A DNA stretch of 64,000 nucleotides from Kocuria sp. cx-455. Its GTDB lineage: Bacteria > Actinomycetota > Actinomycetes > Actinomycetales > Micrococcaceae. Where the stretch lies: positions 186,001 through 250,000 of the forward strand of contig NZ_JACXBS010000007.1 of assembly GCF_014698015.1 (NCBI RefSeq), read 5' to 3'. The position numbers and the translations under genes were made by a program. The notes beneath the pieces are model-generated. The model was not told where the DNA came from. It worked only from the letters and a program-made list of their open reading frames with translations, and made no database searches. Positions 1 to 64,000 of this stretch are shown here, one piece after another. How positions within the stretch are numbered: position 1 is the first letter of the stretch; each line of letters begins with the position of its first letter.

Positions 1-1
1 C

Positions 2-430
2 GTGTGCCGCGCCTGGGTGGACGAGTTCTGGGACGAAGCCTCACAGCACCTGACCACGCCGGGACTGGACGTCCCCGGCTATCGCGAGGCCCTGTTGGAC
101 CGGTTCTCCAACCCGCGGATCGCGCACCACCTGGCGCAAATCGCAATGGACGGTTCCACCAAACTGCAAATGCGCGCCGTGCCGGTGCTGAAGGCCGAGC
201 GTGCAGCCGGTCGCCCCGGGACGGCCGCGGCCCGGGCGATCGCCGCGTGGATCGCCTACCTCGACGGCCGCACGGAGGTTTCCGATGCCCGCTCGGAGCT
301 GGTGCTCCAGGCCAACCAAATCACCGGACAGGACCGTCTGCTTGCACTCCTGGGTCTCCTGGACGCAGAACTTACTCACGACCGGGATGTGGTGGCACAG
401 CTCGGCGGGCTCATCGACGAGCTGCGCTGA
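2..430 (+). CDS. uxuB: D-mannonate oxidoreductase / mannitol dehydrogenase family, C-terminal fragment
   Basis: Only the last ~142 codons are in the window; the 5' end lies upstream. The residues match the C-terminal domain of the long-chain mannitol dehydrogenase family: a PGYREALLDRFSNP segment, then a helix with the STKLQMRAVPVLKA pattern that carries part of the active site. In this family UxuB reduces D-fructuronate to D-mannonate with NADH. The next genes are a beta-glucuronidase, a glucuronide-type permease and a mannonate dehydratase, so fructuronate reductase is the most sensible reading. Tagaturonate reductase or mannitol 2-dehydrogenase cannot be excluded from the C-terminus alone. 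The gap to the next start codon is 38 nt, consistent with one operon. Confidence 0.8.
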   Translation: MCRAWVDEFWDEASQHLTTPGLDVPGYREALLDRFSNPRIAHHLAQIAMDGSTKLQMRAVPVLKAERAAGRPGTAAARAIAAWIAYLDGRTEVSDARSELVLQANQITGQDRLLALLGLLDAELTHDRDVVAQLGGLIDELR

Positions 431-468
431 CCCACCACATTCGCGAACACTAAGGAAGGGACCGCGCA

Positions 469-2259
469 GTGTTACGACCGCAGAACTCCCCCACCCGAGA
501 AATGGTCACTTTGGACGGCACCTGGCGTTTTGCCGTGGACTGGGACCGCACGGGCCTGACCGACAACTGGCAGAACGGCCCCCTCACCGGCCACTTGGAC
601 GCCCCGGTTCCCGGATCGATCAACGACCTCTACCACGACGAAAACATCCGCAACCATGTGGGCTACTACTGGTACCAGCGCGAAGTACGCGTGCCTCGAG
701 GCTGGGACGGCGAGCGCATTTTCGTTCGCTTGGAGTCCGCCACCCACGAGGGCACCGTATTCGTGAACGGCACCAAGGTGGTGGAGCACGCGGGCGGTTA
801 CACGCCGTTCGAAGCAGACATCACAGACCATGTCACCGCGGGCGAGACATTCCGGTTGAGCGTGGCCGTGAACAATGAGCTGACCAATTCATCCATTCCC
901 CCCGGCGAAATCATCGAGCTGGAGGACGGTCGGCACCAGCAGGAGTACAAGCACGACTTCTACAACTACGCGGGCCTTCATCGCTCCGTGTGGCTGTGCA
1001 GTGTGCCCGCCGTGCGCGTGGACGACGTCACCGTGACCACCGACTACCGGGGCGCCACCGGGGCCGTGGACTACGCGGTCTCGGTCACCGGAGGCGACGA
1101 CGCCCACGTGGCCGTGCGTGTCCTGGACGAGGACGGCACGGAAGTGGCCCGGGCCAACGGGGCGAGCGGCACCGTGGAGATCCCCGACGTCACCCTGTGG
1201 CAACCCGGCGTTGGCTACCTCTATGACCTCGTGGTGGAGGTTTCCCAGGGCAGTGAACTGAAGGACTCGTTCACCCAGAAGGTGGGCGTGCGCACTGTGG
1301 CCGTGGAGGGGAAGCAATTCCTCATCAACGGGGAGCCGTTCTATTTCACCGGATTCGGCATGCATGAGGATCATGAGACTCTCGGCAAGGGCCATTCCGA
1401 TGCGCACATGATTCAGGACTTCCAACTGTTGGAGTGGATCAACGCCAATTCACTGCGCACCTCCCACTACCCGTACAGCGAAGACATCATGGATTACTGT
1501 GATCGTCACGGTGTCGTGGTGATTGACGAAACAGCCGCCGTGGGCCTGAACTGGGCCATTGCCGGGGGAATCATGGGCGGATCCGCGGGCGGGACATTCG
1601 AGCCCGGCCACGTGGATGATTCCACCCAGACCACCCACCGGCAGGCCATCAGGGAACTCGTCGATCGGGACAAGAACCGCCCGTCCGTGGTGCTGTGGTC
1701 CATCGCCAATGAGCCGGACACCGCGGCGGAAGGCGCCCGCGGGTACTTCGAACCGCTGGTGGAACTCACCCGGGAACTGGACCCCAGCCGACCGGTGGGT
1801 TTCGTGAACGTGATGTTCGCCCCTGCCGGTGCGTGCACCGTCTCGGATCTCTTTGACGTGCTCATGCTCAACCGCTACTACGGCTGGTACGTCCAGACCG
1901 GTGATTTGCGCACCGCTGAGGCCTCCCTGGAAAAGGAACTGCGGCAGTGGGATGAGCAGTACGCCAAGCCCACCATCATGACCGAGTACGGCGCGGACAC
2001 CGTTGCCGGGATGCACTCCATCTACGACCAGCCCTTCACGGAGGACTATCAGGTGGCCTTCCTGGACATGTACCACCGAGTCTTCGATCGGGTCGAGTGC
2101 ATGATCGGCGAGCACGTGTGGAACTTCGCGGACTTCCAGACGAAGTACGGCTATGCCCGCGTGGACGGCAACAAGAAGGGTGCCTTCACTCGTGATCGTC
2201 GCCCCAAGGCCGGTGCGAGGGCACTCCGGCAACGCTGGGCGGGCAAGCTCGGTCGCTGA
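469..2259 (+). CDS. uidA: beta-glucuronidase (GH2)
   Basis: 596 residues, normal length for bacterial UidA/GusA. It releases D-glucuronate from beta-glucuronides in the cytoplasm. The GH2 order is visible: jelly-roll sugar-binding domain (~10-180), immunoglobulin-like domain (~185-275) and TIM barrel (~280-590). The acid/base Glu is residue 415 in WSIANEP and the nucleophile is Glu506 in TEYGAD, the latter followed by the AGMHS stretch typical of glucuronidases rather than galactosidases. The GTG start is set by AAGGAAGGG at 452-460. It sits between a fructuronate-reductase-type gene and a GPH permease, which fits glucuronide import and breakdown. No signal peptide. Confidence 0.93.
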   Translation: MLRPQNSPTREMVTLDGTWRFAVDWDRTGLTDNWQNGPLTGHLDAPVPGSINDLYHDENIRNHVGYYWYQREVRVPRGWDGERIFVRLESATHEGTVFVNGTKVVEHAGGYTPFEADITDHVTAGETFRLSVAVNNELTNSSIPPGEIIELEDGRHQQEYKHDFYNYAGLHRSVWLCSVPAVRVDDVTVTTDYRGATGAVDYAVSVTGGDDAHVAVRVLDEDGTEVARANGASGTVEIPDVTLWQPGVGYLYDLVVEVSQGSELKDSFTQKVGVRTVAVEGKQFLINGEPFYFTGFGMHEDHETLGKGHSDAHMIQDFQLLEWINANSLRTSHYPYSEDIMDYCDRHGVVVIDETAAVGLNWAIAGGIMGGSAGGTFEPGHVDDSTQTTHRQAIRELVDRDKNRPSVVLWSIANEPDTAAEGARGYFEPLVELTRELDPSRPVGFVNVMFAPAGACTVSDLFDVLMLNRYYGWYVQTGDLRTAEASLEKELRQWDEQYAKPTIMTEYGADTVAGMHSIYDQPFTEDYQVAFLDMYHRVFDRVECMIGEHVWNFADFQTKYGYARVDGNKKGAFTRDRRPKAGARALRQRWAGKLGR

Positions 2260-2270
2260 GTTCACCGTCA

Positions 2271-2312
2271 CCCCGTGGTGTGGGTATACGCAGGTGCCCC
2301 ACCACCACGGGG
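2271..2312 (+). terminator. GC-rich hairpin between uidA and the permease
   Basis: Arms 2271-2284 and 2297-2312 (CCCCGTGGTG...CACCACGGGG) pair over about 14 bp with a small bulge around a 12-nt loop, 11 nt after the uidA stop. There is no following T-run. It may act as a partial terminator, an mRNA stabiliser or an attenuator that lowers permease expression relative to uidA. Confidence 0.5.
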
Positions 2313-2482
2313 GTCGGTGTCGTCGACCGACCCGAACACCGCCGTTGGCAACTCACGGAAACCACGGGTACTCACGGGGCCCGCTGGTGGAAGCTGGGTG
2401 TAACCAAGGGTGAAGAACCCCTCGCTGACCTTTGAACCGGCGCCGCAGGGCGCGGATCGGCACACAGGCAAAGGAGCCTTGA

Positions 2483-4018
2483 ATGTCAGTCCCAGCAACA
2501 TCGCAAATACCCGCGATCAACACACCGCACCTCAAGCCCAGGACCCTCGTCGGGTACGGTCTGGGCGACGCCGGGTGCAACATCGCCTTCCAGATGACCG
2601 GCCTGTTCCTGCTGCTCTTCTACACGAACGTAGTGGGTATCCGGGCAGATCACGCCGGGGTGATCCTCATGATCGTGAAGGTCTGGGACGCGTTCGCGGA
2701 CCTGTTTGCCGGCCGCATGGTGGACCGCACCATGACTCGCTGGGGCAAGTTCCGCCCGTTCCTGATCTGGTACTCGATCCCGCTGTTGCTCTCCAACTTG
2801 CTGTGCTTCTGGATTCCCGTGGACGGCTACGGCGCCAAGCTGGCCTGGGCCACCATCAGCTATGCACTCATGGGTCTGCTCTACTCGATGGTCAACATTC
2901 CGTACGGCTCACTGGCAGGCGCGATGAGCCAGAACCCCGTGGACCGCTCCCGCTTGGCCTCGGCCCGCATGGTGGGCTCCGGCGCAACCATCCTGTTGCT
3001 CTCCTTGTTCCTGGCACCGCGCATCAAGGGGGCCGAGAACCTGGCCGCGACCTTCCTCGTCACCGCCATGGCGTTCGTGGTCATCGGTGCGCTGTTCTTC
3101 TTCACGACGTTCGCCACCTCCAAGGAGGTCGTGTACCGCGAGGTCGAGCGCGTGACCCTCAAAGAGACCATCGCCACCGTTCGGCAGAACGGCCCGCTCC
3201 TGCGCTTGTGCGGCTCCTCCTTGCTGTACCTGATCGCGCAGAATGTGATCGGCGCGCTGACCATCTACCTTTCTACCTACGTGCTGACCCGCTATTCCGA
3301 GGCCGGCTGGGTAGCCACCATCTCCATCGTCATCACCACGGGCGCGGTGCTCTACGTGGGCCCGTTCGGCCCCACCGTGACACGCGTGCTGGGTAAGAAG
3401 CGCGGCTTCATGTACGCGGCCGTTCTGGCGGCCACCGGTGGCGTGTTGTTCTCCCTCAGCAACTTCCTCTGGTATTCCTTTGCCCTGAGCCTTCTGGGCC
3501 TGTTCTTCATGGGCGTGGGCATGGGCATCCTCAACACCATGACCTGGGCCCTGGAAGCGGACACCGTGGAATACGGCGAGTACAGGACCGGAATCCGCAC
3601 CGAGGGCGCCACCTACTCCGCGTTCTCCTTCACCCGCAAGGTCGGCCAGGCCGTGGGCGTGGCCGTGGCCGGCTACGTGCTGACCTGGGCCGGTTTCAAC
3701 CCCGACGCCGCCGTCCAGTCCGAGGACACCGTTCGCGGCATGGCACTCGGTGCCGGTTTGGTTCCCGCTGTCATCTTCCTGGGTGCCATGCTGATCATGG
3801 CGGCTTACCCGCTGACCGAAGCCAAGTTCAAGGACATCATGAAGGCCATTGAGGCCAACCGTCAGCTGCGGCATGAACAATTGCAGCACGGGGAAATTCC
3901 GCACTCCGTCCCCACCCGTGAGGACCGCGTGGGTCCCACCGCTCGTGACTCCCACCCCATGACCACCCAGGCCCCCGTGATCCCGCCCAAGGATGACGAC
4001 GACGCGCCGTCGGCCTGA
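2483..4018 (+). CDS. uidB: GPH-family glycoside/pentoside/hexuronide:cation symporter
   Basis: 511 residues with about 12 membrane segments and a hydrophilic tail of ~60 residues. The N-terminus (GYGLGDAGCN, then DAFADLFAGRMVDRTMTRWGKFRP) carries the GPH signature: the D-x-x-x-D-x-x-x-G-x-x-x-D pattern in the loop after helix 2. GPH members move melibiose, xylosides or glucuronides with H+ or Na+. Its place directly after a beta-glucuronidase suggests glucuronide or hexuronate uptake. ATG at 2483 follows AAAGGAG at 2469-2475. The substrate is inferred from context only. Confidence 0.85.
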   Translation: MSVPATSQIPAINTPHLKPRTLVGYGLGDAGCNIAFQMTGLFLLLFYTNVVGIRADHAGVILMIVKVWDAFADLFAGRMVDRTMTRWGKFRPFLIWYSIPLLLSNLLCFWIPVDGYGAKLAWATISYALMGLLYSMVNIPYGSLAGAMSQNPVDRSRLASARMVGSGATILLLSLFLAPRIKGAENLAATFLVTAMAFVVIGALFFFTTFATSKEVVYREVERVTLKETIATVRQNGPLLRLCGSSLLYLIAQNVIGALTIYLSTYVLTRYSEAGWVATISIVITTGAVLYVGPFGPTVTRVLGKKRGFMYAAVLAATGGVLFSLSNFLWYSFALSLLGLFFMGVGMGILNTMTWALEADTVEYGEYRTGIRTEGATYSAFSFTRKVGQAVGVAVAGYVLTWAGFNPDAAVQSEDTVRGMALGAGLVPAVIFLGAMLIMAAYPLTEAKFKDIMKAIEANRQLRHEQLQHGEIPHSVPTREDRVGPTARDSHPMTTQAPVIPPKDDDDAPSA

Positions 4019-4058
4019 TACCGACACCCACCATTGATTTTTCGGAGAGGATAAACAC

Positions 4059-5288
4059 ATGAAAATCACCTCGGCCAAGGTCATCGTGACCAGCCCCACC
4101 CGCAACTTCGTGACGCTCATGATCACCACCGACGAGGGTTTCACCGGTATCGGTGACGCCACGCTGAACGGCCGTGAACTGTCCGTGGCCACCTACCTGT
4201 CGGACCACATTGTTCCGCTGCTGATCGACCGTGACCCCGCCAACATCGAGGACACCTGGCAGTTCCTGTACCGCTCCGGCTACTGGCGCCGCGGTCCCGT
4301 GACTATGGCGGCGATCGCCGCCGTGGACATGGCCCTGTGGGACATCAAGGGCAAGGTGGCCGGTATGCCGGTGTACCAGCTGCTCGGTGGCGCCTCCCGG
4401 CGAGGCCTGGCCACGTACGGGCATGCGTCCGGGCGCGATACCGAGGAGATCTTCGACTCGATCCGCTCCGAACAGGAACACGGCTACACCGCCATTCGCG
4501 TGCAGTCCTCCGTCCCTGGCATCACCGCTCTGTACGGTGTGGCGGCCCAGCCGCAGTCCTCCGGTGAGCGTTACGACTACGAGCCCGCTCAGCGTGCGGC
4601 ACTGCCCGCCGAGGAGGATTGGGACACTCGCGCGTACATGCGCCACATCCCCACCGTCTTCGAAGCCGTGCGCAATGAATTCGGCCCCGAGCTGCCGCTG
4701 CTCCACGACGGCCACCACCGCATGACGCCGATTCAGGCTGCCACGCTCGGCAAGGCGCTGGAGCCCTACGACCTGTTCTGGCTCGAGGACTGCACCCCGG
4801 CCGAGAACCAGGAGGCGCTGCGCCTGGTGCGTCAGCACACCACCCAGCCGCTGGCCATCGGCGAGGTCTTCAACACCATTTGGGACATCAAGGATCTGAT
4901 CTCCGAACAGCTCATTGACTACGTCCGGTGCGCCTCCACGCACTTCGGCGGCATCTCCCCCCTGAAGAAGGTCATGGACTACGCCGCGATGTACCAGGTC
5001 AAGTCCGGTTTCCACGGGCCCACGGATGTGTCCCCGGTGGGTTTCGCCGCCCAGATGCACGTGGGCATGGCCATCCACAACTTTGGCCTGCAGGAGTACA
5101 TGCCGCACTCGGAAAAGACCAACCAGGTCTTCCGCCAGAACATGACGTTCGAGAACGGCCTGCTTCACCCCTCGGACACCCCGGGCCTGGGCGTGGAGAT
5201 CGACGAGGACGAAGCCGAGAAGTACGAGTACGCCAACGCCTACCTGCCGTACAACCGCCTTGCCGACGGCACGGTTCACGACTGGTGA
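4059..5288 (+). CDS. manD: D-mannonate dehydratase, enolase superfamily (ManD type)
   Basis: 409 residues. It dehydrates D-mannonate to 2-keto-3-deoxy-D-gluconate. This is the enolase-fold enzyme, unrelated to UxuA. Visible active-site residues: Arg147 and Tyr159, metal ligands Asp217, Glu243 and Glu269, and His219 and His319. Compared with the residue numbers I recall for the Novosphingobium enzyme (Arg147, Tyr159, Asp210, His212, Glu236, Glu262, His312), the first two coincide and the rest shift by exactly seven, so the 160s loop has a short insertion here. Start ATG has GGAGAG at 4044-4049. The gene is 40 nt after the permease and overlaps the next gene by 4 nt. Some family members prefer gluconate; an RspA-like role is the alternative. 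Confidence 0.9.
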   Translation: MKITSAKVIVTSPTRNFVTLMITTDEGFTGIGDATLNGRELSVATYLSDHIVPLLIDRDPANIEDTWQFLYRSGYWRRGPVTMAAIAAVDMALWDIKGKVAGMPVYQLLGGASRRGLATYGHASGRDTEEIFDSIRSEQEHGYTAIRVQSSVPGITALYGVAAQPQSSGERYDYEPAQRAALPAEEDWDTRAYMRHIPTVFEAVRNEFGPELPLLHDGHHRMTPIQAATLGKALEPYDLFWLEDCTPAENQEALRLVRQHTTQPLAIGEVFNTIWDIKDLISEQLIDYVRCASTHFGGISPLKKVMDYAAMYQVKSGFHGPTDVSPVGFAAQMHVGMAIHNFGLQEYMPHSEKTNQVFRQNMTFENGLLHPSDTPGLGVEIDEDEAEKYEYANAYLPYNRLADGTVHDW

Positions 5289-5833
5289 GCCCCGCAGTGG
5301 TTGCGCGCAGCAAGGTGGCGCCTCTCGTGGTGGTCATGGGTGTTTCGGGGTCGGGCAAGACGACCATCGGAACACTCGTGGCCCGCGAGCTCGGCGTGGA
5401 GTTCATGGACGGCGACAGTCTGCACCCCCTTGAGAACGTGCAGAAAATGGCGTCCGGTACTCCGCTGACCGATGCGGATCGCTGGCCCTGGCTCGACATC
5501 GTGGGCCAGCGCCTGCACACGTACGGAGAGGAGAACCAGGGCCTGGTGATTGCCTGCTCCGCGCTCAAACGGGTGTACCGGGAGCGCATCCGATCGCAGG
5601 CGCCCGGCGCGCTGTTCCTGCACCTGGACGGTTCGCTCGCGGTCCTGACCAACCGGCTTGAGGGCCGCAGCGGGCACTTCATGCCCGCGTCTCTTCTGCA
5701 GTCACAGCTCGAGACACTGGAGCCCCTGGAGGTCGAGGAGGGCGGGTACAGGCTCGACATCGACCAGCCCGTCGAGGACATGGTCACCGAGGCCGTCAGT
5801 AAACTTCGGGCCATTGCGCAGGTGCAGTCCTAA
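5285..5833 (+). CDS. gntK: gluconokinase (GntK family)
   Basis: 182 residues. It phosphorylates D-gluconate to 6-phosphogluconate with ATP. The P-loop GVSGSGKTT begins at residue 19. It is followed by the family-typical FMDGDSLHPLENVQKM segment and the ACSALKRVYRERIR helix. The GTG start overlaps the manD stop (GTGA), implying translational coupling; a second GTG at 5297 is possible. No kinase for 2-keto-3-deoxygluconate is seen in the window, so this may handle gluconate made alongside glucuronate, or could act on the ketodeoxy acid; the sequence itself says gluconokinase. Its stop overlaps the convergent rlmC stop by 4 nt. Confidence 0.88.
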   Translation: MSPAVVARSKVAPLVVVMGVSGSGKTTIGTLVARELGVEFMDGDSLHPLENVQKMASGTPLTDADRWPWLDIVGQRLHTYGEENQGLVIACSALKRVYRERIRSQAPGALFLHLDGSLAVLTNRLEGRSGHFMPASLLQSQLETLEPLEVEEGGYRLDIDQPVEDMVTEAVSKLRAIAQVQS

Positions 5834-6960
5834 CGCTGGAGCAACACGGCCACCTCGTAGTGACCGGTGTGCGGGAACATGTCGAGCAACCGCCCCTCGA
5901 CCGGTTCCAGGGAGGGCATGCGACCCAGATCCTGGGCCAGGGTCTTGGCGTTGCACGAGGAGTACACCACGGTCGAAACCCCGGACGTTTCCAACCACTC
6001 GCACAACCCCGCGTCGAGTCCGCGGCGCGGGGGGTTCACGATCGCGAGGTCGGGGGCGGGTCCGGAAGGTACGGCGGCGGCGTCGTCGGCGGTGAAGCGA
6101 ACGGAACCCGGGCCGGATTCGGTAAGGCCCATGGCGGCGGCGGTCCCGCGGGCGGAGGCCACGGCGTCCGCGGAGATTTCCGTTCCCGTCACCTCGCGCG
6201 ACGGTCCGGCCACGTGCAACGCGAAGCCGCCCACCCCGCAGTACACGTCCCACACCGTGCTCGGGCGGGCGCGGTTCACCCACTCGCTCACCTGCCGATA
6301 CAGCTGCGCGGTGACGTGAGTGTTCGTCTGGAAGAACGACCGCGGCCGGACACGCAACGGGATCTCGTTGACCGTCATGATCAGCTCGGTCTGCTCGGTG
6401 AGCATGATTTCTTCGGGCCCTTCAAGCACGGCCTTGTGCTCGGGTTGGATGTTCACGGAGACCACGTCCGCGTGCGGCACGAGCTCGCGCAACAGGTCCA
6501 TGTTGTCGCGGATCTTGGGCAGCTGTTGGGTGGAACGCAGCACGAACCGCACCATGAGCCGCCCGTCCGGTGAGCCCGTGACGATCACGTGCTTGATCTC
6601 ACCTCGCCGTTTGGTCACGTTGTAGGGCAGCAGGCGCACCCGCGCGATGAACTCCCCGAGCGCGTCCAGCGCCATGGAAATGGGCTCCGGGTAGAGCGGG
6701 CAATCACGCAGATCGGTGCCCCCGCCGTGCTGGTCGAGAATGCCGAGCGTGGGCTCGCCCACGGATCCGGCGACCACCATTTTGGCCTTGTTGCGGAAAC
6801 CGGCCTCGGGTGAGGTCACCGGCTCCAGCCAGCGTGGATCACCATGCGGGGCCACCAGCTCCCGCACGAGCCGTTGCTTATCGGCCACCTGCCTGGCGTA
6901 CGGCACCTCGATCACCGTGCATGACCGGCAAAGTCCCTTGTTGTAATAACCGCAATCCAC
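5830..6960 (-). CDS. rlmC: 23S rRNA (uracil-C5)-methyltransferase, RlmC type
   Basis: 376 residues from a GTG at 6960. It methylates a uracil C5 in 23S rRNA using S-adenosylmethionine. The protein opens with Cys3, Cys11 and Cys14, the start of the four-cysteine iron-sulfur cluster, as in RlmC (RumB), which also begins almost directly with these cysteines. The fourth is in DCPLYPEP. The SAM-binding region is DVYCGVGGFAL, and the catalytic cysteine lies in VVYSSCNAKTL after NPPRRG. Longer upstream reading is open but lacks family similarity. No clear Shine-Dalgarno sequence precedes the GTG, so the message may be leaderless. Confidence 0.88.
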   Translation of the reverse strand: MDCGYYNKGLCRSCTVIEVPYARQVADKQRLVRELVAPHGDPRWLEPVTSPEAGFRNKAKMVVAGSVGEPTLGILDQHGGGTDLRDCPLYPEPISMALDALGEFIARVRLLPYNVTKRRGEIKHVIVTGSPDGRLMVRFVLRSTQQLPKIRDNMDLLRELVPHADVVSVNIQPEHKAVLEGPEEIMLTEQTELIMTVNEIPLRVRPRSFFQTNTHVTAQLYRQVSEWVNRARPSTVWDVYCGVGGFALHVAGPSREVTGTEISADAVASARGTAAAMGLTESGPGSVRFTADDAAAVPSGPAPDLAIVNPPRRGLDAGLCEWLETSGVSTVVYSSCNAKTLAQDLGRMPSLEPVEGRLLDMFPHTGHYEVAVLLQR

Positions 6961-7080
6961 GCGGTTGATTCTACGGTTCGGGCGCGGCGCCCCGCTGCGC
7001 AGTCGGCGGCCCGCCACTGGTCCGCGGGCGCCAAGCGTGGCACGGTGGTTACCAACACCGCCCGCCACCGGAAATCCGAG

Positions 7081-7962
7081 ATGACCGCACCCAAACCCTC
7101 CCCCGCCGTGATGACCGGTCGCACAGATCCCGCGCTCACCGTTCGTCCCGTGGACTACTCCTCCTGGAAGCCGACGACGCCGCCCCCGGCCGATCCCCCA
7201 CAAGGCACCGTTGCGGCGTCCGCGCCCGGTGCACCCGTGACCGGCGCCGCTAACGCACCCATGAGCGGCCCACCCAAACCGGGACCGGGCCCGCGGAAGG
7301 TGGGCGAGGCGCCCCCCGCTGCGTCACGGGCCTCGATCCCGCTGCGCCTGGATCCATTGATCGCCCACTTCGTGGCGCAATTACGCAAGGGCGTGCAGCC
7401 CACGATCTCCGCCCCGGAGAGCGCCGTCTACACGGCGGATTCCTCCGGCGCGGACACCCCCGCGGAGCTGACTGTGCCCGCCTCGGGTGTCCATTCGCAG
7501 GGCGTGTGGGATGTGACCGAGGATCAACTCCGCCGGGTTGTTGCAGACCCTGAGGACACGTGGACCGCGGACCTCGGACGCACCGATTATTACGTGCGGC
7601 AGAACCTGTGTGTCCAGGTCAACCGGGCCGAACACCGCGTGGTGGGCATTTACCGCAGTGGCTGGGCCCTCGCTCGCAGACCCGACGAGACGTGGGCGGA
7701 CGGCCCCGACTCCCTGGAGCGCACCGGCGCCAAACCGGGCGGCGGTGGAACGCGGTATCCGACCAACCGCCGTGAACTGCTGGCCCGGTTGAAGGCGGCA
7801 GGATTCCACGTGACCACGTCGGGGCCCACCCACGGCAAGATCACCCACCCGGAGGTTCCCGGACGCTTTATCCCCTTCTCCTCCACGCCCTCGTCCCAGC
7901 GCTACGGCAAACACGTGACCACCGCGGTGAAGCGCGTATTTGGGATCGATCTGCGGGGATAA
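7081..7962 (+). CDS. unknown protein with HicA-like C-terminus
   Basis: 293 residues from the ATG at 7081; an in-frame GTG at 7045 would add 12. I do not recognise the whole protein. Residues ~1-80 are rich in Pro/Ala/Gly and probably disordered. A central part (~120-210) is predicted alpha/beta with a DYYVRQNLCVQVN stretch. The last ~65 residues (LLARLKAAGFHVTTSG...HGKITHPEVPG...TPSSQRYG) resemble the small HicA/YcfA-like RNA-binding fold, but the critical His is in an HGK context and no antitoxin gene follows. It is divergent from rlmC with 120 nt between. A nucleic-acid role is a guess. Confidence 0.55.
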   Translation: MTAPKPSPAVMTGRTDPALTVRPVDYSSWKPTTPPPADPPQGTVAASAPGAPVTGAANAPMSGPPKPGPGPRKVGEAPPAASRASIPLRLDPLIAHFVAQLRKGVQPTISAPESAVYTADSSGADTPAELTVPASGVHSQGVWDVTEDQLRRVVADPEDTWTADLGRTDYYVRQNLCVQVNRAEHRVVGIYRSGWALARRPDETWADGPDSLERTGAKPGGGGTRYPTNRRELLARLKAAGFHVTTSGPTHGKITHPEVPGRFIPFSSTPSSQRYGKHVTTAVKRVFGIDLRG

Positions 7963-8195
7963 TGTGCCGGTGTCATTAAAGGCCGCGCAGCTTATTTCGC
8001 CCTGACAAGCGGCAACACAATGCTTGGTAAATCACCCGTCAGAAAATGGCAGAGAACGTACTGAATTCCCACCCAATTCGCGGTAAATCGTCATAGTCTT
8101 AGCAGGCACGGATGCGCGGTTTCGCAGGCAATGGGCCCTTGGGGAAGGGTTGCGCGGGGCCGGTGTCCGATCCGACACATTTGGGGGAGAACATC
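7963..8195 (+). promoter_or_regulatory. upstream and leader region of the plus-strand tandem hydrolase
   Basis: 233 nt without a gene. The first half is AT-rich for this genome (about 7990-8100) and includes a possible -10, TAGTCT, at 8094-8099. The leader after it is G-rich and can form a small stem GTGTC/GACAC at 8163-8167 and 8174-8178, followed by CATTTGGGGGAG, which holds the ribosome binding site for the GTG at 8196. The last ~35 nt resemble the leaders of the genes at 19453 (-) and 19888 (+). Confidence 0.4.
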
Positions 8196-9899
8196 GTGTT
8201 AAGAACACCCGCACATCACCGCCCGCGATTAATCTCGCGCCACCGTCACGGCACCGCCTCTGCGGACGACGTGCTGCACGGGTGGGTCCACGCCGAGGAC
8301 CGCGTGCTGTCCGTGGCGGTGCACCGACCAACAGGGCCGGAACGCAACGGCACCGTGGTTATTGCGGGATCGCCCGGCCGCGAACGCGTCACCATGTTCC
8401 GGACCATCGTTGACGTGGCGCGGACCCTCGCGGCGGATGGCTGGCGCGTGGTTCGCTTCGACTGGGCCGGAACGGGCCTGAGCCCCTGGACGACCGAGGC
8501 CGCACCGGCCGAGAACTGGGCGGACGACCTCGAAGTCGTCCGGGAATGGGCCGCGCAGGCCGGCCCCGTGCACGGGCTGGGTGTGCGGCTCGGCGGCAGC
8601 ATACTCGCGGCCTCCGACGAACACGGGTGGGCTTCCCGGCACGTGTGGGCGCCCGTGTCGGGAAAACTGTGGCTGCGCCATCAAGTGGCCCTGCGTCGCA
8701 TGGCAGGCCCCGAGCTGCCGGCCCGGGTGACACCCGGGGTCGAGCTCATGGACCTCCAATTAGGCCCCGAAGGTGCAGACGCCCTGAAACAGCTACCCGA
8801 ACCGGAAGCGGATTTGGGCCGGGGCCTGGACATTCTCGACGCTCCGCAGCTGGAGCCCGTCCCCGTGGACGTTCACCCCCGGGTGGCCAGCGTTCCGCCG
8901 GAGGCCGCGGCCACCATTGCGGGCGCAGTGGCGGCCGTCGCTGACCGGCTTCCCGGTTCCCTTGCCCCCGGCGCGGTGTCGTTGATACCCGATCACGCCG
9001 TGAGGCTGTCCATGGACGGAACCGTGGTCCATCTCCGGCGCACCCGGGTCGGCAGGGACCATCGCCCCGCCGTCATCACCATCCCCGACGACCTGCAACC
9101 GGCAGCGCCCGGGGTGGCGTTCGTGTCCCTGGGTTCAGAACCCATGGAGGCACCGGGTTCCTTGTGGACACGAGCCGCGATCACGGCCTCCGCGCGCGGG
9201 GCCGTGTGTCTGCTCGCCGAACGGACGGACACCGGTGAGTTGGTGCGTCCCGGACGCGCCCAGGATCCTAACCCGTACGTTCGATACACCCTCACCGAAT
9301 CCCGGGAAGTGCTCGAGGAATTGGCGCGGCTCACGGACGGCCCCCTCAAAGCAGCGGGCGTGTGCCTGGGAGCGTGGGGACTCGTCGCGTGTGTCCACCA
9401 GTTGCCCAAACACGTGACGCAACGGTTGTCCCTGTACGCGGTGAACAACATCGGCTGGCAGCGGGCACCCTGGCGGTACTGGCGCCAGGGGCTTCGTAGC
9501 GGGCCCCTGGCACCGGCCATCCCCGGACAGGCACCCGCCGAGCCGAGTGGTAGTGACCCCGCCGCCACTCCGTCGCTGGAGCAGCGACTGGGCGCCGTGG
9601 CCCGCACCATCGTGCGAGGCGCGCGACGGGCGGCGTCCAATGCTCATCCCCGTGTGAGCGCGGCGGCCGCCGCGGTGGGAATCATTGACGTCCCCCATCC
9701 TCTGATGCGCCGTTTGGCGCGGATCCCCGGGCTGCGGGTGGACGTGATTTTCGGACCCGCGGATGCTCAGCACGCCGGCGTGACCGCCGGCCCGATCAGC
9801 ACGAATCACACGGTGACCGTGCTTGATCCCTTGGATCATTCGTTGCACGCCACGGCATCCCGGAGGAGCATGCTGGATCATCTGCTGGCGGACTTGTAG
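8196..9899 (+). CDS. tandem alpha/beta hydrolase-like protein, cysteine type (copy A)
   Basis: 567 residues from a GTG chosen for GGGGGAG at 8184-8190. Two alpha/beta-hydrolase-like halves are visible. In the first, the nucleophile elbow reads GVRLGG with Arg131 where Ser is expected. In the second it reads GVCLGA with Cys390, with a candidate Asp523 (FGPADAQ) and His548 (LDHSLH), so a Cys-Asp-His triad as in dienelactone hydrolase or PHA synthase. The C-terminal end of the protein at 17789-19453 aligns along its whole length, making them paralogues. The halves recall the exosortase-A-associated hydrolases 2 and 1, from memory of those families. Role inferred: hydrolysis or transfer of a thioester-bound acyl group. 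It converges on the aminoacyl-carrier operon. Confidence 0.7.
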   Translation: MLRTPAHHRPRLISRHRHGTASADDVLHGWVHAEDRVLSVAVHRPTGPERNGTVVIAGSPGRERVTMFRTIVDVARTLAADGWRVVRFDWAGTGLSPWTTEAAPAENWADDLEVVREWAAQAGPVHGLGVRLGGSILAASDEHGWASRHVWAPVSGKLWLRHQVALRRMAGPELPARVTPGVELMDLQLGPEGADALKQLPEPEADLGRGLDILDAPQLEPVPVDVHPRVASVPPEAAATIAGAVAAVADRLPGSLAPGAVSLIPDHAVRLSMDGTVVHLRRTRVGRDHRPAVITIPDDLQPAAPGVAFVSLGSEPMEAPGSLWTRAAITASARGAVCLLAERTDTGELVRPGRAQDPNPYVRYTLTESREVLEELARLTDGPLKAAGVCLGAWGLVACVHQLPKHVTQRLSLYAVNNIGWQRAPWRYWRQGLRSGPLAPAIPGQAPAEPSGSDPAATPSLEQRLGAVARTIVRGARRAASNAHPRVSAAAAAVGIIDVPHPLMRRLARIPGLRVDVIFGPADAQHAGVTAGPISTNHTVTVLDPLDHSLHATASRRSMLDHLLADL

Positions 9900-9906
9900 C
9901 CCCGCG

Positions 9907-9933
9907 CCGTGCTGGGCCGGGCCCGCGGCACGG
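9907..9933. terminator. possible hairpin between convergent genes
   Basis: CCGTGC at 9907-9912 and GCACGG at 9928-9933 enclose a GGGCC/GGCCC core, giving a strong GC stem with a bulge. It lies in the 69-nt gap between the ends of the plus-strand hydrolase and the minus-strand GH2 gene. There is no U-tract. Confidence 0.3.
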
Positions 9934-9968
9934 GTTGCACGTGCGCGTGGCGGCGGGCGGTGGGCCGG

Positions 9969-12686
9969 TCACCGGATTGGAACCGGCTCCACCCCCAGGG
10001 CACGCACCAAACCGCCATCGCGGGGCGGGACGGGCCCCGTGCCGCTGACGGGCAACCGCACGGTGTCACCGGGCAACAGGTGCACGTACCCGTCCTCGGC
10101 GACCAGACCCGTCGGCAGGTCCAGGGCAACGAATCGTGCCAGACCCCGGCACGTGACCTCCACGGACCATGTGCCGGTCCGATCCCGGACCCACTTGGCC
10201 GTCAACTCGGGGTCGGCGAGGTCGTCCCGGCGGGGTCCGCCGGACAGGTGTACGTCCCGGGCGAGAACCGTTCCGTCGGAAGCCACGAGCTCGGCACGCA
10301 TTCCCTCGTACTCCCGGGCGCCGAATCCGTAGGCGTTGTCCAGATCGCGGAACGTGCCGTCCGCCAGGTCCCCCCGGAACACCAGTTCTCCCCGGGCCGG
10401 CACCGTGATCGCAACCTCAACGGGTTGCTGGCACCCTCCCTGAACCGTGGCCACGGTCCATCGCAGGGTCGCCGCAAGATTCTCGGGACCGTCATGCCAC
10501 AGGTGAATCGACAACCCGTTGCCGCCCTCGGGCAAGAAGCACACGGTGGTGGGAGCGCACGCCCTGCGCATGCCGTACCACGCGGCCGTGGGGCGCCCGG
10601 CTGCGTCCAGCACGCCCCACCCTGCGCCGGGGGCGGTCGAGTGGGATGCAAGAACCAGTGCCCCTCGGCAGGGTGAGTCGCCCCGGCGCCATTGCGCGAG
10701 AGTTCGTTGGAACACGTGGGCCAGTGCCGCTCGCTGATAGTCCAAGCGGCCCGCGTGCGTGGCCAGGGCTGTCTCCTCCGCAGGCCTCGGTGGGATTGTC
10801 AGAGTGGCATTCGGGTCGCTGTCCCTGTCCAGGAACAACCGCTGCACGTAGCGCATGGTGGTGTCTTCGAAGCTCCAGGCGGCTCCCGGATCACGTGCCA
10901 GCCCGCCCTGCCACGCGGCGGCCCGGTCGGGGTGGTCCAGTGGGCCGTCCGTGCCGAACTGCTCCCGCACCGCGGCCGGTTCCGGGGGGACGGCGAAGGC
11001 CAGACATTCCGCGGCAAATCGAACCCCGCTGCTGCGCGCATCCTCCAAGGGGCGCCCGTAGGCCCCCACGCCGAAGTAATGACACACTCCGTCCGTCGCA
11101 TCCACCGGCGAGTGGACCACCGCTGTGGTCACCGGTTCGGCAATCGTCACGGGCCTCGCCGACGCCGCGCCCGCCTCGTAGGCCCGGGCGGCGGCGTCAA
11201 GATCCGCGTCGGAACACGGTGAGGACGCGACGACCACCACGTCGGCGCCGCCGGCACCGACCGCCCGTGGAATGTCCTCGACCAGAACACCGGGGGTCCA
11301 CTCGGCGGCCGGGCGGCCGGCCAGCACGGGAGCCTGGATCACCTCGGTCCCTCCCGAGATCACGACCGTGGACGGGTGGGCCGCCAAGCGAGCCGCCAGC
11401 GAGCGCACTTCCTCCCTCAGCTCAGCGCGCCAGTCGGGATCATCGGGCGGATCCAGCGGCCCCAGCGCCACGTCCTGCCACACCATGAGACCGAGCTCGT
11501 CGCACAGGTCGTGGAACGTGTCCGACTCGTAGCAGCCGGTTCCGGGCAGCCTGATCATGGTGGCCCCGGCAGCCCGCAGTCGCATCAGAACCGCGCGGAC
11601 GGTGGCAGGATCCGGGGCCGTGTCGGACGGGTCCGCCCCCGCCCACACCGCGCCCCGGGCGAACACGGGGACCCCGTTGACCCGCAATCCCAGCCCCGCG
11701 CGGTCGGCCCGCGGTTGCGCCGTCACGGAGCGAAAACCCACGCGGTGCGAGCTCGTGGTGTTCCCCACTGCCACGCACACCTCGTGCAGCGCCGGCGCCG
11801 CCGCTCCCCCCGCTGTCATGGCGTGGGGCCACCACAGGCGCGGATTCGGCACGGGCAGTTCCACGGTGACGACGCCGCGCCCGCGCGTGTGCGCGGCCGT
11901 CACCACGATCTCGACGCCGGCGCCCGCGCAGCTCACCCGCACGGCTTTCGCCGTTCTTCCCGCCGGGTTCACACGAAGGTCCACCAGCACCGTGCCCGCT
12001 CCGGACTCGTCGACCCGCGTGCGAACCGCGTGGGGCCGAGCCTCGATCACGGGCGCCCGGTGTCCCTCGGACACCGGCTCCGCGGACAGGCCACCCCACG
12101 GGCCCAGGACGGGACGCGCACCGGGCCAGTCGATGTGGCCGATCAGGGGTGTCCGGCGCCACCGCAGTGAGCGGTCCGACACGAGCGGCGAAAGCCATTT
12201 GGCCCGCGGTTTACGAGGGACGCTCACCGTGGACAGCGGGAGGATGCGCAGTGCCACGTCGCATTCCCCCGGTGGTAACCGCACGACGTCGTCCCAGGGC
12301 GCGAAGGCGCTGGTGGAGGTCTTGACCCGGTGGCCCGCCACCCATAGTTCGGAGACGGTGGCCACTCCCCGGGAACGTAGTCTGTGGGGCCCGCCGGACG
12401 TGGTGATCCGGGTGCGGTATTCCCACGCGGTCTCGCCGGCGGTAACCGCCAGTGCCTGCTCGACAGCCCCCTCCCCCAGGGTGTCGCGTAAGGCGCCGGT
12501 TAGTGTCCCGGGAACGCGCGCGGGGATTCCCGTGGCGCGATCGGTCGTTGCCGCCCGCTCGACCGGGACCGGCCGGCCGGTGCGCAGATCGACCGGGACG
12601 AGGGTCCAGGCGGCACCCGAGAACACGTCCCCGCAGTCGTCCTGGAACCACTGCTGCGGTTCACAGAGATATGTCACGCCCGTCAC
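9969..12686 (-). CDS. GH2 beta-mannosidase-like protein, last gene of the carrier-protein operon
   Basis: 905 residues. The GTG start overlaps the stop of the preceding DUF1839 gene (GTGA). The build is that of GH2 beta-mannosidases: N-terminal sugar-binding domain, Ig-like domain, TIM barrel with a GxLVWQDVALG segment, then C-terminal beta domains. A candidate acid/base is Glu448 in VVISGGTEV, where mannosidases usually have WxGNNE, and a candidate nucleophile is Glu560 in RFAAECLAF (usually SEFG). Both carboxylates are kept but the surrounding motifs are altered, so the substrate is probably not a plain mannoside. No signal peptide: cytoplasmic. It may trim or transfer a sugar from the product of the operon. 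Activity is not certain. Confidence 0.75.
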   Translation of the reverse strand: MTGVTYLCEPQQWFQDDCGDVFSGAAWTLVPVDLRTGRPVPVERAATTDRATGIPARVPGTLTGALRDTLGEGAVEQALAVTAGETAWEYRTRITTSGGPHRLRSRGVATVSELWVAGHRVKTSTSAFAPWDDVVRLPPGECDVALRILPLSTVSVPRKPRAKWLSPLVSDRSLRWRRTPLIGHIDWPGARPVLGPWGGLSAEPVSEGHRAPVIEARPHAVRTRVDESGAGTVLVDLRVNPAGRTAKAVRVSCAGAGVEIVVTAAHTRGRGVVTVELPVPNPRLWWPHAMTAGGAAAPALHEVCVAVGNTTSSHRVGFRSVTAQPRADRAGLGLRVNGVPVFARGAVWAGADPSDTAPDPATVRAVLMRLRAAGATMIRLPGTGCYESDTFHDLCDELGLMVWQDVALGPLDPPDDPDWRAELREEVRSLAARLAAHPSTVVISGGTEVIQAPVLAGRPAAEWTPGVLVEDIPRAVGAGGADVVVVASSPCSDADLDAAARAYEAGAASARPVTIAEPVTTAVVHSPVDATDGVCHYFGVGAYGRPLEDARSSGVRFAAECLAFAVPPEPAAVREQFGTDGPLDHPDRAAAWQGGLARDPGAAWSFEDTTMRYVQRLFLDRDSDPNATLTIPPRPAEETALATHAGRLDYQRAALAHVFQRTLAQWRRGDSPCRGALVLASHSTAPGAGWGVLDAAGRPTAAWYGMRRACAPTTVCFLPEGGNGLSIHLWHDGPENLAATLRWTVATVQGGCQQPVEVAITVPARGELVFRGDLADGTFRDLDNAYGFGAREYEGMRAELVASDGTVLARDVHLSGGPRRDDLADPELTAKWVRDRTGTWSVEVTCRGLARFVALDLPTGLVAEDGYVHLLPGDTVRLPVSGTGPVPPRDGGLVRALGVEPVPIR

Positions 12687-13783
12687 TCCTCGAGATCGAG
12701 GGCCTGGCGGGCAGTGTGGATCGCCGCCCGATACCCGGCCGCCAACGCCTCTGCGGCGTTGTCGATGCGCGGAGTGCGCCCCGAGGCCACGCGTGCGAGG
12801 TGGAATTGCAACGTCTTCGCGGCCGCTGCGGCGCCGTCGAACGAATCCGCGGCCCGGGCCAACTGTTCGGCGGACACGTCGCTGGGCCAGGCCGCGGCGC
12901 CGTCGGCGAGGTATCTGCACAGGTGAGCCGCCAGAGCGCCCGTCAGCCCGGCCTGCCGCGTGGTGGCGAAGGAGTAGAGGTGGAAGTAATCCACACCCCG
13001 CTCGGCCAGGACGGGCAGGTGTTCGCGAATGGCGGCCACCAGCCCGTCGGCGGGACCGTGCCCGTCGGGACCCGGAGCGGGAGCCCGCCGGAGATGGTCA
13101 CGGGCCACGGTCAAGGTGGCATGCCAGAGGTCCTCGGGCGAGCGCCGATTCAGGGCGTTCAACCGCACCAGTTCCACGTACGGGTAGGGCACACGACCGC
13201 AGCGCATCCCCGGGCCCAACGTCTCGTCGAGGTCTTCCCCGGAGAGTGTGTGCGCGCCGTCGTTGTGCAGATACACCAGTTCCCCGGTCGACGGATCCAG
13301 CCGCAGGGGCACGATGGACGTCTTGGTGTGCTCCGTGCGATAGGAGACGCCCGCGGTGTCAGGGAGGTAGTAGGCGTCGACTTCCACAATGAGGGCGTCA
13401 CCGCGCGACATGGCCAGCTGGAGGTGCTCGCCCACCGGTCGCCAGGTGTCGTACTCGCCCACCGAGATCCCGTAGAGGACCTCCAGGTCCTCCGTGCGGG
13501 GTTTCACGAACTCCCACTGGTCGCCCAGGAAATCCGCGCTCAGAGCTGCGGCCAGCATGGGGACCGGGTTCAGCCCGAGGGCTGCGAGCAACCCGATCCA
13601 CACGTCCACGTAACAGTTCGTGGGTGACCACGGCTCCGCCGGATCATGCAGGACCGAGCGGGCCACCGTGGCGGGTGTGAGGCCCTCGCAACCTTTGACG
13701 GCCAGGGTCTGCGCGCCGAACGGACCGGCCTCGCGTGCTGCCGGCGGCCCCGGCGACCGGTTCACAGCTGATGTGGTCGTCAT
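12683..13783 (-). CDS. DUF1839 family protein
   Basis: 366 residues from the ATG at 13783, which overlaps the ligase stop by 4 nt (ATGA). I recognise the DUF1839 pattern: an early AVKGCEG segment, EPWSPTNCYVDVW, then FLGDQWEFVKP and a block including LQLAMSRGDALIVEVDAYYLPDT. The second half is helical. No biochemical function is known to me. Genes of this family recur next to amino acid:[carrier protein] ligases, so it is likely part of the same pathway, perhaps receiving the carrier-bound amino acid. The conserved CYVD and acidic EVDAYY segments resemble a cysteine-hydrolase/peptidase-like arrangement (papain-like or BtrH-like acyltransferase), which is speculation. Confidence 0.8.
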   Translation of the reverse strand: MTTTSAVNRSPGPPAAREAGPFGAQTLAVKGCEGLTPATVARSVLHDPAEPWSPTNCYVDVWIGLLAALGLNPVPMLAAALSADFLGDQWEFVKPRTEDLEVLYGISVGEYDTWRPVGEHLQLAMSRGDALIVEVDAYYLPDTAGVSYRTEHTKTSIVPLRLDPSTGELVYLHNDGAHTLSGEDLDETLGPGMRCGRVPYPYVELVRLNALNRRSPEDLWHATLTVARDHLRRAPAPGPDGHGPADGLVAAIREHLPVLAERGVDYFHLYSFATTRQAGLTGALAAHLCRYLADGAAAWPSDVSAEQLARAADSFDGAAAAAKTLQFHLARVASGRTPRIDNAAEALAAGYRAAIHTARQALDLEE

Positions 13784-14721
13784 GACAATCGCAGTTCGTC
13801 TCGCACACCGGTTGGCCAGGCCGCCGTGTTGAATCCGTGCTTGGCCGCGAGCGCCAGGGCCACGCGTTCCAGACCAAATCCGAAACAGGCGGAGTGGGCC
13901 GGTTGAGCGTCCGCGGTACGCAGGTGGAACGCTTCGCCGAAGTGGTCCTCGTGCAGATTGGCCGAGGCGATGGCCGTGGGGTGTCCCGGGTACACCTCGG
14001 TGAGGATCTCGAACTTCAGTTGGGCCTGCCGCTGCCCCGCGCTGAGCAACTTGCCCGCCCTGCCGAAGAACGGGTCGTTGGCCGTGTCCGCTTCGACCTC
14101 GAGTCCCAGCGTGCGCAGCAGGCCGAGGCCCGCTTCGAGCCACAGCGCTCGGTGTTCCACCGCTTGTTCCGGGGTGCCCAGCCGCACGGCCTCGAACATC
14201 CGGAACGTCACGAACCGCATGGGGTCCGCGCTGGGTTCGTGCCGATAGCATTCGCCCACCAGTTCGAAGACCGTGCCGTCAACCTCGGTGCCCTCCAGGT
14301 ACGCGTAGAGGGGGTGGCACACCGCGGGAATCAACGAGTGCCCGGCCGGCGTCAGCGAGGACGACCAGTCGCCGTGCTCCTGATACGTGGCCAGCAGCTC
14401 GCGGTGGGCCGCGTTGTCCCCCTCGAAGGCGTTAATGGTTCCCAGAAGCTGGGGGAACGAGGCCACGTAATCGGTGCGTTCCAGCAACCGGATCCCGTTG
14501 ACGGGCGGGAACCGCAATCGGCGCGCCCCCGGCGCTTTGTCCAGGTCCGCAACAATTCTGCGGGCGGCGCCGATGATGCCCTGCACCACGTCCTCCGCCT
14601 GGGGTCCCAGACCGTTCACGCCCTCGCCGAGCGTTGGCAGGAGCCAGTCGTTGGCTTCCAGGCCGGCGCGGAATTCGGTCTGCAGGTCTTCGAGTTGGTC
14701 GGTCGTTCTTGCTGTTGTCAT
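13780..14721 (-). CDS. amino acid:[carrier protein] ligase (class II aaRS-like)
   Basis: 313 residues. The fold is the catalytic core of an atypical seryl-tRNA synthetase without a tRNA-binding arm. Such enzymes adenylate a small amino acid (Gly or Ala in studied cases) and load it on the phosphopantetheine of a dedicated carrier protein. Key residues: zinc ligands Cys135, Glu177 and Cys279, matching the Cys-Glu-Cys set known for the Bradyrhizobium enzyme; motif 2 with Arg160 in ECYRHEPS; motif 3 with Arg286 in FGFGLER. The start at 14721 follows the 3' end of the dehydrogenase with ATGA overlap and removes ~85 unsupported residues of the open frame. The partner carrier protein is encoded upstream in the same operon. 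Confidence 0.9.
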   Translation of the reverse strand: MTTARTTDQLEDLQTEFRAGLEANDWLLPTLGEGVNGLGPQAEDVVQGIIGAARRIVADLDKAPGARRLRFPPVNGIRLLERTDYVASFPQLLGTINAFEGDNAAHRELLATYQEHGDWSSSLTPAGHSLIPAVCHPLYAYLEGTEVDGTVFELVGECYRHEPSADPMRFVTFRMFEAVRLGTPEQAVEHRALWLEAGLGLLRTLGLEVEADTANDPFFGRAGKLLSAGQRQAQLKFEILTEVYPGHPTAIASANLHEDHFGEAFHLRTADAQPAHSACFGFGLERVALALAAKHGFNTAAWPTGVRDELRLS

Positions 14722-15935
14722 CGGAGTCCCCTTGAGACCGTTTGGAGCTTGGCTGTGTGTTGGAGGATCCGGTCGTTGTTGACCATCACGGAGGGCCCGA
14801 TGCTGTCGCGGTACAACCGGGCCAGGCTCATGGGCGACCGATTGGCGAATCCGGAAATGCCCACGATCACCATGGCGTCCCCCACGATCGTGCGCACGGC
14901 CTCCGCCGCGGAAACCTTGAGGGTGTTCATGGAGATCGCGAACGGCATGCTTTCGCACGTGCGCGGTGAATCCCACGCCGCCTGGTAGCGGGCCACCGAG
15001 GACCGCACCACGTCCGTCATGGCCTGCAGCGCCACCTCCAGTTCCGCCAGCCGCAGGGCGGACGGCGGAGGGTTCTCCGGATCCTTACGGGCAGCTTTCT
15101 GCACCACGGACCGGGCCACGAGCCCGGCTTGGGTGGCCATTCCCAACCACACCGACGCCCACAGGCAGTGGGCGGCCGGCAGCATGGTCTGGGCGGAGAT
15201 CGTTTCGAACGGCACCCCGAACACCGCATCGGCATCCGTCTTCGCCTCCAGCTCGAAGGCCTCGGAACACGTTCCGCGCATCCCCAGGGCGTCCCACCCC
15301 CGGGTCCTCGTGAGGTCGATGTCCGTGGCAGCCACTGCCACGAGCACCTGGTCGCTACTGACGGCACCGGCATCACGGCGAGCCGTCACGAAAATCGCGT
15401 CCCCGGCGCTTCCGTAGGAAATTACGGGGCAGCTCTTGTGCAGGTGTATCCGCCCGTCTCCCGTGTCGTTCACGGCGCACGACGACGTCCGGGTGTCACC
15501 ACCGATGGCGATCTCGGTGGTCGCTGAGGCCAGCAGCAGTCCGTCACCGGCCACGCGCCGCGTCATGTCCCGCAGCAGGTCGGTGTCCGCATGGCGGGTG
15601 AGGCACAGTACCTGCGAATAATGCATGGCCAGAATCATCGCCGTGGACGTGCACTCACGACCCACGCGCTCAAGGGTCGAGCACAATTCGGTGATGGAGT
15701 ACCCGAGGCCTCCCAGGGACTCCGGCACGGGCGCGCCCAGCAGCCCCTGGGCTCTGGCCTCTGCAATCGCTTGCGCGGGGAAGAGCGATTCCGAGTCAAT
15801 GGTGGCCGCGTGTTTCTTCGCCACGGTCGCCAGGGCTTCGGCCCGGGCCGCACACGCCCGGGACCGGCCCGGAAGCAGGTCCGTGGTGGATTCCACCTCG
15901 GGTCCGGACGCGATTCGCTGGGTTGTTTCAGTCAT
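14718..15935 (-). CDS. acyl-CoA dehydrogenase-like flavoprotein (probable acyl/aminoacyl-carrier oxidase)
   Basis: 405 residues. N-terminal helical domain, central beta domain and C-terminal four-helix domain of the acyl-CoA dehydrogenase fold are all recognisable (LGAPVPESLGGLGY; DALGMRGTCSE; RLYRDSIGPS). The usual catalytic Glu in the YEGT loop near the C-terminus is missing: the aligned stretch reads PSVMVNNDR, so another residue must act as base or chemistry differs. Relatives that act on carrier-bound amino acids are known (prolyl-carrier oxidases in pyrrole formation). The gene overlaps the carrier protein gene by 8 nt and the ligase by 4 nt. Proposed role: oxidation of the aminoacyl or acyl thioester on the carrier. 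Confidence 0.8.
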   Translation of the reverse strand: MTETTQRIASGPEVESTTDLLPGRSRACAARAEALATVAKKHAATIDSESLFPAQAIAEARAQGLLGAPVPESLGGLGYSITELCSTLERVGRECTSTAMILAMHYSQVLCLTRHADTDLLRDMTRRVAGDGLLLASATTEIAIGGDTRTSSCAVNDTGDGRIHLHKSCPVISYGSAGDAIFVTARRDAGAVSSDQVLVAVAATDIDLTRTRGWDALGMRGTCSEAFELEAKTDADAVFGVPFETISAQTMLPAAHCLWASVWLGMATQAGLVARSVVQKAARKDPENPPPSALRLAELEVALQAMTDVVRSSVARYQAAWDSPRTCESMPFAISMNTLKVSAAEAVRTIVGDAMVIVGISGFANRSPMSLARLYRDSIGPSVMVNNDRILQHTAKLQTVSRGLR

Positions 15936-16182
15936 GATCGATTCCCTCCACTGCCTCTGAAATGGAACTGATGGATGTGAACGTCGCTTTGGTCAGCAGT
16001 TCCTCGGGGAACTCGATGTCGAACTCGTCCTCCAGCCCGAGCATCACGTTGACCGACGCATGGGACGTCATGCCTGCGCGGTACAGATCGACGTCCGTGC
16101 CGAGGGTGTGGGCGTCCTGGGACAGCTTGCCGTGCTCGGCCAGGACCTTGCGGACGGTGAGTTCGGTGGTGGTGGTTTCCAT
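15928..16182 (-). other. internal start giving a free 84-residue carrier protein
   Basis: Within the fused gene, GAAAGGGG (plus-strand 16191-16198) sits 8 nt before the ATG at 16182. Translation from here would give an 84-residue acidic carrier protein of normal length with the phosphopantetheine Ser at residue 40. So one frame can give a fused and a free form, or the upstream ORF may simply read through. The sequence cannot decide which is made. Confidence 0.6.
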
Positions 16183-16668
16183 GGGATGGGCCCCTTTCAA
16201 TCGGCGGAGTTCTGTGGTCATGGTGTCGATCGGTGCGCGCAAGGCGCCGGCCGACGGGTCTGGTGGGCAGCTCAACGCGAGCGCGACCGCCAGTGCGTAG
16301 TCCCCGTCATGAGACATGCTCACGGACCAGTCGCCCAGTCCTCTGCGGGTCGCCAGCGCTGCCGCTGAATCGGTCAGGCACAGGCGGGGCGCGCCGTCGG
16401 CCCCCGTGTGCACCGCAATGCTCGGCCACGGGACGGCGTCGGTGGCCGCCGGGGCGAGGACCTTCAACACGGCTTCCTTCGCGGCGAAGCGTGCGGCCAC
16501 CGACTCCGGGGACGTGAGCTTCGAGTCCGCTGCGAGCCGCGCGAATTCCGCTGTCCCGAAGACGGCTCGGAGATAACGCGCCCCCAGCCGTGCCATGGAT
16601 TCCGCCACGGGAGCGATCGACTGGATGTCGCAGCCGACGCGCGGGCCGGCGGTCTGTGCGATGGTCAT
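15928..16668 (-). CDS. AcpS-type phosphopantetheinyl transferase fused to a small carrier protein
   Basis: 246 residues in one uninterrupted frame from an ATG that overlaps the previous stop (ATGA at 16665-16668). Residues ~10-132 are an AcpS-like 4'-phosphopantetheinyl transferase with Asp14 (VGCDIQS) and KEA at 64-66 in FAAKEAVLKV. Residues 163-246 are a carrier protein with the modified Ser202 in AGMTSHASV, matching the carrier proteins used by amino acid:[carrier protein] ligases. The two domains are joined by ~30 residues rich in Pro/Ala. A good internal ribosome binding site lies before residue 163, so the carrier may also be made separately. Enzyme and substrate in one polypeptide is unusual. 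Confidence 0.85.
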   Translation of the reverse strand: MTIAQTAGPRVGCDIQSIAPVAESMARLGARYLRAVFGTAEFARLAADSKLTSPESVAARFAAKEAVLKVLAPAATDAVPWPSIAVHTGADGAPRLCLTDSAAALATRRGLGDWSVSMSHDGDYALAVALALSCPPDPSAGALRAPIDTMTTELRRLKGAHPMETTTTELTVRKVLAEHGKLSQDAHTLGTDVDLYRAGMTSHASVNVMLGLEDEFDIEFPEELLTKATFTSISSISEAVEGIDHD

Positions 16669-17801
16669 GACCCCTCCCCCGACGTGATGTTTTCGAACTC
16701 GGGCCCAACCGGCTGGGCCGCAACGGAGCGCTCGATTCCCAGCCGATCGGCCCAGCGGCTCAGTGCCACGGTGGCCGCCGGTCGCCAGCATTCAAAGGTG
16801 TGCTCGCCATTGCACCCGGCGGGGCGGCCGTACATGGTGTAGGAATAGGGCGACCCCTGCGACCGGAGGGCTTGCGCCAAGTTCTCCGTGGTCTCCCGCA
16901 AGGTGGGCTCCAGGTCCCCGGCCGAACCGTTGCCCTCACCCACGAACAACTGAACCTTGGTGCGCTTCAGCGCTTCGCTCTGGCTCACCGGGTCCTGCGC
17001 GTCCCATTGCTCATCCGTTGTGCTCTGCCCGTTGCCGAAAATCGCGTCGGTCTGCCCGGTGGCCTCCTCCGACACCTGGCTGAACATGTCCCTGACCTCA
17101 CCGGATGAGAGGTCCAGCAGGCCGGACAAGCTGATGGCCTCCGCAAACAGGTCCGGGCGTTGTTCGGCGTAGCGAATTGCTCCGTAACCACCCATGGAGT
17201 TCCCCAGGACAACTCGATCCTCCCGGCCGGTGCGGGTGGGAAGATGAGCGTCCACCCACGGCACCAATTGGTCGAGATGATACGTTTCCCACTGCTGCGC
17301 CCGGTCATCGGATGCCGTCCAGTCGGTGTACCACCCGTCCTTGCCGCCGCTGGGGATGACCGTGATGACGGGCAGCCCGTCGGTGATCTGCTCCGCATGA
17401 CCGGCCTCGAACCATTGGCGGGCCGGGGAGGTTTCTGCCCCGCTGCCGCCCAGAAGATAGACCACTCGATAACGCGTCCCGGGATCGTAATTCTGTGGCC
17501 TGACGATGATGACGGAGTTTTGGCCGCCGGGCAGTCCCTCGGCCACCGCGTCCGTGCTCACGCCGATTTCCACGGCACGCTCGGACAAGGCCTGCGCACC
17601 CGTCACGGTGATGCCGTTCGAGGGCTTGTCGAAGTCCGTTTGGTCGAGGAAATCGGCCTGTTGCAGGGCCGCGGAGCCCGTTGCCATGGGCGATTGTGAG
17701 GGGGTAGGGCCGCCGTCCCCGGCGGCGCACCCGGTGAGCACCATGGCGATGACCAGGGAGCAGATGAGCCCGACCACGGATGTCCTTCTCACGCCGCGCA
17801 T
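16665..17801 (-). CDS. lipoprotein esterase of the antigen-85 / esterase D type
   Basis: 378 residues. Signal peptide with lipobox LTGC and lipidated Cys25, so the enzyme should face outside on the membrane. Residues ~90-360 are an alpha/beta-hydrolase of the putative-esterase family: oxyanion region LLGGSG, GWYTDW as in mycolyltransferases, nucleophile Ser202 in GNSMGGYGA, and His334 in GEHTFECW. Cys330 and Cys337 could form a disulfide near the active site. Proteins of this family include acyltransferases that move acyl groups onto surface sugars. Its 5' end overlaps the upstream hydrolase by 13 nt. Proposed role: outside transfer or removal of the group built by the operon; direct evidence is lacking. 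Confidence 0.8.
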   Translation of the reverse strand: MRGVRRTSVVGLICSLVIAMVLTGCAAGDGGPTPSQSPMATGSAALQQADFLDQTDFDKPSNGITVTGAQALSERAVEIGVSTDAVAEGLPGGQNSVIIVRPQNYDPGTRYRVVYLLGGSGAETSPARQWFEAGHAEQITDGLPVITVIPSGGKDGWYTDWTASDDRAQQWETYHLDQLVPWVDAHLPTRTGREDRVVLGNSMGGYGAIRYAEQRPDLFAEAISLSGLLDLSSGEVRDMFSQVSEEATGQTDAIFGNGQSTTDEQWDAQDPVSQSEALKRTKVQLFVGEGNGSAGDLEPTLRETTENLAQALRSQGSPYSYTMYGRPAGCNGEHTFECWRPAATVALSRWADRLGIERSVAAQPVGPEFENITSGEGS

Positions 17802-19453
17802 GACTGCACCTCACCGATCGGGCCGGCCGTCAGTCCCATGGACGCGTCCACGATCTGCAGCGCCGTTGACCTCGAGGAATGGGACTGCAAGGCGTGATCG
17901 AGGGTGGCCAGGTGCGTCACCATGACGTGTCTGCCTCGTCGCTGCAACCGACGCAGCCCCCGGTCGCCCCGTTCCTGAAGGAACAACAGGCCGTCCTCCG
18001 GACCGAACAGATAAGACACTTCCGCGCCGCGTGATGAATACTCCATAACGACCTCCGGCACATTGGGAAGGCTGCGTCGCCCCAGGAAAAGCCACAGGGA
18101 GTAGGGCATCAGGCGCCGGATCCGGTCTTTCAACCGGGTGCGGAAATTCGTGGCTATCGCCACATCGCCCATGGACCGCAATTGTTCGAGCACCGCGTCC
18201 ACGTCCCAATTGCGGTAAAGCCTCTCGTAGTAGCTCTCGGCCGCTCGCCACGCCACGTTGTTGAGAATGACACGGCGGCGCATGGGGCTGTCCTGCGGAG
18301 CCATGGCCACGAGCCAACCCCCCGCGCACAGGCCTACACCCGTGACTTCCTCGCCGGTCCGGTGGTGCAACCAGCGCGCTCCGGAGTCGATATCGGCAAT
18401 GCCCTGGCGGGTGTATGGGTTGACGTCCTTGACTTCATCCAGCCCGGCACCGTCCCCGCAATGATGGCGTTCCACACGCAATGCCGGTACCCCGCGTGCC
18501 GCGAGCCTCCGGGCCGCTATCGTCCACAGGCCCGTGGGACCGTCCTTGGGTTCCGCCGACGGCGGGGCCAGAGTCACGGCACCCAGGCCGGTTCCGTGGT
18601 TGTCCACGGGGTGGGTGTAGGAGGCAGGCAGGCGGTCCTCCCCGAGCTCGAGTAATTCTTCGATCACGTCCACACCGAATTCCGCCACATGAAGGCGGGC
18701 CGTGCACTGCGGCTGCCAGCCCCCCGCCCGGTAGTCGCGACGCGGCCCACCGCGCAACCGCCCCACCAAGCTCGCGATGGCGTCAGGGCTCGCCTTGGCG
18801 TAAATCGACGCCACTCCGTACAGTTTTTTGGCCACCCGGCGGTCCGCTTCACGAATCACGTCGACGCCCCGATCCTGATGCGTTTGCATCTTGTGCGGGT
18901 CCTTCAGCGTTCGAATGGAGGCAGCCTCGGCATCCGAGTAGTGGGCCCCACCGATCTCGAGGCCTTCCTCGCTGACCGGCGGCAGGATCAGCCCGCTCGC
19001 GCGGCGCAGCCCGCTGTACTGGCGCAGGAACACGGCGCCTGACACCGGTTCCCACAGCAAGCGTTGCTCGAACGGGACTGCCGAGGCAGCCAGGAGTGCT
19101 GCGCCGATACGCAGCCCGATCGCGTGGACCGGAGCATCATCGCCCACGATCCTGCGCGCTTCGGAATATCCCAGTGCGAGGTCGTCCTCCCAGATCGCCG
19201 CGGGATCACTGCCCTCGGGTCGGGCCCCCGATTCGGCGGTGCCGCTCCAGCTCAGTCGGATGGCCACCCAGCCGTTTTCGGCCGCGCATGCAGCGACCAA
19301 CCGCATGCTGCGGTGGCTGACAACTTCCTCCCTGGCCAGTGCAGGTGCAATGACGACCGCGCCGCGGACCCGGCCGTGTGCCGGACCGTGAACCCACGCG
19401 TGAATCACGCGATCAGGCGCAGCAATAAATGTTGCTTGGCCTTCTACCCTCAT
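17789..19453 (-). CDS. tandem alpha/beta hydrolase-like protein, cysteine type (copy B), first gene of the operon
   Basis: 554 residues from the ATG at 19453, chosen for the GGGGAG before it and because similarity to copy A begins here. The first half has GLRIGA at the elbow (Arg115 instead of Ser). The second has GLCAGG with Cys376, and candidate Asp487 (FGPEDG) and His520 (LDHALQ). The same Arg-then-Cys pattern is in copy A at 8196, so it is conserved by selection, not a sequencing error. This is the promoter-proximal gene of a seven-gene operon. A cysteine nucleophile suits acyl transfer from a phosphopantetheine thioester; this is inference. Confidence 0.7.
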   Translation of the reverse strand: MRVEGQATFIAAPDRVIHAWVHGPAHGRVRGAVVIAPALAREEVVSHRSMRLVAACAAENGWVAIRLSWSGTAESGARPEGSDPAAIWEDDLALGYSEARRIVGDDAPVHAIGLRIGAALLAASAVPFEQRLLWEPVSGAVFLRQYSGLRRASGLILPPVSEEGLEIGGAHYSDAEAASIRTLKDPHKMQTHQDRGVDVIREADRRVAKKLYGVASIYAKASPDAIASLVGRLRGGPRRDYRAGGWQPQCTARLHVAEFGVDVIEELLELGEDRLPASYTHPVDNHGTGLGAVTLAPPSAEPKDGPTGLWTIAARRLAARGVPALRVERHHCGDGAGLDEVKDVNPYTRQGIADIDSGARWLHHRTGEEVTGVGLCAGGWLVAMAPQDSPMRRRVILNNVAWRAAESYYERLYRNWDVDAVLEQLRSMGDVAIATNFRTRLKDRIRRLMPYSLWLFLGRRSLPNVPEVVMEYSSRGAEVSYLFGPEDGLLFLQERGDRGLRRLQRRGRHVMVTHLATLDHALQSHSSRSTALQIVDASMGLTAGPIGEVQSCAA

Positions 19454-19887
19454 AGGCTTCTCCCCACCCATTAATGGCCCGGAACACCCCAACGTGCACC
19501 GCCATCCGATCCCCACCGGATTGACCAAAGTCCTTGGCCTCGTTCCGCTCGTTTGCCCCAGCGTCACGGACCTTTCGACATTATTCCGAGGCCACCTCTC
19601 GAACCAGGAATTCAGCCGATAACGTCAGCATACCCGCACTCCCGGCCCGGTCGGCCGGAATTCTGCAGGCCTAACTCTTTGTCGCACTCTCAATGTATTC
19701 ACATAATGCCGCCTCACAAGTGGGATTACTTCTGGTGTCCCTATTTAGGGTGACAAATTATGAAGAACTACGCTATTGCGTCTTTCCGCGACGTGCTTAT
19801 TATGTGAGCTAGCGGATGGTGACTTGGGGGTTACCACCGTGTTCTCGGGCCTTGGGCTATGGGCCATTTTTTGGGGGAGGTCTCTTC
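19454..19887. promoter_or_regulatory. divergent control region between carrier-protein operon and polysaccharide operon
   Basis: 434 nt with no convincing gene. It drops to unusually low GC at about 19675-19800. A perfect inverted repeat CCCTA-TT-TAGGG lies at 19739-19750 and a palindrome CCATTAATGG at 19468-19477. Both flanking leaders contain GTGTTC followed by CGGGCC and then CATT before a G-rich ribosome binding site, on opposite strands. This suggests one regulator for both operons. Promoter elements cannot be fixed by eye. Confidence 0.45.
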
Positions 19888-21159
19888 ATGGGGCAACGCG
19901 TTTTATTCATTGGGCTCAATTACGCCCCGGAACACACGGGGATCGCTCCGTACACGTCAGGAATGGCGCACGCTTTGACTGCCGCCGGGTGGGACGTGGG
20001 GGTTGTTACCGGGCTACCGCATTATCCACAGTGGCAGGTTCACGCCGGTTACGAGCGCGGCAACCGGAACCGGGACATCATCAACGGCGTACCCGTTGCG
20101 CGAGTACCCCACCCGGTTCCGAGAAACGCGGGACTCGCACGCCGGCTCGGAATGGAAATCATGTTCGGCCTGCGTGCGGCACGGGCCAGGTGGAACAACC
20201 CGGATGCAGTAGTGGTCGTGAGCCCGGCACTGTTCGCATCGATGATTGTCCGGCTGCGCGCCAAGTACCACGGCATTCCGGTGCTTGCCTGGGTGCAGGA
20301 CATCTACACGGCGGGACTGACCGAAACGGGATCCGCCGGGGGGTTTGCCACCAGGGCCATGCGCGCCGTGGAAGGTCGTTTCCTGCGCTCGTGCGAGGCC
20401 ACGGTGGTCATCCATGACCGCTTTGCCCAGTACGTGCAGCGCGAGCTGGGCGTGGACCCGGCGCGCGTGCACACCGTTCGGAACTGGACCCACATCGGAC
20501 CATCGACTCACGTGGACACCGCCACACTGCGTGAGCGGTTCGGTTGGCCCATGGAGGACATCGTTGTGCTGCACACCGGCAACATGGGCGCCAAGCAGGA
20601 CCTGGCAAACGTGGTCGCCGCGGCCGCCCGGGCCGATCAATCGGGTGCCCCAGTGCGCTTCGTCCTGGTGGGTGGGGGACGGCAACGCCCACTGCTCGAA
20701 GAGCTGGCCGCCCACGCACCGCGCCTCGAAGTGCTGCCCAGCGTGGACGATGAAACCTACAGTGCGCTCCTGGGCGCCGCGGACGTACTGCTCGTCCATG
20801 AGCGTCCCGGGGTGACCGAGATGTGCGTACCGAGCAAGTTGACCAGCTACTTCACCGCCGGGCGCCCCGTGCTCGCGGCCGTCGAAGCGCACAGCCCGTC
20901 CGCATTCGAGGTTGCTTCGGCCGACGCGGGAATGCGGGTCCCTCCGGGGGACCCTCAAGCGCTCGTGGCCGGGGCACTCACGCTCCACGGTGAATGGGTC
21001 GAATCCGGGGGTACCCGCCACAACGGTGGCGCCCGCTACGTCCGTGAGGTCCTCAGTCGCGATGCCGCCACCAAGGCTTTCATCGCTGCGTTGAATGCGG
21101 TGCGGGCCTCAGGTCATGCACCCACGCGCACCACCACCTTTGCTACCCCCACCAACTGA
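19888..21159 (+). CDS. glycosyltransferase family 4, WcaI-like
   Basis: 423 residues. The ATG at 19888 follows TTGGGGGAGG. GT-B fold: N-terminal [16 protein letters not shown] is the WcaI-type opening, and the C-terminal nucleotide-sugar site includes [12 protein letters not shown] and the [16 protein letters not shown] segment. WcaI-like enzymes add sugars, often fucose, during exopolysaccharide repeat-unit assembly at the cytoplasmic membrane. The following gmd and fcl genes make GDP-fucose or a relative, which supports this. The gene is 16 nt before gmd. Confidence 0.85.
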
Positions 21160-21175
21160 ACCGGGAAATATTCCA

Positions 21176-22216
21176 ATGACTAAAAAAGCGTTGATCACCG
21201 GCATCACGGGCCAGGATGGTTCGTACTTGGCCGAGCTCCTACTCTCCAAGGGCTATGAGGTGCACGGGGTGATCCGGCGGGCTTCCACTTTCAACACCTC
21301 ACGCATCGACCATTTGTACCAGGACCCGCACTCTCCGGAAGCACGCTTGTTCCTGCACTACGGAGATCTTTCGGACGGCGCCCGCCTGGTGACACTACTC
21401 GGCGAGATCGACCCGGACGAGGTGTACAACTTGGCAGCTCAGTCCCACGTCCGCGTGTCGTTCGACGAACCAGAGCACACGGGCGCCACGACGGGGCTGG
21501 GTACCGTGAGACTGCTGGAAGCCGTCCGGCGGGCGGGTGTGAAGTGCCGCTTCTACCAGGCGTCGACCTCCGAGCTCTACGGCGCCACGCCGCCTCCGCA
21601 AAATGAGAACACCCCGTTCTACCCGCGGTCCCCCTACGGTGCCGCGAAAATTTACTCGTACTGGATCACCAGGAATTACCGCGAGGCGTATGACATGTTC
21701 GCGGTCAATGGGATCCTGTTCAACCACGAATCCCCTCGCCGCGGCGAGACGTTCGTGACCCGCAAAATCACGCGCGCGGTAGCCGCCATCGCCGCGGGAA
21801 GACAGGAGTTTCTCTACATGGGCAACCTTGATGCCGTGCGTGACTGGGGCTACGCGGCCGAGTACGTCGAGGGCATGTGGCGCATGCTTCAGGTCGACGA
21901 ACCCGAGGATTTCGTCCTGGCCACCGGACGTGCCACGTCGGTGCGCGAGTTCCTGGAAACGGCGTTCGAGCATGCGGGTCTCACCTGGCAGGATCACGTT
22001 CGGTTCGATGAGCGGTACCTGCGACCCACGGAGGTGGACGCCTTGATCGGCGACCCCTCCAAAGCGGAGGAGAAGCTCGGTTGGAAGGCCCGGGTCCACG
22101 CACCCGAGCTGGCCCGCATCATGGTGGATGCAGACCGTGAAGCCCTGGAGTGCGTGGGCACCTCCTGGATCGACACGGTCAGGGAAAGCGTCTGGGCCCC
22201 GGAGACCGCCGCATGA
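21176..22216 (+). CDS. gmd: GDP-mannose 4,6-dehydratase
   Basis: 346 residues. It converts GDP-D-mannose to GDP-4-keto-6-deoxy-D-mannose, NADP dependent. The Rossmann start [12 protein letters not shown], the SSTSELYG-type segment, the YGAAK catalytic pair (Tyr-x3-Lys) and [17 protein letters not shown] are all typical. Length is normal. Start ATG 21176 gives the family N-terminus; no strong Shine-Dalgarno, so coupling to the preceding gene is likely. The stop overlaps the next start by 4 nt. Confidence 0.95.
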
Positions 22217-23277
22217 GCGCCGATCAAATAACCGCAACTCTACGGAGCGCCGCGGACGGCCTCGGACCGCGCACCATCAGCGATCCTGCGGATGCGCGTA
22301 CCCACGATGATGTGACCTACACCCCCGGCGAACTGGATCGATCCGCCCCGTTCTACGTGGCCGGCCACCGCGGGTTGGTGGGCTCGGCCGTCTGGCGGCA
22401 CCTGGAGAACCAGGGCTTCGACCGTCTCATCGGGGCGACCTCATCCGAGGTGGACCTGAGGGATCGTGCCGCGGTGGAACGATTCATGTCCGAGCACCGG
22501 CCCCGGTACGTTGTGCTGGCCGCGGCCCGGGTCGGTGGGATCGCGGCCAACAATTCCCGCCCGGTCGATTTCCTGTCCGACAACCTCCGCATCCAGGTCA
22601 ATGTCCTGGATGCGGCACTTGCCGCGGGCGTCGAACGGGTGCTGTTTCTGGGCTCATCATGCATTTATCCCAAACTTGCGGAGCAACCGCTGCGGGAGGA
22701 CTCCCTGCTGACCGGGTATCTGGAACCGACCAATGATGCGTACGCGATTGCCAAGATCGCGGGCATCATGCAGGTCCAGGCCGTGCGGCGGCAATACGGT
22801 CTGCCCTGGATCTCGGCCATGCCCACCAATCTCTACGGGCCGGGGGACAATTTCTCTCCCGAGGGTTCACACGTCCTGCCCGCGATGATCCGCCGTTACG
22901 ATCACGCGGTGGAAGCCGGTGCCACGTCCATCACCAATTGGGGTTCGGGCTCACCGAAGCGCGAATTCCTGCACGTGGTCGATCTCGCCACGGCGTGCTT
23001 GCACCTGCTGGAGCACTACGACGGGCCGCAGCAGGTCAACGTCGGTACCGGGGAGGACGTCACGATCCGGGAACTCGCGGATCAAGTCGCGCAGGCCACC
23101 GGCTACCAAGGCGACACGCACTGGGACACCAGTAAGCCCGACGGCACACCGCGCAAACTGATGGATGTCTCGCTGCTGCACGCACAGGGCTGGTCTCCCA
23201 CAGTGGATCTGACCACAGGCCTCCGGGACACCGTGGCCTGGTACCGGGCCCACCGGGGGCAGGCCCGGGGCCTGTGA
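22213..23277 (+). CDS. fcl: GDP-L-fucose synthase (GDP-4-keto-6-deoxymannose epimerase/reductase)
   Basis: 354 residues. It makes GDP-L-fucose from the product of gmd with NADPH. Features: [15 protein letters not shown] dinucleotide motif, GSSCIYP, YAIAK (Tyr-x3-Lys) and [20 protein letters not shown]. The N-terminus carries about 45 extra residues before the Rossmann motif compared with the usual ~310-residue enzyme; an internal start is possible, but the ATGA overlap with gmd supports this one. With gmd it shows that the surface polysaccharide here probably contains fucose. Confidence 0.93.
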
Positions 23278-23293
23278 CCTCACGGCCCGGGCC
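23262..23293. terminator. GC-rich hairpin between convergent fcl and flippase genes
   Basis: GGCCCGGGGCC at 23262-23272 can pair with GGCCCGGGCC at 23284-23293. It covers the end of fcl and lies before the flippase stop, which is placed for termination from either side. There is no U-tract. Confidence 0.35.
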
Positions 23294-23302
23294 GACGGCG
23301 CC

Positions 23303-24559
23303 CTAGAGCGTCAGCCAGCACACGGTCAGTCCCAGCGACGCCAGCGCCACGCAGATCACGAACGCGCGCCACGGTGCAACCCGTCCGATCAGGCTGAAGG
23401 AAACCAGCACCACTGCAACCTCGCGGACCACCAGGACGGTGGCCGCCAGGTGCAGGTCGAAAGTGGCGGCCCAGGCGATGACTACGCCGAAGACGACTCC
23501 GGTCACCGGCCCCATGAAAGTCTTCCAGGCCTGTCCCGTGCGGACCAGCAGCACGGAAGCGGACCAGGACAGCACGGAGGGAAACGCCACCATGGCAATG
23601 AACGGGACCATGGACATGGCCGTGGCCCAGTCTGGGCCCAGCAGCGGCCGGAGCACGAGCGATGCGGCCATGGAGAGGACCACACACCCGAACGCCAGGA
23701 GCAGGGCACGCGAGAGCAGCCGCTCGCTTTCGCTCCTGATCTCGCCGTCCTCGTCCTTGTCGGCAATCCCGACCCTCACCACGTTGGCCGTCGACGCCGC
23801 GAGCGCATCACTGGGGGCGCGTCCCACCGCGCTGCCTGCGCTGTACGTACCCAGGGCTGCCGTACCGGCAAAGATGCTCATGAACAGGCGCTCGGCCTGG
23901 CCCTGGAACCACGACATGAGGGCATAACCGGACATCGTGGCCATGTCGGAGAAAATCGACTGCTGCCCCGGCGTCGTCTGCGGAATCGGCTTATCGTTAC
24001 GCCGGGCCCGCCACCAGCACAACAGGGCGAAGACGCCCTCGGTGACCGCCAGTTGAAGGGACGGCCCCAACAGCGAGTGGGTCAGGATCAGGGTGGTTCC
24101 GCCCACCGTCAGGCCCAACAGGGCGGCCCACAGCTGCAGACGCGCCAGGGTCCCCCATTGGTTCGTTGCCTGTAACGTGCCCACGTACAGCAGGCCGAGG
24201 ACACCGAAACCCGGGGCCAGGGCCACGGGCAGTACCTGGAAGAATTCGCCCCAGTTCTCCAGCGTCCCGTTCCACCGTAGGAACAGCATCAGGCCGACAA
24301 GAATGAGGAACGCCACGAAGGGCATGATCGCCCTGTAGCGATTCATGATGCGCATGCCACCGGGTTCGCTCAGCACTCGGATCACCACGAACCGGGCACC
24401 CGAATCGATCGTGACCTGAATGGCCGTGTAGATCAAGGTGACCAGGTTGTAGATACCCACGTAGTGCGGAGTTGTGAAGGCTGCCAGCAGCAGCACCACG
24501 AGCGCGGACGAGAGGCGGGGTATGGCCCGCTCGATCAGTGACTTGATCTGGGCGAGCAT
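23303..24559 (-). CDS. polysaccharide flippase (Wzx-like, MATE/PST superfamily)
   Basis: 418 residues with about 12 hydrophobic segments and no soluble domain. The start ATG at 24559 overlaps the stop of the preceding glycosyltransferase (TGATG), which removes a long unsupported N-terminal extension. The protein opens with a short amphipathic helix (LAQIKSLIERAI) as in polysaccharide exporters of the PST type. Predicted job: moving lipid-linked repeat units across the membrane. Last gene of a four-gene minus-strand unit (Wzz-like, polymerase-like, GT2, flippase). Confidence 0.78.
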   Translation of the reverse strand: MLAQIKSLIERAIPRLSSALVVLLLAAFTTPHYVGIYNLVTLIYTAIQVTIDSGARFVVIRVLSEPGGMRIMNRYRAIMPFVAFLILVGLMLFLRWNGTLENWGEFFQVLPVALAPGFGVLGLLYVGTLQATNQWGTLARLQLWAALLGLTVGGTTLILTHSLLGPSLQLAVTEGVFALLCWWRARRNDKPIPQTTPGQQSIFSDMATMSGYALMSWFQGQAERLFMSIFAGTAALGTYSAGSAVGRAPSDALAASTANVVRVGIADKDEDGEIRSESERLLSRALLLAFGCVVLSMAASLVLRPLLGPDWATAMSMVPFIAMVAFPSVLSWSASVLLVRTGQAWKTFMGPVTGVVFGVVIAWAATFDLHLAATVLVVREVAVVLVSFSLIGRVAPWRAFVICVALASLGLTVCWLTL

Positions 24560-25407
24560 CAGGACTCGGTCAGAACGGTCGATGCTGATCTCACGTGATG
24601 TCTCGCGTAAGGACGCGTTTGCGGGCGCACTCCCGCTATCACGCTCTCCAGTTGTTCCCGTGTTCCCGCCGGGCGACCCGGAGCTCCTCCGTTGTCGAGC
24701 AACCAGGACATTCCCGTGGCCTGCACCCACGCCGTATAGGCTCGGATGACCTGCGGGTCCTCGTAGACTCGATCGACGTAGTCCGGGGCGCTGGAAATCT
24801 GACTCCGGCTCAGCCGGTAGGCGATGAGCGGGACCGCCAGCTTCACCACTGCGGCCCCGGACAGGAGCGCGTCGAACCACATCACGTAGTCCTCGGCCGC
24901 GGAGTGTTCTGCGTATGCGTTGGCGCTCAGCAACGTGGTTCGGCGAGCCAACATACTCGGGTGGAACAGCGGATTGACGAACGGCAGGAGGAGACCGACC
25001 TCCTTGCTGGTCAGGGAGCCGAAGTAGGACGGCCTGGGAAGACTTGCTTGCCCGAACCGCACCGCGGATCCGCACACGATGTCCGCGTGCTTCAGCGCTG
25101 AAATTTCCGAGCGGAACCGCCACGGCATCGAAATGTCGTCCGCATCCGCCCGCGCCACGAGTTGGCTGTCCGTGGTCTCCAGAGAACGGCGCATGCACGT
25201 CACCGTGCCCCGGTTGATCGGGTCCATGCGAACCGAAAGCCGCGAATCCTTCACCCGTTGCGCACGTTCTGCGGTGCGCTCATCCGGCCCGTCCACGGCC
25301 ACGATGAGTTCGGCGTCTCGCGGCATCGCGCGAAGCGCGGAGCGGATGGCCGATTCAATGGTGGCCTGGGCCCGATAGGCAGGCATGATCACCGTCAACA
25401 ACGGCAT
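24559..25407 (-). CDS. glycosyltransferase family 2
   Basis: 282 residues from the ATG at 25407, which has GGGGGG just upstream. GT-A fold: LTVIMPAYRAQATIESAI at the N-terminus, the DGPDE segment, and ARADADD as the metal-binding DxD. It probably adds one sugar to a lipid-linked intermediate. Acceptor and donor cannot be told. It lies between the polymerase-like and flippase genes. Confidence 0.85.
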   Translation of the reverse strand: MPLLTVIMPAYRAQATIESAIRSALRAMPRDAELIVAVDGPDERTAERAQRVKDSRLSVRMDPINRGTVTCMRRSLETTDSQLVARADADDISMPWRFRSEISALKHADIVCGSAVRFGQASLPRPSYFGSLTSKEVGLLLPFVNPLFHPSMLARRTTLLSANAYAEHSAAEDYVMWFDALLSGAAVVKLAVPLIAYRLSRSQISSAPDYVDRVYEDPQVIRAYTAWVQATGMSWLLDNGGAPGRPAGTREQLESVIAGVRPQTRPYARHHVRSASTVLTES

Positions 25408-25510
25408 GGGAACCCCCCGGAACAGCAACGTTGTGGACTCAACCGATAGCCCCTCCGGTCAGCCCACCCGCCGGACATTCTCCCCTGCCCGCCGAGCATG
25501 TGCGAGATTA

Positions 25511-26929
25511 TCACGATAGACTCGCCCTCCTTTGTTCGGCCGGCACCCGAGCGTCGTCGGCCGGGCCGGGAAGAACGAGGGGCTGACCGCGGTCGCGTGG
25601 ATTCCCGATGATCTTGTCCGCGAGCCACAGGCCCCACAGCGGGAGGATCGACAGGGTCATGAACGTCTCGAAGGATTCCAGCTGACCCACGATGCTTTGG
25701 AAGACCAACACCGCCCCGAAGGACGCAAGAAGCAACCTGGTGGACTCACTGCGGCTGCGGGTATAGGCGTCAGCGATCAGAGCCGACAACCAGCCGATAA
25801 TCAGGTACCCGACCACAACCCCCGGCACCCCGAAGTTGAGAATCATTTCCGCGGTGAACCCGGGGACGATGTAGATCTGTTCACCGTCTCCCAACAGGTC
25901 GAAGCCTGAGACCTCCACCATGGAACGGAACGGGCTGTCACCTCCGGCCCCGGCGAAGTGCAGCAGTGCCATCGGGACATTGAGCAGAGCACTCCAGACC
26001 GTCTCGCCCCCCAATGATCCGTGCAGGTCAACATGTTGACCGGCCCAGGCTGCCATGGAGAATCGGCCCCATTGCCAATCGATGAACGACCACGGATCGG
26101 TGGTGGCGCCAACACGTTGTGCCGTGGTCACCACCACGAACGCCGCGAAGGACACAGCACCAATCACGAGAATCGGCCATTTCAGGACTCTGATCCTGGG
26201 AAGCATCAGGGCCAGCAGCGGAAATGACACGTACATCAATTCGGCTCGCCCGCCGTTCCAGGTGGAACTGACCGCGAGCGCGGCCAACCCCGCCGTGAGG
26301 AGCAACGTGTTCCAGAGGGCCGGACCGGCCACGCGCCTGCGACTCGCCAGCGCGAGAACGAGAATCGACACGGCCCACGGCAGCCAGCCGGCGAGAAAGG
26401 CGTAGCGGGCATTGCCCCCGTCCACCGCAATGATTCTGCCCCCACCCTCCGGGGTGGCGGCCATGACCCGGAGCATACCCAAGGTTCCCGCGGCCGCCAG
26501 CAGCAACGCGATGCCACCGACCGAGACCCGGTGGGCGGCGGCGAAGGAGTAGAGATTCTCCGGAATGTAGGATCCGCGCGAACGCCGCTCGGGTTGCTTC
26601 CCCCGTGACGGCCCCCGCAGCGCGGGGCGGGGAACGACCATGCCCGCCCAGAGGGCGCAGCTGCCCAAGAAGGTCGCCCACGCGGCCGTCATCAGTCCGG
26701 AATCGGCCCCGGTCGTGGACCCGGACAGCGCCTCGAAATACCCGCGGTCGTTGGACCACCGCAGGACATGAGCGAACCCGGAGAGCACGTTGGCCACTTG
26801 GAAGTTAATGAGCATCCACGTCCGGAGATTCAATCCGTCCGTGCCACGCGATCGAACGTGGGCGATGGCGAGGAGACCGACCAGGGCCGTGGCCACCAGC
26901 AGGACGGTTGCCGTGGCAACGGGATTCAC
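25511..26929 (-). CDS. multi-spanning membrane protein, Wzy-like polymerase candidate
   Basis: 472 residues with ten or more hydrophobic segments. There is a large loop with NGGRAELMYV after the middle and a periplasmic-type loop around the SPFRSMVEVSGFD stretch, as in O-antigen polymerases and ligases. Sequence similarity in this class is weak, so the call rests on topology and on the neighbours: Wzz-like protein upstream with a 16-nt gap, then GT2 and flippase. Some N-terminal Arg-rich loop at ~105-120 is cytoplasmic by charge. Confidence 0.65.
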   Translation of the reverse strand: MNPVATATVLLVATALVGLLAIAHVRSRGTDGLNLRTWMLINFQVANVLSGFAHVLRWSNDRGYFEALSGSTTGADSGLMTAAWATFLGSCALWAGMVVPRPALRGPSRGKQPERRSRGSYIPENLYSFAAAHRVSVGGIALLLAAAGTLGMLRVMAATPEGGGRIIAVDGGNARYAFLAGWLPWAVSILVLALASRRRVAGPALWNTLLLTAGLAALAVSSTWNGGRAELMYVSFPLLALMLPRIRVLKWPILVIGAVSFAAFVVVTTAQRVGATTDPWSFIDWQWGRFSMAAWAGQHVDLHGSLGGETVWSALLNVPMALLHFAGAGGDSPFRSMVEVSGFDLLGDGEQIYIVPGFTAEMILNFGVPGVVVGYLIIGWLSALIADAYTRSRSESTRLLLASFGAVLVFQSIVGQLESFETFMTLSILPLWGLWLADKIIGNPRDRGQPLVLPGPADDARVPAEQRRASLS

Positions 26930-26945
26930 CGTCTCACCACTGTCT

Positions 26946-28316
26946 TCAGCTCAGCCCGGCGTGGGCGCCGCGACGATGCCCGGAACGGTTCGCCACGAGG
27001 GCCACCGGTGCATCGCCGTAGCCGTCCACCGCCTGCTGCAATCGGCCCATCGGGGTTCCACCCGGCACGGTGACGAACAGGACCACGTCCGACGCACGGC
27101 TGAGCACCACACTGTCGACGGTTTCGGCGAGGGGTGAGCAGTCGATGACCACGACGTCGAACTCGTTGCGAAGTTCACCGATCAGGACATTCATGCGTTC
27201 GGAGCACACCACGTCGCTCGGCCGAACGGTTTCCGTCCCCGCGGGGATGAACATGAGGTTGGGGCCGAGCTTCACCGCTGTCTCCTCGGCCCTGGCGGAG
27301 CCGCCGGCAATGTCTGCGACCCCCACCCGCATGTCCTCACCGAGTAGCTCGCTCAAACCCCGGTTCTGCAAGTGCGCATCCACCAGTACGACGCGACTTC
27401 CGAGGTCCGCGTAGCTACGAGCAAGCTCCAAGGCCACCGTGGTGACACCGTCCCGGTGGCGCGAACCCGTCACCAGAAACACGGCCGACCCTGGAACGTG
27501 GGGCAGTACCTCCGGGTGATGGCGCTGCAACACCGATCTCAGCGAGACGAATTGCTGCGGTACCCGCGGCTGGTCGGCCGCGTCCGCGGTCTCGCCACGG
27601 CTGCCGTGCGACGACGATTGGGCCAGTCCCCGGCTGGACAGTTGTTTCAGACGAGGAACCGCCCCGGCCAGGGTTGCACCGCGAACCTCGCGCAAATCCT
27701 GAACCGTTCTGGGGCGGCGATCGAGTCCTTCAACGAGGAACGCCAGGATCACTCCGAGCACGGCGCCGCCGACAAGACCAATCAACGGGTAGCTCCAGGC
27801 CTGCAAGCCACTGGTGGAGACCGGCAGCTCCGCCCGGCTGATGGTGGTGGCCAGCACCGTGCTGTCACGGCCCTCCACCGAGGGTGACAGGGTCGACACG
27901 CCACGGGTGAGTTCGTCGGCAACCGCGTTTGCCACGGTCTGTGCTTCTTCGGGCGTCTCGGCGGTCGCTGCGACATCGATCAGGGACGTGGCGGTCGGGT
28001 TCGTCACCGTGACCATTCCCTCTAGCGCGTCCACCGATTCGTTGACATCGGGGCGATCGGCCACCGGTTCCAGAACGAACGGGGTGGTGGCAAGAGTCGC
28101 ATAAGATTTCAGCTCTCGCGACAGATATGTAGCCGCCTGATTGAGTTCGGCGGCGGAGTCGCTCGTGGGGATCGCCACGTACAACTGCGCCGTGGCTTGG
28201 TACTTGGGGGGAATCACCAGCGCAATGACCCCGCCGATAAGGAGCCCCACAAGCATTAACCCGGCGACAACCAGCCACCTTTTCCTCAGCACGTCAAAAT
28301 AATCCCGCAGTGTCAT
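26946..28316 (-). CDS. Wzz/BY-kinase-like chain-length protein with a degenerate P-loop
   Basis: 456 residues. Wzz domain with membrane helices at ~14-36 and ~176-196 around an outside coiled region, then a cytoplasmic domain (~270-450) of the bacterial tyrosine kinase type. The A-loop at 284-293 reads GSRHRDGVTT, so the nucleotide-binding Lys is replaced by Val291. Walker A' (Asp313) and Walker B (Asp392) aspartates remain. There is no C-terminal tyrosine cluster. Export-length control is likely to remain, but kinase activity is doubtful. ATG has GGGAGGG in front. First gene of its unit, divergent from the WcaF-like gene. Confidence 0.82.
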   Translation of the reverse strand: MTLRDYFDVLRKRWLVVAGLMLVGLLIGGVIALVIPPKYQATAQLYVAIPTSDSAAELNQAATYLSRELKSYATLATTPFVLEPVADRPDVNESVDALEGMVTVTNPTATSLIDVAATAETPEEAQTVANAVADELTRGVSTLSPSVEGRDSTVLATTISRAELPVSTSGLQAWSYPLIGLVGGAVLGVILAFLVEGLDRRPRTVQDLREVRGATLAGAVPRLKQLSSRGLAQSSSHGSRGETADAADQPRVPQQFVSLRSVLQRHHPEVLPHVPGSAVFLVTGSRHRDGVTTVALELARSYADLGSRVVLVDAHLQNRGLSELLGEDMRVGVADIAGGSARAEETAVKLGPNLMFIPAGTETVRPSDVVCSERMNVLIGELRNEFDVVVIDCSPLAETVDSVVLSRASDVVLFVTVPGGTPMGRLQQAVDGYGDAPVALVANRSGHRRGAHAGLS

Positions 28317-28646
28317 ATGCCCTCCCAGCCCTTGCCTTTCGGCAGCGAGTCACGATGTCCGCCCGGACATTCCCCGCAACGCCCGGAGGCGTTTGTTATC
28401 GACCCGCTCAATACTCCCCTAATGAACGCATTCTAAACACGAAATCATCTAAATTTCCCCATATCCTGTCAGCACACGGCACCGCACACGGGATATCCGA
28501 GCCGCGGTGCGGATGAAATAACGGGTGCGTTGGGCATCCCGTTTTGGAAAGCTGAATCCAGGCTGACTACGGTAACCACGGGAGAACTCAACCGGGAGCA
28601 GTACGGCGCACAACAGCTCCGGAGGCCACCCGTTCGAGGGGGAGAA
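28317..28646. promoter_or_regulatory. divergent control region inside the polysaccharide locus
   Basis: 330 nt with no supported gene, AT-rich at about 28380-28480. On the minus strand at 28414-28426 it carries GTTCATTAGGGGAG, like the CATT...GGGGAG leader pattern at 8180, 19460 and 19870, but here about 100 nt from the start codon, so it is not merely a ribosome binding site. Promoters for the Wzz-like gene (-) and the acetyltransferase (+) must lie here. Confidence 0.4.
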
Positions 28647-29192
28647 ATGACACGAAATTCACGGCGACTCGCCACATTCACGGGTGTCGGCTACGACAAG
28701 GGCCGGGGCACCCTCGCGTGCGCCGCGTGGGCGCTGGTGGTCGAACCACTGCAGCGCTCGGTGCTGTGCCCGCCCTCGGTGCGCGCGCGCCTTCTCAGGG
28801 CATTCGGGGCAAGCATCGGTACCGGCACGCTCATTCGTCACGGGGTGCGCATTCACTGGCCGTGGAAGTTGACCGTCGGTGAGAACTCGTGGATCGGCGT
28901 GGGGGCCTGGTTGCTCAACCTCGAACCCATCGACATCGGTTCCGACGTGTGCATTTCCCAAGAAGCAATGCTGTGCACCGGCAGCCACCGGGCAGACGAT
29001 CCCGCCTTCGAATTCGACAACGCCCCCATTCGCATTGCCGACGGCGCCTGGGTCGCCCTGCGTGCCACGGTGCTGCGCGGCGTCACCGTGGGCGAGGGCG
29101 CCGTCGTGGGCGCAACGGCCCTCGTCACGCGGGACGTTCCCGCCGGCCGGCGAGTGCTGGCACCCGCGGCGACCGAGGCGCGGCCGGTATGA
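28647..29192 (+). CDS. WcaF-like hexapeptide acyltransferase
   Basis: 181 residues. ATG follows GGGGGAGAA. Left-handed beta-helix repeats from about residue 60 to 170, with WPWKLTVGENSWIG and the catalytic-type His in CTGSHRADDP. This is the colanic-acid WcaF / maltose O-acetyltransferase group, which puts acetyl from acetyl-CoA onto a sugar hydroxyl. It overlaps the next glycosyltransferase by 4 nt (ATGA), as in exopolysaccharide operons. Likely acetylates a repeat-unit sugar. Confidence 0.85.
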   Translation: MTRNSRRLATFTGVGYDKGRGTLACAAWALVVEPLQRSVLCPPSVRARLLRAFGASIGTGTLIRHGVRIHWPWKLTVGENSWIGVGAWLLNLEPIDIGSDVCISQEAMLCTGSHRADDPAFEFDNAPIRIADGAWVALRATVLRGVTVGEGAVVGATALVTRDVPAGRRVLAPAATEARPV

Positions 29193-30358
29193 GGATCCTC
29201 CAGGTGGTGGCCCTCGTTTCCGGCACGAACGCCTATGGCGGGCCCACCACGGTGGCGCTCAACCAATGCCGCGCGCTGGCCGAGGCCGGGCACGACGTGG
29301 TGCTAGCGGCCGCCGGCTCGGACCTGGGCGCGCCGCTGCCGGACACCGTCCAGGGGGTACGCACCAAGTTGTTCCCCCCGCTGCAACTGCTTCCGGGGGC
29401 GGGATTCGCCGGGCTGTCATCCCCCGGCCTGTTGTCCTGGCTGCGACGCGTCGCCGCGAGCGCGGACGTGATTCACGTGCACATGGCCCGCGACCTCCTC
29501 ACGCTCCCCGCGGCGTGGTTGGCCCAACGGTCGGGCACACGAGTGGTGCTGCAGCCGCACGGCATGATCGACGCTTCGACCAACCCACTGACCCGCCCCC
29601 TGGACGCACTACTCACCCGGAAGGTCCTGAGCCGGGCGGAGCGGGTTTTCCACCTGACGGCCCGTGAGGCCGAGGACCTGCGTGAGGTGAGTCGTGGTGT
29701 GGTGACCCTGCAGGAGCTGCACAACGGCATGCCCAGCAACTCCGGGCCACATCCGATGACCGGGACGGCCACGTCCGGGCCGGAGGGGTCCGAACCGAAC
29801 GGTTCCGTGGCCCAACGGAGCGAGTGCCGAGTCCTGTATCTCGCACGGCTACAGGAACGCAAACGACCCCTCGCCTTCGTGGCAGCCGCACGAACGCTCG
29901 CGCAGCGGTTCCCCCGGGCCACGTTCACCTTGGTGGGTCCGGACGAAGGACAGGGGGAGGCCGTTCGTGAGGCCATTGCGGAGGCCGGTTTGGGTGATCG
30001 CCTCACGTGGCAAGGCCCGGTGGATTCGCAGGGCGCACGCATGTGGATGGCGCGCTCGCAGATCTACGTCCTGCCCTCGGTCAACGAGCCCTACCCCATG
30101 TCCGTGCTCGAGGCCATGGCCGCCGGTCTGCCCGTGGTGATCACCGACAGCTGCGGCCTGGCCGAGACCGTGGAGCGCACCGGCTCCGGCCTGGTGGTCG
30201 GTGCGGAGCAGGAAGCGCTCGAGAACGCACTCGCGCACCTGCTGGGTGACCCCGCGAAACGAAGCGAGCTGGGCGCCGCCGCCGCGGAAACCATTGACCG
30301 TGAGTACGCCATGGACGCCGTGGTGGACCGGCTGCTCACCGCATACAGGGCCCGCTGA
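29189..30358 (+). CDS. glycosyltransferase family 4
   Basis: 389 residues. GT-B fold with YGGPTTVALNQCRALAEAGHDV at the N-terminus, a QPHGMID segment and the C-terminal EPYPMSVLEAMAAGLPVVITD donor-site motif with its EX7E glutamates. There is a Ser/Gly/Pro-rich linker around residues 190-210 between the two domains. Translationally coupled to the acetyltransferase. Donor probably a GDP- or UDP-sugar; not determinable. Confidence 0.87.
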   Translation: MRILQVVALVSGTNAYGGPTTVALNQCRALAEAGHDVVLAAAGSDLGAPLPDTVQGVRTKLFPPLQLLPGAGFAGLSSPGLLSWLRRVAASADVIHVHMARDLLTLPAAWLAQRSGTRVVLQPHGMIDASTNPLTRPLDALLTRKVLSRAERVFHLTAREAEDLREVSRGVVTLQELHNGMPSNSGPHPMTGTATSGPEGSEPNGSVAQRSECRVLYLARLQERKRPLAFVAAARTLAQRFPRATFTLVGPDEGQGEAVREAIAEAGLGDRLTWQGPVDSQGARMWMARSQIYVLPSVNEPYPMSVLEAMAAGLPVVITDSCGLAETVERTGSGLVVGAEQEALENALAHLLGDPAKRSELGAAAAETIDREYAMDAVVDRLLTAYRAR

Positions 30359-30401
30359 CGCAGGGCCCCGTCGCGGAAAAAACGCCCGCAATCGCACGCA
30401 C

Positions 30402-30407
30402 TAGGAT
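30402..30407 (+). promoter_or_regulatory. candidate -10 (TAGGAT) of serA, leaderless arrangement
   Basis: TAGGAT ends 6 nt before the GTG start at 30414, so transcription would start at or next to the first codon. No Shine-Dalgarno sequence is present. Leaderless messages are common in Actinobacteria. The -35 is not clear. Confidence 0.45.
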
Positions 30408-30413
30408 GTCCGT

Positions 30414-31610
30414 GTGAAGGCCTTACTGCTTGAGAACATCCATCCCGACGCCGTTGACCTCCTGCGCAGCCGCGGAGTCGAGGTCGAGACCCGCAAGGGC
30501 GCGCTGGACCCCACCGAGTTGAAGGACGCTCTGCACGGAGTGGACATGCTGGGGATCCGATCCAAGACCCATGTCACGCGCGAGGTGCTGGAAGCACACC
30601 CGCAGCTGCAGACCATTGGTGCGTTTTGCATCGGCACCAACCAGATCGACCTGACCGCCGCCACGGACACCGCCACCGTGGTGTTCAACGCGCCGTATTC
30701 CAACACCCGGTCCGTGGTGGAACTGGCAATGGCCGAGATCATCGTGATGGCGCGTCACCTGACCGACAAGAACAAAGCCATGCACGAGGGCGTGTGGGAC
30801 AAGTCCGCCAAGGGCTCCCACGAAGTCCGCGGCCGCACGCTGGGCATTGTGGGGTACGGCAACATCGGTAAACAACTGTCCGTGCTGGCCGAAGCGCTGG
30901 GCATGAAGGTCTTTTTCTATGACACCGTGGACCGCCTGTCCATGGGCAATGCCACCAAGTGCGATTCCCTGGACGAACTGCTGCAGTCCGTGGAGACCGT
31001 GACCCTGCACGTGGACGGCCGCCCCGACAACGCCAACATGTTCGGCCGCGACCAATTCCGCAAGATGCGCCCCCGCTCGCTGTTCCTGAACCTGTCCCGC
31101 GGGCACGTGGTGGACCATGAAGCCCTGCGCGAGGCCCTGGTGTCGGGTCACGTGGCCGGCGCCGCGGTGGATGTGTTCCCCTCAGAACCCAAGGCAGCCG
31201 GTGACCCGTTCACCTCACCCCTGCAGGGCCTGCCCAACGTGATCCTCACCCCGCACGTGGGAGGTTCCACGGCCGAGGCCCAGGAGAACATCGGTCAATT
31301 CGTGGCCGGCAAGCTGATCGATTACAGCCGTTACGGTTCCACGAGCTTGTCCGTGAACTTCCCCGAAATGCAGCTCGACCCGGACATCCTGGGCACCCGC
31401 CTGATGCACATCCACAGCAACCTGCCCGGCGTGCTGGCACGCGTGAACTCGGTACTGGGTGAGCACGGCATCAACGTGGACCGGCAGCAGTTGGTCACCA
31501 AGGGCCAAACCGGTTACCTGGTCACCGACTGCGGCAACGGTGTGACCCCGGAGGTGGTGGCCGCCATCAAGGCCCTACCGGAGACCATCCGGGTGACAAC
31601 GGTCAACTAG
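30414..31610 (+). CDS. serA: D-3-phosphoglycerate dehydrogenase
   Basis: 398 residues. It oxidises 3-phosphoglycerate with NAD, the first step of serine synthesis. Substrate domain, Rossmann segment GIVGYGNIGKQLSVLAEALGM, the catalytic Arg/Glu/His set (PHVGGSTAEAQENI holds the His) and a C-terminal ACT domain (~325-398). This is the short SerA form, like the E. coli enzyme, not the long mycobacterial one. Serine may inhibit through the ACT domain. It stands alone between the polysaccharide genes and the transporter and ends at a strong hairpin. Confidence 0.94.
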   Translation: MKALLLENIHPDAVDLLRSRGVEVETRKGALDPTELKDALHGVDMLGIRSKTHVTREVLEAHPQLQTIGAFCIGTNQIDLTAATDTATVVFNAPYSNTRSVVELAMAEIIVMARHLTDKNKAMHEGVWDKSAKGSHEVRGRTLGIVGYGNIGKQLSVLAEALGMKVFFYDTVDRLSMGNATKCDSLDELLQSVETVTLHVDGRPDNANMFGRDQFRKMRPRSLFLNLSRGHVVDHEALREALVSGHVAGAAVDVFPSEPKAAGDPFTSPLQGLPNVILTPHVGGSTAEAQENIGQFVAGKLIDYSRYGSTSLSVNFPEMQLDPDILGTRLMHIHSNLPGVLARVNSVLGEHGINVDRQQLVTKGQTGYLVTDCGNGVTPEVVAAIKALPETIRVTTVN

Positions 31611-31697
31611 CGGCCCCCGGGGCCGTCGCCCACCGCAACGGACGCCGCGTCGCACCCGCCGCGAACCCGCCGCAGCAGCGCGTCGACCCGCACCACC

Positions 31698-31725
31698 GGC
31701 CCGCCCCGAATCACCGGGGCGGGCC
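31698..31725 (+). terminator. intrinsic terminator of serA
   Basis: Perfect 11-bp stem GGCCCGCCCCG at 31698-31708 with CGGGGCGGGCC at 31715-31725, 6-nt loop, followed by GTTAT. It lies 87 nt after the stop codon. Confidence 0.8.
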
Positions 31726-31831
31726 GTTATCGCTCGTGACCCGCCGCCAGTCAAGCCTGCGGAAGAAACACTCAGTAACTTCATAGAATGAATTCCACGT
31801 AATTCCCATCACAATGACGTGGAGATCCCTC

Positions 31832-33523
31832 ATGAGTCACCCCGCGGTGCCCGGCGCGCACCTCAAGAACTTCGATCCAGACCCACGCCGCGGCGAAGAG
31901 GTCGACTTCCAATCCCCCGGTGAACGAGCATCGTCCGAGGACCTGAAAACCCACCGCATCAAATGGCTCGGCCTGAGTGCCGGGCTGATCCTGGCGCTTC
32001 TCGTGTACGTCCTGATGCCCGGGGACGTGGCCCAGGGCGCCCGCCTCACCGCAGCCACCGCCGTGCTCATGGGTGCGTGGTGGATGACTGAGGCGCTCCC
32101 GCTGCCCGCAACCGCCCTGGTCCCGTTGGTGGTGTTCCCGGTCCTCGGCGATGACGTCGCGTTCGACGACGTGGGAGCCTCCTACGGCAACAACGTGATC
32201 TTCCTGTTCATGGGCGGGTTCCTGTTGGCGCTGGCCATGCAACGCTGGAACCTGCACCGCCGCATCGCCCTGCTGACCGTGAAGATCATCGGCACCAAAC
32301 CCACCCAGATGGTCGCCGGATTCATGGTGGCCACCGGTTTCTTGTCCATGTGGGTCTCCAACACCGCGACCGCCGTGATGATGCTGCCGATCGGCGTGTC
32401 CGTCCTGCTCCTGGTCACCAAGATCGGCAACGGCACCGACACCGGTGCGGGCCCCACACCCGACGCCTCCGCGTCCAACACACGTGACGTCACCCACGAC
32501 GCCGCGGCCCCGGCCGATCCCGGAACGGGCACGGCCGCAGAGGCCGACCCCCAGGACAGCTCGGTCAAGCAGGAGATCATCAAGTCCAATTTCGGTACGG
32601 CGCTGATGTTGGGTATCGCGTACGCGGCTTCGATCGGCTCTTTGGGCACCATCATCGGCACCCCGCCGAACACGCTGCTGGCCGGCTATCTCTCCGACTC
32701 GCACGACATCCAGATCGGCTTCGGGCAGTGGATGTTGGTGGGTGTGCCCCTGTCGGTCGTCATGCTGGCGATCTGCTGGTTCCTGCTCACCAAGGTGCTG
32801 TTCAAGCCGGAGATCACCGAGATCCCGGGCGGTAAAGAACTCATTCAGGACGAGCTCGCCAAGCTCGGTGCCATGTCCTCCGGCGAGAAGCGTGTGCTGG
32901 CCATTTTCATTCTGGCCGCGTTCTCCTGGGTTTTCGTGCCGATGATCTTCGACACTCCGCCCATCTCGGACGCCGGTATCGCCATGGTGGTCGGCCTGCT
33001 GTTGTTCTTCTGCCCCGCCGGCGCCGCCCGCGGTGTGCGCCTGTTGGACTGGGATTCCGCCGTTAAACTTCCCTGGGGCGTGCTGTTGCTGTTCGGCGGT
33101 GGTTTGGCGCTGTCATCGCAGTTCTCCTCGTCCGGGTTGACCGAGTGGATCGGTGAGCAGGCGCAGGGTCTGGGCGGGGTTCCCATGGTCTTGATGGTGC
33201 TGATCTTCGCAGCCGGCATCCTGCTCCTCACCGAGCTGACCTCCAACACCGCAACCGCGGCAACGTTCTTGCCCGTTGCCGGCGGCGTGGCCATGGGCCT
33301 GGGGATTGACCCCATGCTGCTGGCCATCCCCGTGGCGCTGGCCGCAACCTGCGCGTTTATGCTCCCGGTGGCCACCCCGCCCAACGCCATTGCGTTCGGT
33401 TCCGGTTACGTCACCATTACGCAAATGATCCGCGGCGGCATCTGGCTGAACCTCATTGCCATGGTGCTCATCACCCTGGTGACGATGACACTTGCCGTGT
33501 GGGTCTTCGGACTCACCTACTAG
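31832..33523 (+). CDS. SLC13/DASS family sodium:dicarboxylate (or sulfate) symporter
   Basis: 563 residues from the ATG at 31832 (GGAG 7 nt upstream); an ATG at 31814 adds 6. About 11-12 membrane segments. The two SNT signatures are SNTATAVMML in the first half and SNTATAATFLP in the second, each paired with TPPN (GTPPNTLLAGY and ATPPNAIAFGSG). These form the substrate and sodium sites in this family. A charged loop of ~60 residues rich in Asp/Ala sits at about 200-260. Substrate likely succinate/malate/citrate; not fixed by sequence. Confidence 0.9.
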   Translation: MSHPAVPGAHLKNFDPDPRRGEEVDFQSPGERASSEDLKTHRIKWLGLSAGLILALLVYVLMPGDVAQGARLTAATAVLMGAWWMTEALPLPATALVPLVVFPVLGDDVAFDDVGASYGNNVIFLFMGGFLLALAMQRWNLHRRIALLTVKIIGTKPTQMVAGFMVATGFLSMWVSNTATAVMMLPIGVSVLLLVTKIGNGTDTGAGPTPDASASNTRDVTHDAAAPADPGTGTAAEADPQDSSVKQEIIKSNFGTALMLGIAYAASIGSLGTIIGTPPNTLLAGYLSDSHDIQIGFGQWMLVGVPLSVVMLAICWFLLTKVLFKPEITEIPGGKELIQDELAKLGAMSSGEKRVLAIFILAAFSWVFVPMIFDTPPISDAGIAMVVGLLLFFCPAGAARGVRLLDWDSAVKLPWGVLLLFGGGLALSSQFSSSGLTEWIGEQAQGLGGVPMVLMVLIFAAGILLLTELTSNTATAATFLPVAGGVAMGLGIDPMLLAIPVALAATCAFMLPVATPPNAIAFGSGYVTITQMIRGGIWLNLIAMVLITLVTMTLAVWVFGLTY

Positions 33524-33560
33524 CACTCCACCGCCCGCGGCCCACCAGGGCTCGAACGCA

Positions 33561-33596
33561 CTGATGGCCCGGAACCACACGGTTCCGGGCCATCAG
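33561..33596. terminator. bidirectional terminator between SLC13 gene and dps
   Basis: Perfect 16-bp stem, arms 33561-33576 and 33581-33596, closing an ACAC tetraloop, in the 92-nt gap between convergent genes. No long T-run on either side. Confidence 0.85.
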
Positions 33597-33615
33597 ATGC
33601 CTGTTCGCCGAAGTG

Positions 33616-34218
33616 TTACTTCTTCTTGGCGGACTTGATGGACTTGCCCGACTTGTCAGCGACAACCGATTCGGCCGCGCCCTTCTCGGTGGCAGCGCTG
33701 GAGTTCTCCAGCTGACCGGACGTGGACTCGATGTGGGAACGCATGAACCACTGGAACAGCTCAAGACCCTTGACCTGACCGATCAGCATGTCCTCGGTGA
33801 TGGGATCCACCTTGCCGGCCTTCGTAATGGCCTTACGGTGGTCCTTGATGACACCGGAGTAGACCACGTCCAGGGCGGCCAGGTGCTCCACGCCGGTGGC
33901 GCGCATGACGTCGTAGTCGTCCCACGTGCGTGAGGAGACGATCGCGCCGGGCAGGCCGATGGGCGAAACACCCATGGTCGCCATGCGCTCGGCAACCTCG
34001 TCCACGAAGCCGCGGACGGTCTCGATCTGGGGATCCAGCATCTCGTGGACGGAGATGAAGTTGGGGCCCACCACGTTCCAGTGGGCGTGCTTGAGCGTGA
34101 GCTGCAGGTCGTTCAATGCGTTCAGGCGCTGCTGAAGCGTATCCGCCAGAGCATGACCCTCGGCAGTGGTCAGCCCCGGAACGGTGTAGTTGGCGTTCTT
34201 ATTGGACTTCTTACCCAT
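33616..34218 (-). CDS. dps: Dps-family DNA-binding ferritin-like protein
   Basis: 200 residues from the ATG at 34218 with AAGGAGG upstream. Ferritin-like four-helix bundle with the inter-subunit ferroxidase residues in LKHAHWNVVGPNFISVHEMLDPQ and DEVAERM. It should form dodecamers that oxidise and store iron and protect DNA from peroxide. The C-terminal tail is long and lysine-rich (KSGKSIKSAKKK), and the N-terminus also has lysines, both suited to DNA binding. Confidence 0.93.
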   Translation of the reverse strand: MGKKSNKNANYTVPGLTTAEGHALADTLQQRLNALNDLQLTLKHAHWNVVGPNFISVHEMLDPQIETVRGFVDEVAERMATMGVSPIGLPGAIVSSRTWDDYDVMRATGVEHLAALDVVYSGVIKDHRKAITKAGKVDPITEDMLIGQVKGLELFQWFMRSHIESTSGQLENSSAATEKGAAESVVADKSGKSIKSAKKK

Positions 34219-34405
34219 GTGAACCTCCTTGTGCACCCGGCGTACTGAAAACTCGCCGCTGTCATGGTGCGGTTTATTTTGATGTACTAATAATAACAAT
34301 TTCCCAAACGCTCCACCAGGCAAACAGTTCGCCCGCGGAGTAATTGGTGACGTGGGTCACTGATCACCTAGTCTTGGTCCCAGTACCTGAGACTTGGAGT
34401 ATCGG

Positions 34406-36457
34406 ATGACCGCGCGTTACCAGCACTTACTGTCCCCTCTCACCGTGGGTTCCACAACCCTTCCCCATCGCGTGATCATGGGCTCGATGCACACCGGACT
34501 CGAAGAAAAGGACGGCGGTGAGCACGAGCTCGCGGCCTTCTATGTAGAACGTGTGCGCGGCGGGGCGGGGCTCATCGTCACCGGTGGGGTCTCCCCCAAC
34601 CCGGAGGGCGCCGCGCGTCACCACGGCGCCCACCTCACCACCGAGGACCAGCTGCCACGTCACCGTGTGGTCACCACTGCTGTGCACGAGGCCGGCGGCC
34701 TCATCGCCCTGCAACTGATGCACTCGGGCCGCTACGCCATGCACGAGCACGCCGTGGCCCCGTCGCCCATTCGCGCCCCGATCAACAAGGTGACACCGCG
34801 GGAACTGTCCGGCAGCGACGTCGAACGCACCGTTGAAGACTTCGCGAGCGCCGCGTACCTGGCCCGGCAGGCCGGCTACGACGGTGTGGAGATCATGGGT
34901 TCCGAGGGGTATCTGATCAACGAATTCCTGGTCGAGCACACGAATCGGCGCACTGATCGCTGGGGTGGTTCGCCGCCCGCCCGACGCCGCTTCGCCACGG
35001 AGATCGTGCGGCGCGTCCGCGAGCGCACCGGTCCGGATTTCTTGGTGATGTACCGGCTCTCCGCGCTGGATCTCGTCCCGGACGCCCAGGAGTTCAAGGA
35101 GGTTCTGGCCCTGGGCCGGGAGGTCGAAACGGCGGGTGCGTCCATCATCAACACGGGCATCGGCTGGCACGAGGCTCGCATCCCCACGATCGCCACGAGC
35201 GTGCCCGGCGCCGGATTCACGTGGGTCAGCCGCGCGCTGCGTGAGAATCTCCGCATCCCGATCGCCACGGTCAACCGCATCAACACCCCCGAGCTCGCCC
35301 AGGAGGTCCTGGCCCGCGGGGACGCGGACCTCGTGACCATGGCCCGGCCCTTCCTGGCCGACCCCGCATTCGTCGCCAAGGCGCGGGAGGGCCAGCCGGA
35401 CAGCATCAACACGTGCATTGCCTGCAACCAGGCGTGCTTGGACCACACGTTCACCGGCCGACGCATGTCCTGCCTGGTGAACCCGCGCGCCATGCGCGAG
35501 ACGCAACTCGTGCTGGGCCCCACGCGCACGGCTGAGCAGATCGCCGTGGTGGGTGCCGGCCCCGCGGGAATGGCCTTCGCCGAAGCTGCCGCGCAACGCG
35601 GGCATCGCGTCACACTGTTCGAGGAACAACCCGAGCTGGGTGGGCAGTTCCAACTGGCTCGTCGCATTCCGGGCAAGGAGGACTACCAACACACGATCCG
35701 CTACTTCACCACGCGCCTGCGCGAACTGGGCGTCACGGTGCACACCGGGCACCGGGCCACCCCCGCGGACCTCGCCTTCGCGGACCGGGTGGTCATCGCC
35801 GCCGGTGTCCACCCCCGCCGCCCCGGGATCCCCGGGGACACCGGCCCCGCCGTGCTCGGCTACAAGGAGGTTCTCGAGGGCGCACCGGTGGGTGACCGGG
35901 TCGCGGTGATCGGGGCGGGCGGCATCGGGTACGACGTCGCGCACTTCCTCACGCACAACCCTTCCGCCGACTTCTACGCGGAGTGGGGCATCGATCGCTC
36001 ACTGGAAGCCCGCGGCGGCTTGCTGACCCCGGCGCCCGAGCCCCCGATGCGACGGGTCACCGTGTTGCAACGCAGCACCACCAAACCCGGTTCACGACTG
36101 GGCCCCACCACCGGATGGATCCACCGCTTGGAACTGCGCATGGCCAACGTGCAGTTCATCACCGGCGTGGAATACCGGGAGATCACCGACCGAGGCGTTC
36201 GCATCACCGCGCCCACCCCGGACGCGCACGTACACGGGGGCGGGGGCATTGCCCTGGAGACGCCCCGGGTGGAAACGCTCGTGGAAGTAGACACCGTAGT
36301 GCTCTGCGCGGGCCAGGAATCACGCACCGAGCTGGCCGCGGACCTGGCGGGCGATGCGCGCCCCGTCCACGTGATCGGCGGGGCCGACGTGGCCGCCGAA
36401 CTGGATGCCAAGCGCGCCATCAAACAGGCCGTGGAACTGGCGGCGGCCCTGCCCTGA
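34406..36457 (+). CDS. fadH: 2,4-dienoyl-CoA reductase-type NADH:flavin oxidoreductase
   Basis: 683 residues from the ATG at 34406 (GGAG 5 nt upstream). N-terminal old-yellow-enzyme TIM barrel binding FMN (residues ~1-340), four cysteines in the spacing C-x2-C-x3-C-x11-C (CIACNQAC...SC) for a 4Fe-4S cluster, then a C-terminal FAD/NAD(P) domain with GAGPAGMAFAEAA and GAGGIGYDVA. This is the arrangement of FadH, which reduces 2,4-dienoyl-CoA esters. Trimethylamine dehydrogenase-like or other ene-reductases share it, but length and motifs favour FadH. Confidence 0.88.
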   Translation: MTARYQHLLSPLTVGSTTLPHRVIMGSMHTGLEEKDGGEHELAAFYVERVRGGAGLIVTGGVSPNPEGAARHHGAHLTTEDQLPRHRVVTTAVHEAGGLIALQLMHSGRYAMHEHAVAPSPIRAPINKVTPRELSGSDVERTVEDFASAAYLARQAGYDGVEIMGSEGYLINEFLVEHTNRRTDRWGGSPPARRRFATEIVRRVRERTGPDFLVMYRLSALDLVPDAQEFKEVLALGREVETAGASIINTGIGWHEARIPTIATSVPGAGFTWVSRALRENLRIPIATVNRINTPELAQEVLARGDADLVTMARPFLADPAFVAKAREGQPDSINTCIACNQACLDHTFTGRRMSCLVNPRAMRETQLVLGPTRTAEQIAVVGAGPAGMAFAEAAAQRGHRVTLFEEQPELGGQFQLARRIPGKEDYQHTIRYFTTRLRELGVTVHTGHRATPADLAFADRVVIAAGVHPRRPGIPGDTGPAVLGYKEVLEGAPVGDRVAVIGAGGIGYDVAHFLTHNPSADFYAEWGIDRSLEARGGLLTPAPEPPMRRVTVLQRSTTKPGSRLGPTTGWIHRLELRMANVQFITGVEYREITDRGVRITAPTPDAHVHGGGGIALETPRVETLVEVDTVVLCAGQESRTELAADLAGDARPVHVIGGADVAAELDAKRAIKQAVELAAALP

Positions 36458-36485
36458 GTCGACACATCGACATGTCAGGGCAGGG
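36447..36485. terminator. bidirectional terminator overlapping the fadH stop
   Basis: 11-bp stem, CCCTGCCCTGA at 36447-36457 with TCAGGGCAGGG at 36475-36485; the first arm includes the stop codon. It serves the convergent lipoprotein gene as well. Confidence 0.7.
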
Positions 36486-36519
36486 CCGCGGCGCTCACTG
36501 CGCGGGTGAACGGTAGGAC

Positions 36520-37176
36520 TTAATTGTTGCTGCTGACCGATCCGCTGTTCGCGTCCACGTAGTACGTGGCATCGCTGTCGTCGATGTCCAGCTCAACTTC
36601 CCAGTTGAGGGTGTCGTTGTCATCGTCCAGGGAAACATCATCGAGCAGTACGGTGCCGCCCTGCGAAGACACCTCACCGAAGGCGCTCTCGACGGCCTCC
36701 TTGATCGAGATGGACGCCCTGCCCAGCTCGTCCAGATCATCCTGATCCGCCGTGCCGTCCTCCTGCTCGTTGGTGATGTTCTCACCGGCGCCGTCCAGGG
36801 TGACCTCGTGCTTGGTGTCATTCTGGATGACGTCCGCCTCGAAGGTACCGTTGTCGCGGTCGTAGTCGAGCTCCACCACGTCGCCACCCTCGTACTTGGC
36901 GAGAAGAGTGTCCACAGCGGCCAGGGACGCGGCCTGGCCACCGTTCTGATCGCCGGCGGCAGCAGACGCCGACGGACTCTCGCTGGCGGCCGAAGCCTCA
37001 CCGTCGCTGGGATCATCGGTGATCTCGGCAGTGGACTCGTTCTCCGGAACCGCCGCGGTGGTCTCGGCGGGCGCTTCCGCGGCGGGTTCATCGTTACTTC
37101 CTCCGCAGCCGGTGAGCAGCAGCGCACCGATCACGGCGGAGGAACTCAGGGTCAGAATTTTCTCAGTGTGCTTCAT
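36520..37176 (-). CDS. lipoprotein with PepSY-like repeats
   Basis: 218 residues. Signal peptide with lipobox LTGC around residue 24, then ~65 residues of low-complexity Glu/Ala/Ser/Thr linker, then two PepSY-like modules (about 85-140 and 150-215; AAVDTLLAKYEGGDVVELDYDRDNG and AVESAFGEV...WEVELDIDDSDATYYVDANSG). Strongly acidic. PepSY domains are thought to restrain peptidases or sense the envelope; the actual role is unknown. Start ATG at 37176. Confidence 0.75.
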   Translation of the reverse strand: MKHTEKILTLSSSAVIGALLLTGCGGSNDEPAAEAPAETTAAVPENESTAEITDDPSDGEASAASESPSASAAAGDQNGGQAASLAAVDTLLAKYEGGDVVELDYDRDNGTFEADVIQNDTKHEVTLDGAGENITNEQEDGTADQDDLDELGRASISIKEAVESAFGEVSSQGGTVLLDDVSLDDDNDTLNWEVELDIDDSDATYYVDANSGSVSSNN

Positions 37177-37384
37177 AGTTCTATCATCCCGTCCGCGCGC
37201 TGATTTGTACGGTATTACGCCAAAATCTTCGCTCGCGACGAAAGCATCCGCGCCCTTTGCTCTTTTCACCGGTCACTCAGACACCGTGTCTACTATTCTG
37301 GGGACTACTCACCGTCGCACGCCTGCCTCACCCCGGTTGGCGCGCACACGACAATGCCACGGGTTGGCGCGGAAGGAGGCGGCT

Positions 37385-38209
37385 GTGGGTTTTTGGACCG
37401 GTTTGGAAAACGGAATCGAGAAAGCCGTACGCACCGCTTTCACCGCGGGTTCCCGCAAGCGGATCGAGGCCGTGGAAATTGCCAGCGCCCTGCGCCGCGA
37501 GCTGGATCAGGAATCATTCACGATGTCCGCGGGCCGCACCATGGCACCCAATGTCTTCACCGTGCAGTTCTCCGACGACGATTTCCCCCGCGCCCAGGAA
37601 TGGGGCACCCAGTTGGCAGAGGAACTGTGCGATGTGATCATCCGCCACGCCAGGTCTCAGGCGTACACGCTGCAGGGCGCGGTGCGCGTCAGTTTCATCC
37701 GCAATCCGGATCTCGAGGCCGGGGAGTTCACGATCATTTCTTCCGCCGAACGCACGGATTCCGGGCCGGGCGCGGGCAGCTCGGCCGGGGCGGCGTCGGC
37801 CTCGGTGCGAGCGCCGGAGCCCCAGCCCGCGCCGCAGCGGCCACCGCGCCCCACCTCGTTCGACGCCGCCACCCCACCCCGCGTGGCGCGCGAGCCGCAG
37901 CCGGAGGTCGATTACGTCCCCGTGATCGAGGTCGGCCGCGAGCGTTTCTCGTTGAACGCGGCGAGCGTGAGCGTGGGCCGTTCCACGGAAGCGGACATCA
38001 CCGTGGAGGACACCGGCGTGTCCCGCAAGCACCTGGAAATCCGGCACCAGGGTCAGCACTACCTGGCCGTGGACCTGGGATCCACCAACGGGTCCTACGT
38101 TGACGGTGAACGCATTCAGGGTCGTGCCGAGCTGGTCGACGGATCAGTGATTACCATGGGGCGCACCCGTTTGGTGTTCCGGTTGCTAGTCCCCAAGGAA
38201 GGGCGCTGA
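37385..38209 (+). CDS. fhaA: FHA-domain protein FhaA (DUF3662 + FHA)
   Basis: 274 residues from a GTG at 37385 with GAAGGAGG upstream. N-terminal DUF3662 domain (~1-125) opens with GFWTGLENGIEKAVRTAF; a Pro/Ala linker (~125-175) follows; the C-terminal FHA domain (~180-270) shows VGRSTEADI, SRKHLEI and GSTNGSYVDG, which bind phosphothreonine. In Actinobacteria FhaA binds phosphorylated MviN and kinases and tunes peptidoglycan synthesis. First gene of the kinase locus. Confidence 0.93.
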   Translation: MGFWTGLENGIEKAVRTAFTAGSRKRIEAVEIASALRRELDQESFTMSAGRTMAPNVFTVQFSDDDFPRAQEWGTQLAEELCDVIIRHARSQAYTLQGAVRVSFIRNPDLEAGEFTIISSAERTDSGPGAGSSAGAASASVRAPEPQPAPQRPPRPTSFDAATPPRVAREPQPEVDYVPVIEVGRERFSLNAASVSVGRSTEADITVEDTGVSRKHLEIRHQGQHYLAVDLGSTNGSYVDGERIQGRAELVDGSVITMGRTRLVFRLLVPKEGR

Positions 38210-38210
38210 G

Positions 38211-38729
38211 GTGTCTGAGCTGACCATTACGCTATTGCGCTTCGGGTTCCTGGCGTTGCTGTGGATCTTCATTTTCGCCATCATCGCCTCCCAGGCACGG
38301 GACCTCGCGGTCGGCAACAGGGCCCGCGCGGCCATCGACAGCGCACGAAAAAAACGGGCCAACGCAGGCAAGGAACGCCCCGCGACACCGCCGGCCGGTC
38401 ATGATTCCGGCGCTACCACCACCGGCGGCACCCGCTACCGCCCCCGAACCCTGGTGATCATAGACGGGCCGCTGTCCGGCAGTAGTTTTCAACTCGGCTC
38501 CGCCCCCATACTGCTGGGCCGTTCCGCCGAGGCCACAGTCCCCCTCGAGGACGATTACGCCTCCGGCCGCCACGCGCGCCTGTTCCCGCAGGGTTCACGG
38601 TGGTTCCTCGAAGACCTGGGATCCACCAACGGCACATACATCCAGGGCCAACAACTCTCCCGCGCGGCAGCGGTTGACCCGGGTGTGCAGTTCCGTGTGG
38701 GGCGCACCGTGATGGAACTGAGGCCCTGA
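38211..38729 (+). CDS. fhaB: FHA-domain membrane protein FhaB (FipA)
   Basis: 172 residues. One N-terminal membrane helix (~8-28), a basic/Ala linker, and an FHA domain (~80-170) with LGRSAEATVPL, SGRHARLF and GSTNGTYIQG. The GTG start is 1 nt after the fhaA stop. It probably docks phosphorylated division or wall proteins at the membrane. Confidence 0.93.
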   Translation: MSELTITLLRFGFLALLWIFIFAIIASQARDLAVGNRARAAIDSARKKRANAGKERPATPPAGHDSGATTTGGTRYRPRTLVIIDGPLSGSSFQLGSAPILLGRSAEATVPLEDDYASGRHARLFPQGSRWFLEDLGSTNGTYIQGQQLSRAAAVDPGVQFRVGRTVMELRP

Positions 38730-38732
38730 CCC

Positions 38733-40283
38733 ATGCCCATTGCTTTCCGTTTTGCCGCGCGCTCGGACGTCGGCCGCATCCGCTCCAAGAATGACGACTC
38801 CGCGTACGCGGGTCGGTACCTGGCCGTCGTCGCGGACGGCATGGGTGGCCACGTGGGCGGCGATGTCGCATCCGCATCCGCCGTCATCGACCTCACGCAC
38901 CTGGACCACGCGGGCCACAACGGTGACGCGGAAACGATTCTGGCGGACGAGATCCAGAACGCCAACCAGAACCTCGCCAAGCTCGTGCAGACCAACCCGC
39001 GGTTGGGAGGCATGGGCACCACCGTCACGTCACTGCTGATTGACGGCGACACCATTTCGGTGGCCCACATCGGCGATTCCCGCGCCTACCGCTGGTCCGA
39101 AACCGAGGGGTTCAGCCAGGTCACCACGGACCACACCTTTGTTCAGCGGCTCATCGACGAGGGCAGGCTGCGCCCGGAAGAGGCCGAGAGCCACCCGCAC
39201 AAGAACGTGCTCATGCGCGTTCTAGGTGATGTGGATGCCTCACCCGAACTCGAGGTGCAAACGATCACCCCCCGGGTCGGTGAACGGTGGTTATTGTGCT
39301 CCGACGGACTCAATGCAGTGGTCAATGCGCAAACCATCGAATCGATCATGCGCTCCACCGGGGATCTCAACCAGATCGTGAACTCCCTGGTGGAACTCAC
39401 CCTGGATCGCGGCGCCCCGGACAACGTGACCGTGATTGTTGTCGAGGTCCAGGAAATCCCGCGGGGTAGCGAACCTGCGCCCGCCACCGGGGAAACCGTG
39501 GGTGCCATTCCCGACAACAGCCGCACCTCGGACGAACAACTGGCCGACGAGGATCTGTGGAACGCAAGCTTGGACTCGCCCGTGGCCGGTGCCGGCTACT
39601 CGGACGGTCATCACACCCCCGAGGAGGGCCCAGAGGCGAGCAAGGAGTCGTCCGCCGCGGAGCTGCGCAGAGACCTCGCCGAACGGCCCCACCTGCTCGT
39701 GGGCGCGGCGGCCAATGCCACCCAGACCGGAAGGATCCCCACGGTCACGGATTCCGTGGCGCGCCGCCGCGCGACCATGCTGCGCACCTCCACGTTGGAC
39801 GTCCCGTCGGATCCGGACGAGGTCCGCAATGCATTGTTCGGCGAGCGGAAGCAACGCAAGGGGGGCAAGCGGCGTCGTGCGCTGGTCATCGGGCTCCTGG
39901 GACTGGCCGCCCTCGCCCTGTTGCTGGGCGGCTGGGCCGCGAAGTCCTGGACGTCCTCGCAGTACTACGTGGGCGAGAACAACGGGAAGGTGGCCATCTA
40001 CAACGGCGTCTCCCAGAGCCTGGGGCCCATCAGTCTGAGCGAATTGGACAGCACCACCACGGTGGACGTGGACAGCCTGCCCAATTACGTGCAGGAGCGG
40101 GTGCGGGGAACCATTCCCGCGGGCAGCCACCAAGAAGCCGAGCGCATCGTCGACGAGCTGGTTTCCTCCAACGGCGACGAACCCAACCCGCAACCCACCG
40201 GCCGGGTCACGGTCATCACGCCCACGCCTGAGGACACGAGCTCGCCCTCCGCCAGCCCCAACAACGGTGGTGATGCCTCGTGA
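38733..40283 (+). CDS. pstP: PP2C-family Ser/Thr protein phosphatase
   Basis: 516 residues. Catalytic PP2C domain (~1-240) with metal-binding aspartates in SKNDDSAY, VADGMGGHVGG, HIGDSRAY and GAPDNVTVIVVE. Then a linker of ~125 residues, a membrane helix (~387-407) and an outside segment ending in Pro/Ser/Asn-rich sequence. It reverses the phosphorylation by PknA/PknB in the same locus. 3 nt after fhaB and overlapping rodA by 4 nt. Confidence 0.94.
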   Translation: MPIAFRFAARSDVGRIRSKNDDSAYAGRYLAVVADGMGGHVGGDVASASAVIDLTHLDHAGHNGDAETILADEIQNANQNLAKLVQTNPRLGGMGTTVTSLLIDGDTISVAHIGDSRAYRWSETEGFSQVTTDHTFVQRLIDEGRLRPEEAESHPHKNVLMRVLGDVDASPELEVQTITPRVGERWLLCSDGLNAVVNAQTIESIMRSTGDLNQIVNSLVELTLDRGAPDNVTVIVVEVQEIPRGSEPAPATGETVGAIPDNSRTSDEQLADEDLWNASLDSPVAGAGYSDGHHTPEEGPEASKESSAAELRRDLAERPHLLVGAAANATQTGRIPTVTDSVARRRATMLRTSTLDVPSDPDEVRNALFGERKQRKGGKRRRALVIGLLGLAALALLLGGWAAKSWTSSQYYVGENNGKVAIYNGVSQSLGPISLSELDSTTTVDVDSLPNYVQERVRGTIPAGSHQEAERIVDELVSSNGDEPNPQPTGRVTVITPTPEDTSSPSASPNNGGDAS

Positions 40284-41884
40284 GCAGTGCGGCAATGAAC
40301 GCCCCCACCCAAGCACCCGGGGAGAAAATAATTCCCAAGCCCCGGCGCATCACTGAATTCCTGCTGCTGATCGTGGCCCTTGTCATCGGGATCGGCGCGA
40401 ACATTCTGGTCGACCCGGATCGCCTGGTCGAGGATCCGACCCGCATTATCACCAGTGGAGCGGTCCTGGCAGGCGGCGGCCTACTCATTCACGTGGTGCT
40501 GTGGATTCGCGCCCGCCACGCGGATCCCTACCTGCTGCCCATTGCCGTGACGCTCAACGGCCTGGGTCTGGCCATGATCCACCGCATTGACCTGTCCACG
40601 GGACAGACCGCCTCGGACACCCAGGTGATCTGGACCGGGCTGGCAATGGTGGTCGCATGCGTCGTGTTGTGGTTGCTCAAGGACCACCGCCTGCTCCGCA
40701 AGATCACCTACATCAGTCTCTTGTTGTCCGCACTGCTGCTGCTGTTGCCCATGGTCCCGGGCCTGGGTGTGGAGATCAACGGCGCTCGCCTGTGGATCTC
40801 GATTGCCGGGCGCACCTTCCAGCCCGGTGAGATCGCCAAGATCACGCTGGCCATCTTCTTTGCCGGTTACCTGTCCACCAACCGTGACCTGATCCTGTTG
40901 GCCGGGCACAAGATCGGCCCGGTCCGGTTGCCGCGTTTCAAGGACACCGCCCCCATGCTCGCGGCGTGGGTGATCGCCATCGGCGTGCTGGTACTGCAAC
41001 GGGACCTGGGTACCGCCATTCTCTTCTTCGGACTGTTCCTGGTCATGATCTACCTGGCCACCGGCCGCGCGACCTGGATCGTGCTGGGCGTGGCCCTGAT
41101 GCTCGTGGGCGGTTTCGTCGCAAGCCGGATTTTCTCCCACGTGAGCCAGCGCCTGGACTCGTGGTTGAACGCTTTCGAACCCGAGGTCTACAACCGCCCC
41201 CTGGGCGGATCCGGGCAAATCGTGCAGGGCCTGTTCGGCCTGGCCTCTGGCGGATTGTTCGGCCAGGGGCTGGGCCAAGGGCGGCCGGACCTGGTGTCGT
41301 ATGCCAATTCGGACATGATCATCACGGCGTTCGGCGAAGAGCTCGGGCTGATCGGGCTGGGCGCGATCCTGTCATTGTTCCTGTTGTTCGCAACCCGCGG
41401 TATGCGCGCTGCCCTGGGCACTTTCGACGCGTTCGGCAAGTTGTTGGCCGCGGGATTGTCCGCGCTCATGATCATTCAGTTGCTCGTAGTCATCGGGGGT
41501 GTGACGCGGTTGTTGCCGCTGACGGGTTTGACCACCCCGTTCATGTCCGCGGGTGGCTCGTCACTGGTGTCCAACTGGATCATCGCGGCGATTCTGTTGG
41601 CCATCTCGCACACGGCCCGCCGCCCAACCCTGACCGGTCCCGCCACGGACGAGGATTACGCGGAGCTCCAAGCCCATACGAAAGCAACTCGCGAGGGCCG
41701 GGGCACTAACAATGAAACCGTGGATCCCGAGCCCACCACCGAGCTCTCGTCCTCCGTGGCCGGCACACGCGACGCCTCCGAAGACGCCGGTACCGCCACC
41801 GAAGCCATTTCTCGGATCAGGGGCCGCTCCGGCTCCCCGTCCCCCGACCCAACCGATTCGACACCGGAAGGAGGAAGACCGTGA
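40280..41884 (+). CDS. rodA: SEDS-family peptidoglycan glycosyltransferase (RodA/FtsW)
   Basis: 534 residues, about 12 membrane segments (residues ~25-440), then a hydrophilic tail of ~90 residues. Typical SEDS segments are GARLWI, the QRDLGTA motif with its essential Asp, and the late GLTTPFMSAGGSS. It polymerises lipid II glycan strands together with a class B PBP; the next gene provides it. GTG start overlaps the pstP stop (GTGA). The locus and mate make it the RodA-type member. Confidence 0.93.
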   Translation: MSSAAMNAPTQAPGEKIIPKPRRITEFLLLIVALVIGIGANILVDPDRLVEDPTRIITSGAVLAGGGLLIHVVLWIRARHADPYLLPIAVTLNGLGLAMIHRIDLSTGQTASDTQVIWTGLAMVVACVVLWLLKDHRLLRKITYISLLLSALLLLLPMVPGLGVEINGARLWISIAGRTFQPGEIAKITLAIFFAGYLSTNRDLILLAGHKIGPVRLPRFKDTAPMLAAWVIAIGVLVLQRDLGTAILFFGLFLVMIYLATGRATWIVLGVALMLVGGFVASRIFSHVSQRLDSWLNAFEPEVYNRPLGGSGQIVQGLFGLASGGLFGQGLGQGRPDLVSYANSDMIITAFGEELGLIGLGAILSLFLLFATRGMRAALGTFDAFGKLLAAGLSALMIIQLLVVIGGVTRLLPLTGLTTPFMSAGGSSLVSNWIIAAILLAISHTARRPTLTGPATDEDYAELQAHTKATREGRGTNNETVDPEPTTELSSSVAGTRDASEDAGTATEAISRIRGRSGSPSPDPTDSTPEGGRP

Positions 41885-43326
41885 ACACAGCCATCCGCAG
41901 AATCTGGTTCGCATCCGTGGCCATCGTGGTGGTCCTTCTCCTGGCCTTGACCTACGTTCAGTTCTTCGCTGCCAAAACACTCGAGGCCAACCCGTGGAAC
42001 AACCGGGCACTGTACGATCAGTTCGGATCCGACCGGGGATCCATCCTGGTGGACGGCGTAGAAATCGCGAAGTCGGTACCCTCCCAGGACGATTTCGAAC
42101 ACCAGCGCGTCTATGAAAGTTCTCCCCTGTACGCACACCTGACGGGGTACTTCTCGCTGGTGTACGGCGCCACCGGTCTTGAGGCGGCCATGGGTGAACA
42201 GCTCTCCGGCGCCTCCGACGAGCAGTTCTACAACCGCGTGGTGTCCATGTTCTCCGGTGACCAGCCGAGCGGTGCCTCCGTTGAACTCACCCTGGACCCC
42301 GAACTCCAGCAACTGGCACACGACCTGCTCGAAGGCCACAAGGGTTCGATCGTTGCCGTGAACCCACAGACCGGGGAGATTCTCGCGATGGCCTCCAGTC
42401 CCAATTACGATGCCAATCGGTTGGCCTCGCACAATACGGATGAGGTAGTGGCCGCCGCCGAGGAGCTCAACAGCGACGAGGACAAGCCGCTGGAGAATCG
42501 GGCGATCGCCGGTGACCTGTACTCACCGGGCTCCACGTTCAAGATCATCGACACCGTGGCGGCCCTGGAATCCGGCCAGTACGACACCGACTCCACGCTG
42601 CCCAACCCGGCAGAACTTCCGCTGCCCGGCACCACCGTGACCCTGCCCAACTACCGCGGCGGTGGCTGCGCTGCCCGCACCGAGGTTGATCTGGAGTTCG
42701 CGCTCGAACAGTCCTGCAACACGCCGTTCGCCTCGATCGCGATGGACCTCGGGCAGGATGCCATCCGCGACACCGCGGAGAATTTCGGGTACGGGCAGGA
42801 CCTGTCCATTCCGCTCCAGGTGACTCCCTCAATCTTCCCGGAGGACATGAATGACTCTCAGCTCGCCCTGTCCTCCATCGGCCAGTACGACGTGCGCACC
42901 ACTCCCCTGCAGGTGGCCATGATGTCCGCGGCGATCGCCAACGACGGCGTGATGATGAAACCGCAGCTGGTGAAGACGGTGCGTTCGTCAGACCTGTCCG
43001 TGATCCAGGAGTTCGAGGCCGAACAGTTGCGCCGCTCCACCGATCCGGAGACCGCGCAGACCGTCAAGGACCTGATGGTGAAGGTCGTGGACGAAGGGAT
43101 CGCCAACGGTGCCTCGGTTCCCGGTGTGGAGGTCGGCGGCAAAACGGGCACGGCGGAGATCGGATCCGAAGCGGGATTGAACGACTCGTGGTTCACTGGT
43201 TTTGCGCCCGCAAACGACCCCCAGATTGCGGTGGCGGTGGTCATCGAGGATGTCGACGTGACCACCGGTGCACAGTTGACCAGTCCGAGCGCCAAGCAAC
43301 TCTTTGAGGCGGTGTTGAACCAGTGA
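41881..43326 (+). CDS. pbpA: class B penicillin-binding protein PbpA
   Basis: 481 residues. One N-terminal membrane helix (~10-30), a short dimerisation domain and the transpeptidase domain with Ser218 in STFK, SCN at 278-280 and KTG at 421-423. It cross-links peptidoglycan outside the membrane and pairs with the SEDS protein encoded just before it. Overlaps both neighbours by 4 nt. In Mycobacteria PbpA is a substrate of PknB. Confidence 0.95.
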
Positions 43327-45080
43327 GACCATCGTCGAACACCATTCTGGGCGGGCGCTACGCACTCACAGAACGTATCGCCATTGGCGGTATGGGAGAG
43401 GTCTGGAAAGCCAAGGACCAAGTCCTGGGCCGCATCGTGGCCGTCAAGATCCTCAAGGACGAGTACAACGGTGACCCGACCTTCCTGCAACGGTTCCGCG
43501 CCGAGGCACGTCACACCGCGTTGCTCAACCACCCCGGCGTAGCCAATGTCTTCGACTACGGGGAGGATGAGGGTTCCGCGTTCCTGGTCATGGAATTGGT
43601 TCCCGGCGATCCGCTGTCCAATGTGATCGATCGCAAGAAGTCGCTCGAACCGGACACCGTACTCAACTACATCGGTCAAACGGCCCGTGCCCTTGCTGCC
43701 GCGCATGCGCAGGGGCTGGTGCACCGTGACGTGAAGCCGGGCAACTTGATCATCACCCCGGACAACCGGGTCAAGGTCACGGACTTCGGCATTGCCCGGC
43801 TGGCCGACCAGGTCCCCCTCACGGCCACGGGCCAGGTCATGGGCACGGCCCAATACCTGGCTCCTGAGCAGGCCACCGGCCAGACCGCCACGGGTTCCTC
43901 GGACATCTACTCGTTGGGGATCATCGGCTACGAATTGCTCGCCGGGAAACGTCCGTTCACGGGCGAGTCCCAGATTGCCATTGCCCTGGCGCAGGTCAAT
44001 GACTCGCCGCCGCCGCTGCCGGACAGTATTCCGGAGCCGGTGCGGGCCCTGATCATGTCCATGCTTGCCAAAGATCCGCAGGACCGTCCGGAGAACGCCG
44101 GCAAGTTGGCCAACGCGGTGGATGCGTTGCGCCGCAATGACGTCAAGTCCGCTGTGGCCATGGTTCCGGGAATGGCGGCGTTGCTGCCCGACCAGCAGGA
44201 CAATGACCAGCCCACCGAGGCGATGTCTCCGGTCAAGGGCGATCACACCCGGGCCATGCCGCGTTCCACGGGTTCGGCCGCCGCACCGGCGGTCGTCGGT
44301 TCCGCAGCCGCCGCCAACAGGCCGGATCCCCAGTACAGTGCCCACCCCTCGACCGCCCAGTTCGATGCCGTGGACCCTTCCCACGGTTCGAGCAAGGGCG
44401 GCTCCGAGTCGAACGGGCGCCGCAGAACCGCGTGGCCGTGGCTGCTCGCCCTGGTGGTGCTCCTGTTGGGCGGGCTGATTTTCGGCCTGTGGGCACTGGG
44501 CAATCGTGGCGATGAGAATCAGGCCCCGCAGGGCACGGTGACCTCCTCCACCGCCAGCCCCGACACGGACATGGTCACGCTCCCGGCCAGCATCGTGGGT
44601 GAGGACGGGGATGAAATCGCCAATAAGATCGCCCAGCTCGGTGTGAACGTGGACAAACGGCTGCAACAGGGCAGCGGTCGCGCAGCCGGCACCGTGATCT
44701 CCTCGGACCCCGAGGCCGGCACCGAGGTCGCGGTGGGTTCCACCGTGATCCTGTACGTCGCGTGGTCATCCGAGGACAGCAACAACGGCGGCACTCAGCA
44801 GAATTCGCAGGCTCCCACACAGGATTCCCCGGCCACACAGAGCCCCGAGCCCGCCCAGACACAGGCACCGCAACCGGGCAATGAGTCCACGCAGGCTCCC
44901 GGTGCAACCGGCGCGCCCGAGGCGGCGGCCACCCCAGAGGCCGTGGCAGATCCCGACGCCGCGGCGTCGTCGCCCGCCAATGGCCAGCTGCAGAGCGTGG
45001 GCGAGGCATCAGGAACCGATGCTGCCCAGAATCAACAGGATAGCGGCGGCACCGCCCAAGGATCCGGTACCGAGGGGTGA
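43323..45080 (+). CDS. pknA: Ser/Thr protein kinase PknA with one PASTA-like domain
   Basis: 585 residues. Kinase domain (~8-275): ATP Lys42, catalytic Asp136 in [15 protein letters not shown] activation segment start. Linker, membrane helix (~372-392), then outside one PASTA-like module (~417-478) and a Gln/Pro/Ala-rich tail of ~100 residues. Mycobacterial PknA lacks PASTA, so this version can see the wall itself. GTG start overlaps pbpA. Confidence 0.92.
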
Positions 45081-45086
45081 TCGGAC

Positions 45087-47039
45087 ATGGGAATGCCCGC
45101 GATGCCTGACCTGATCAACGAGCGGTACAAGGTCGGTGAGGTCATTGGACGCGGTGGCATGGCCACCGTGCACCTGGGTGAGGACGTCCGTCTGGGGCGT
45201 CTCGTAGCCATCAAGGTATTGCGACCCGAGCTCGCCGCGGATGATACGTTCCACGAGCGTTTTCAGCGCGAGGCCCAGGCCGTGGCCTCGCTCAATCACC
45301 ACACGATCGTCTCCATTTACGACACGGGCGAGATCACGCCCCAGAGCCCCGATGGTGTCACGAGGCCGTACATCGTGATGGAGTACGTTCCCGGCCAGAC
45401 CCTGCGCGAGCTGATTCACGGTAAGGGCATTGAACCCGATCAGGCCATTGAGTACATGCTGGGCATTCTCGACGCGCTGTCATTCAGCCACCGCGCCGGT
45501 ATCGTGCACCGTGACATCAAACCGGCCAATGTGAAGGTCACCCCGGACGGCGCCGTCAAGGTCATGGACTTCGGTATCGCGCGCGCCGTGGAAGACACGC
45601 AGGCCGCCCTCACGCAGTCTCAGGCCGTCCTCGGAACCGCCCAGTACCTCTCTCCGGAGCAAGCCCGCGGCGTCGCGGTGGATGCTCGCTCCGACCTCTA
45701 CTCCGCCGCCTGTGTCCTGTTCGAGATGCTCACCGGTCGCGCCCCGTTCGTGGGCGAATCCTCGGTGGCCATCGCGGCGCAGCATGTGCGGGACGCGCCT
45801 CCCGCGCCGTCGGCCCTGAACCCCCAGCTGCCCCAGTCCGTGGACCGGTTCATGGAGAAGGCGCTGGCCAAGGACCGGGATTACCGCTTCTCCGATGCCG
45901 CGCAGATGCGCCGCGCCCTGCGCACCGTTCTCGCGCAGTTACCGGACGATCTCGAAGCCACGCAGGCCCTGGATACGACCAAGACCATGGATTCCAATAC
46001 CAAGGCGCTGCCCGCGGTGGGCGCGGGGGTCGGCACCGGTGCCGTGGTCGCCGCCGGCCGGAGCGAAACCGCCGAACACGCTGCCTACACGGATGACGCG
46101 TCCGCGCACTACGGCCTGGACCCGGACGAGGACACCGGGGGCCGTGTCGGCTCGGCAGCCGCGGATCCGGCCGCGCGCCATGACAAGCGCCGCGGCCGCT
46201 GGATTCTGCCCGCAGTTCTCGCGGTTCTGCTGCTCACCGGGCTCGGGATCGCCGGGGTCATGGGTGTGCAGTGGTGGCAGGAGCAACAAGCGCAACAACC
46301 GGCCATGGTCTCCGTACCGCAGGTCGAGGGAATGGACCGCACCACCGCGGAGAACACGCTGCGCGATGCGCAACTCGAGCCCACGTTCAGCACCGAGAAC
46401 AGTGATTCCGTGCCGGAACGGCACGTGATCACCATGGATCCGTCTGCGGGCAGTCAGGTGGAGGCGGGTTCCGGCGTGGCCGTGACGGTATCGGACGGTC
46501 CCGCCACCGTGGATGTCCCCAATACCCTGGTGGGTCAGAGCCTGGACAATGCCCGCAATGCGTTACGCGAAGCCGGTCTGAGCGTGGGAGCGGTCAGCAC
46601 CGTCAACAGCGCAACCGTGCCGGAGAACGTGGTCTTGTCCACCGATCCCGCCGGCGGCACCACGGTCGAGAAGGACAGCGCCGTGCAGTTGCAGGTCTCG
46701 ACCGGCCGGGTGACCGTGCCGGACGTGGTCGGGATGTCCCGCACCGAGGCCCAGGATGCGCTACGCGCGGACGACGTACGGCTGAATTACAACATCGCGG
46801 TGCGGGATTCCGAGGAGGAGTCCACGGGCACCGTGCTCGAACAATCGGCTCCGGCCGGTTCCGCAGTGGCCCAGGGTTCCACGATCACGCTGACAATAGC
46901 GCGTGAGGTCACACCGTCACCCACTGCAACGCCGGAGCCCAGTGACGAGCCGACCCAAGATCCCACGCCGTCCACCGGGCCCGAATCGGACGGTGACGGG
47001 CAGAATGCTTCGCCCTCCCCGTCCCGGTCCCAGGGTTAG
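45087..47039 (+). CDS. pknB: Ser/Thr protein kinase PknB with three PASTA domains
   Basis: 650 residues. Kinase domain (~10-275) with Gly-rich loop GRGGMATV, Lys43, Asp143 in HRDIKPAN and DFGIARA; linker; membrane helix (~370-390); three PASTA modules outside (about 400-470, 472-540, 542-610), each with the VP-x(3,5)-G-x(5,6)-A pattern; Ser/Thr/Pro tail. It senses muropeptides or lipid II and controls growth and division. 6 nt after pknA. Confidence 0.95.
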   Translation: MGMPAMPDLINERYKVGEVIGRGGMATVHLGEDVRLGRLVAIKVLRPELAADDTFHERFQREAQAVASLNHHTIVSIYDTGEITPQSPDGVTRPYIVMEYVPGQTLRELIHGKGIEPDQAIEYMLGILDALSFSHRAGIVHRDIKPANVKVTPDGAVKVMDFGIARAVEDTQAALTQSQAVLGTAQYLSPEQARGVAVDARSDLYSAACVLFEMLTGRAPFVGESSVAIAAQHVRDAPPAPSALNPQLPQSVDRFMEKALAKDRDYRFSDAAQMRRALRTVLAQLPDDLEATQALDTTKTMDSNTKALPAVGAGVGTGAVVAAGRSETAEHAAYTDDASAHYGLDPDEDTGGRVGSAAADPAARHDKRRGRWILPAVLAVLLLTGLGIAGVMGVQWWQEQQAQQPAMVSVPQVEGMDRTTAENTLRDAQLEPTFSTENSDSVPERHVITMDPSAGSQVEAGSGVAVTVSDGPATVDVPNTLVGQSLDNARNALREAGLSVGAVSTVNSATVPENVVLSTDPAGGTTVEKDSAVQLQVSTGRVTVPDVVGMSRTEAQDALRADDVRLNYNIAVRDSEEESTGTVLEQSAPAGSAVAQGSTITLTIAREVTPSPTATPEPSDEPTQDPTPSTGPESDGDGQNASPSPSRSQG

Positions 47040-47052
47040 ATCGGCGCTGACC

Positions 47053-47694
47053 TCAGGCGGTGATGAGCGGAGACAGTCCCGCGGCCGCCGCCGCGGCGCC
47101 CTCCTGGCCGACCTCTTCGAGCCACGTGCCCAACATGAGGTAGCCACCCCCGGTCAGCACGGACTCGGGGTGGAACTGGACACCGTGCAACGGCGCGGAG
47201 CGGTGTTTGAGCCCCATGACCACCTGGCCGTCCTCGGTAGTCGCCGTGACCTCGAGGCAGTCGGGGACCGTGGCCGTGTCCACGGCGAGCGAGTGATAAC
47301 GCGTGGCCGTGAAGGGTGACGGAACGGAGGCGAACACGCTCGTGCCGTGATGGACCAACTGGGAGGTCTTACCGTGCATCAGCTGCTGAGCGTGGCCCAC
47401 GCGGGCGCCGTACACCTCACCCAAGACCTGGTGACCCAGGCACACACCCAACAGCGGAGTTTTGGTCTGCTCAGCCCACCGGATCAGGTCGGGGCACACA
47501 CCGGAATCCCCCGGCGCACCGGGACCCGGGGACAGCAAGACGCCCTGGTGCTCGCCGGCCAAGGCGGTCACCGCGGCAACATCGAGATCGTCGTTGCGGA
47601 TCACCGTGGTTTCTGCACCGAGCTGCTGGAGGTACCCCACCAAGGTGTAGACAAAGCTGTCGTAGTTATCCACCACGAGAATCTTCACGGACAC
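47053..47694 (-). CDS. trpG: class I glutamine amidotransferase, TrpG/PabA type
   Basis: 213 residues. Triad Cys85 (GVCLGHQ), His175 and Glu177 (FHPES), oxyanion GPGAPGDSG. It supplies ammonia to anthranilate or aminodeoxychorismate synthase. The synthase subunit is not nearby, and the position next to pknB is conserved in Actinobacteria, where the gene is called trpG or pabA; it may serve both pathways. GTG start. Confidence 0.88.
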   Translation of the reverse strand: MSVKILVVDNYDSFVYTLVGYLQQLGAETTVIRNDDLDVAAVTALAGEHQGVLLSPGPGAPGDSGVCPDLIRWAEQTKTPLLGVCLGHQVLGEVYGARVGHAQQLMHGKTSQLVHHGTSVFASVPSPFTATRYHSLAVDTATVPDCLEVTATTEDGQVVMGLKHRSAPLHGVQFHPESVLTGGGYLMLGTWLEEVGQEGAAAAAAGLSPLITA

Positions 47695-47863
47695 GAAACT
47701 ACTCCTAGACGCACAAGAGATAAGACGGAACTATCGCGCAAGTCTACGCCCGCTCGAGCGGATAGACTGAACGCCGGTTTCACGCTCAGGCGTCCCAAGC
47801 TCGCAATGCGTACCGTGGCGGGCCCGCCCCGTGAGTCCCACGCAGCAGGAGGAATGATCAGTA

Positions 47864-48316
47864 GTGTCCCAGCCCAAGAAGCGATTCGGTAAGTCCCGCG
47901 AGTCCCTGGAATCCCATGAGAAGTACGCGATCACGGACAAGGATCGCCAGCTGACCGAACTGGCCGCCCAAAACCTCCCCCGTAATCGACATGCGGAGGC
48001 CTTCCAGGAGTCCCTTGCCAACGGCAACGGTGGTTCCACCTCTGCCACCGCGGACGGCGCTGAAAAGCAAGCCGGCTCCAAGAACAAGAAGGCCCTGCGC
48101 AAGGCCGCCAAGCGGGACCGCACGGGCGAACCGCAGCCGACCCCCATGTGGTACAAGGTGGTGATGATCGGCTTCATGATCGTGGGCCTGCTGTGGATCA
48201 TCACCTACTACCTGTTCCAGGGCACCCTGCCCATCCCTGGGATCAATGTGTGGAACCTGGTCATCGGCTTGGTCTTCATGATGACGGGGCTGATCATGAC
48301 CACCAGATGGCGCTGA
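47864..48316 (+). CDS. crgA: cell division protein CrgA
   Basis: 150 residues, longer than the ~90 of many homologues because of an extended N-terminal cytoplasmic region (~1-95) rich in Lys/Ala/Gln. Two membrane helices follow (~100-120 and ~128-146) with PTPMWYKVVMIGFMIVGLLWI and a short PIPGI loop. CrgA coordinates FtsZ ring and septal wall synthesis. GTG start with AGGAGGAA upstream. Locus position next to pknB/trpG agrees. Confidence 0.93.
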   Translation: MSQPKKRFGKSRESLESHEKYAITDKDRQLTELAAQNLPRNRHAEAFQESLANGNGGSTSATADGAEKQAGSKNKKALRKAAKRDRTGEPQPTPMWYKVVMIGFMIVGLLWIITYYLFQGTLPIPGINVWNLVIGLVFMMTGLIMTTRWR

Positions 48317-48361
48317 CCCGCACTCATCCACTCAGAGCTCTCTCAGCCCAGGAGGCACACC

Positions 48362-48652
48362 GTGGCCACGCCATTGCGGCAACCGGATCCGGAACCTGAC
48401 CCCATGCATCCCGGGGATTCCCCGCACCACGGGAACAGCGCACCGGATGCGGGCCGGGCCGCGGATACGCAAAAGTCCCGGCCGCAGGATTCTGCGACCG
48501 GGACAGCCCCGCTCATTGAAGACAGTAAGGACACCGGAGGGAACAAGCACCGGCTCAATGCCGCCCGCATGGAAGTGCGGTTAAGGCGTATTGCCCTGCT
48601 CGGACTTGTTCTGGTGCCCCTGCTGTACTTCATCGTGCAGTCACTGCGCTGA
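48362..48652 (+). CDS. small membrane protein next to crgA
   Basis: 96 residues. The first ~65 are charged and rich in Pro/Asp/His/Ser, and a single membrane helix ends the protein (RIALLGLVLVPLLYFIV, ~75-92). GTG start with GGAGG at 48350-48354. No family recognised. Probably co-transcribed with crgA, with 45 nt between, so an envelope or division role is plausible. Confidence 0.65.
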   Translation: MATPLRQPDPEPDPMHPGDSPHHGNSAPDAGRAADTQKSRPQDSATGTAPLIEDSKDTGGNKHRLNAARMEVRLRRIALLGLVLVPLLYFIVQSLR

Positions 48653-48690
48653 CCCTCTCCCTGGTCCGCGCCGTGAGCGCACGCGTGGGA

Positions 48691-49242
48691 TCAGTTGGCT
48701 TCGGGAGCGGTGAACTCGACATCCAGGTCAATGTTGACCTTGTCGGAGACCATCACACCACCGGCCTCGAGAGCAGCGTTCCAGGTCACGTTGAACTCCT
48801 TGCGGGAGATCGAGGTGGACGCGGTGAAGCCGGCACGGGTCACGCCGAAGGCATCCACGGCCACTCCGTTGAATTCCGTGTCCAGCTCGACCGGCTTGGT
48901 CACGCCGCGCAGGGTCAGTTCGCCGGACACGGTGCCCTCACCGTCGGTGAGGTTCAGGCCGGTGACCTTGTAGGTCATCTCCGGGTGGTTGGCCACGTCG
49001 AAGAACTCCTCGGAACGGACGTGGTTGTCACGAGTCTCGTTCTTGGTGTCCACGGAAGCCATGCCCACCACGATCTCGCCGGTGGACTGCGCGGCGTCCT
49101 CGGCCACGTTGAGCTGGCCGGCGACGTCCGTGAACTGGCCGCGCACCTTGGAGATGCCAGCGTGGCGAACGCTGAAGCCGATCTCGCTGTGGGCGGGGTC
49201 CAGGGTCCAGGTGCCGGTGGTCATGCCGTTGAGGTTGCTCAT
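48691..49242 (-). CDS. YceI-family lipid/isoprenoid-binding protein
   Basis: 183 residues from the ATG at 49242 with GGAG upstream. Full YceI lipocalin-like beta barrel: WTLDPAHSEIGFSVRHAGISKVRG at the start, VRSEEFFDVANHPEMTY in the middle. YceI proteins bind polyisoprenoid chains or amphiphiles. No signal peptide here, so cytoplasmic. Promoter upstream is flanked by direct repeats. Confidence 0.9.
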   Translation of the reverse strand: MSNLNGMTTGTWTLDPAHSEIGFSVRHAGISKVRGQFTDVAGQLNVAEDAAQSTGEIVVGMASVDTKNETRDNHVRSEEFFDVANHPEMTYKVTGLNLTDGEGTVSGELTLRGVTKPVELDTEFNGVAVDAFGVTRAGFTASTSISRKEFNVTWNAALEAGGVMVSDKVNIDLDVEFTAPEAN

Positions 49243-49300
49243 GAGTTTCTCCTTCAAGAATGTGGCGCTCCCCGGTTCGATTGCGGGGAACAACTGCTTG

Positions 49301-49360
49301 CTTCGGAAACTACTTTACTCGCCTGTATTGAGATGTCAATTAATTCTTCGGAAACTATTT
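49301..49360 (-). promoter_or_regulatory. yceI promoter flanked by two direct repeats
   Basis: On the minus strand TTGACA (49334-49339) and TAAAGT (49312-49317) are spaced by 16 nt, a good sigma-70-type promoter. A 15-nt direct repeat, plus-strand CTTCGGAAACTACTT at 49301-49315 and CTTCGGAAACTATTT at 49346-49360, overlaps the -10 and lies just upstream of the -35. The repeats differ at one base and are 45 nt apart. They look like paired operator sites for a repressor. Confidence 0.65.
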
Positions 49361-49427
49361 ATGTGACCCGTGTCATAGGAGAACCCGATCCGACGTCGGC
49401 TCGGGTTCTCAGAGGCTTCACACCGCC

Positions 49428-50459
49428 CTACGGCCTGGGCCTGAGCCGCACGTTGGGCAACGTGGGTGCCGGGAGGGCGCCGTCGTTGTGGGAATCGGCG
49501 ACCACGCTCGGGAACCGGCCGTGCGGATCGGCGGCGGGCGGGGCGTCGTCGGCGCCGATCGTGGCCTGCCAGGCGTCGCGGTGGGCGACGATTTCGTCGT
49601 GGGAGCGGCCCACGAAGTTCCACCACATGGTGATTTGTTCGCCGAATGGGGTGCCGCCCAGGATCAAGAGGATCACTTGCTCACCCTGGGGAACGCGGAG
49701 TTTCAGGGTGCGCGCACCGGCGGCAATGTGTGCCAACTGAGCGGTCTTGAGGACACCCCTGGGTCCTCCGCCATCGGGATCCACCCGGATCAAGGTCTTC
49801 CCCTCGTCCAACAGCACCCCGTGCTCGAAGTCCTCGGACAGGTCGAATTCGACCTCCACGGTGTGCTCGGTGGCGTCCACCACGAGCTCAGCCCCCAGCA
49901 CGGGGTGGACAGAATGCACCGGCGAGCGCTGCCCGGCGAATTCGCCCAGGAATACGCGCAGATCCCAATCCTCGCCACTCAGCGGCTCGGGGGTGTACGC
50001 CTCGAACCCGGGATCCGTGTCGCGGGAGTCGTTCGGCAGCGCCAACCACAGCTGTGTCCCGTGCAGCACGGTGGTGTCCGCCGTGGAGTACTCGGTATGA
50101 CTGATCCCGCGTCCGGCGGTCATCAGGTTGAGGCTGCCGGGAGTCACGGTGGCCCTGTGACCGGCCGAATCCTCATGGTCGATGCGGCCCGTGAACAGCC
50201 AGGACACGGTCTGCAACCCGGTGTGTGGGTGCGGTGGCACGTTCATGCCACCGGTCTCGGACACATCATCGGGGCCGTAATGGTCCACGAAACACCACGG
50301 GCCGATCATGGTGCGGCCGCGCGCGGGCAGGGTGCGGCGCACCTGCATGGCGCGCGGTCCACCCAGCGGAACCTCCCGGGGGTCGATGATCTCGAGACCC
50401 CGGGCGGGCTCGTCCTCACCGCACAGCTGTTCGGAGGGGTCCGGTTCTACATTGCTCAT
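49428..50459 (-). CDS. pirin family protein
   Basis: 343 residues. Bicupin with the metal-binding pattern NVPPHPHTGLQT and the following TVLHGTQLW/ SHTEYS segments. Some bacterial pirins have quercetinase activity, others regulate central metabolism; the role here is open. The ATG is 7 nt after a GGGAAGAG run. Separate from the YceI unit by 185 nt. Confidence 0.9.
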   Translation of the reverse strand: MSNVEPDPSEQLCGEDEPARGLEIIDPREVPLGGPRAMQVRRTLPARGRTMIGPWCFVDHYGPDDVSETGGMNVPPHPHTGLQTVSWLFTGRIDHEDSAGHRATVTPGSLNLMTAGRGISHTEYSTADTTVLHGTQLWLALPNDSRDTDPGFEAYTPEPLSGEDWDLRVFLGEFAGQRSPVHSVHPVLGAELVVDATEHTVEVEFDLSEDFEHGVLLDEGKTLIRVDPDGGGPRGVLKTAQLAHIAAGARTLKLRVPQGEQVILLILGGTPFGEQITMWWNFVGRSHDEIVAHRDAWQATIGADDAPPAADPHGRFPSVVADSHNDGALPAPTLPNVRLRPRP

Positions 50460-50493
50460 GGGGCGTCTCTTCCCTCGTTCGCGGGCCCCGCAC

Positions 50494-51183
50494 TCAGATG
50501 TGGTAGTCGATCACGGACCGCGGGCTGAGCCCGTGGAACTGCCGCTGGTGATACACCAGGGGTTTGCCCGAGCCTTCATCGCCCACATTCTCCACCACGG
50601 CGGCGTTGAAAACCAGTGCGGAGCCGGCCTTGACCCGGGCCAGCGGCACGGCGCGCAGCACGCGGCGCACCCCCAGCAGACGGGGCTCTCCCGTGGGTAA
50701 CTGCTCCCACGGCATGTCCTCACCGAAGCGCGGCGCGCCGGAAATCGAGAACGCGCGGGCCAGGTCCACGTTGTCCGAGTCGAGGAAGTGCACCAGGAAG
50801 GATTTGGCGTCGGCCACGATGGCGGCCGAACCGCGCTGGGCCTGCAGAGAGAATCCCAAGATGGGTGGCTGCGCGGAAATCGAGGACACCGACGACGCCG
50901 TGAGGCCCACCGGGCCTTCCGGTCCCGCCACGGTGATGATGGCGATCCCCGCGGGATGCTGCCCGAAGGCCGCCTTGAACCCGTTGATGAGGTTCTCGTC
51001 CTCGGCCAGATTGTCCGTGGGTGCCACGAAATCCGCGACCTCGGCCGAGGCGTGCTCCGCTTCTCGGCCGCTGGCGGGCACGGTGTCCAGGGCGCGCTCG
51101 TGCCGGTCCGGCGACATGTGATCAGCGGTGTCCGCGCCGGGCTGCGAAGCGCCGGTTGCTGCGTTGCGAGGCTGATCTGTCAT
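50494..51183 (-). CDS. flavin reductase family protein (long N-terminus)
   Basis: 229 residues. The FMN-binding split-barrel domain of flavin:NAD(P)H reductases spans ~65-229 (GFKAAFGQHPAGIAIIT, GLTASSVSSISAQPPILGFSL). The first ~60 residues are acidic and probably disordered. Such enzymes supply reduced flavin to monooxygenases; a luciferase-like monooxygenase is encoded at 52763. 34 nt upstream of the pirin gene, in the same direction. Confidence 0.87.
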   Translation of the reverse strand: MTDQPRNAATGASQPGADTADHMSPDRHERALDTVPASGREAEHASAEVADFVAPTDNLAEDENLINGFKAAFGQHPAGIAIITVAGPEGPVGLTASSVSSISAQPPILGFSLQAQRGSAAIVADAKSFLVHFLDSDNVDLARAFSISGAPRFGEDMPWEQLPTGEPRLLGVRRVLRAVPLARVKAGSALVFNAAVVENVGDEGSGKPLVYHQRQFHGLSPRSVIDYHI

Positions 51184-51363
51184 GGCTAGTCCTTCCGAGG
51201 GTGGACGTGGTGGACGGCCTCAGTCACTGTGAGGCGCGTGGTAGCTGTAACGGGGGGCCGCTGTCCACAATTCCAGGCCGCGCCGGATTTGTTCACCCGG
51301 CCGCGCAACAGTCCGTCACATTCACCCGAGTTCACCGTGTCAGCGAGACCGCCCGGCAGCCGG

Positions 51364-51891
51364 TTACCGCAACGAACGGTATTCCTTGGCGAAATGCACG
51401 AGCGGTGCGTCCGCGTTGCTGGAACCCTCGGCCCGCCCCATGGCAGTCACCTTGCCCACGAACACCTGATGCGTGGCCGCCGTGTGCACGGACACCGTTT
51501 CGAGCTCGAACCAGGCCAGGGATCCATCCAGCACGGGAGTCCCGGAACCCTCCGTGCGATGAAACGGCACCGAATCGAGCAGGCCGTCCACGGGGTTGCC
51601 GGGGCTGGCCAGCCAGTTGGCCACCGACCGTTGGGACGAGTTCAGCAGGCTCAGGGTCCACACCCCCGATGTTTCTACCGCCTCGCAGATCCGACCCATG
51701 TCGTAGAGACACACGAGCATGGTGGGCGGCTCGTAGGAGACGTCCGCGAACGCGGTGACCGTGGCGGCGTGATCCTTGCCCCTGTGGCGCGAACACACTA
51801 CTCCCACGCCGGCCGCGTGATCGCCCGCGAGCATGCGGTAGCGGTCCACTTGTTCATCGGTGGGTTCCGGGTCCACTGCCTCAAAGTCCAT
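51364..51891 (-). CDS. second flavin reductase family protein
   Basis: 175 residues from the ATG at 51891. Split-barrel FMN domain throughout: GVGVVCSRHRGKDHAATVTAF, SLLNSSQRSVANWLAS, VFVGKV. Related to, but clearly diverged from, the preceding flavin reductase. 81 nt after the alkB stop on the same strand. Confidence 0.87.
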   Translation of the reverse strand: MDFEAVDPEPTDEQVDRYRMLAGDHAAGVGVVCSRHRGKDHAATVTAFADVSYEPPTMLVCLYDMGRICEAVETSGVWTLSLLNSSQRSVANWLASPGNPVDGLLDSVPFHRTEGSGTPVLDGSLAWFELETVSVHTAATHQVFVGKVTAMGRAEGSSNADAPLVHFAKEYRSLR

Positions 51892-51972
51892 GCGCTCAGT
51901 CTGGCATTTCGGCAGCCGACGCCGCGCAGGACCAGCCTCGCAGCCGGTCACACTGGCCACGCCGGTGGCCCA

Positions 51973-52644
51973 CTACGTCTGTCCGCCGGTCATGCGCAGC
52001 GTGATGTTGAGCCTGCCGCCGTGCTTCATGCCCAACTGGGGCCCACCGGTCCCCGGATACACCTTGGGCACTCCGTGAAACGCGTAGCGCGAGGGTCCGC
52101 CGAACACGAACAGATCCCCGGAACGCAGTTCGATGTCCTGATAGGGCGCGGTGCGGGTCTCCGTATTGCCGAAGCGGAACACGCATGTGTCCCCCAGGGA
52201 CAAGGACACGATGGGTGCCGCCGAGTACTCGTCCTTGTCCTGGTGCATGCCCATATGGGCCTGCGAGTCGTAGTAGTTGATCAGGGCGGAATCCGGTTCG
52301 AAGTTCAGCGCCATCTCGCTCAGCTCGCCGTACGCGTCCGCGGCCGCCTGCTGCCCCATGTGCACGAGCCACTCCGGAAGGTCTTGAACCCTCGGACCGC
52401 CACTCGCGCCGTAACGATAGGGCCGCCAATTGCGGCCCAGCATCACGGACTGCACGGACATCCGCCCACCTCCGGGCATGACCTGGTGACGCATGGGGGA
52501 TTCCCTGACCCACACGCGGCACTGGGTCACCAGCTGGGCCTGTCGTTCGGGGTCCAGCCAGTCAGGGATGTGCACCGCGCCGGGTGCCGGTTCCTGGCGC
52601 TCGCGCGGTACGGAGAACAGTTCGTTGACCTCGAACTCGGTCAT
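51973..52644 (-). CDS. alkB: AlkB-like DNA/RNA dealkylase (2-oxoglutarate and Fe(II) dependent)
   Basis: 223 residues from the ATG at 52644. Iron ligands His134, Asp136 (HQDKDE) and His190, 2-oxoglutarate residues Arg211 and Arg217 (RLNITLR). It repairs 1-methyladenine and 3-methylcytosine by oxidative demethylation. Length is normal. Divergent from the luciferase-like gene with 118 nt between. No ada gene is near. Confidence 0.92.
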
Positions 52645-52762
52645 GCCCCCACCGTACGCAGCACCACCGACAGCCATAAGCGCCTCTAAGACCTCGGGAA
52701 TTATGCCGCCCCGCGCACCGTTATTTACCGTAGAAACCATTTTCGACCAGAAGAGGAATTTC

Positions 52763-53743
52763 GTGCGTCAACCGCTGTCCGTCATTGACTTCGCTACCGT
52801 CCGCAAGAATCAGTCCGTGGGAGAAAGCTTCGCGGATTCCGTGATGCTCGCCCGGGAGGCCGAGCGGCTCGGTTACACGCGCGTGTGGTACGCGGAGCAC
52901 CACAACATGCCCACCATTGCGTCCTCCGCGCCGGCCGTTTTGATCTCACACATTGCGTCCCAGACGGAGTCGATTCGGCTGGGTGCCGGCGGCGTCATGC
53001 TCCCCAACCACTCGCCCCTGACGATCGCCGAGCAGTTCGGGACCTTGGCCGAGCTCTACCCAGGGCGAATCGACCTGGGCCTGGGGCGCGCTCCCGGCAC
53101 CGATCCGCGGACGCTGCAGGCACTGCGGCGCACCCCGCAGTCCGCGGAGAGCTTCCCGCAGGACGTCAAGGAGCTGCAGGGTTACTTGACCGGCAACTCG
53201 CGCATCCCCGGTGTTGCCGCCATGCCGGGTGCGAACACCAACGTTCCGCTGACCATTTTGGGTTCGTCCCTGTTCGGTGCGCAGTTGGCCGCCTCCTACG
53301 GGCTGACGTACGGCTTCGCATCACACTTTGCTCCGGATGCCCTAGTGGACGCGGTTAACACCTACCGCACCCAGTTCCAGCCTTCCGACCAGCTGGCCGA
53401 ACCGTACGTGATCGCCGCGGTCAACGTGATTGTCTCCGAGGATCCCCAGGACGCCGCCCGACAGCTCGAAGCCACCCAGCGCGCCCGGGTGCGCAGCATG
53501 GTGGGCCGCGGCCGGGAGTTCACCGAGGAGGAGATGGACATGGTCATGGCCTCCCCTGCCGCGCAGCAGGTCCTTCACATGTTGAAATACACCGCCGCGG
53601 GCACCCCGGAGACCGTGGTCGACTACCTCGAGGGTTTCGCCCGGAACGCAGATGCCGATGAACTGATGATCTCCCCCGCGGCCACCCGCCAGGAAGACGT
53701 CCTCAAGGGCATGCAGCTGCTGGCCGACGCCTGGCACAAATAG
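52763..53743 (+). CDS. luciferase-like monooxygenase (group 1, MsnO8 type)
   Basis: 326 residues from the GTG at 52763 (AGAGGAA upstream). TIM barrel of the bacterial luciferase-like family: LSVIDFATV opening, [34 protein letters not shown] and [16 protein letters not shown]. It uses reduced FMN; substrate unknown. Two flavin reductases lie nearby on the other strand. Converges on the following hydrolase with only 3 nt between. Confidence 0.9.
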
Positions 53744-53746
53744 GGC

Positions 53747-54571
53747 TCAGACGAGCTTGCCCAGGAAGGCGCCCAGAGCGGCGTCGAACTCGGCAGGGTT
53801 CTCCATGTTGGGCGTGTGACCGCTGTTGCTGATCACGGCCAACTCGCCGTGGGGCAGCATCTCGGTCATCCGCTGGGCTGCGCCCCCGTCGAAGGCGTCA
53901 TGGTCGCCGGCGATGACCAGAGCGGGCTTGTCGAAAGCCTTGAGTGTCTCCACAAAGTCGTTGCGTTCGGCGCGGCCACGCATCGCCGCGGTGGCACCCT
54001 CGAGCGGAGCTGCCTGGATCATCTCGAGCACGGTCCTGGCCACCTCGGGCAGCCGCTCCACGTTCTCCTCCCAGATCATCTTGGGCAGCACGGCCTCGCC
54101 GTAGGCGTCCATGCCGCCGCTCACGATTGCGTCGGCGGCCACGTGACGACGCCGCCGCCCCGCCGCGTCCTCCGCCTGCGGCACCGTGTCATTGATGATC
54201 AGGGCGCTTAAGCGCTCCGGGTGGGATTCGGCCACTTGCATGGCCACTTGCCCGGCCATCGAGAAGCCCAACAGCACCGCCCGTTGGATCTGCAGCTCGT
54301 CGAGCAGCCCGATCACATCCGCCACGAATTCCTCGGTGTACACGATCCCGGGGGTGACCTCCGATTCCCCGAATCCGCGCATGTCCGGGGCGACCACGCG
54401 CCAATCCTGCTCGCTGAAGGCCGAGACCTGACGGTCCCACATGGAACGGTCGTAGGCGTGACCGTGCAACAGCACGAGCGGGGCGCCCTGGCCCTCGTCC
54501 GTGTAGGCGAGGTCGATGTCGTTGACGTGTGCGGTGTGCGTGGTGAATGCGGAACGGCTCATGGCTCCCAT
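53747..54571 (-). CDS. alpha/beta hydrolase (enol-lactonase-like)
   Basis: 274 residues (271 if started at 54562). LLHGHAYDRSMW oxyanion region, nucleophile Ser in GFSMAGQVAM (~residue 103), Asp in AGDHDAFDGG, His in NSGHTPNMENP. Resembles PcaD/RutD-like hydrolases. Substrate unknown. A palindromic element lies upstream of its start. Confidence 0.88.
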   Translation of the reverse strand: MGAMSRSAFTTHTAHVNDIDLAYTDEGQGAPLVLLHGHAYDRSMWDRQVSAFSEQDWRVVAPDMRGFGESEVTPGIVYTEEFVADVIGLLDELQIQRAVLLGFSMAGQVAMQVAESHPERLSALIINDTVPQAEDAAGRRRRHVAADAIVSGGMDAYGEAVLPKMIWEENVERLPEVARTVLEMIQAAPLEGATAAMRGRAERNDFVETLKAFDKPALVIAGDHDAFDGGAAQRMTEMLPHGELAVISNSGHTPNMENPAEFDAALGAFLGKLV

Positions 54572-54623
54572 GATGCCAGCTCGTCGCCCCCTGAGCGGCG
54601 TGAACCGAACCCGAACGCCATGT

Positions 54624-54680
54624 GATCCGGCCTTACTGCGGGGTAGGTGATCCTACTGTGCAGTAAGGCCGGACGAAATG
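54624..54680. repeat. palindromic repeat, copy 1
   Basis: Inverted arms 54627-54646 and 54653-54672 around GTGATC, starting CCGGCCTTACTGC and ending GCAGTAAGGCCGG, with three mismatches in the inner stem. The flanks TGATCCGG and GGAYGAAATGG are the same as in the copy at 56831-56890. It lies downstream of the ABC permease and upstream of the hydrolase start. Confidence 0.85.
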
Positions 54681-54710
54681 GCTCGCGGGCGCCGGGCCAT
54701 GAGCAGCCGG

Positions 54711-55424
54711 TCAGATCTCCGCGAACCTCACCACGGTGCGGCTGGCAACGGCCGCCACCGCTGTGACGATCAGTAGGCCCAGCGGGATGGTCCAGCGACC
54801 GAGTTCGGCCGCGAGCTCGAACCAGAAGTCAGGCCACGCCACGACGGCGGCGAGCAGGCCGAGAAGCAGTAGCACCACAGTCACCACGGAAATCACCGTC
54901 CAGATGACTCCGGCCGCGCGGTAGATACCGCCGAAACCCATGCCCGCGAACAAGCTCATGAGGCACATGAGGAACAGGGAGATCGCAACGATCAGCGGGT
55001 TGCCGTTGTCCATGGCCGTCACGGTCAAGTAGCTGATACCCACGCCGTAACCGGTCGCGGCTTCAATGGCCAGCAAGACGAGCCCCACGGCCACGACGAT
55101 CAACGACGTGACCATGAACCCCAGTGCGGTTCCGGCCCAGAAGTTGTGACGGGTGCTGCCGAAGGCCAGCGACCCGGCAAAACCGCGATTGGCGGTCAGG
55201 GCGCCGTGGGAGATCAGGAAGCCGGGGATCGCCCAGAAGACGGCCTGGTTGTATTTGAACCCCTCGCTGACCTCTGGCGGCAGCGGCAGACCGGTGCGAA
55301 TGCCGATGATCAACCCGATGAGGATCATGATCACGGCCACCATCAGCAGGATCGCCGGAGCGATCACGAACGAGTTGACCCTGTTGGTCAGGTAGAGCGC
55401 GAGGTTTCTCCGTACGTACTGCAT
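54711..55424 (-). CDS. ABC transporter permease-like membrane protein
   Basis: 237 residues from the ATG at 55424 (a GTG directly before is possible; the stop of the ATPase overlaps, TGATG). Six hydrophobic segments with a central FGSTRHNFWAGTALGFMVTS pattern, as in ABC-2-type permeases of Ytr/antibiotic-peptide transporters. Coupled to the ATPase upstream. The substrate is unknown. Confidence 0.82.
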   Translation of the reverse strand: MQYVRRNLALYLTNRVNSFVIAPAILLMVAVIMILIGLIIGIRTGLPLPPEVSEGFKYNQAVFWAIPGFLISHGALTANRGFAGSLAFGSTRHNFWAGTALGFMVTSLIVVAVGLVLLAIEAATGYGVGISYLTVTAMDNGNPLIVAISLFLMCLMSLFAGMGFGGIYRAAGVIWTVISVVTVVLLLLGLLAAVVAWPDFWFELAAELGRWTIPLGLLIVTAVAAVASRTVVRFAEI

Positions 55425-56371
55425 CACAAGCCCCTATCTGCATTGTCCGCCCCGCGCATACCGCGTGCGGCTACAAGTTCTTGCAAGGTGACCGGCTCCA
55501 CGGACACGTTGGCCTCGTGGGCGCGGCGGTGATCGCCGTCGGTCGCGGTGCCGTCCACGGTGACCGAGAGGATGTTGCCCAGCCGGTGCTCGCGAAGGAT
55601 CCGGCGACCACCGGCCAGTTCACGAACCACGGGCTCAAGGCCTCGCAGCACAAACGCACTGTCCCTGGCGTGATCGATGTCCGCGTCCACGGTTACCCGC
55701 CCGTCCTCCAGCATCACCACGTTCTCGAGCAGGTCCGACACCTCGTCGATCAGGTGGGTGGAAAGAATGACCGTGCGCGGATGCTCCGCCATGGCCCGCG
55801 CGAACTCCTCGTAGAACAAAGCCCGGTGGCCGGGGTCCAAACCCAGGTACGGCTCATCCATGAAGGTGTACGGAGCCCGCGAGGACAGGGCAATCACAAT
55901 CACCAACGCGCTGCGCTGGCCACGGGAGAGCTTCACCGCGCGCGTGCCCATGGGCAGCTGGAACCGTGAGGCCAACCGTTCAGCCAGCTGCGCATCCCAG
56001 TTGGGGTAGAACGTGGGGAGGATGCGCAGCAGCGAGGCGGGGGTATCGTCGTCGTGGAACTTCTGGTCCTCGTGAATGAAACACGTTCGTTCCAGGACCT
56101 TGGCGTTCTCCCGCGGATCCTCACCGTCGATCAAAATTTCGCCGGAGCTGCGGAACGTGTGATTCAGGATCACCGACATCAACGTGGTCTTACCCACGCC
56201 GTTCGCACCGAGCAGCCCGTGCACCCGATGGGGAGCGAAATCCACGGTGACGTCCTTCAGCACGTGCTTCTTGCCGAACGACTTGTTGAGGTTTCTGATC
56301 CGGATGCCCTGCTGGCCCGTGTCCCACGGTGTACCCGTTCGATGATCTGCCTGGAGAGTTTGGGAACTCAT
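55424..56371 (-). CDS. ABC transporter ATPase, YtrB-like
   Basis: 315 residues. Walker A GANGVGKTT (~55-63), signature LSRGQRSAL, Walker B YTFMDEP, and H-loop STHLIDE. The signature differs from LSGGQ by Arg for Gly. The C-terminal ~80 residues after the ATPase core are an extra domain. Belongs with the GntR regulator and permease in one operon, overlapping both. Ytr-type systems respond to cell-wall antibiotics; assumed by analogy. Confidence 0.9.
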   Translation of the reverse strand: MSSQTLQADHRTGTPWDTGQQGIRIRNLNKSFGKKHVLKDVTVDFAPHRVHGLLGANGVGKTTLMSVILNHTFRSSGEILIDGEDPRENAKVLERTCFIHEDQKFHDDDTPASLLRILPTFYPNWDAQLAERLASRFQLPMGTRAVKLSRGQRSALVIVIALSSRAPYTFMDEPYLGLDPGHRALFYEEFARAMAEHPRTVILSTHLIDEVSDLLENVVMLEDGRVTVDADIDHARDSAFVLRGLEPVVRELAGGRRILREHRLGNILSVTVDGTATDGDHRRAHEANVSVEPVTLQELVAARGMRGADNADRGL

Positions 56372-56730
56372 GGCGTGTCCTTTCTGATGAGCGCAACCAT
56401 GTCGTCGAGGGACAAACCCAGTCGCTGCGCCTCGGCCACGGCCGGGCGAATGAAGTCTTCGTTAAACGCCTTGCGGCGTTCCTCGCGCAAAATCTCGGGG
56501 CCGTCGGCAGCCACGAACGTTCCTATTCCACGACGCCGCGCCAGGACTCCCTGGTCGACCAACCGTCCCAGCGCCTTTCCCGCGGTTGCGGGGTTGATGC
56601 GGTAGAACGCCGCCAGCTCGTTGGTGGAGGGCACTGCCGAGTCCACCGGGTAATTGCCCTGCAGGATGTCGTCCGCAATCTGGTCAGCCAGGACCATGAA
56701 GATCGGGCGACCATCGTGTCTCGGTGTCAT
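56368..56730 (-). CDS. GntR-family regulator, YtrA subfamily
   Basis: 120 residues. Winged helix (~8-75; ILQGNYPVDSAVPSTNELAAFYRINPATAGKAL) followed by only ~40 residues, which is the short effector region that defines the YtrA subfamily. It probably represses its own operon; a perfect inverted repeat lies right upstream of the ribosome binding site. GGAGG precedes the ATG. Confidence 0.92.
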   Translation of the reverse strand: MTPRHDGRPIFMVLADQIADDILQGNYPVDSAVPSTNELAAFYRINPATAGKALGRLVDQGVLARRRGIGTFVAADGPEILREERRKAFNEDFIRPAVAEAQRLGLSLDDMVALIRKDTP

Positions 56731-56749
56731 GGCACCTCCTCTAGTTCCC

Positions 56750-56775
56750 TGGTTAATTACTTCACTAATTAACCA
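56750..56775 (-). promoter_or_regulatory. candidate GntR operator
   Basis: Perfect 10-bp inverted repeat TGGTTAATTA / TAATTAACCA (56750-56759 and 56766-56775) with a 6-nt spacer, about 20 nt upstream of the gntR start. It is far more AT-rich than its surroundings and fits a dimeric regulator site overlapping the promoter. Confidence 0.65.
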
Positions 56776-56830
56776 CTAAACCGATGAACCGTCAAGGGCA
56801 GTCGCACGCGAATTTGACAGACCAACCAAA

Positions 56831-56890
56831 TGATCCGGCCTTACTGCACGGTAGGCGGGGCTACTGTGCAGTAAGGCCGGATGAAATGGC
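56831..56890. repeat. palindromic repeat, copy 2
   Basis: Arms 56835-56854 and 56861-56880 pair with one mismatch around GCGGGG. Stem ends and flanks are identical to those of the copy at 54624-54680. It lies between the gntR promoter and the end of the lycopene elongase gene. No U-tract, so not a standard terminator. Confidence 0.85.
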
Positions 56891-56901
56891 GGGGCTCGGT
56901 G

Positions 56902-57771
56902 CTACTGGACCGCCACCCACCAGATGAGCAGCATGGTCACCAAGAAACCGGTGAGGTAGTTCAGCCACAAGAAGGTCTTCCACCCGGCATTGGCTCGGCC
57001 GGAATCGGCGTCCGTGACGGAACGGAAGCGCAGCACGTTCCCCAGGTACGGCACTGCCAGCAACGCCGCGAATTGCCCAGGCCAGTCGGTCAGTAGCATC
57101 AACACCCCGGCGCCGGCATACAGCAGAGCGGAAACCCACACCGTGGGTCGGGCACCGAGCACCGTGGCCACGGAAGCCAACCCGCCCTCACGGTCGGGAA
57201 CCACGTCCTGGACGGCCCCGAACATTTGCGAGGCCATGCCCCACAGGAAGAACCCGGCCAGCAGCGACCACAGTCCCAGGGTGAAGTCCGCGCCGGCCAG
57301 TACGAGTCCGTACACCGCCGGGGACACGAAGTGGGTGGCGGACGTCAGCGCATCCAGGAACGGCTTTTCCTTGAACCGCAGCCCCGCCCACGAGTAGGCC
57401 ACCACCGCGAACAGGGACACGGCGAGCACCGCGATCGACCACGGATTTCCGGTGGCCAGCGCCCAGCCCACCAGGACCACCACGAACGGGACCGGCACCA
57501 CACAGGACGCGAGTAGCACCGAGCGCCGCGCGGACCTGTCCACCACCGCGCCCTCCACACCGCCCTTGCGGGGATTGCGGAGGTCGGATTCGTAGTCGAA
57601 CACATCGTTGATGCCGTACATCGCCAGGTTGTAGGGCACCAGGAAGAACACTGTTCCGAGCACCACGAGCCACCACGGCAGCCCCCCGGTCAGCAGCACC
57701 GCCGCCGCGAACGGGTAGGCGGTGTTGACCCAGCTCAGCGGCCGGGAGGCCCAGAACAGTTTGCTAATCAC
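56902..57771 (-). CDS. crtEb: lycopene elongase (UbiA-type prenyltransferase), C50 carotenoid
   Basis: 289 residues. UbiA-type membrane prenyltransferase with the two Asp-rich motifs NDVFDYESD and DVVPDREGG and about eight membrane segments. It adds two C5 units to lycopene, giving flavuxanthin-type C50 intermediates. GTG start overlapping the cyclase subunit gene by 8 nt. Last gene of the carotenoid operon. Confidence 0.92.
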   Translation of the reverse strand: MISKLFWASRPLSWVNTAYPFAAAVLLTGGLPWWLVVLGTVFFLVPYNLAMYGINDVFDYESDLRNPRKGGVEGAVVDRSARRSVLLASCVVPVPFVVVLVGWALATGNPWSIAVLAVSLFAVVAYSWAGLRFKEKPFLDALTSATHFVSPAVYGLVLAGADFTLGLWSLLAGFFLWGMASQMFGAVQDVVPDREGGLASVATVLGARPTVWVSALLYAGAGVLMLLTDWPGQFAALLAVPYLGNVLRFRSVTDADSGRANAGWKTFLWLNYLTGFLVTMLLIWWVAVQ

Positions 57772-58165
57772 GCGTCTCCCGCGGGTTGTCGTGTGCAGTA
57801 CGGCCGCCCGTGCGGGCGCCCGGCTCGCGGTCGTCCGAGATGCCTCCGGGCACCCGCCCCGACGCTACCCGGCCACCCAAGAGTAGCCACAGCGCCGGTA
57901 GTAGGAGCACCCCGGCCAGGGGATACGCGAAGTCTTCGAGTGGCGCCAGCCCCACCTGTACCCCGGAAATGTTCTGATCCGTGTAAGTCATGATCCCCAC
58001 GGCGATCATCAGGTTGTCGAACACCGCCGTGAGCACGAACAGCAGCACGGTCGAGGCGCCCAACGCGCCCCAGAACAGCGGGCCCGGTCTGCGCAGCAGC
58101 ACCGCCACCACGAGCACCAGGGCGGCAAAGCCCAGAAAGATGAAGTTCACGTCCCAGTACGTCAC
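57764..58165 (-). CDS. crtYf: C50 carotenoid cyclase subunit (CrtYf/CrtYh type)
   Basis: 133 residues from a GTG overlapping the previous stop (GTGA). Three membrane segments, with FDNLMIAVGIMTY and LAPLEDFAYPLAGVLLLP, the hallmarks of heterodimeric lycopene-cyclase subunits. The last ~35 residues are hydrophilic and Arg/Gly-rich. Works with the subunit encoded just before it. Whether it forms epsilon or gamma rings cannot be read from sequence by eye. Confidence 0.88.
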   Translation of the reverse strand: MTYWDVNFIFLGFAALVLVVAVLLRRPGPLFWGALGASTVLLFVLTAVFDNLMIAVGIMTYTDQNISGVQVGLAPLEDFAYPLAGVLLLPALWLLLGGRVASGRVPGGISDDREPGARTGGRTAHDNPRETRD

Positions 58166-58500
58166 GGGCGGTCCCCCTCGGGCGAGCGCGAGCGCAACCA
58201 CCGCCACAGCACGGGCGCGCCCAGGATGTAGATCATGGTTTGGTAGCACAGGAACGCCAGGAAGAAGACCTCTTCGATCGGAAGCTCGGGTGCCACGAAG
58301 ATCCCCAGCGTGAGCGAGTTGTCACCGTGCCAGAAGAGCCCGTGGAAGATGGCCACCACGTCCCACGCGAGGAAGAACGCCACGCCGGCGACCAGCACGA
58401 TCCAGGCTCGCACCGGCGCACCCGACCAGAAATAGAGGTCCCAGCGGCGGTCGATCAGGGCGTAGCAACCAATGAACACGAGCAGCATCAACAGGTACAT
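58162..58500 (-). CDS. crtYe: C50 carotenoid cyclase subunit (CrtYe/CrtYg type)
   Basis: 112 residues, three membrane segments. LFWHGDNSLTLGI and LPIEEVFFLAFLCYQTM are the typical conserved stretches of the first subunit. Start ATG overlaps the crtI stop by 1 nt (TGATG). Confidence 0.88.
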   Translation of the reverse strand: MYLLMLLVFIGCYALIDRRWDLYFWSGAPVRAWIVLVAGVAFFLAWDVVAIFHGLFWHGDNSLTLGIFVAPELPIEEVFFLAFLCYQTMIYILGAPVLWRWLRSRSPEGDRP

Positions 58501-60083
58501 CAGGTGGTGCGCCCCCCGGGCGCCGTCTCCCGAACCGCGTCAAGCACCACTTCGGACGAGATGAGACACATGGGCACCCCGATTCCCGGCCGCACGGACG
58601 AACCCGCGTAGAACAGCCCCTTGACTCCCCCGTCGCTCACACCCGGCCGGAACAACGCCGATTGCGCGAGTGTGTGCCCGGGGCCGAGCAGAGAGCCGCG
58701 CCATGCGTTGACGGTGGACACGAAATCACCGGGGCCGTAGGTTCTGCGGACCACGATGCGTTCCGCCAGGTCTTCGATGCCTGCCCATCGGGCGAGCTGG
58801 GCCACCGCGGCATCGGCCACCTTTTCGACCTGCGGTGCGCCCGGCTGGTTCACCTCGCTCGTGTGGATCCCTCCCCGCCCCCAGTCGGGCACGGCCGGTG
58901 CCGGGACCAGGATGAACAGGTTCTCGTCCCCGTCCGGAGCGGCCCCCGGGTCGGTTGCGGAGGTCATACACACGTAAATGGACGTCTCGTCCGCGAGTTC
59001 CCTGCCCTCCGCTATCCGCGCAAAGTTGTCCGGCCAATCCGCCGTGAACAGCAGGTTGTGGTGGACCAGTTCGGGCAGCTTTCCGCGCACGCCCAGGCAC
59101 ACGAGCACACCGGAGGGTCCCGGGTCGCGGTGCTTCCAACGCGACTCGGGTGCGCGGAACGGCTGCGGGAGCAATTGAGTTTGTAGGTGGTGCAGGTCGG
59201 TCGCACCGACGACGACGCTCGCCGCCTCGCGCTCCCGGGTTCCGTCCGCCAGGCGGTACCGTACGCCGGTGACGGCGCCGCGGCGTCGTCGGCCGAGTGG
59301 CACCGCAAAACCGGACGAGCTCACGTCGATACCGGTGACCGTGGCGCCGGTGACGATGTCCACGCCGACCTCGCGGACGAGCCGTTCCATGGCGTCAACG
59401 AGCGCGGCGAACCCACCCTGCGGATACTGCACTCCGTCCGTGAGATCCAGGTGGCTCATCAGGTGGTACATGGCCGGGGCGGAATCCGGGGCCGCGCCCA
59501 GGAAGACCGCGGGGTAGCCCAGGACCTGCCGCTCGCGCGGGTCGGGGAACCGCTTGGCAATGTAGCCCTCCATCGAGTTGCTCAGCAGCGCGCCCAGCCG
59601 GGGCAGGTTCTTGAGCACCTCCGGAGTCATGAGCTCCCAGGGCTTGGTGAAGTTGGTGTACAGGAAGTACCTCTTGGCCAGCTCGTAGACCTCGGCACCG
59701 GACTGCAGATATTCCTTGAGCGCCGTTCCGGAACCCGGGTCGAGGTGCTCGAAAAGTTCTTCCGCTTCCCCGGACACCACGTCCACGGGGTGCGAATCAC
59801 GGTGCTGTTCGAAGAACGTGCGGTAGCCGGGGGTCAGCTTCTGCAGGTCCAGTTCCTGCTCGGCGCCGGATCCCATGAGGCGGAACCACCGGTCGATGAC
59901 CTCGGGCATGAGGTACCAGCTGGGTCCGGTGTCGAAGCGGAAGCCCTGGGCGGACCAGCGACCCGAGCGCCCACCGAGGATCTCTTGTTGCTCGAGCAGC
60001 AGGACGTCGTGGCCGTCCTTGGCCAGCAGGCCGGCCGTGGCCAGACCCGCGAATCCGCCGCCGATCACCACCGTGCGACTCAT
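58500..60083 (-). CDS. crtI: phytoene desaturase
   Basis: 527 residues. N-terminal FAD motif VIGGGFAGLATAGLLAKDGHDVLLLE; C-terminal flavin-amine-oxidase segment ending GLFYAGSSVRPGIGVPMCLIS. Converts phytoene to lycopene in four desaturations. Overlaps crtB by 4 nt. Confidence 0.95.
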   Translation of the reverse strand: MSRTVVIGGGFAGLATAGLLAKDGHDVLLLEQQEILGGRSGRWSAQGFRFDTGPSWYLMPEVIDRWFRLMGSGAEQELDLQKLTPGYRTFFEQHRDSHPVDVVSGEAEELFEHLDPGSGTALKEYLQSGAEVYELAKRYFLYTNFTKPWELMTPEVLKNLPRLGALLSNSMEGYIAKRFPDPRERQVLGYPAVFLGAAPDSAPAMYHLMSHLDLTDGVQYPQGGFAALVDAMERLVREVGVDIVTGATVTGIDVSSSGFAVPLGRRRRGAVTGVRYRLADGTREREAASVVVGATDLHHLQTQLLPQPFRAPESRWKHRDPGPSGVLVCLGVRGKLPELVHHNLLFTADWPDNFARIAEGRELADETSIYVCMTSATDPGAAPDGDENLFILVPAPAVPDWGRGGIHTSEVNQPGAPQVEKVADAAVAQLARWAGIEDLAERIVVRRTYGPGDFVSTVNAWRGSLLGPGHTLAQSALFRPGVSDGGVKGLFYAGSSVRPGIGVPMCLISSEVVLDAVRETAPGGRTT

Positions 60084-61027
60084 GAAACACCTCGCGATCC
60101 GGCACCGGAACCAATGCCCGCATCGGAGCGTGGCACCCGTCTGGATCCCGCGAGGACGCGCGTGGCAATGCGCGTCTTTACCGCGGTGGGCACGCTGATG
60201 CGCCGTTGGGCCAACGTGGCCGCGGGTACCGCGGCGATCCTGCGAGCCAGTTCGTGGAACAGGCCGTGGGCGAGCAGTACCGCGCGGCGGGCACGCCGGT
60301 CGAGCGCGAGGATCCCGGGTACGGCGGCGTCGAGGTCCGCGTGGAGATCGGCAAGCAACTCGTTTTTCTCGGCCTCGCCCAATTCGGCGGGGTCCGTGTC
60401 CGGGAAGTACGTGCGGCCCAGTTGATCATGATCAGCACCGAGATCCCGCAGGAAGTTGACCTTCTGGAACGCGGCACCCAGCCGGCGTGCGCTCGCGCGC
60501 AGCAGCTCGCGCTGATCGGGGGTGTCAGCACGCGTGCCGGGCAGGTCCATGAACACTTCCAGGCACATGAGACCAATGACTTCCGCGGAACCGTAAATGT
60601 AGGTTTCCAGCGACTCGGGGTCGTGTTCGGACACGTCCAGATCCGCGCGCATGGACGCGAAGAACGGCGCGGTGAGTTCACGGCCGAATTCGTGGCGGCG
60701 GGCGACATCGGCGAACGCGTGGACCACCAGGTTGGTCGAGAACCCGCTGGTCAGGCCCCGTTCCACCTCGGTTTCGAGTTCGTCCAGGGCCGCACGCACG
60801 GGACCCGTGGCCAGCCCGGCGGCAGAGGCGGTGCCGTCCACCACTTCATCGGCCACCCGCACCAGGGCGTAAATGCTGGAAATGTCCCGGCGGCACTCGC
60901 GGGGCAGTGTGCGGCACGCCCAGGAGAAGGATGTGGAGTACCGCCCGATGACCTGGCCCGCTGCCGCGGCGGCTGTGCGGGTGTACAGCGGCAGAGGTGC
61001 GCGCGAAGATACCTCGGGTCGAGTCAC
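60080..61027 (-). CDS. crtB: phytoene synthase
   Basis: 315 residues from a GTG. The two Asp-rich motifs are ALVRVADEVVD and LRDLGADHDQLGR; YSTSFSWACRTLP opens the enzyme. It joins two geranylgeranyl diphosphates into phytoene. 0-nt gap to crtE. Confidence 0.94.
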   Translation of the reverse strand: MTRPEVSSRAPLPLYTRTAAAAAGQVIGRYSTSFSWACRTLPRECRRDISSIYALVRVADEVVDGTASAAGLATGPVRAALDELETEVERGLTSGFSTNLVVHAFADVARRHEFGRELTAPFFASMRADLDVSEHDPESLETYIYGSAEVIGLMCLEVFMDLPGTRADTPDQRELLRASARRLGAAFQKVNFLRDLGADHDQLGRTYFPDTDPAELGEAEKNELLADLHADLDAAVPGILALDRRARRAVLLAHGLFHELARRIAAVPAATLAQRRISVPTAVKTRIATRVLAGSRRVPRSDAGIGSGAGSRGVS

Positions 61028-62188
61028 TTACTTCCTCCGATGCAGCACGTAATGACAAATGGCACTGAGCTCGGCGCGTTCTGCGTCCGGCAGCGGCAGC
61101 CGCTCCAGTGCGTCCTGGGCGTCGGCCACAAGTTCTGCGGCCAGTTTCACGGCCCTGGTCTCGGCCCCGGCTTGTGCCAGTGCCGCCTTGACCTGCGCCA
61201 CCGTGATGTTTCCGGCGGCGAATTCAACGAGTGCTTCGCGTGCGTGGGCATCCTGCATCCCGTGAGCCGTGAGCACGGTGGCCTTGCCCTCGCGCAGGTC
61301 CGCTTCGGTGGATTTTCCGGTCACTCGTGGGTCCCCGAAGGTTCCCAGAACGTCGTCCACCACCTGGTAGGCCACGCCGATCCGCGAACCCGCCCGCGCG
61401 AGGCGAGCGGCGTCCTCCTGGTTTGCGCCGGCCAGCAACGCGCCGGCCCTGAGCGGGGCCTCGAACGAGTAGGTGGCGGTCTTGAGCCGCTCCATGTTGA
61501 GGATGTCCTGCACGGCGGGGTGCTGCTGTCCGTAGCGATGCATGGACAGCAGCACGTCGTCCAGCTCACCGGCGGCCGAGGCGGTCACAGCATCGAACAC
61601 CACTGCGGACACGGCTCGTGAGCGCACCGGATCGGTGGTGCACGTGGTGGCCAGTTGGAGGGCTCCGGCCAGCAGCAGGTCACCGCCGATGATCGCGACC
61701 GCCTCACCCAGGTGCTGGGCTTCCTCCGAGGGCGCCCCTACACTGTGCGCGTCCCTGCGGTAGAGCTCCCCCACCGTGGGCCGCCCGCGACGCACGGGAT
61801 CGCGGTCGACCACATCGTCGTGCACCAGAAGCGCGGCATGCAGTAGCTCGAAGGACGCCGCCAGGCGGACACACTCGGGATCGGGGGCGATGCGGGCGTC
61901 GCCAGACATCTCGGGATCGGGGCGCCCATCGAAAGCCCGCCAGGCCAGGCGTGTCAGACGCGGTCGCAGCAATTTTCCGCCCGTGACCTGCTCACGAATC
62001 CGCGAGCGCAATACCGGAAACCCGGGGCTGCATCGAATCGTGCCCCTGAGGCCGTCGAAATAGGCGTCCAGTTCTTCCGTCACCGCCACGCAGAAGTCGT
62101 CCCACCCGGGATCGGAGGTGGCAACCGCCCCGCCGCGCAGTGGCACGGGAAAAGGCTGATGGGTTTCGGTCAACCGTGAAGAGCTCAT
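61028..62188 (-). CDS. crtE: geranylgeranyl diphosphate synthase
   Basis: 386 residues. First Asp-rich motif LLVHDDVVDRD (about residue 121), second VVDDVLGTFGD. The N-terminal ~50 residues extend past the usual start. Provides the C20 precursor, and perhaps the prenyl donor pool used by crtEb. ATGA overlap with the regulator gene. Confidence 0.93.
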   Translation of the reverse strand: MSSSRLTETHQPFPVPLRGGAVATSDPGWDDFCVAVTEELDAYFDGLRGTIRCSPGFPVLRSRIREQVTGGKLLRPRLTRLAWRAFDGRPDPEMSGDARIAPDPECVRLAASFELLHAALLVHDDVVDRDPVRRGRPTVGELYRRDAHSVGAPSEEAQHLGEAVAIIGGDLLLAGALQLATTCTTDPVRSRAVSAVVFDAVTASAAGELDDVLLSMHRYGQQHPAVQDILNMERLKTATYSFEAPLRAGALLAGANQEDAARLARAGSRIGVAYQVVDDVLGTFGDPRVTGKSTEADLREGKATVLTAHGMQDAHAREALVEFAAGNITVAQVKAALAQAGAETRAVKLAAELVADAQDALERLPLPDAERAELSAICHYVLHRRK

Positions 62189-62712
62189 GCGCGCTCCTCC
62201 CCGGTTGCCAGGGGTTCCCCGGGATCCGCCGGTTGCGCGGCCCGGGTGGGTCGATCCCGGAGTTCGTCGCGGTAGCTCTCCATACTGGCCGCGGTTCCCG
62301 TGAGAAATGACAGGACCGCGGCACGCCCGCGCTCATCGAGCTTCTCCAGTTCTTCCTCGACCATGCTCATCATGGGGTACACGTGCTCCATGGTCGTGGC
62401 GCGGGACGCGTCCACCGCCCGAATGATCATGCGGCGGCGGTCATCGGGATGGGGCTCACGCACCGCGTGCCCCGCCCGAACCAATCGATCCACCACTGCC
62501 GTGGCCGCCGCACTGGTGATGTGAAGCGCGCGAGCCAGCTCGGTGGGGCCCATGGGGTGGCGCATCAAGATGGCCATCGCGTGATAGTCGGTCTCCTTGA
62601 GACCCATGATCCTGCGAACCTGATAGCCGATGTCGTCATTGACGCGCACCACGCGGCGCAGCTCGCGGCTTTGAGGGCTGACGACATCGGGTCTGAACCG
62701 CGACTCAGCCAT
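62185..62712 (-). CDS. MarR-family regulator of the carotenoid operon (CrtR-like)
   Basis: 175 residues. Winged helix: MGPTELARALHITSAAATAVVDRLVRAGHAVREPHPDDRRR-type arrangement at ~55-100. It is the first gene of the carotenoid operon and overlaps crtE by 4 nt, so it likely controls its own transcription. In Corynebacterium a MarR-type CrtR, reported to respond to geranylgeranyl diphosphate, represses crt genes but is divergent. ATG at 62712; a TTG one codon earlier is possible. Confidence 0.88.
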   Translation of the reverse strand: MAESRFRPDVVSPQSRELRRVVRVNDDIGYQVRRIMGLKETDYHAMAILMRHPMGPTELARALHITSAAATAVVDRLVRAGHAVREPHPDDRRRMIIRAVDASRATTMEHVYPMMSMVEEELEKLDERGRAAVLSFLTGTAASMESYRDELRDRPTRAAQPADPGEPLATGEERA

Positions 62713-62724
62713 CAAGAACCTCGA

Positions 62725-62741
62725 AATTCTAGGAATTAGAA
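62725..62741 (-). promoter_or_regulatory. candidate MarR operator and -10 of the crt operon
   Basis: Inverted repeat TTCTA-N5-TAGAA (62727-62741), overlapping AATTC-TAG-GAATT (62725-62737). On the minus strand the second half of the longer repeat lies inside TAGAAT (62726-62731), a good -10 about 14 nt from the start codon. Binding here would block transcription. Confidence 0.55.
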
Positions 62742-62817
62742 AAGTTGATCACCATGATGCTTGAAAAGCCTGTGAACTGTCCAACGCGAGAAGGCATGTC
62801 TGACTGGTGGTTCCACC

Positions 62818-63678
62818 TCAGCGCACCCGTTGCAGAGCATCCAGCACGGCGTTCCCGTAGCCGCCACCAAAACGGATCGCGTGCACCAGTAACGGCGGCA
62901 CCTGGTACCACGGGACACGTTCGCGCCAACCGTCGGCCAGGGGGTAGACCTCGTCGTAGGCGGTGAAGCACGCTTCACCGAACCCGCCGAACAGCAGCAT
63001 CATGGCCACGTCGTATTCACGATGCCCGTAGAACGAGGACGGGTCGATCAGCCAGTTGCGGCCGTTGGCATCGATCACCCTGTTACCGGCCCACAGGTCA
63101 CCGTGCAGCAGACTGGGCGGCTCGACCGGCCCGGCCAGTTCGGCCGCACGGGGCGCCAGTTCAGCCAACAGGTCCGACGCCGCAGGGTCCAGTTTTCCCG
63201 TGTCGACCGCCGTGCGTAGCAACGGTTCGATCCTGCGATGCAAGAGAAAATCGGCCCAGTCGTCGGTGGGTGAGAGATCCACCGGGAACGAGCCGATACG
63301 CTGCGGCAGCTGGGGGTCCAGGGCGCCGAAGTGGGGCGCATCCGCGCGGTGGATCCAGGCCAGGCCGCCGCCGCATTCGGCTTCGGTCGTGGACCCGCCC
63401 GCGCCGTTGGATTCGTCGATCCATTCCAGGACCAGACCCTGATTGCTCACGCGGAACACGCGGGGGACGGACACCTCCGCCGGTGCCGCCGCGCGGAGCG
63501 CTTCCAGGCCGGCCGCCTCCAACTTGAGCACACCGGCCGGCGCGTCGAGCATGGTTTTGGCGAACAACGGCCCGTCAGGGGTGTCCAGGCGATACGCGGC
63601 GGCCGTGTCCCCACCGCTCAGCGATCGCACTCCCGTGACGTCAAGGTCGGCAACGAGGTCTTCGGGCAACTGGTCCAT
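62818..63678 (-). CDS. fructosamine-3-kinase family protein
   Basis: 286 residues. Aminoglycoside-phosphotransferase-like fold: LFAKTM with the ATP Lys, LLHGDLWAGN with the catalytic Asp (~residue 195) and LIDPSSFYGHREYDVAMM for metal binding. The family phosphorylates sugar-amine adducts so they fall off proteins, or small-molecule ketosamines. Bacterial substrates are mostly unknown. Stands alone; divergent from the riboswitch. Confidence 0.88.
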   Translation of the reverse strand: MDQLPEDLVADLDVTGVRSLSGGDTAAAYRLDTPDGPLFAKTMLDAPAGVLKLEAAGLEALRAAAPAEVSVPRVFRVSNQGLVLEWIDESNGAGGSTTEAECGGGLAWIHRADAPHFGALDPQLPQRIGSFPVDLSPTDDWADFLLHRRIEPLLRTAVDTGKLDPAASDLLAELAPRAAELAGPVEPPSLLHGDLWAGNRVIDANGRNWLIDPSSFYGHREYDVAMMLLFGGFGEACFTAYDEVYPLADGWRERVPWYQVPPLLVHAIRFGGGYGNAVLDALQRVR

Positions 63679-63822
63679 GGTTCTTCTTTACACCATCCCC
63701 GCGACATGCGCAGGGCCCCCTGCCACACCGACGACCCGCGCTCACGGGACCACACGATGGAGTCCACGCGTTCCGGGGTGTGATGTGCACCGCCCAAACC
63801 TTGTGCTAGTGTCTTCCGCAAC

Positions 63823-63907
63823 AAGGATCAAGAGTCCCGGTGTGAAGCTCTGGCTAACCGGGCGGCAACCCTCCAGCACGTAGCGGGGTGCCCCAGATGA
63901 GGATCCG
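63823..63907 (+). ncRNA. SAM-IV-type S-adenosylmethionine riboswitch
   Basis: The outer stem GGATC (63825-63829) pairs with GATCC (63902-63906). Between them are the family-specific blocks GGCGGCAACCCTCCA and GCGGGGTGCCCCAGATGAGGA, with the CTGGCTAACCGGG side. These match the SAM-IV consensus as I know it from Actinobacteria, where it controls methionine and sulfur genes. Starts just after a likely transcription start. Confidence 0.88.
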
Positions 63908-63954
63908 GCCGCCGCGCAACCGCACGGCGAGCAAGTACGGCGCACGGAGCAACC

Positions 63955-63985
63955 TCCGGCGTCAAGAACCGCCGGAGGTATTTTT
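63955..63985 (+). terminator. expression platform: terminator hairpin that also hides the ribosome binding site
   Basis: CCTCCGGCG pairs with CGCCGGAGG (about 63955-63963 and 63970-63978), followed by TATTTTT and directly by ATG at 63986. The 3' arm carries GGAGG, the ribosome binding site. So the stem can both stop transcription and block translation when the riboswitch allows it to form. Confidence 0.8.
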
Positions 63986-64000
63986 ATGCCCGCCCTGTCC
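63986..64000 (+). CDS. first five codons of the riboswitch-controlled gene (cut by window end)
   Basis: ATG with GGAGG 7 nt upstream; only M-P-A-L-S is visible. By its leader the gene should belong to methionine, SAM or sulfur metabolism. Product cannot be named. Confidence 0.6.

What the first reader, a model, noticed from the sequence alone, without database searches (positions are those of the whole stretch)
8196..19453. Uncharacterised aminoacyl-carrier-protein pathway in one tightly coupled operon
Seen: seven minus-strand genes overlap by 4-13 nt (hydrolase B, lipoprotein esterase, phosphopantetheinyl transferase-carrier fusion, acyl-CoA-dehydrogenase-like flavoprotein, amino acid:[carrier protein] ligase, DUF1839, GH2), and a paralogous hydrolase A converges on them. 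Known: stand-alone seryl-tRNA-synthetase-like enzymes load Gly or Ala on small carrier proteins, but the fate of the aminoacyl group is not known to me. Inference: this operon holds a full route: loading, oxidation on the carrier, transfer through a cysteine hydrolase, sugar processing by GH2, and export-side transfer by the lipoprotein. Nearness to a fucose-type polysaccharide locus suggests a glycan or glycoside product.
Basis: partly seen in the sequence, partly recalled or inferred. Interest (0 to 1): 0.9.

Follow-up and report, generated by a model that had tools for sequence, protein, structure and literature searches.

The report
Conserved aminoacyl-carrier operon in Kocuria
A tightly packed set of bacterial genes appears to load a small amino acid onto a carrier protein and pass it to another molecule, most likely an amino sugar; the gene set recurs in distant bacteria and has been predicted in print, but its product is still unknown.

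Summary
Seven minus-strand genes (9969-19453) overlap by 13, 4, 8, 4, 4 and 4 nt, and a paralogous hydrolase converges on them.

Carrier, flavoprotein, ligase, DUF1839 and GH2 recur in that order on one strand in 45 of 80 DUF1839 loci, 11 of them outside Actinobacteria. All 20 of 295 family genomes with DUF1839 have the ligase.

The idea is not new: Iyer et al. 2010 (PMC2922099) noted such a neighbourhood and predicted ligation of a modified amino acid to a cell-surface amino sugar.

The PPTase-carrier fusion is rare (3 of 44), and the carrier keeps its own start. The hydrolases are fused relatives of exosortase-associated hydrolases, with a nucleophile invariant only in the second half. The lipoprotein esterase is a Kocuria addition.

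Substrates, product and export remain unshown.

The parts
8196..9899 (+). Hydrolase A: tandem alpha/beta hydrolase, paralogue of hydrolase B (28% identical), convergent to the operon
   Evidence: (TIGR03101 35.7 bits, TIGR03100 29.6 bits)
9969..12686 (-). GH2, beta-mannosidase-like, no signal peptide seen by eye; both catalytic Glu kept (E448, E560) but GGTE in place of GNNE
12683..13783 (-). DUF1839 (PF08893), papain-like; C57-T155-H173; proposed carrier-dependent amide synthase
13780..14721 (-). Amino acid:[carrier protein] ligase, SerRS-type class II core without the tRNA-binding domain; C135, E162, C279 align with the zinc ligands
14718..15935 (-). Acyl-CoA-dehydrogenase-fold flavoprotein without a Glu at either known base position
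15928..16668 (-). AcpS-type phosphopantetheinyl transferase and carrier protein (GMTSHASVN motif) in one frame; internal start of the carrier at 16182
16665..17801 (-). Lipoprotein (LTGC lipobox, by eye) with PF00756 esterase domain; Kocuria-specific addition
17789..19453 (-). Hydrolase B: fused relatives of hydrolase 2 (N) and hydrolase 1 (C) of exosortase loci; N-half elbow GLRIG without a nucleophile, C-half C376-D487-H520
19816..23277 (+). Divergent glycan genes: GT4 glycosyltransferase, GDP-mannose 4,6-dehydratase, epimerase; the GT4 stands beside hydrolase B in 8 of 8 close Kocuria loci (L023-L030)

Best explanation
A lincosamide-synthetase-like route that attaches a small, probably modified amino acid to an amino sugar. 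(1) The AcpS-type enzyme makes the holo carrier (inferred from family). (2) The SerRS-like ligase activates a small amino acid (Gly or Ala in the studied homologues; recalled and PMC9437257) and loads it on the carrier (inferred from homology). (3) The flavoenzyme alters the carrier-bound aminoacyl group, by an oxygenation or another oxidation that does not use the standard dehydrogenase Glu (inferred; direction unknown). (4) DUF1839 takes the acyl group onto Cys57 and passes it to the amine of a sugar, as CcbD does (inferred from fold and invariant residues). (5) The GH2 hydrolyses or transfers a glycosidic bond of the acceptor or product in the cytoplasm, and the Cys-Asp-His half of the tandem hydrolase edits, releases or hands on the acyl group (weakest steps). 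(6) The product is most likely built into a surface glycan; in Kocuria a lipoprotein esterase adds an outer step. No step is shown by experiment here.
Against: No sequence similarity between DUF1839 and CcbD, AziU3 or CtaG was found (E up to 10), only fold. The DUF1839 triad is read as C-(T/S)-H (PMC10318531) and not Cys-His-Glu as in CcbD, so the chemistry may differ. 13 of 70 loci show none of the glycan genes sought, and one lies beside an NRPS. The glycan profiles were built from neighbours of these same loci and the loci are related, so the enrichment is overstated to an unknown degree; for sugar-phosphate transferases alone it is weak (13 of 70 against 2 of 40, p 0.04). Iyer et al. call their redox enzyme a Rossmann-fold protein, which the flavoprotein here is not, so the match to their set is not exact. 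No acceptor, amino acid or product was tested. The roles of GH2 and of the hydrolases rest on little.
Confidence: 0.5

Rival explanations
1. The same chemistry makes a small soluble aminoacyl glycoside (antibiotic, signal or thiol-like metabolite), and the glycan genes are neighbours by chance or supply sugar nucleotides.
For: The fold relatives CcbD, AziU3 and CtaG are from small-molecule pathways (for the last two recalled). 13 of 70 loci show none of the glycan genes sought. The Gordonia locus L042 has an NRPS and an esterase beside the ligase. The lincosamide pathway likewise uses a GDP-sugar (PMC12945683 passages).
Against: Glycosyltransferases are near most loci (54 of 70). The gene order is kept over phyla, and no transporter or resistance family was seen among the ten neighbour clusters annotated, though most clusters were not annotated.
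Confidence: 0.22
2. DUF1839 and the hydrolases make an ester, or move the acyl group to a lipid or protein (as the Dlt system does with D-alanine), with no amide to an amino sugar.
For: Papain-like and Cys hydrolase folds can carry out esterification and thioester transfer (general knowledge). The lipoprotein esterase should face outward in Kocuria. The C-half of the hydrolase matches ester and thioester hydrolases.
Against: The three fold relatives with solved structures form amide or amide-like bonds from carrier-bound acyl groups (for AziU3 and CtaG recalled). No Dlt-type membrane O-acyltransferase was seen among the neighbour proteins scanned (only a part of all neighbours). The lipoprotein was not found outside Kocuria.
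Confidence: 0.15
3. A nonribosomal peptide or modified amino acid pathway in which the aminoacyl carrier feeds peptide synthesis (the first proposal for these ligases).
For: [quoted passage not shown] NRPS beside L042. Ligases without DUF1839 occur in 4 of 7 ligase genomes of the phylum sample.
Against: One ligase and one carrier with no condensation domain in the operon. A glycosidase in 77 of the 80 fetched loci.
Confidence: 0.08
4. The flavoenzyme is catalytically dead or a plain dehydrogenase, and the unmodified amino acid is transferred.
For: It has the acyl-CoA dehydrogenase fold. The profile's best solved match, 7p98, also has no Glu in the YEGT-like place and is called a dehydrogenase.
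Against: 38 invariant columns in 32 sequences, including H105, R186, Q196, R220, H256, N387 and R389, argue for an active enzyme.
Confidence: 0.15

Closest known systems
Amino acid:[carrier protein] ligase neighbourhood of Iyer et al. 2010 (PMC2922099 note added in proof; Agrobacterium Atu2574)
   Same: Ligase, carrier, redox enzyme, a highly conserved uncharacterised protein, glycosidase and saccharide genes; same inference of an amide to a surface sugar amine (whole of section 17 read)
   Different: Their redox enzyme is called Rossmann-fold, here it is acyl-CoA-dehydrogenase fold. In the passages seen there is no structure evidence and nothing on tandem hydrolases or a lipoprotein. That Atu2574 is a DUF1839 protein is my reading, not tested; their supplementary file was not seen.
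Bradyrhizobium Bll0957 (PDB 3mey, 4h2w)
   Same: Ligase homologue (4h2w 201.6 bits, 3mey 197 bits); bll0958, next in number, is listed as an acyl-CoA dehydrogenase (PMC10888616 passage)
   Different: The window ligase is below the NF005479 cut-off (326 of 357 bits); amino acid specificity not tested.
CcbD/LmbD lincosamide condensing enzymes (PDB 7yn2, 9dkr)
   Different: 14% identity, no sequence match by profile; C-(T/S)-H read for DUF1839 against Cys-His-Glu; the lincosamide activating enzyme is an A domain and not a SerRS-like ligase.
Exosortase A-associated hydrolases 1 and 2 (TIGR03100, TIGR03101)
   Same: 7 of 7 non-window members scanned match both models; in 5 (L085, L092, L093, L098, L061) at opposite halves with 69.5-127.4 bits
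   Different: Fused in one protein, below the models' cut-offs; in L032 and L058 both best stretches fall in the N-half; no exosortase found in this genome.
GH2 beta-mannosidases (PDB 5n6u, 2vjx)
   Same: Best solved matches over most of the length, both Glu
   Different: S or T before the acid/base Glu in 58 of 73, where 6bye has GNNE; 7 of 73 do have Asn there.

Membership tests
Amino acid:[carrier protein] ligase | SerRS-type class II core without the tRNA-binding domain | tested here: met
   313 aa aligned to Bll0957 over residues 61-312; the type-2 SerRS 3w3s (527 aa) matches only with 301-507
Amino acid:[carrier protein] ligase | Zinc ligands Cys, Glu, Cys | tested here: met
   C135, E162, C279 in all 45 sequences, aligned to the SerRS positions (which residues bind zinc is recalled)
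Amino acid:[carrier protein] ligase | Curated score of NF005479 (357 bits) | tested here: not met
   326.3 bits
Amino acid:[carrier protein] ligase | Loads an amino acid on the encoded carrier | not testable with these tools
   needs enzyme assay
DUF1839 (PF08893) | Score over the gathering cut-off, C-(T/S)-H residues | tested here: met
   349.1 against 22.5 bits; C57 60/60, T/S155 60/60, H173 60/60
CcbD-type carrier-dependent amide synthase | Fold | tested here: met
CcbD-type carrier-dependent amide synthase | Cys-His-Glu triad | tested here: inconclusive
   Cys and a His are invariant, but the order is read as C-(T/S)-H in PMC10318531; models were not superposed residue by residue
CcbD-type carrier-dependent amide synthase | Sequence homology | tested here: inconclusive
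   no match in the PDB sequences at E up to 10
Acyl-CoA dehydrogenase | Fold and Pfam domains | tested here: met
   PF02771 and PF00441 over cut-off
Acyl-CoA dehydrogenase | Catalytic Glu at the MCAD or the isovaleryl-CoA dehydrogenase position (positions recalled) | tested here: not met
   MCAD-type place (385) is V 55, I 11; the other place (255) is A 31, S 30, T 5, of 66 (first placed by the alignment, second by eye)
GH2 beta-mannosidase | Two catalytic Glu | tested here: met
   E448 in 70 and E560 in 72 of 73
GH2 beta-mannosidase | Asn before the acid/base Glu | tested here: not met
   window GGTEV against GNNEV in 6bye; over 73 members S 46, T 12, N 7, Q 7, E 1, so 7 members do keep Asn
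Exosortase A-associated hydrolases | Curated scores of TIGR03101 and TIGR03100 | tested here: not met
   60.7 of 202.75 and 13.9 of 168.45 bits for hydrolase B
Exosortase A-associated hydrolases | Exosortase in the genome | tested here: not met
   PF09721: no match at E <= 0.001 in the own genome

The most novel reading that the evidence does not exclude
DUF1839 clusters are a widespread second use of lincosamide-synthetase chemistry: a SerRS-like ligase in place of an A domain charges a carrier with Gly or Ala, a base-less flavoenzyme oxygenates the aminoacyl thioester, and DUF1839 forms an amide with an amino sugar that is built into a surface glycan, with a GH2 whose acid/base motif is in most members altered where a normal 2-OH would be held. 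This would be a kind of glycan decoration not yet described by chemistry, as far as I know.
Probability: 0.25. Interest if true: 0.8.

Novelty: new variant of a known kind. Interest (0 to 1): 0.55.

Why it matters
[quoted passage not shown] The conserved operon names the partner enzymes, and the CcbD-like fold of DUF1839 turns the question into one in vitro reaction: loaded carrier plus DUF1839 plus amino sugars. Kocuria offers a compact operon next to a polysaccharide locus in which a deletion could be read out on the cell surface.

Tried and rejected
Rejected: that the lipoprotein is a core part (window and 8 of 80 loci, all Kocuria; a different PF00756 protein lies beside the ligase in L042). 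Rejected: that the PPTase-carrier fusion is a feature of the system (3 of 44 fused). Rejected: that the 16 Rhodococcus-type loci, which show only DUF1839-GH2 in the fetched stretch, lack the ligase: 14 were tested and all 14 genomes have it, 13 of them on the same contig 14.3-14.7 kb away and one (L059) on another contig; L039 and L064 were not tested. Rejected: membership in an exosortase system.

Led nowhere: solved structures for the hydrolase by sequence; DUF1839 profile against PDB sequences (only designed coiled coils); paper searches for the ligase, its locus tags and exosortase-linked genes beyond those cited (find in PMC1569441 gave no passage; passages held nothing on the pathway). 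DUF1839 itself is named in 1 paper of the library. The 2010 PNAS paper on the ligases is not held, so its results are recalled or cited through others. BtrH was not among the fold matches; this excludes nothing.

Limits: searches used stop-to-stop open frames and my own clusters. In one search, sequences with frames too short or given another label were left out (60 DUF1839, 45 ligase, 66 flavoprotein, 73 GH2, 34 carrier and 30 PPTase rows, window counted); one search had 47 hydrolases, two of them from the window. One search dropped 10 of 80 loci under 15 kb. Only ten neighbour clusters and a further ten neighbour proteins were annotated with Pfam.

Full report
Setting. The window lies in a 3.06 Mb genome. 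The genus is Kocuria: same-genus handles carry contigs of the same lengths as named Kocuria records, for instance G455:C21 with 51272 bases and the Kocuria varians contig of L023. DUF1839 is found in 17 of 27 genomes of the genus, 20 of 295 of the family sample and 3 of 296 of the phylum sample, the own genome counted each time.

Observation. The eight genes stand as described. The seven minus-strand genes overlap by 13, 4, 8, 4, 4 and 4 nt, and hydrolase A converges with a 69 nt gap. Hydrolases A and B are 28% identical and are the only two places found with hydrolase B in this genome.

Conservation. Of these 80, GH2 was found in 77, ligase in 64, flavoprotein in 64, carrier in 63, PPTase in 43 and the lipoprotein in 8. 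The order carrier, flavoprotein, ligase, DUF1839, GH2 on one strand is seen in 45 of 80; 9 and 6 have two other mixed-strand arrangements, 16 (all Rhodococcus or Rhodococcoides by title) have only DUF1839 and GH2 in range, and 4 lack GH2 or carrier. Eleven of the 45 are outside Actinobacteria: Azospirillum, Pleionea, a Steroidobacter, a Beijerinckiaceae, a Deltaproteobacteria, an Acidobacteria and a Troglogloeales record (titles). Presence and absence agree with dependence of DUF1839 on the ligase. In 295 family genomes all 20 with DUF1839 have a strong ligase match, one genome (G499) has the ligase alone, and one (G404) has a 19.8-bit match that I disregard. In the phylum sample all 3 with DUF1839 are among 7 with the ligase. 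For 14 of the 16 Rhodococcus-type loci I searched the whole genome: 14 of 14 have the ligase, and in 13 it lies on the contig of the DUF1839 locus, judged by equal contig length, 14.3-14.7 kb away, just outside the fetched stretch.

Ligase, carrier and PPTase. The ligase matches Bll0957 sequences with 201.6 and 197 bits. The residues aligned with the zinc ligands of SerRS-type enzymes (C135, E162, C279) are in all 45 sequences. The carrier part belongs to NF005480 (97.6 bits, cut-off 72), and its phosphopantetheine Ser is invariant in 34. The PPTase part keeps the AcpS pattern (pattern recalled). The fusion is not general: in the 44 sequences (43 loci and the window) where both were found, 3 are fused (window, L033, L099) and 41 separate. 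In the window the carrier has its own ATG at 16182 behind GAAAGGGG, at the place where the 8 close Kocuria relatives start a free carrier. A free carrier may therefore be made as well.

Flavoprotein. It has the acyl-CoA dehydrogenase fold. Its nearest NCBIfam model is Rv1679/FadE16 at 95.9 bits of 600; PigA, RedW-type prolyl and MbtN models, which act on carrier-bound groups, score 37.8, 27.6 and 20.7. Against solved structures, short-chain dehydrogenases (99.5 bits) and nitrososynthases (DnmZ 85.6; 3m9v 81.6, KijD3 by recall) score near one another. The place of the MCAD-type Glu is in LMVNNDRI (V 55, I 11 of 66), and the place of the isovaleryl-CoA dehydrogenase Glu holds A 31, S 30 or T 5 of 66 (the positions are recalled and the second was aligned by eye). 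The best solved match, 7p98, also lacks that Glu, so this alone does not prove an oxygenase. Iyer et al. suggested monooxygenation by an enzyme that they call Rossmann-fold; my data are compatible with oxygenation and do not show it.

GH2. The family profile matches beta-mannosidases best (5n6u 344.8 bits). Both catalytic Glu are kept (E448 in 70, E560 in 72 of 73), but the residue before the acid/base is Ser in 46, Thr in 12, Gln in 7, Glu in 1 and Asn in only 7 of 73, where the mannosidase 6bye has GNNE. I recall that the Asn contacts the 2-OH of the sugar in this clan and that the GH2 exo-glucosaminidase also departs there; the latter is among the hits (2vzs, 89.3 bits). An amino sugar substrate is thus a lead and not a result, and the 7 members with Asn speak against a strict rule.

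Glycan link. Beside the operon in the window lie a GT4, GDP-mannose 4,6-dehydratase, an epimerase, a Wzx-like flippase and a Wzz-type protein. The GT4 stands beside hydrolase B in 8 of 8 close Kocuria loci, in four of them with a small unassigned ORF between. Over all loci of at least 15 kb, 57 of 70 hold a gene matching profiles for GT4, GT2, sugar-phosphate transferase or GMD, against 7 of 40 control windows from related genomes. The profiles were built from neighbours of these loci and the loci are related, so the p-value (4e-11) should not be taken at face value. Sugar-phosphate transferases alone give 13 of 70 against 2 of 40 (p 0.04). Thirteen loci show none.

Judgement. What is added here is the breadth of linkage, the fold evidence that places DUF1839 with carrier-dependent amide synthases, the nature of the tandem hydrolases, the missing base of the flavoenzyme and the mostly altered GH2 motif. 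What remains unknown is the amino acid, its modification, the acceptor and the final product.

Noticed in passing
window 469-5288: GH2 with full domains, a transporter (by eye GPH/MFS-like) and a mandelate-racemase-type enzyme (PF13378/PF02746) in a row, looking like a hexuronate-use cluster.
   Followed up: partly
window 38733-47039: PP2C phosphatase, FtsW/RodA, PbpA and a PASTA kinase, then a second kinase: the usual actinobacterial cell-wall control cluster (second kinase by eye).
   Followed up: partly
window 56902-60083: UbiA prenyltransferase and an amine-oxidoreductase-family protein (carotene-desaturase-like by eye) with small membrane ORFs between, probably carotenoid genes (for the two; rest by eye).
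   Followed up: partly
window 25511-26929: 472-aa protein between the flippase and the Wzz-like gene with no Pfam match; perhaps a Wzy-type polymerase.
   Followed up: no
L032, L033, L035 (13.5-17.9 kb): A second Kocuria lineage has a more distant version (DUF1839 43-45% identical in the best segment) with two tandem hydrolases in a row after the GH2 and no lipoprotein found.
   Followed up: partly
L042:5-7237: Gordonia locus with an NRPS frame (condensation, one AMP-binding, two carrier stretches, thioesterase) and a PF00756 esterase directly beside the ligase.
   Followed up: partly
Rhodococcus-type loci, e.g. L049, L089, L097: Between DUF1839-GH2 and the ligase 14.3-14.7 kb away lie GT2-type genes, a GH16-like gene and an unassigned 738-aa protein, so glycan genes sit inside the split system.
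   Followed up: partly
G107, G128, G204, G292, G499: Genomes with the ligase family but no DUF1839 match; the ligase should have other uses there.
   Followed up: no
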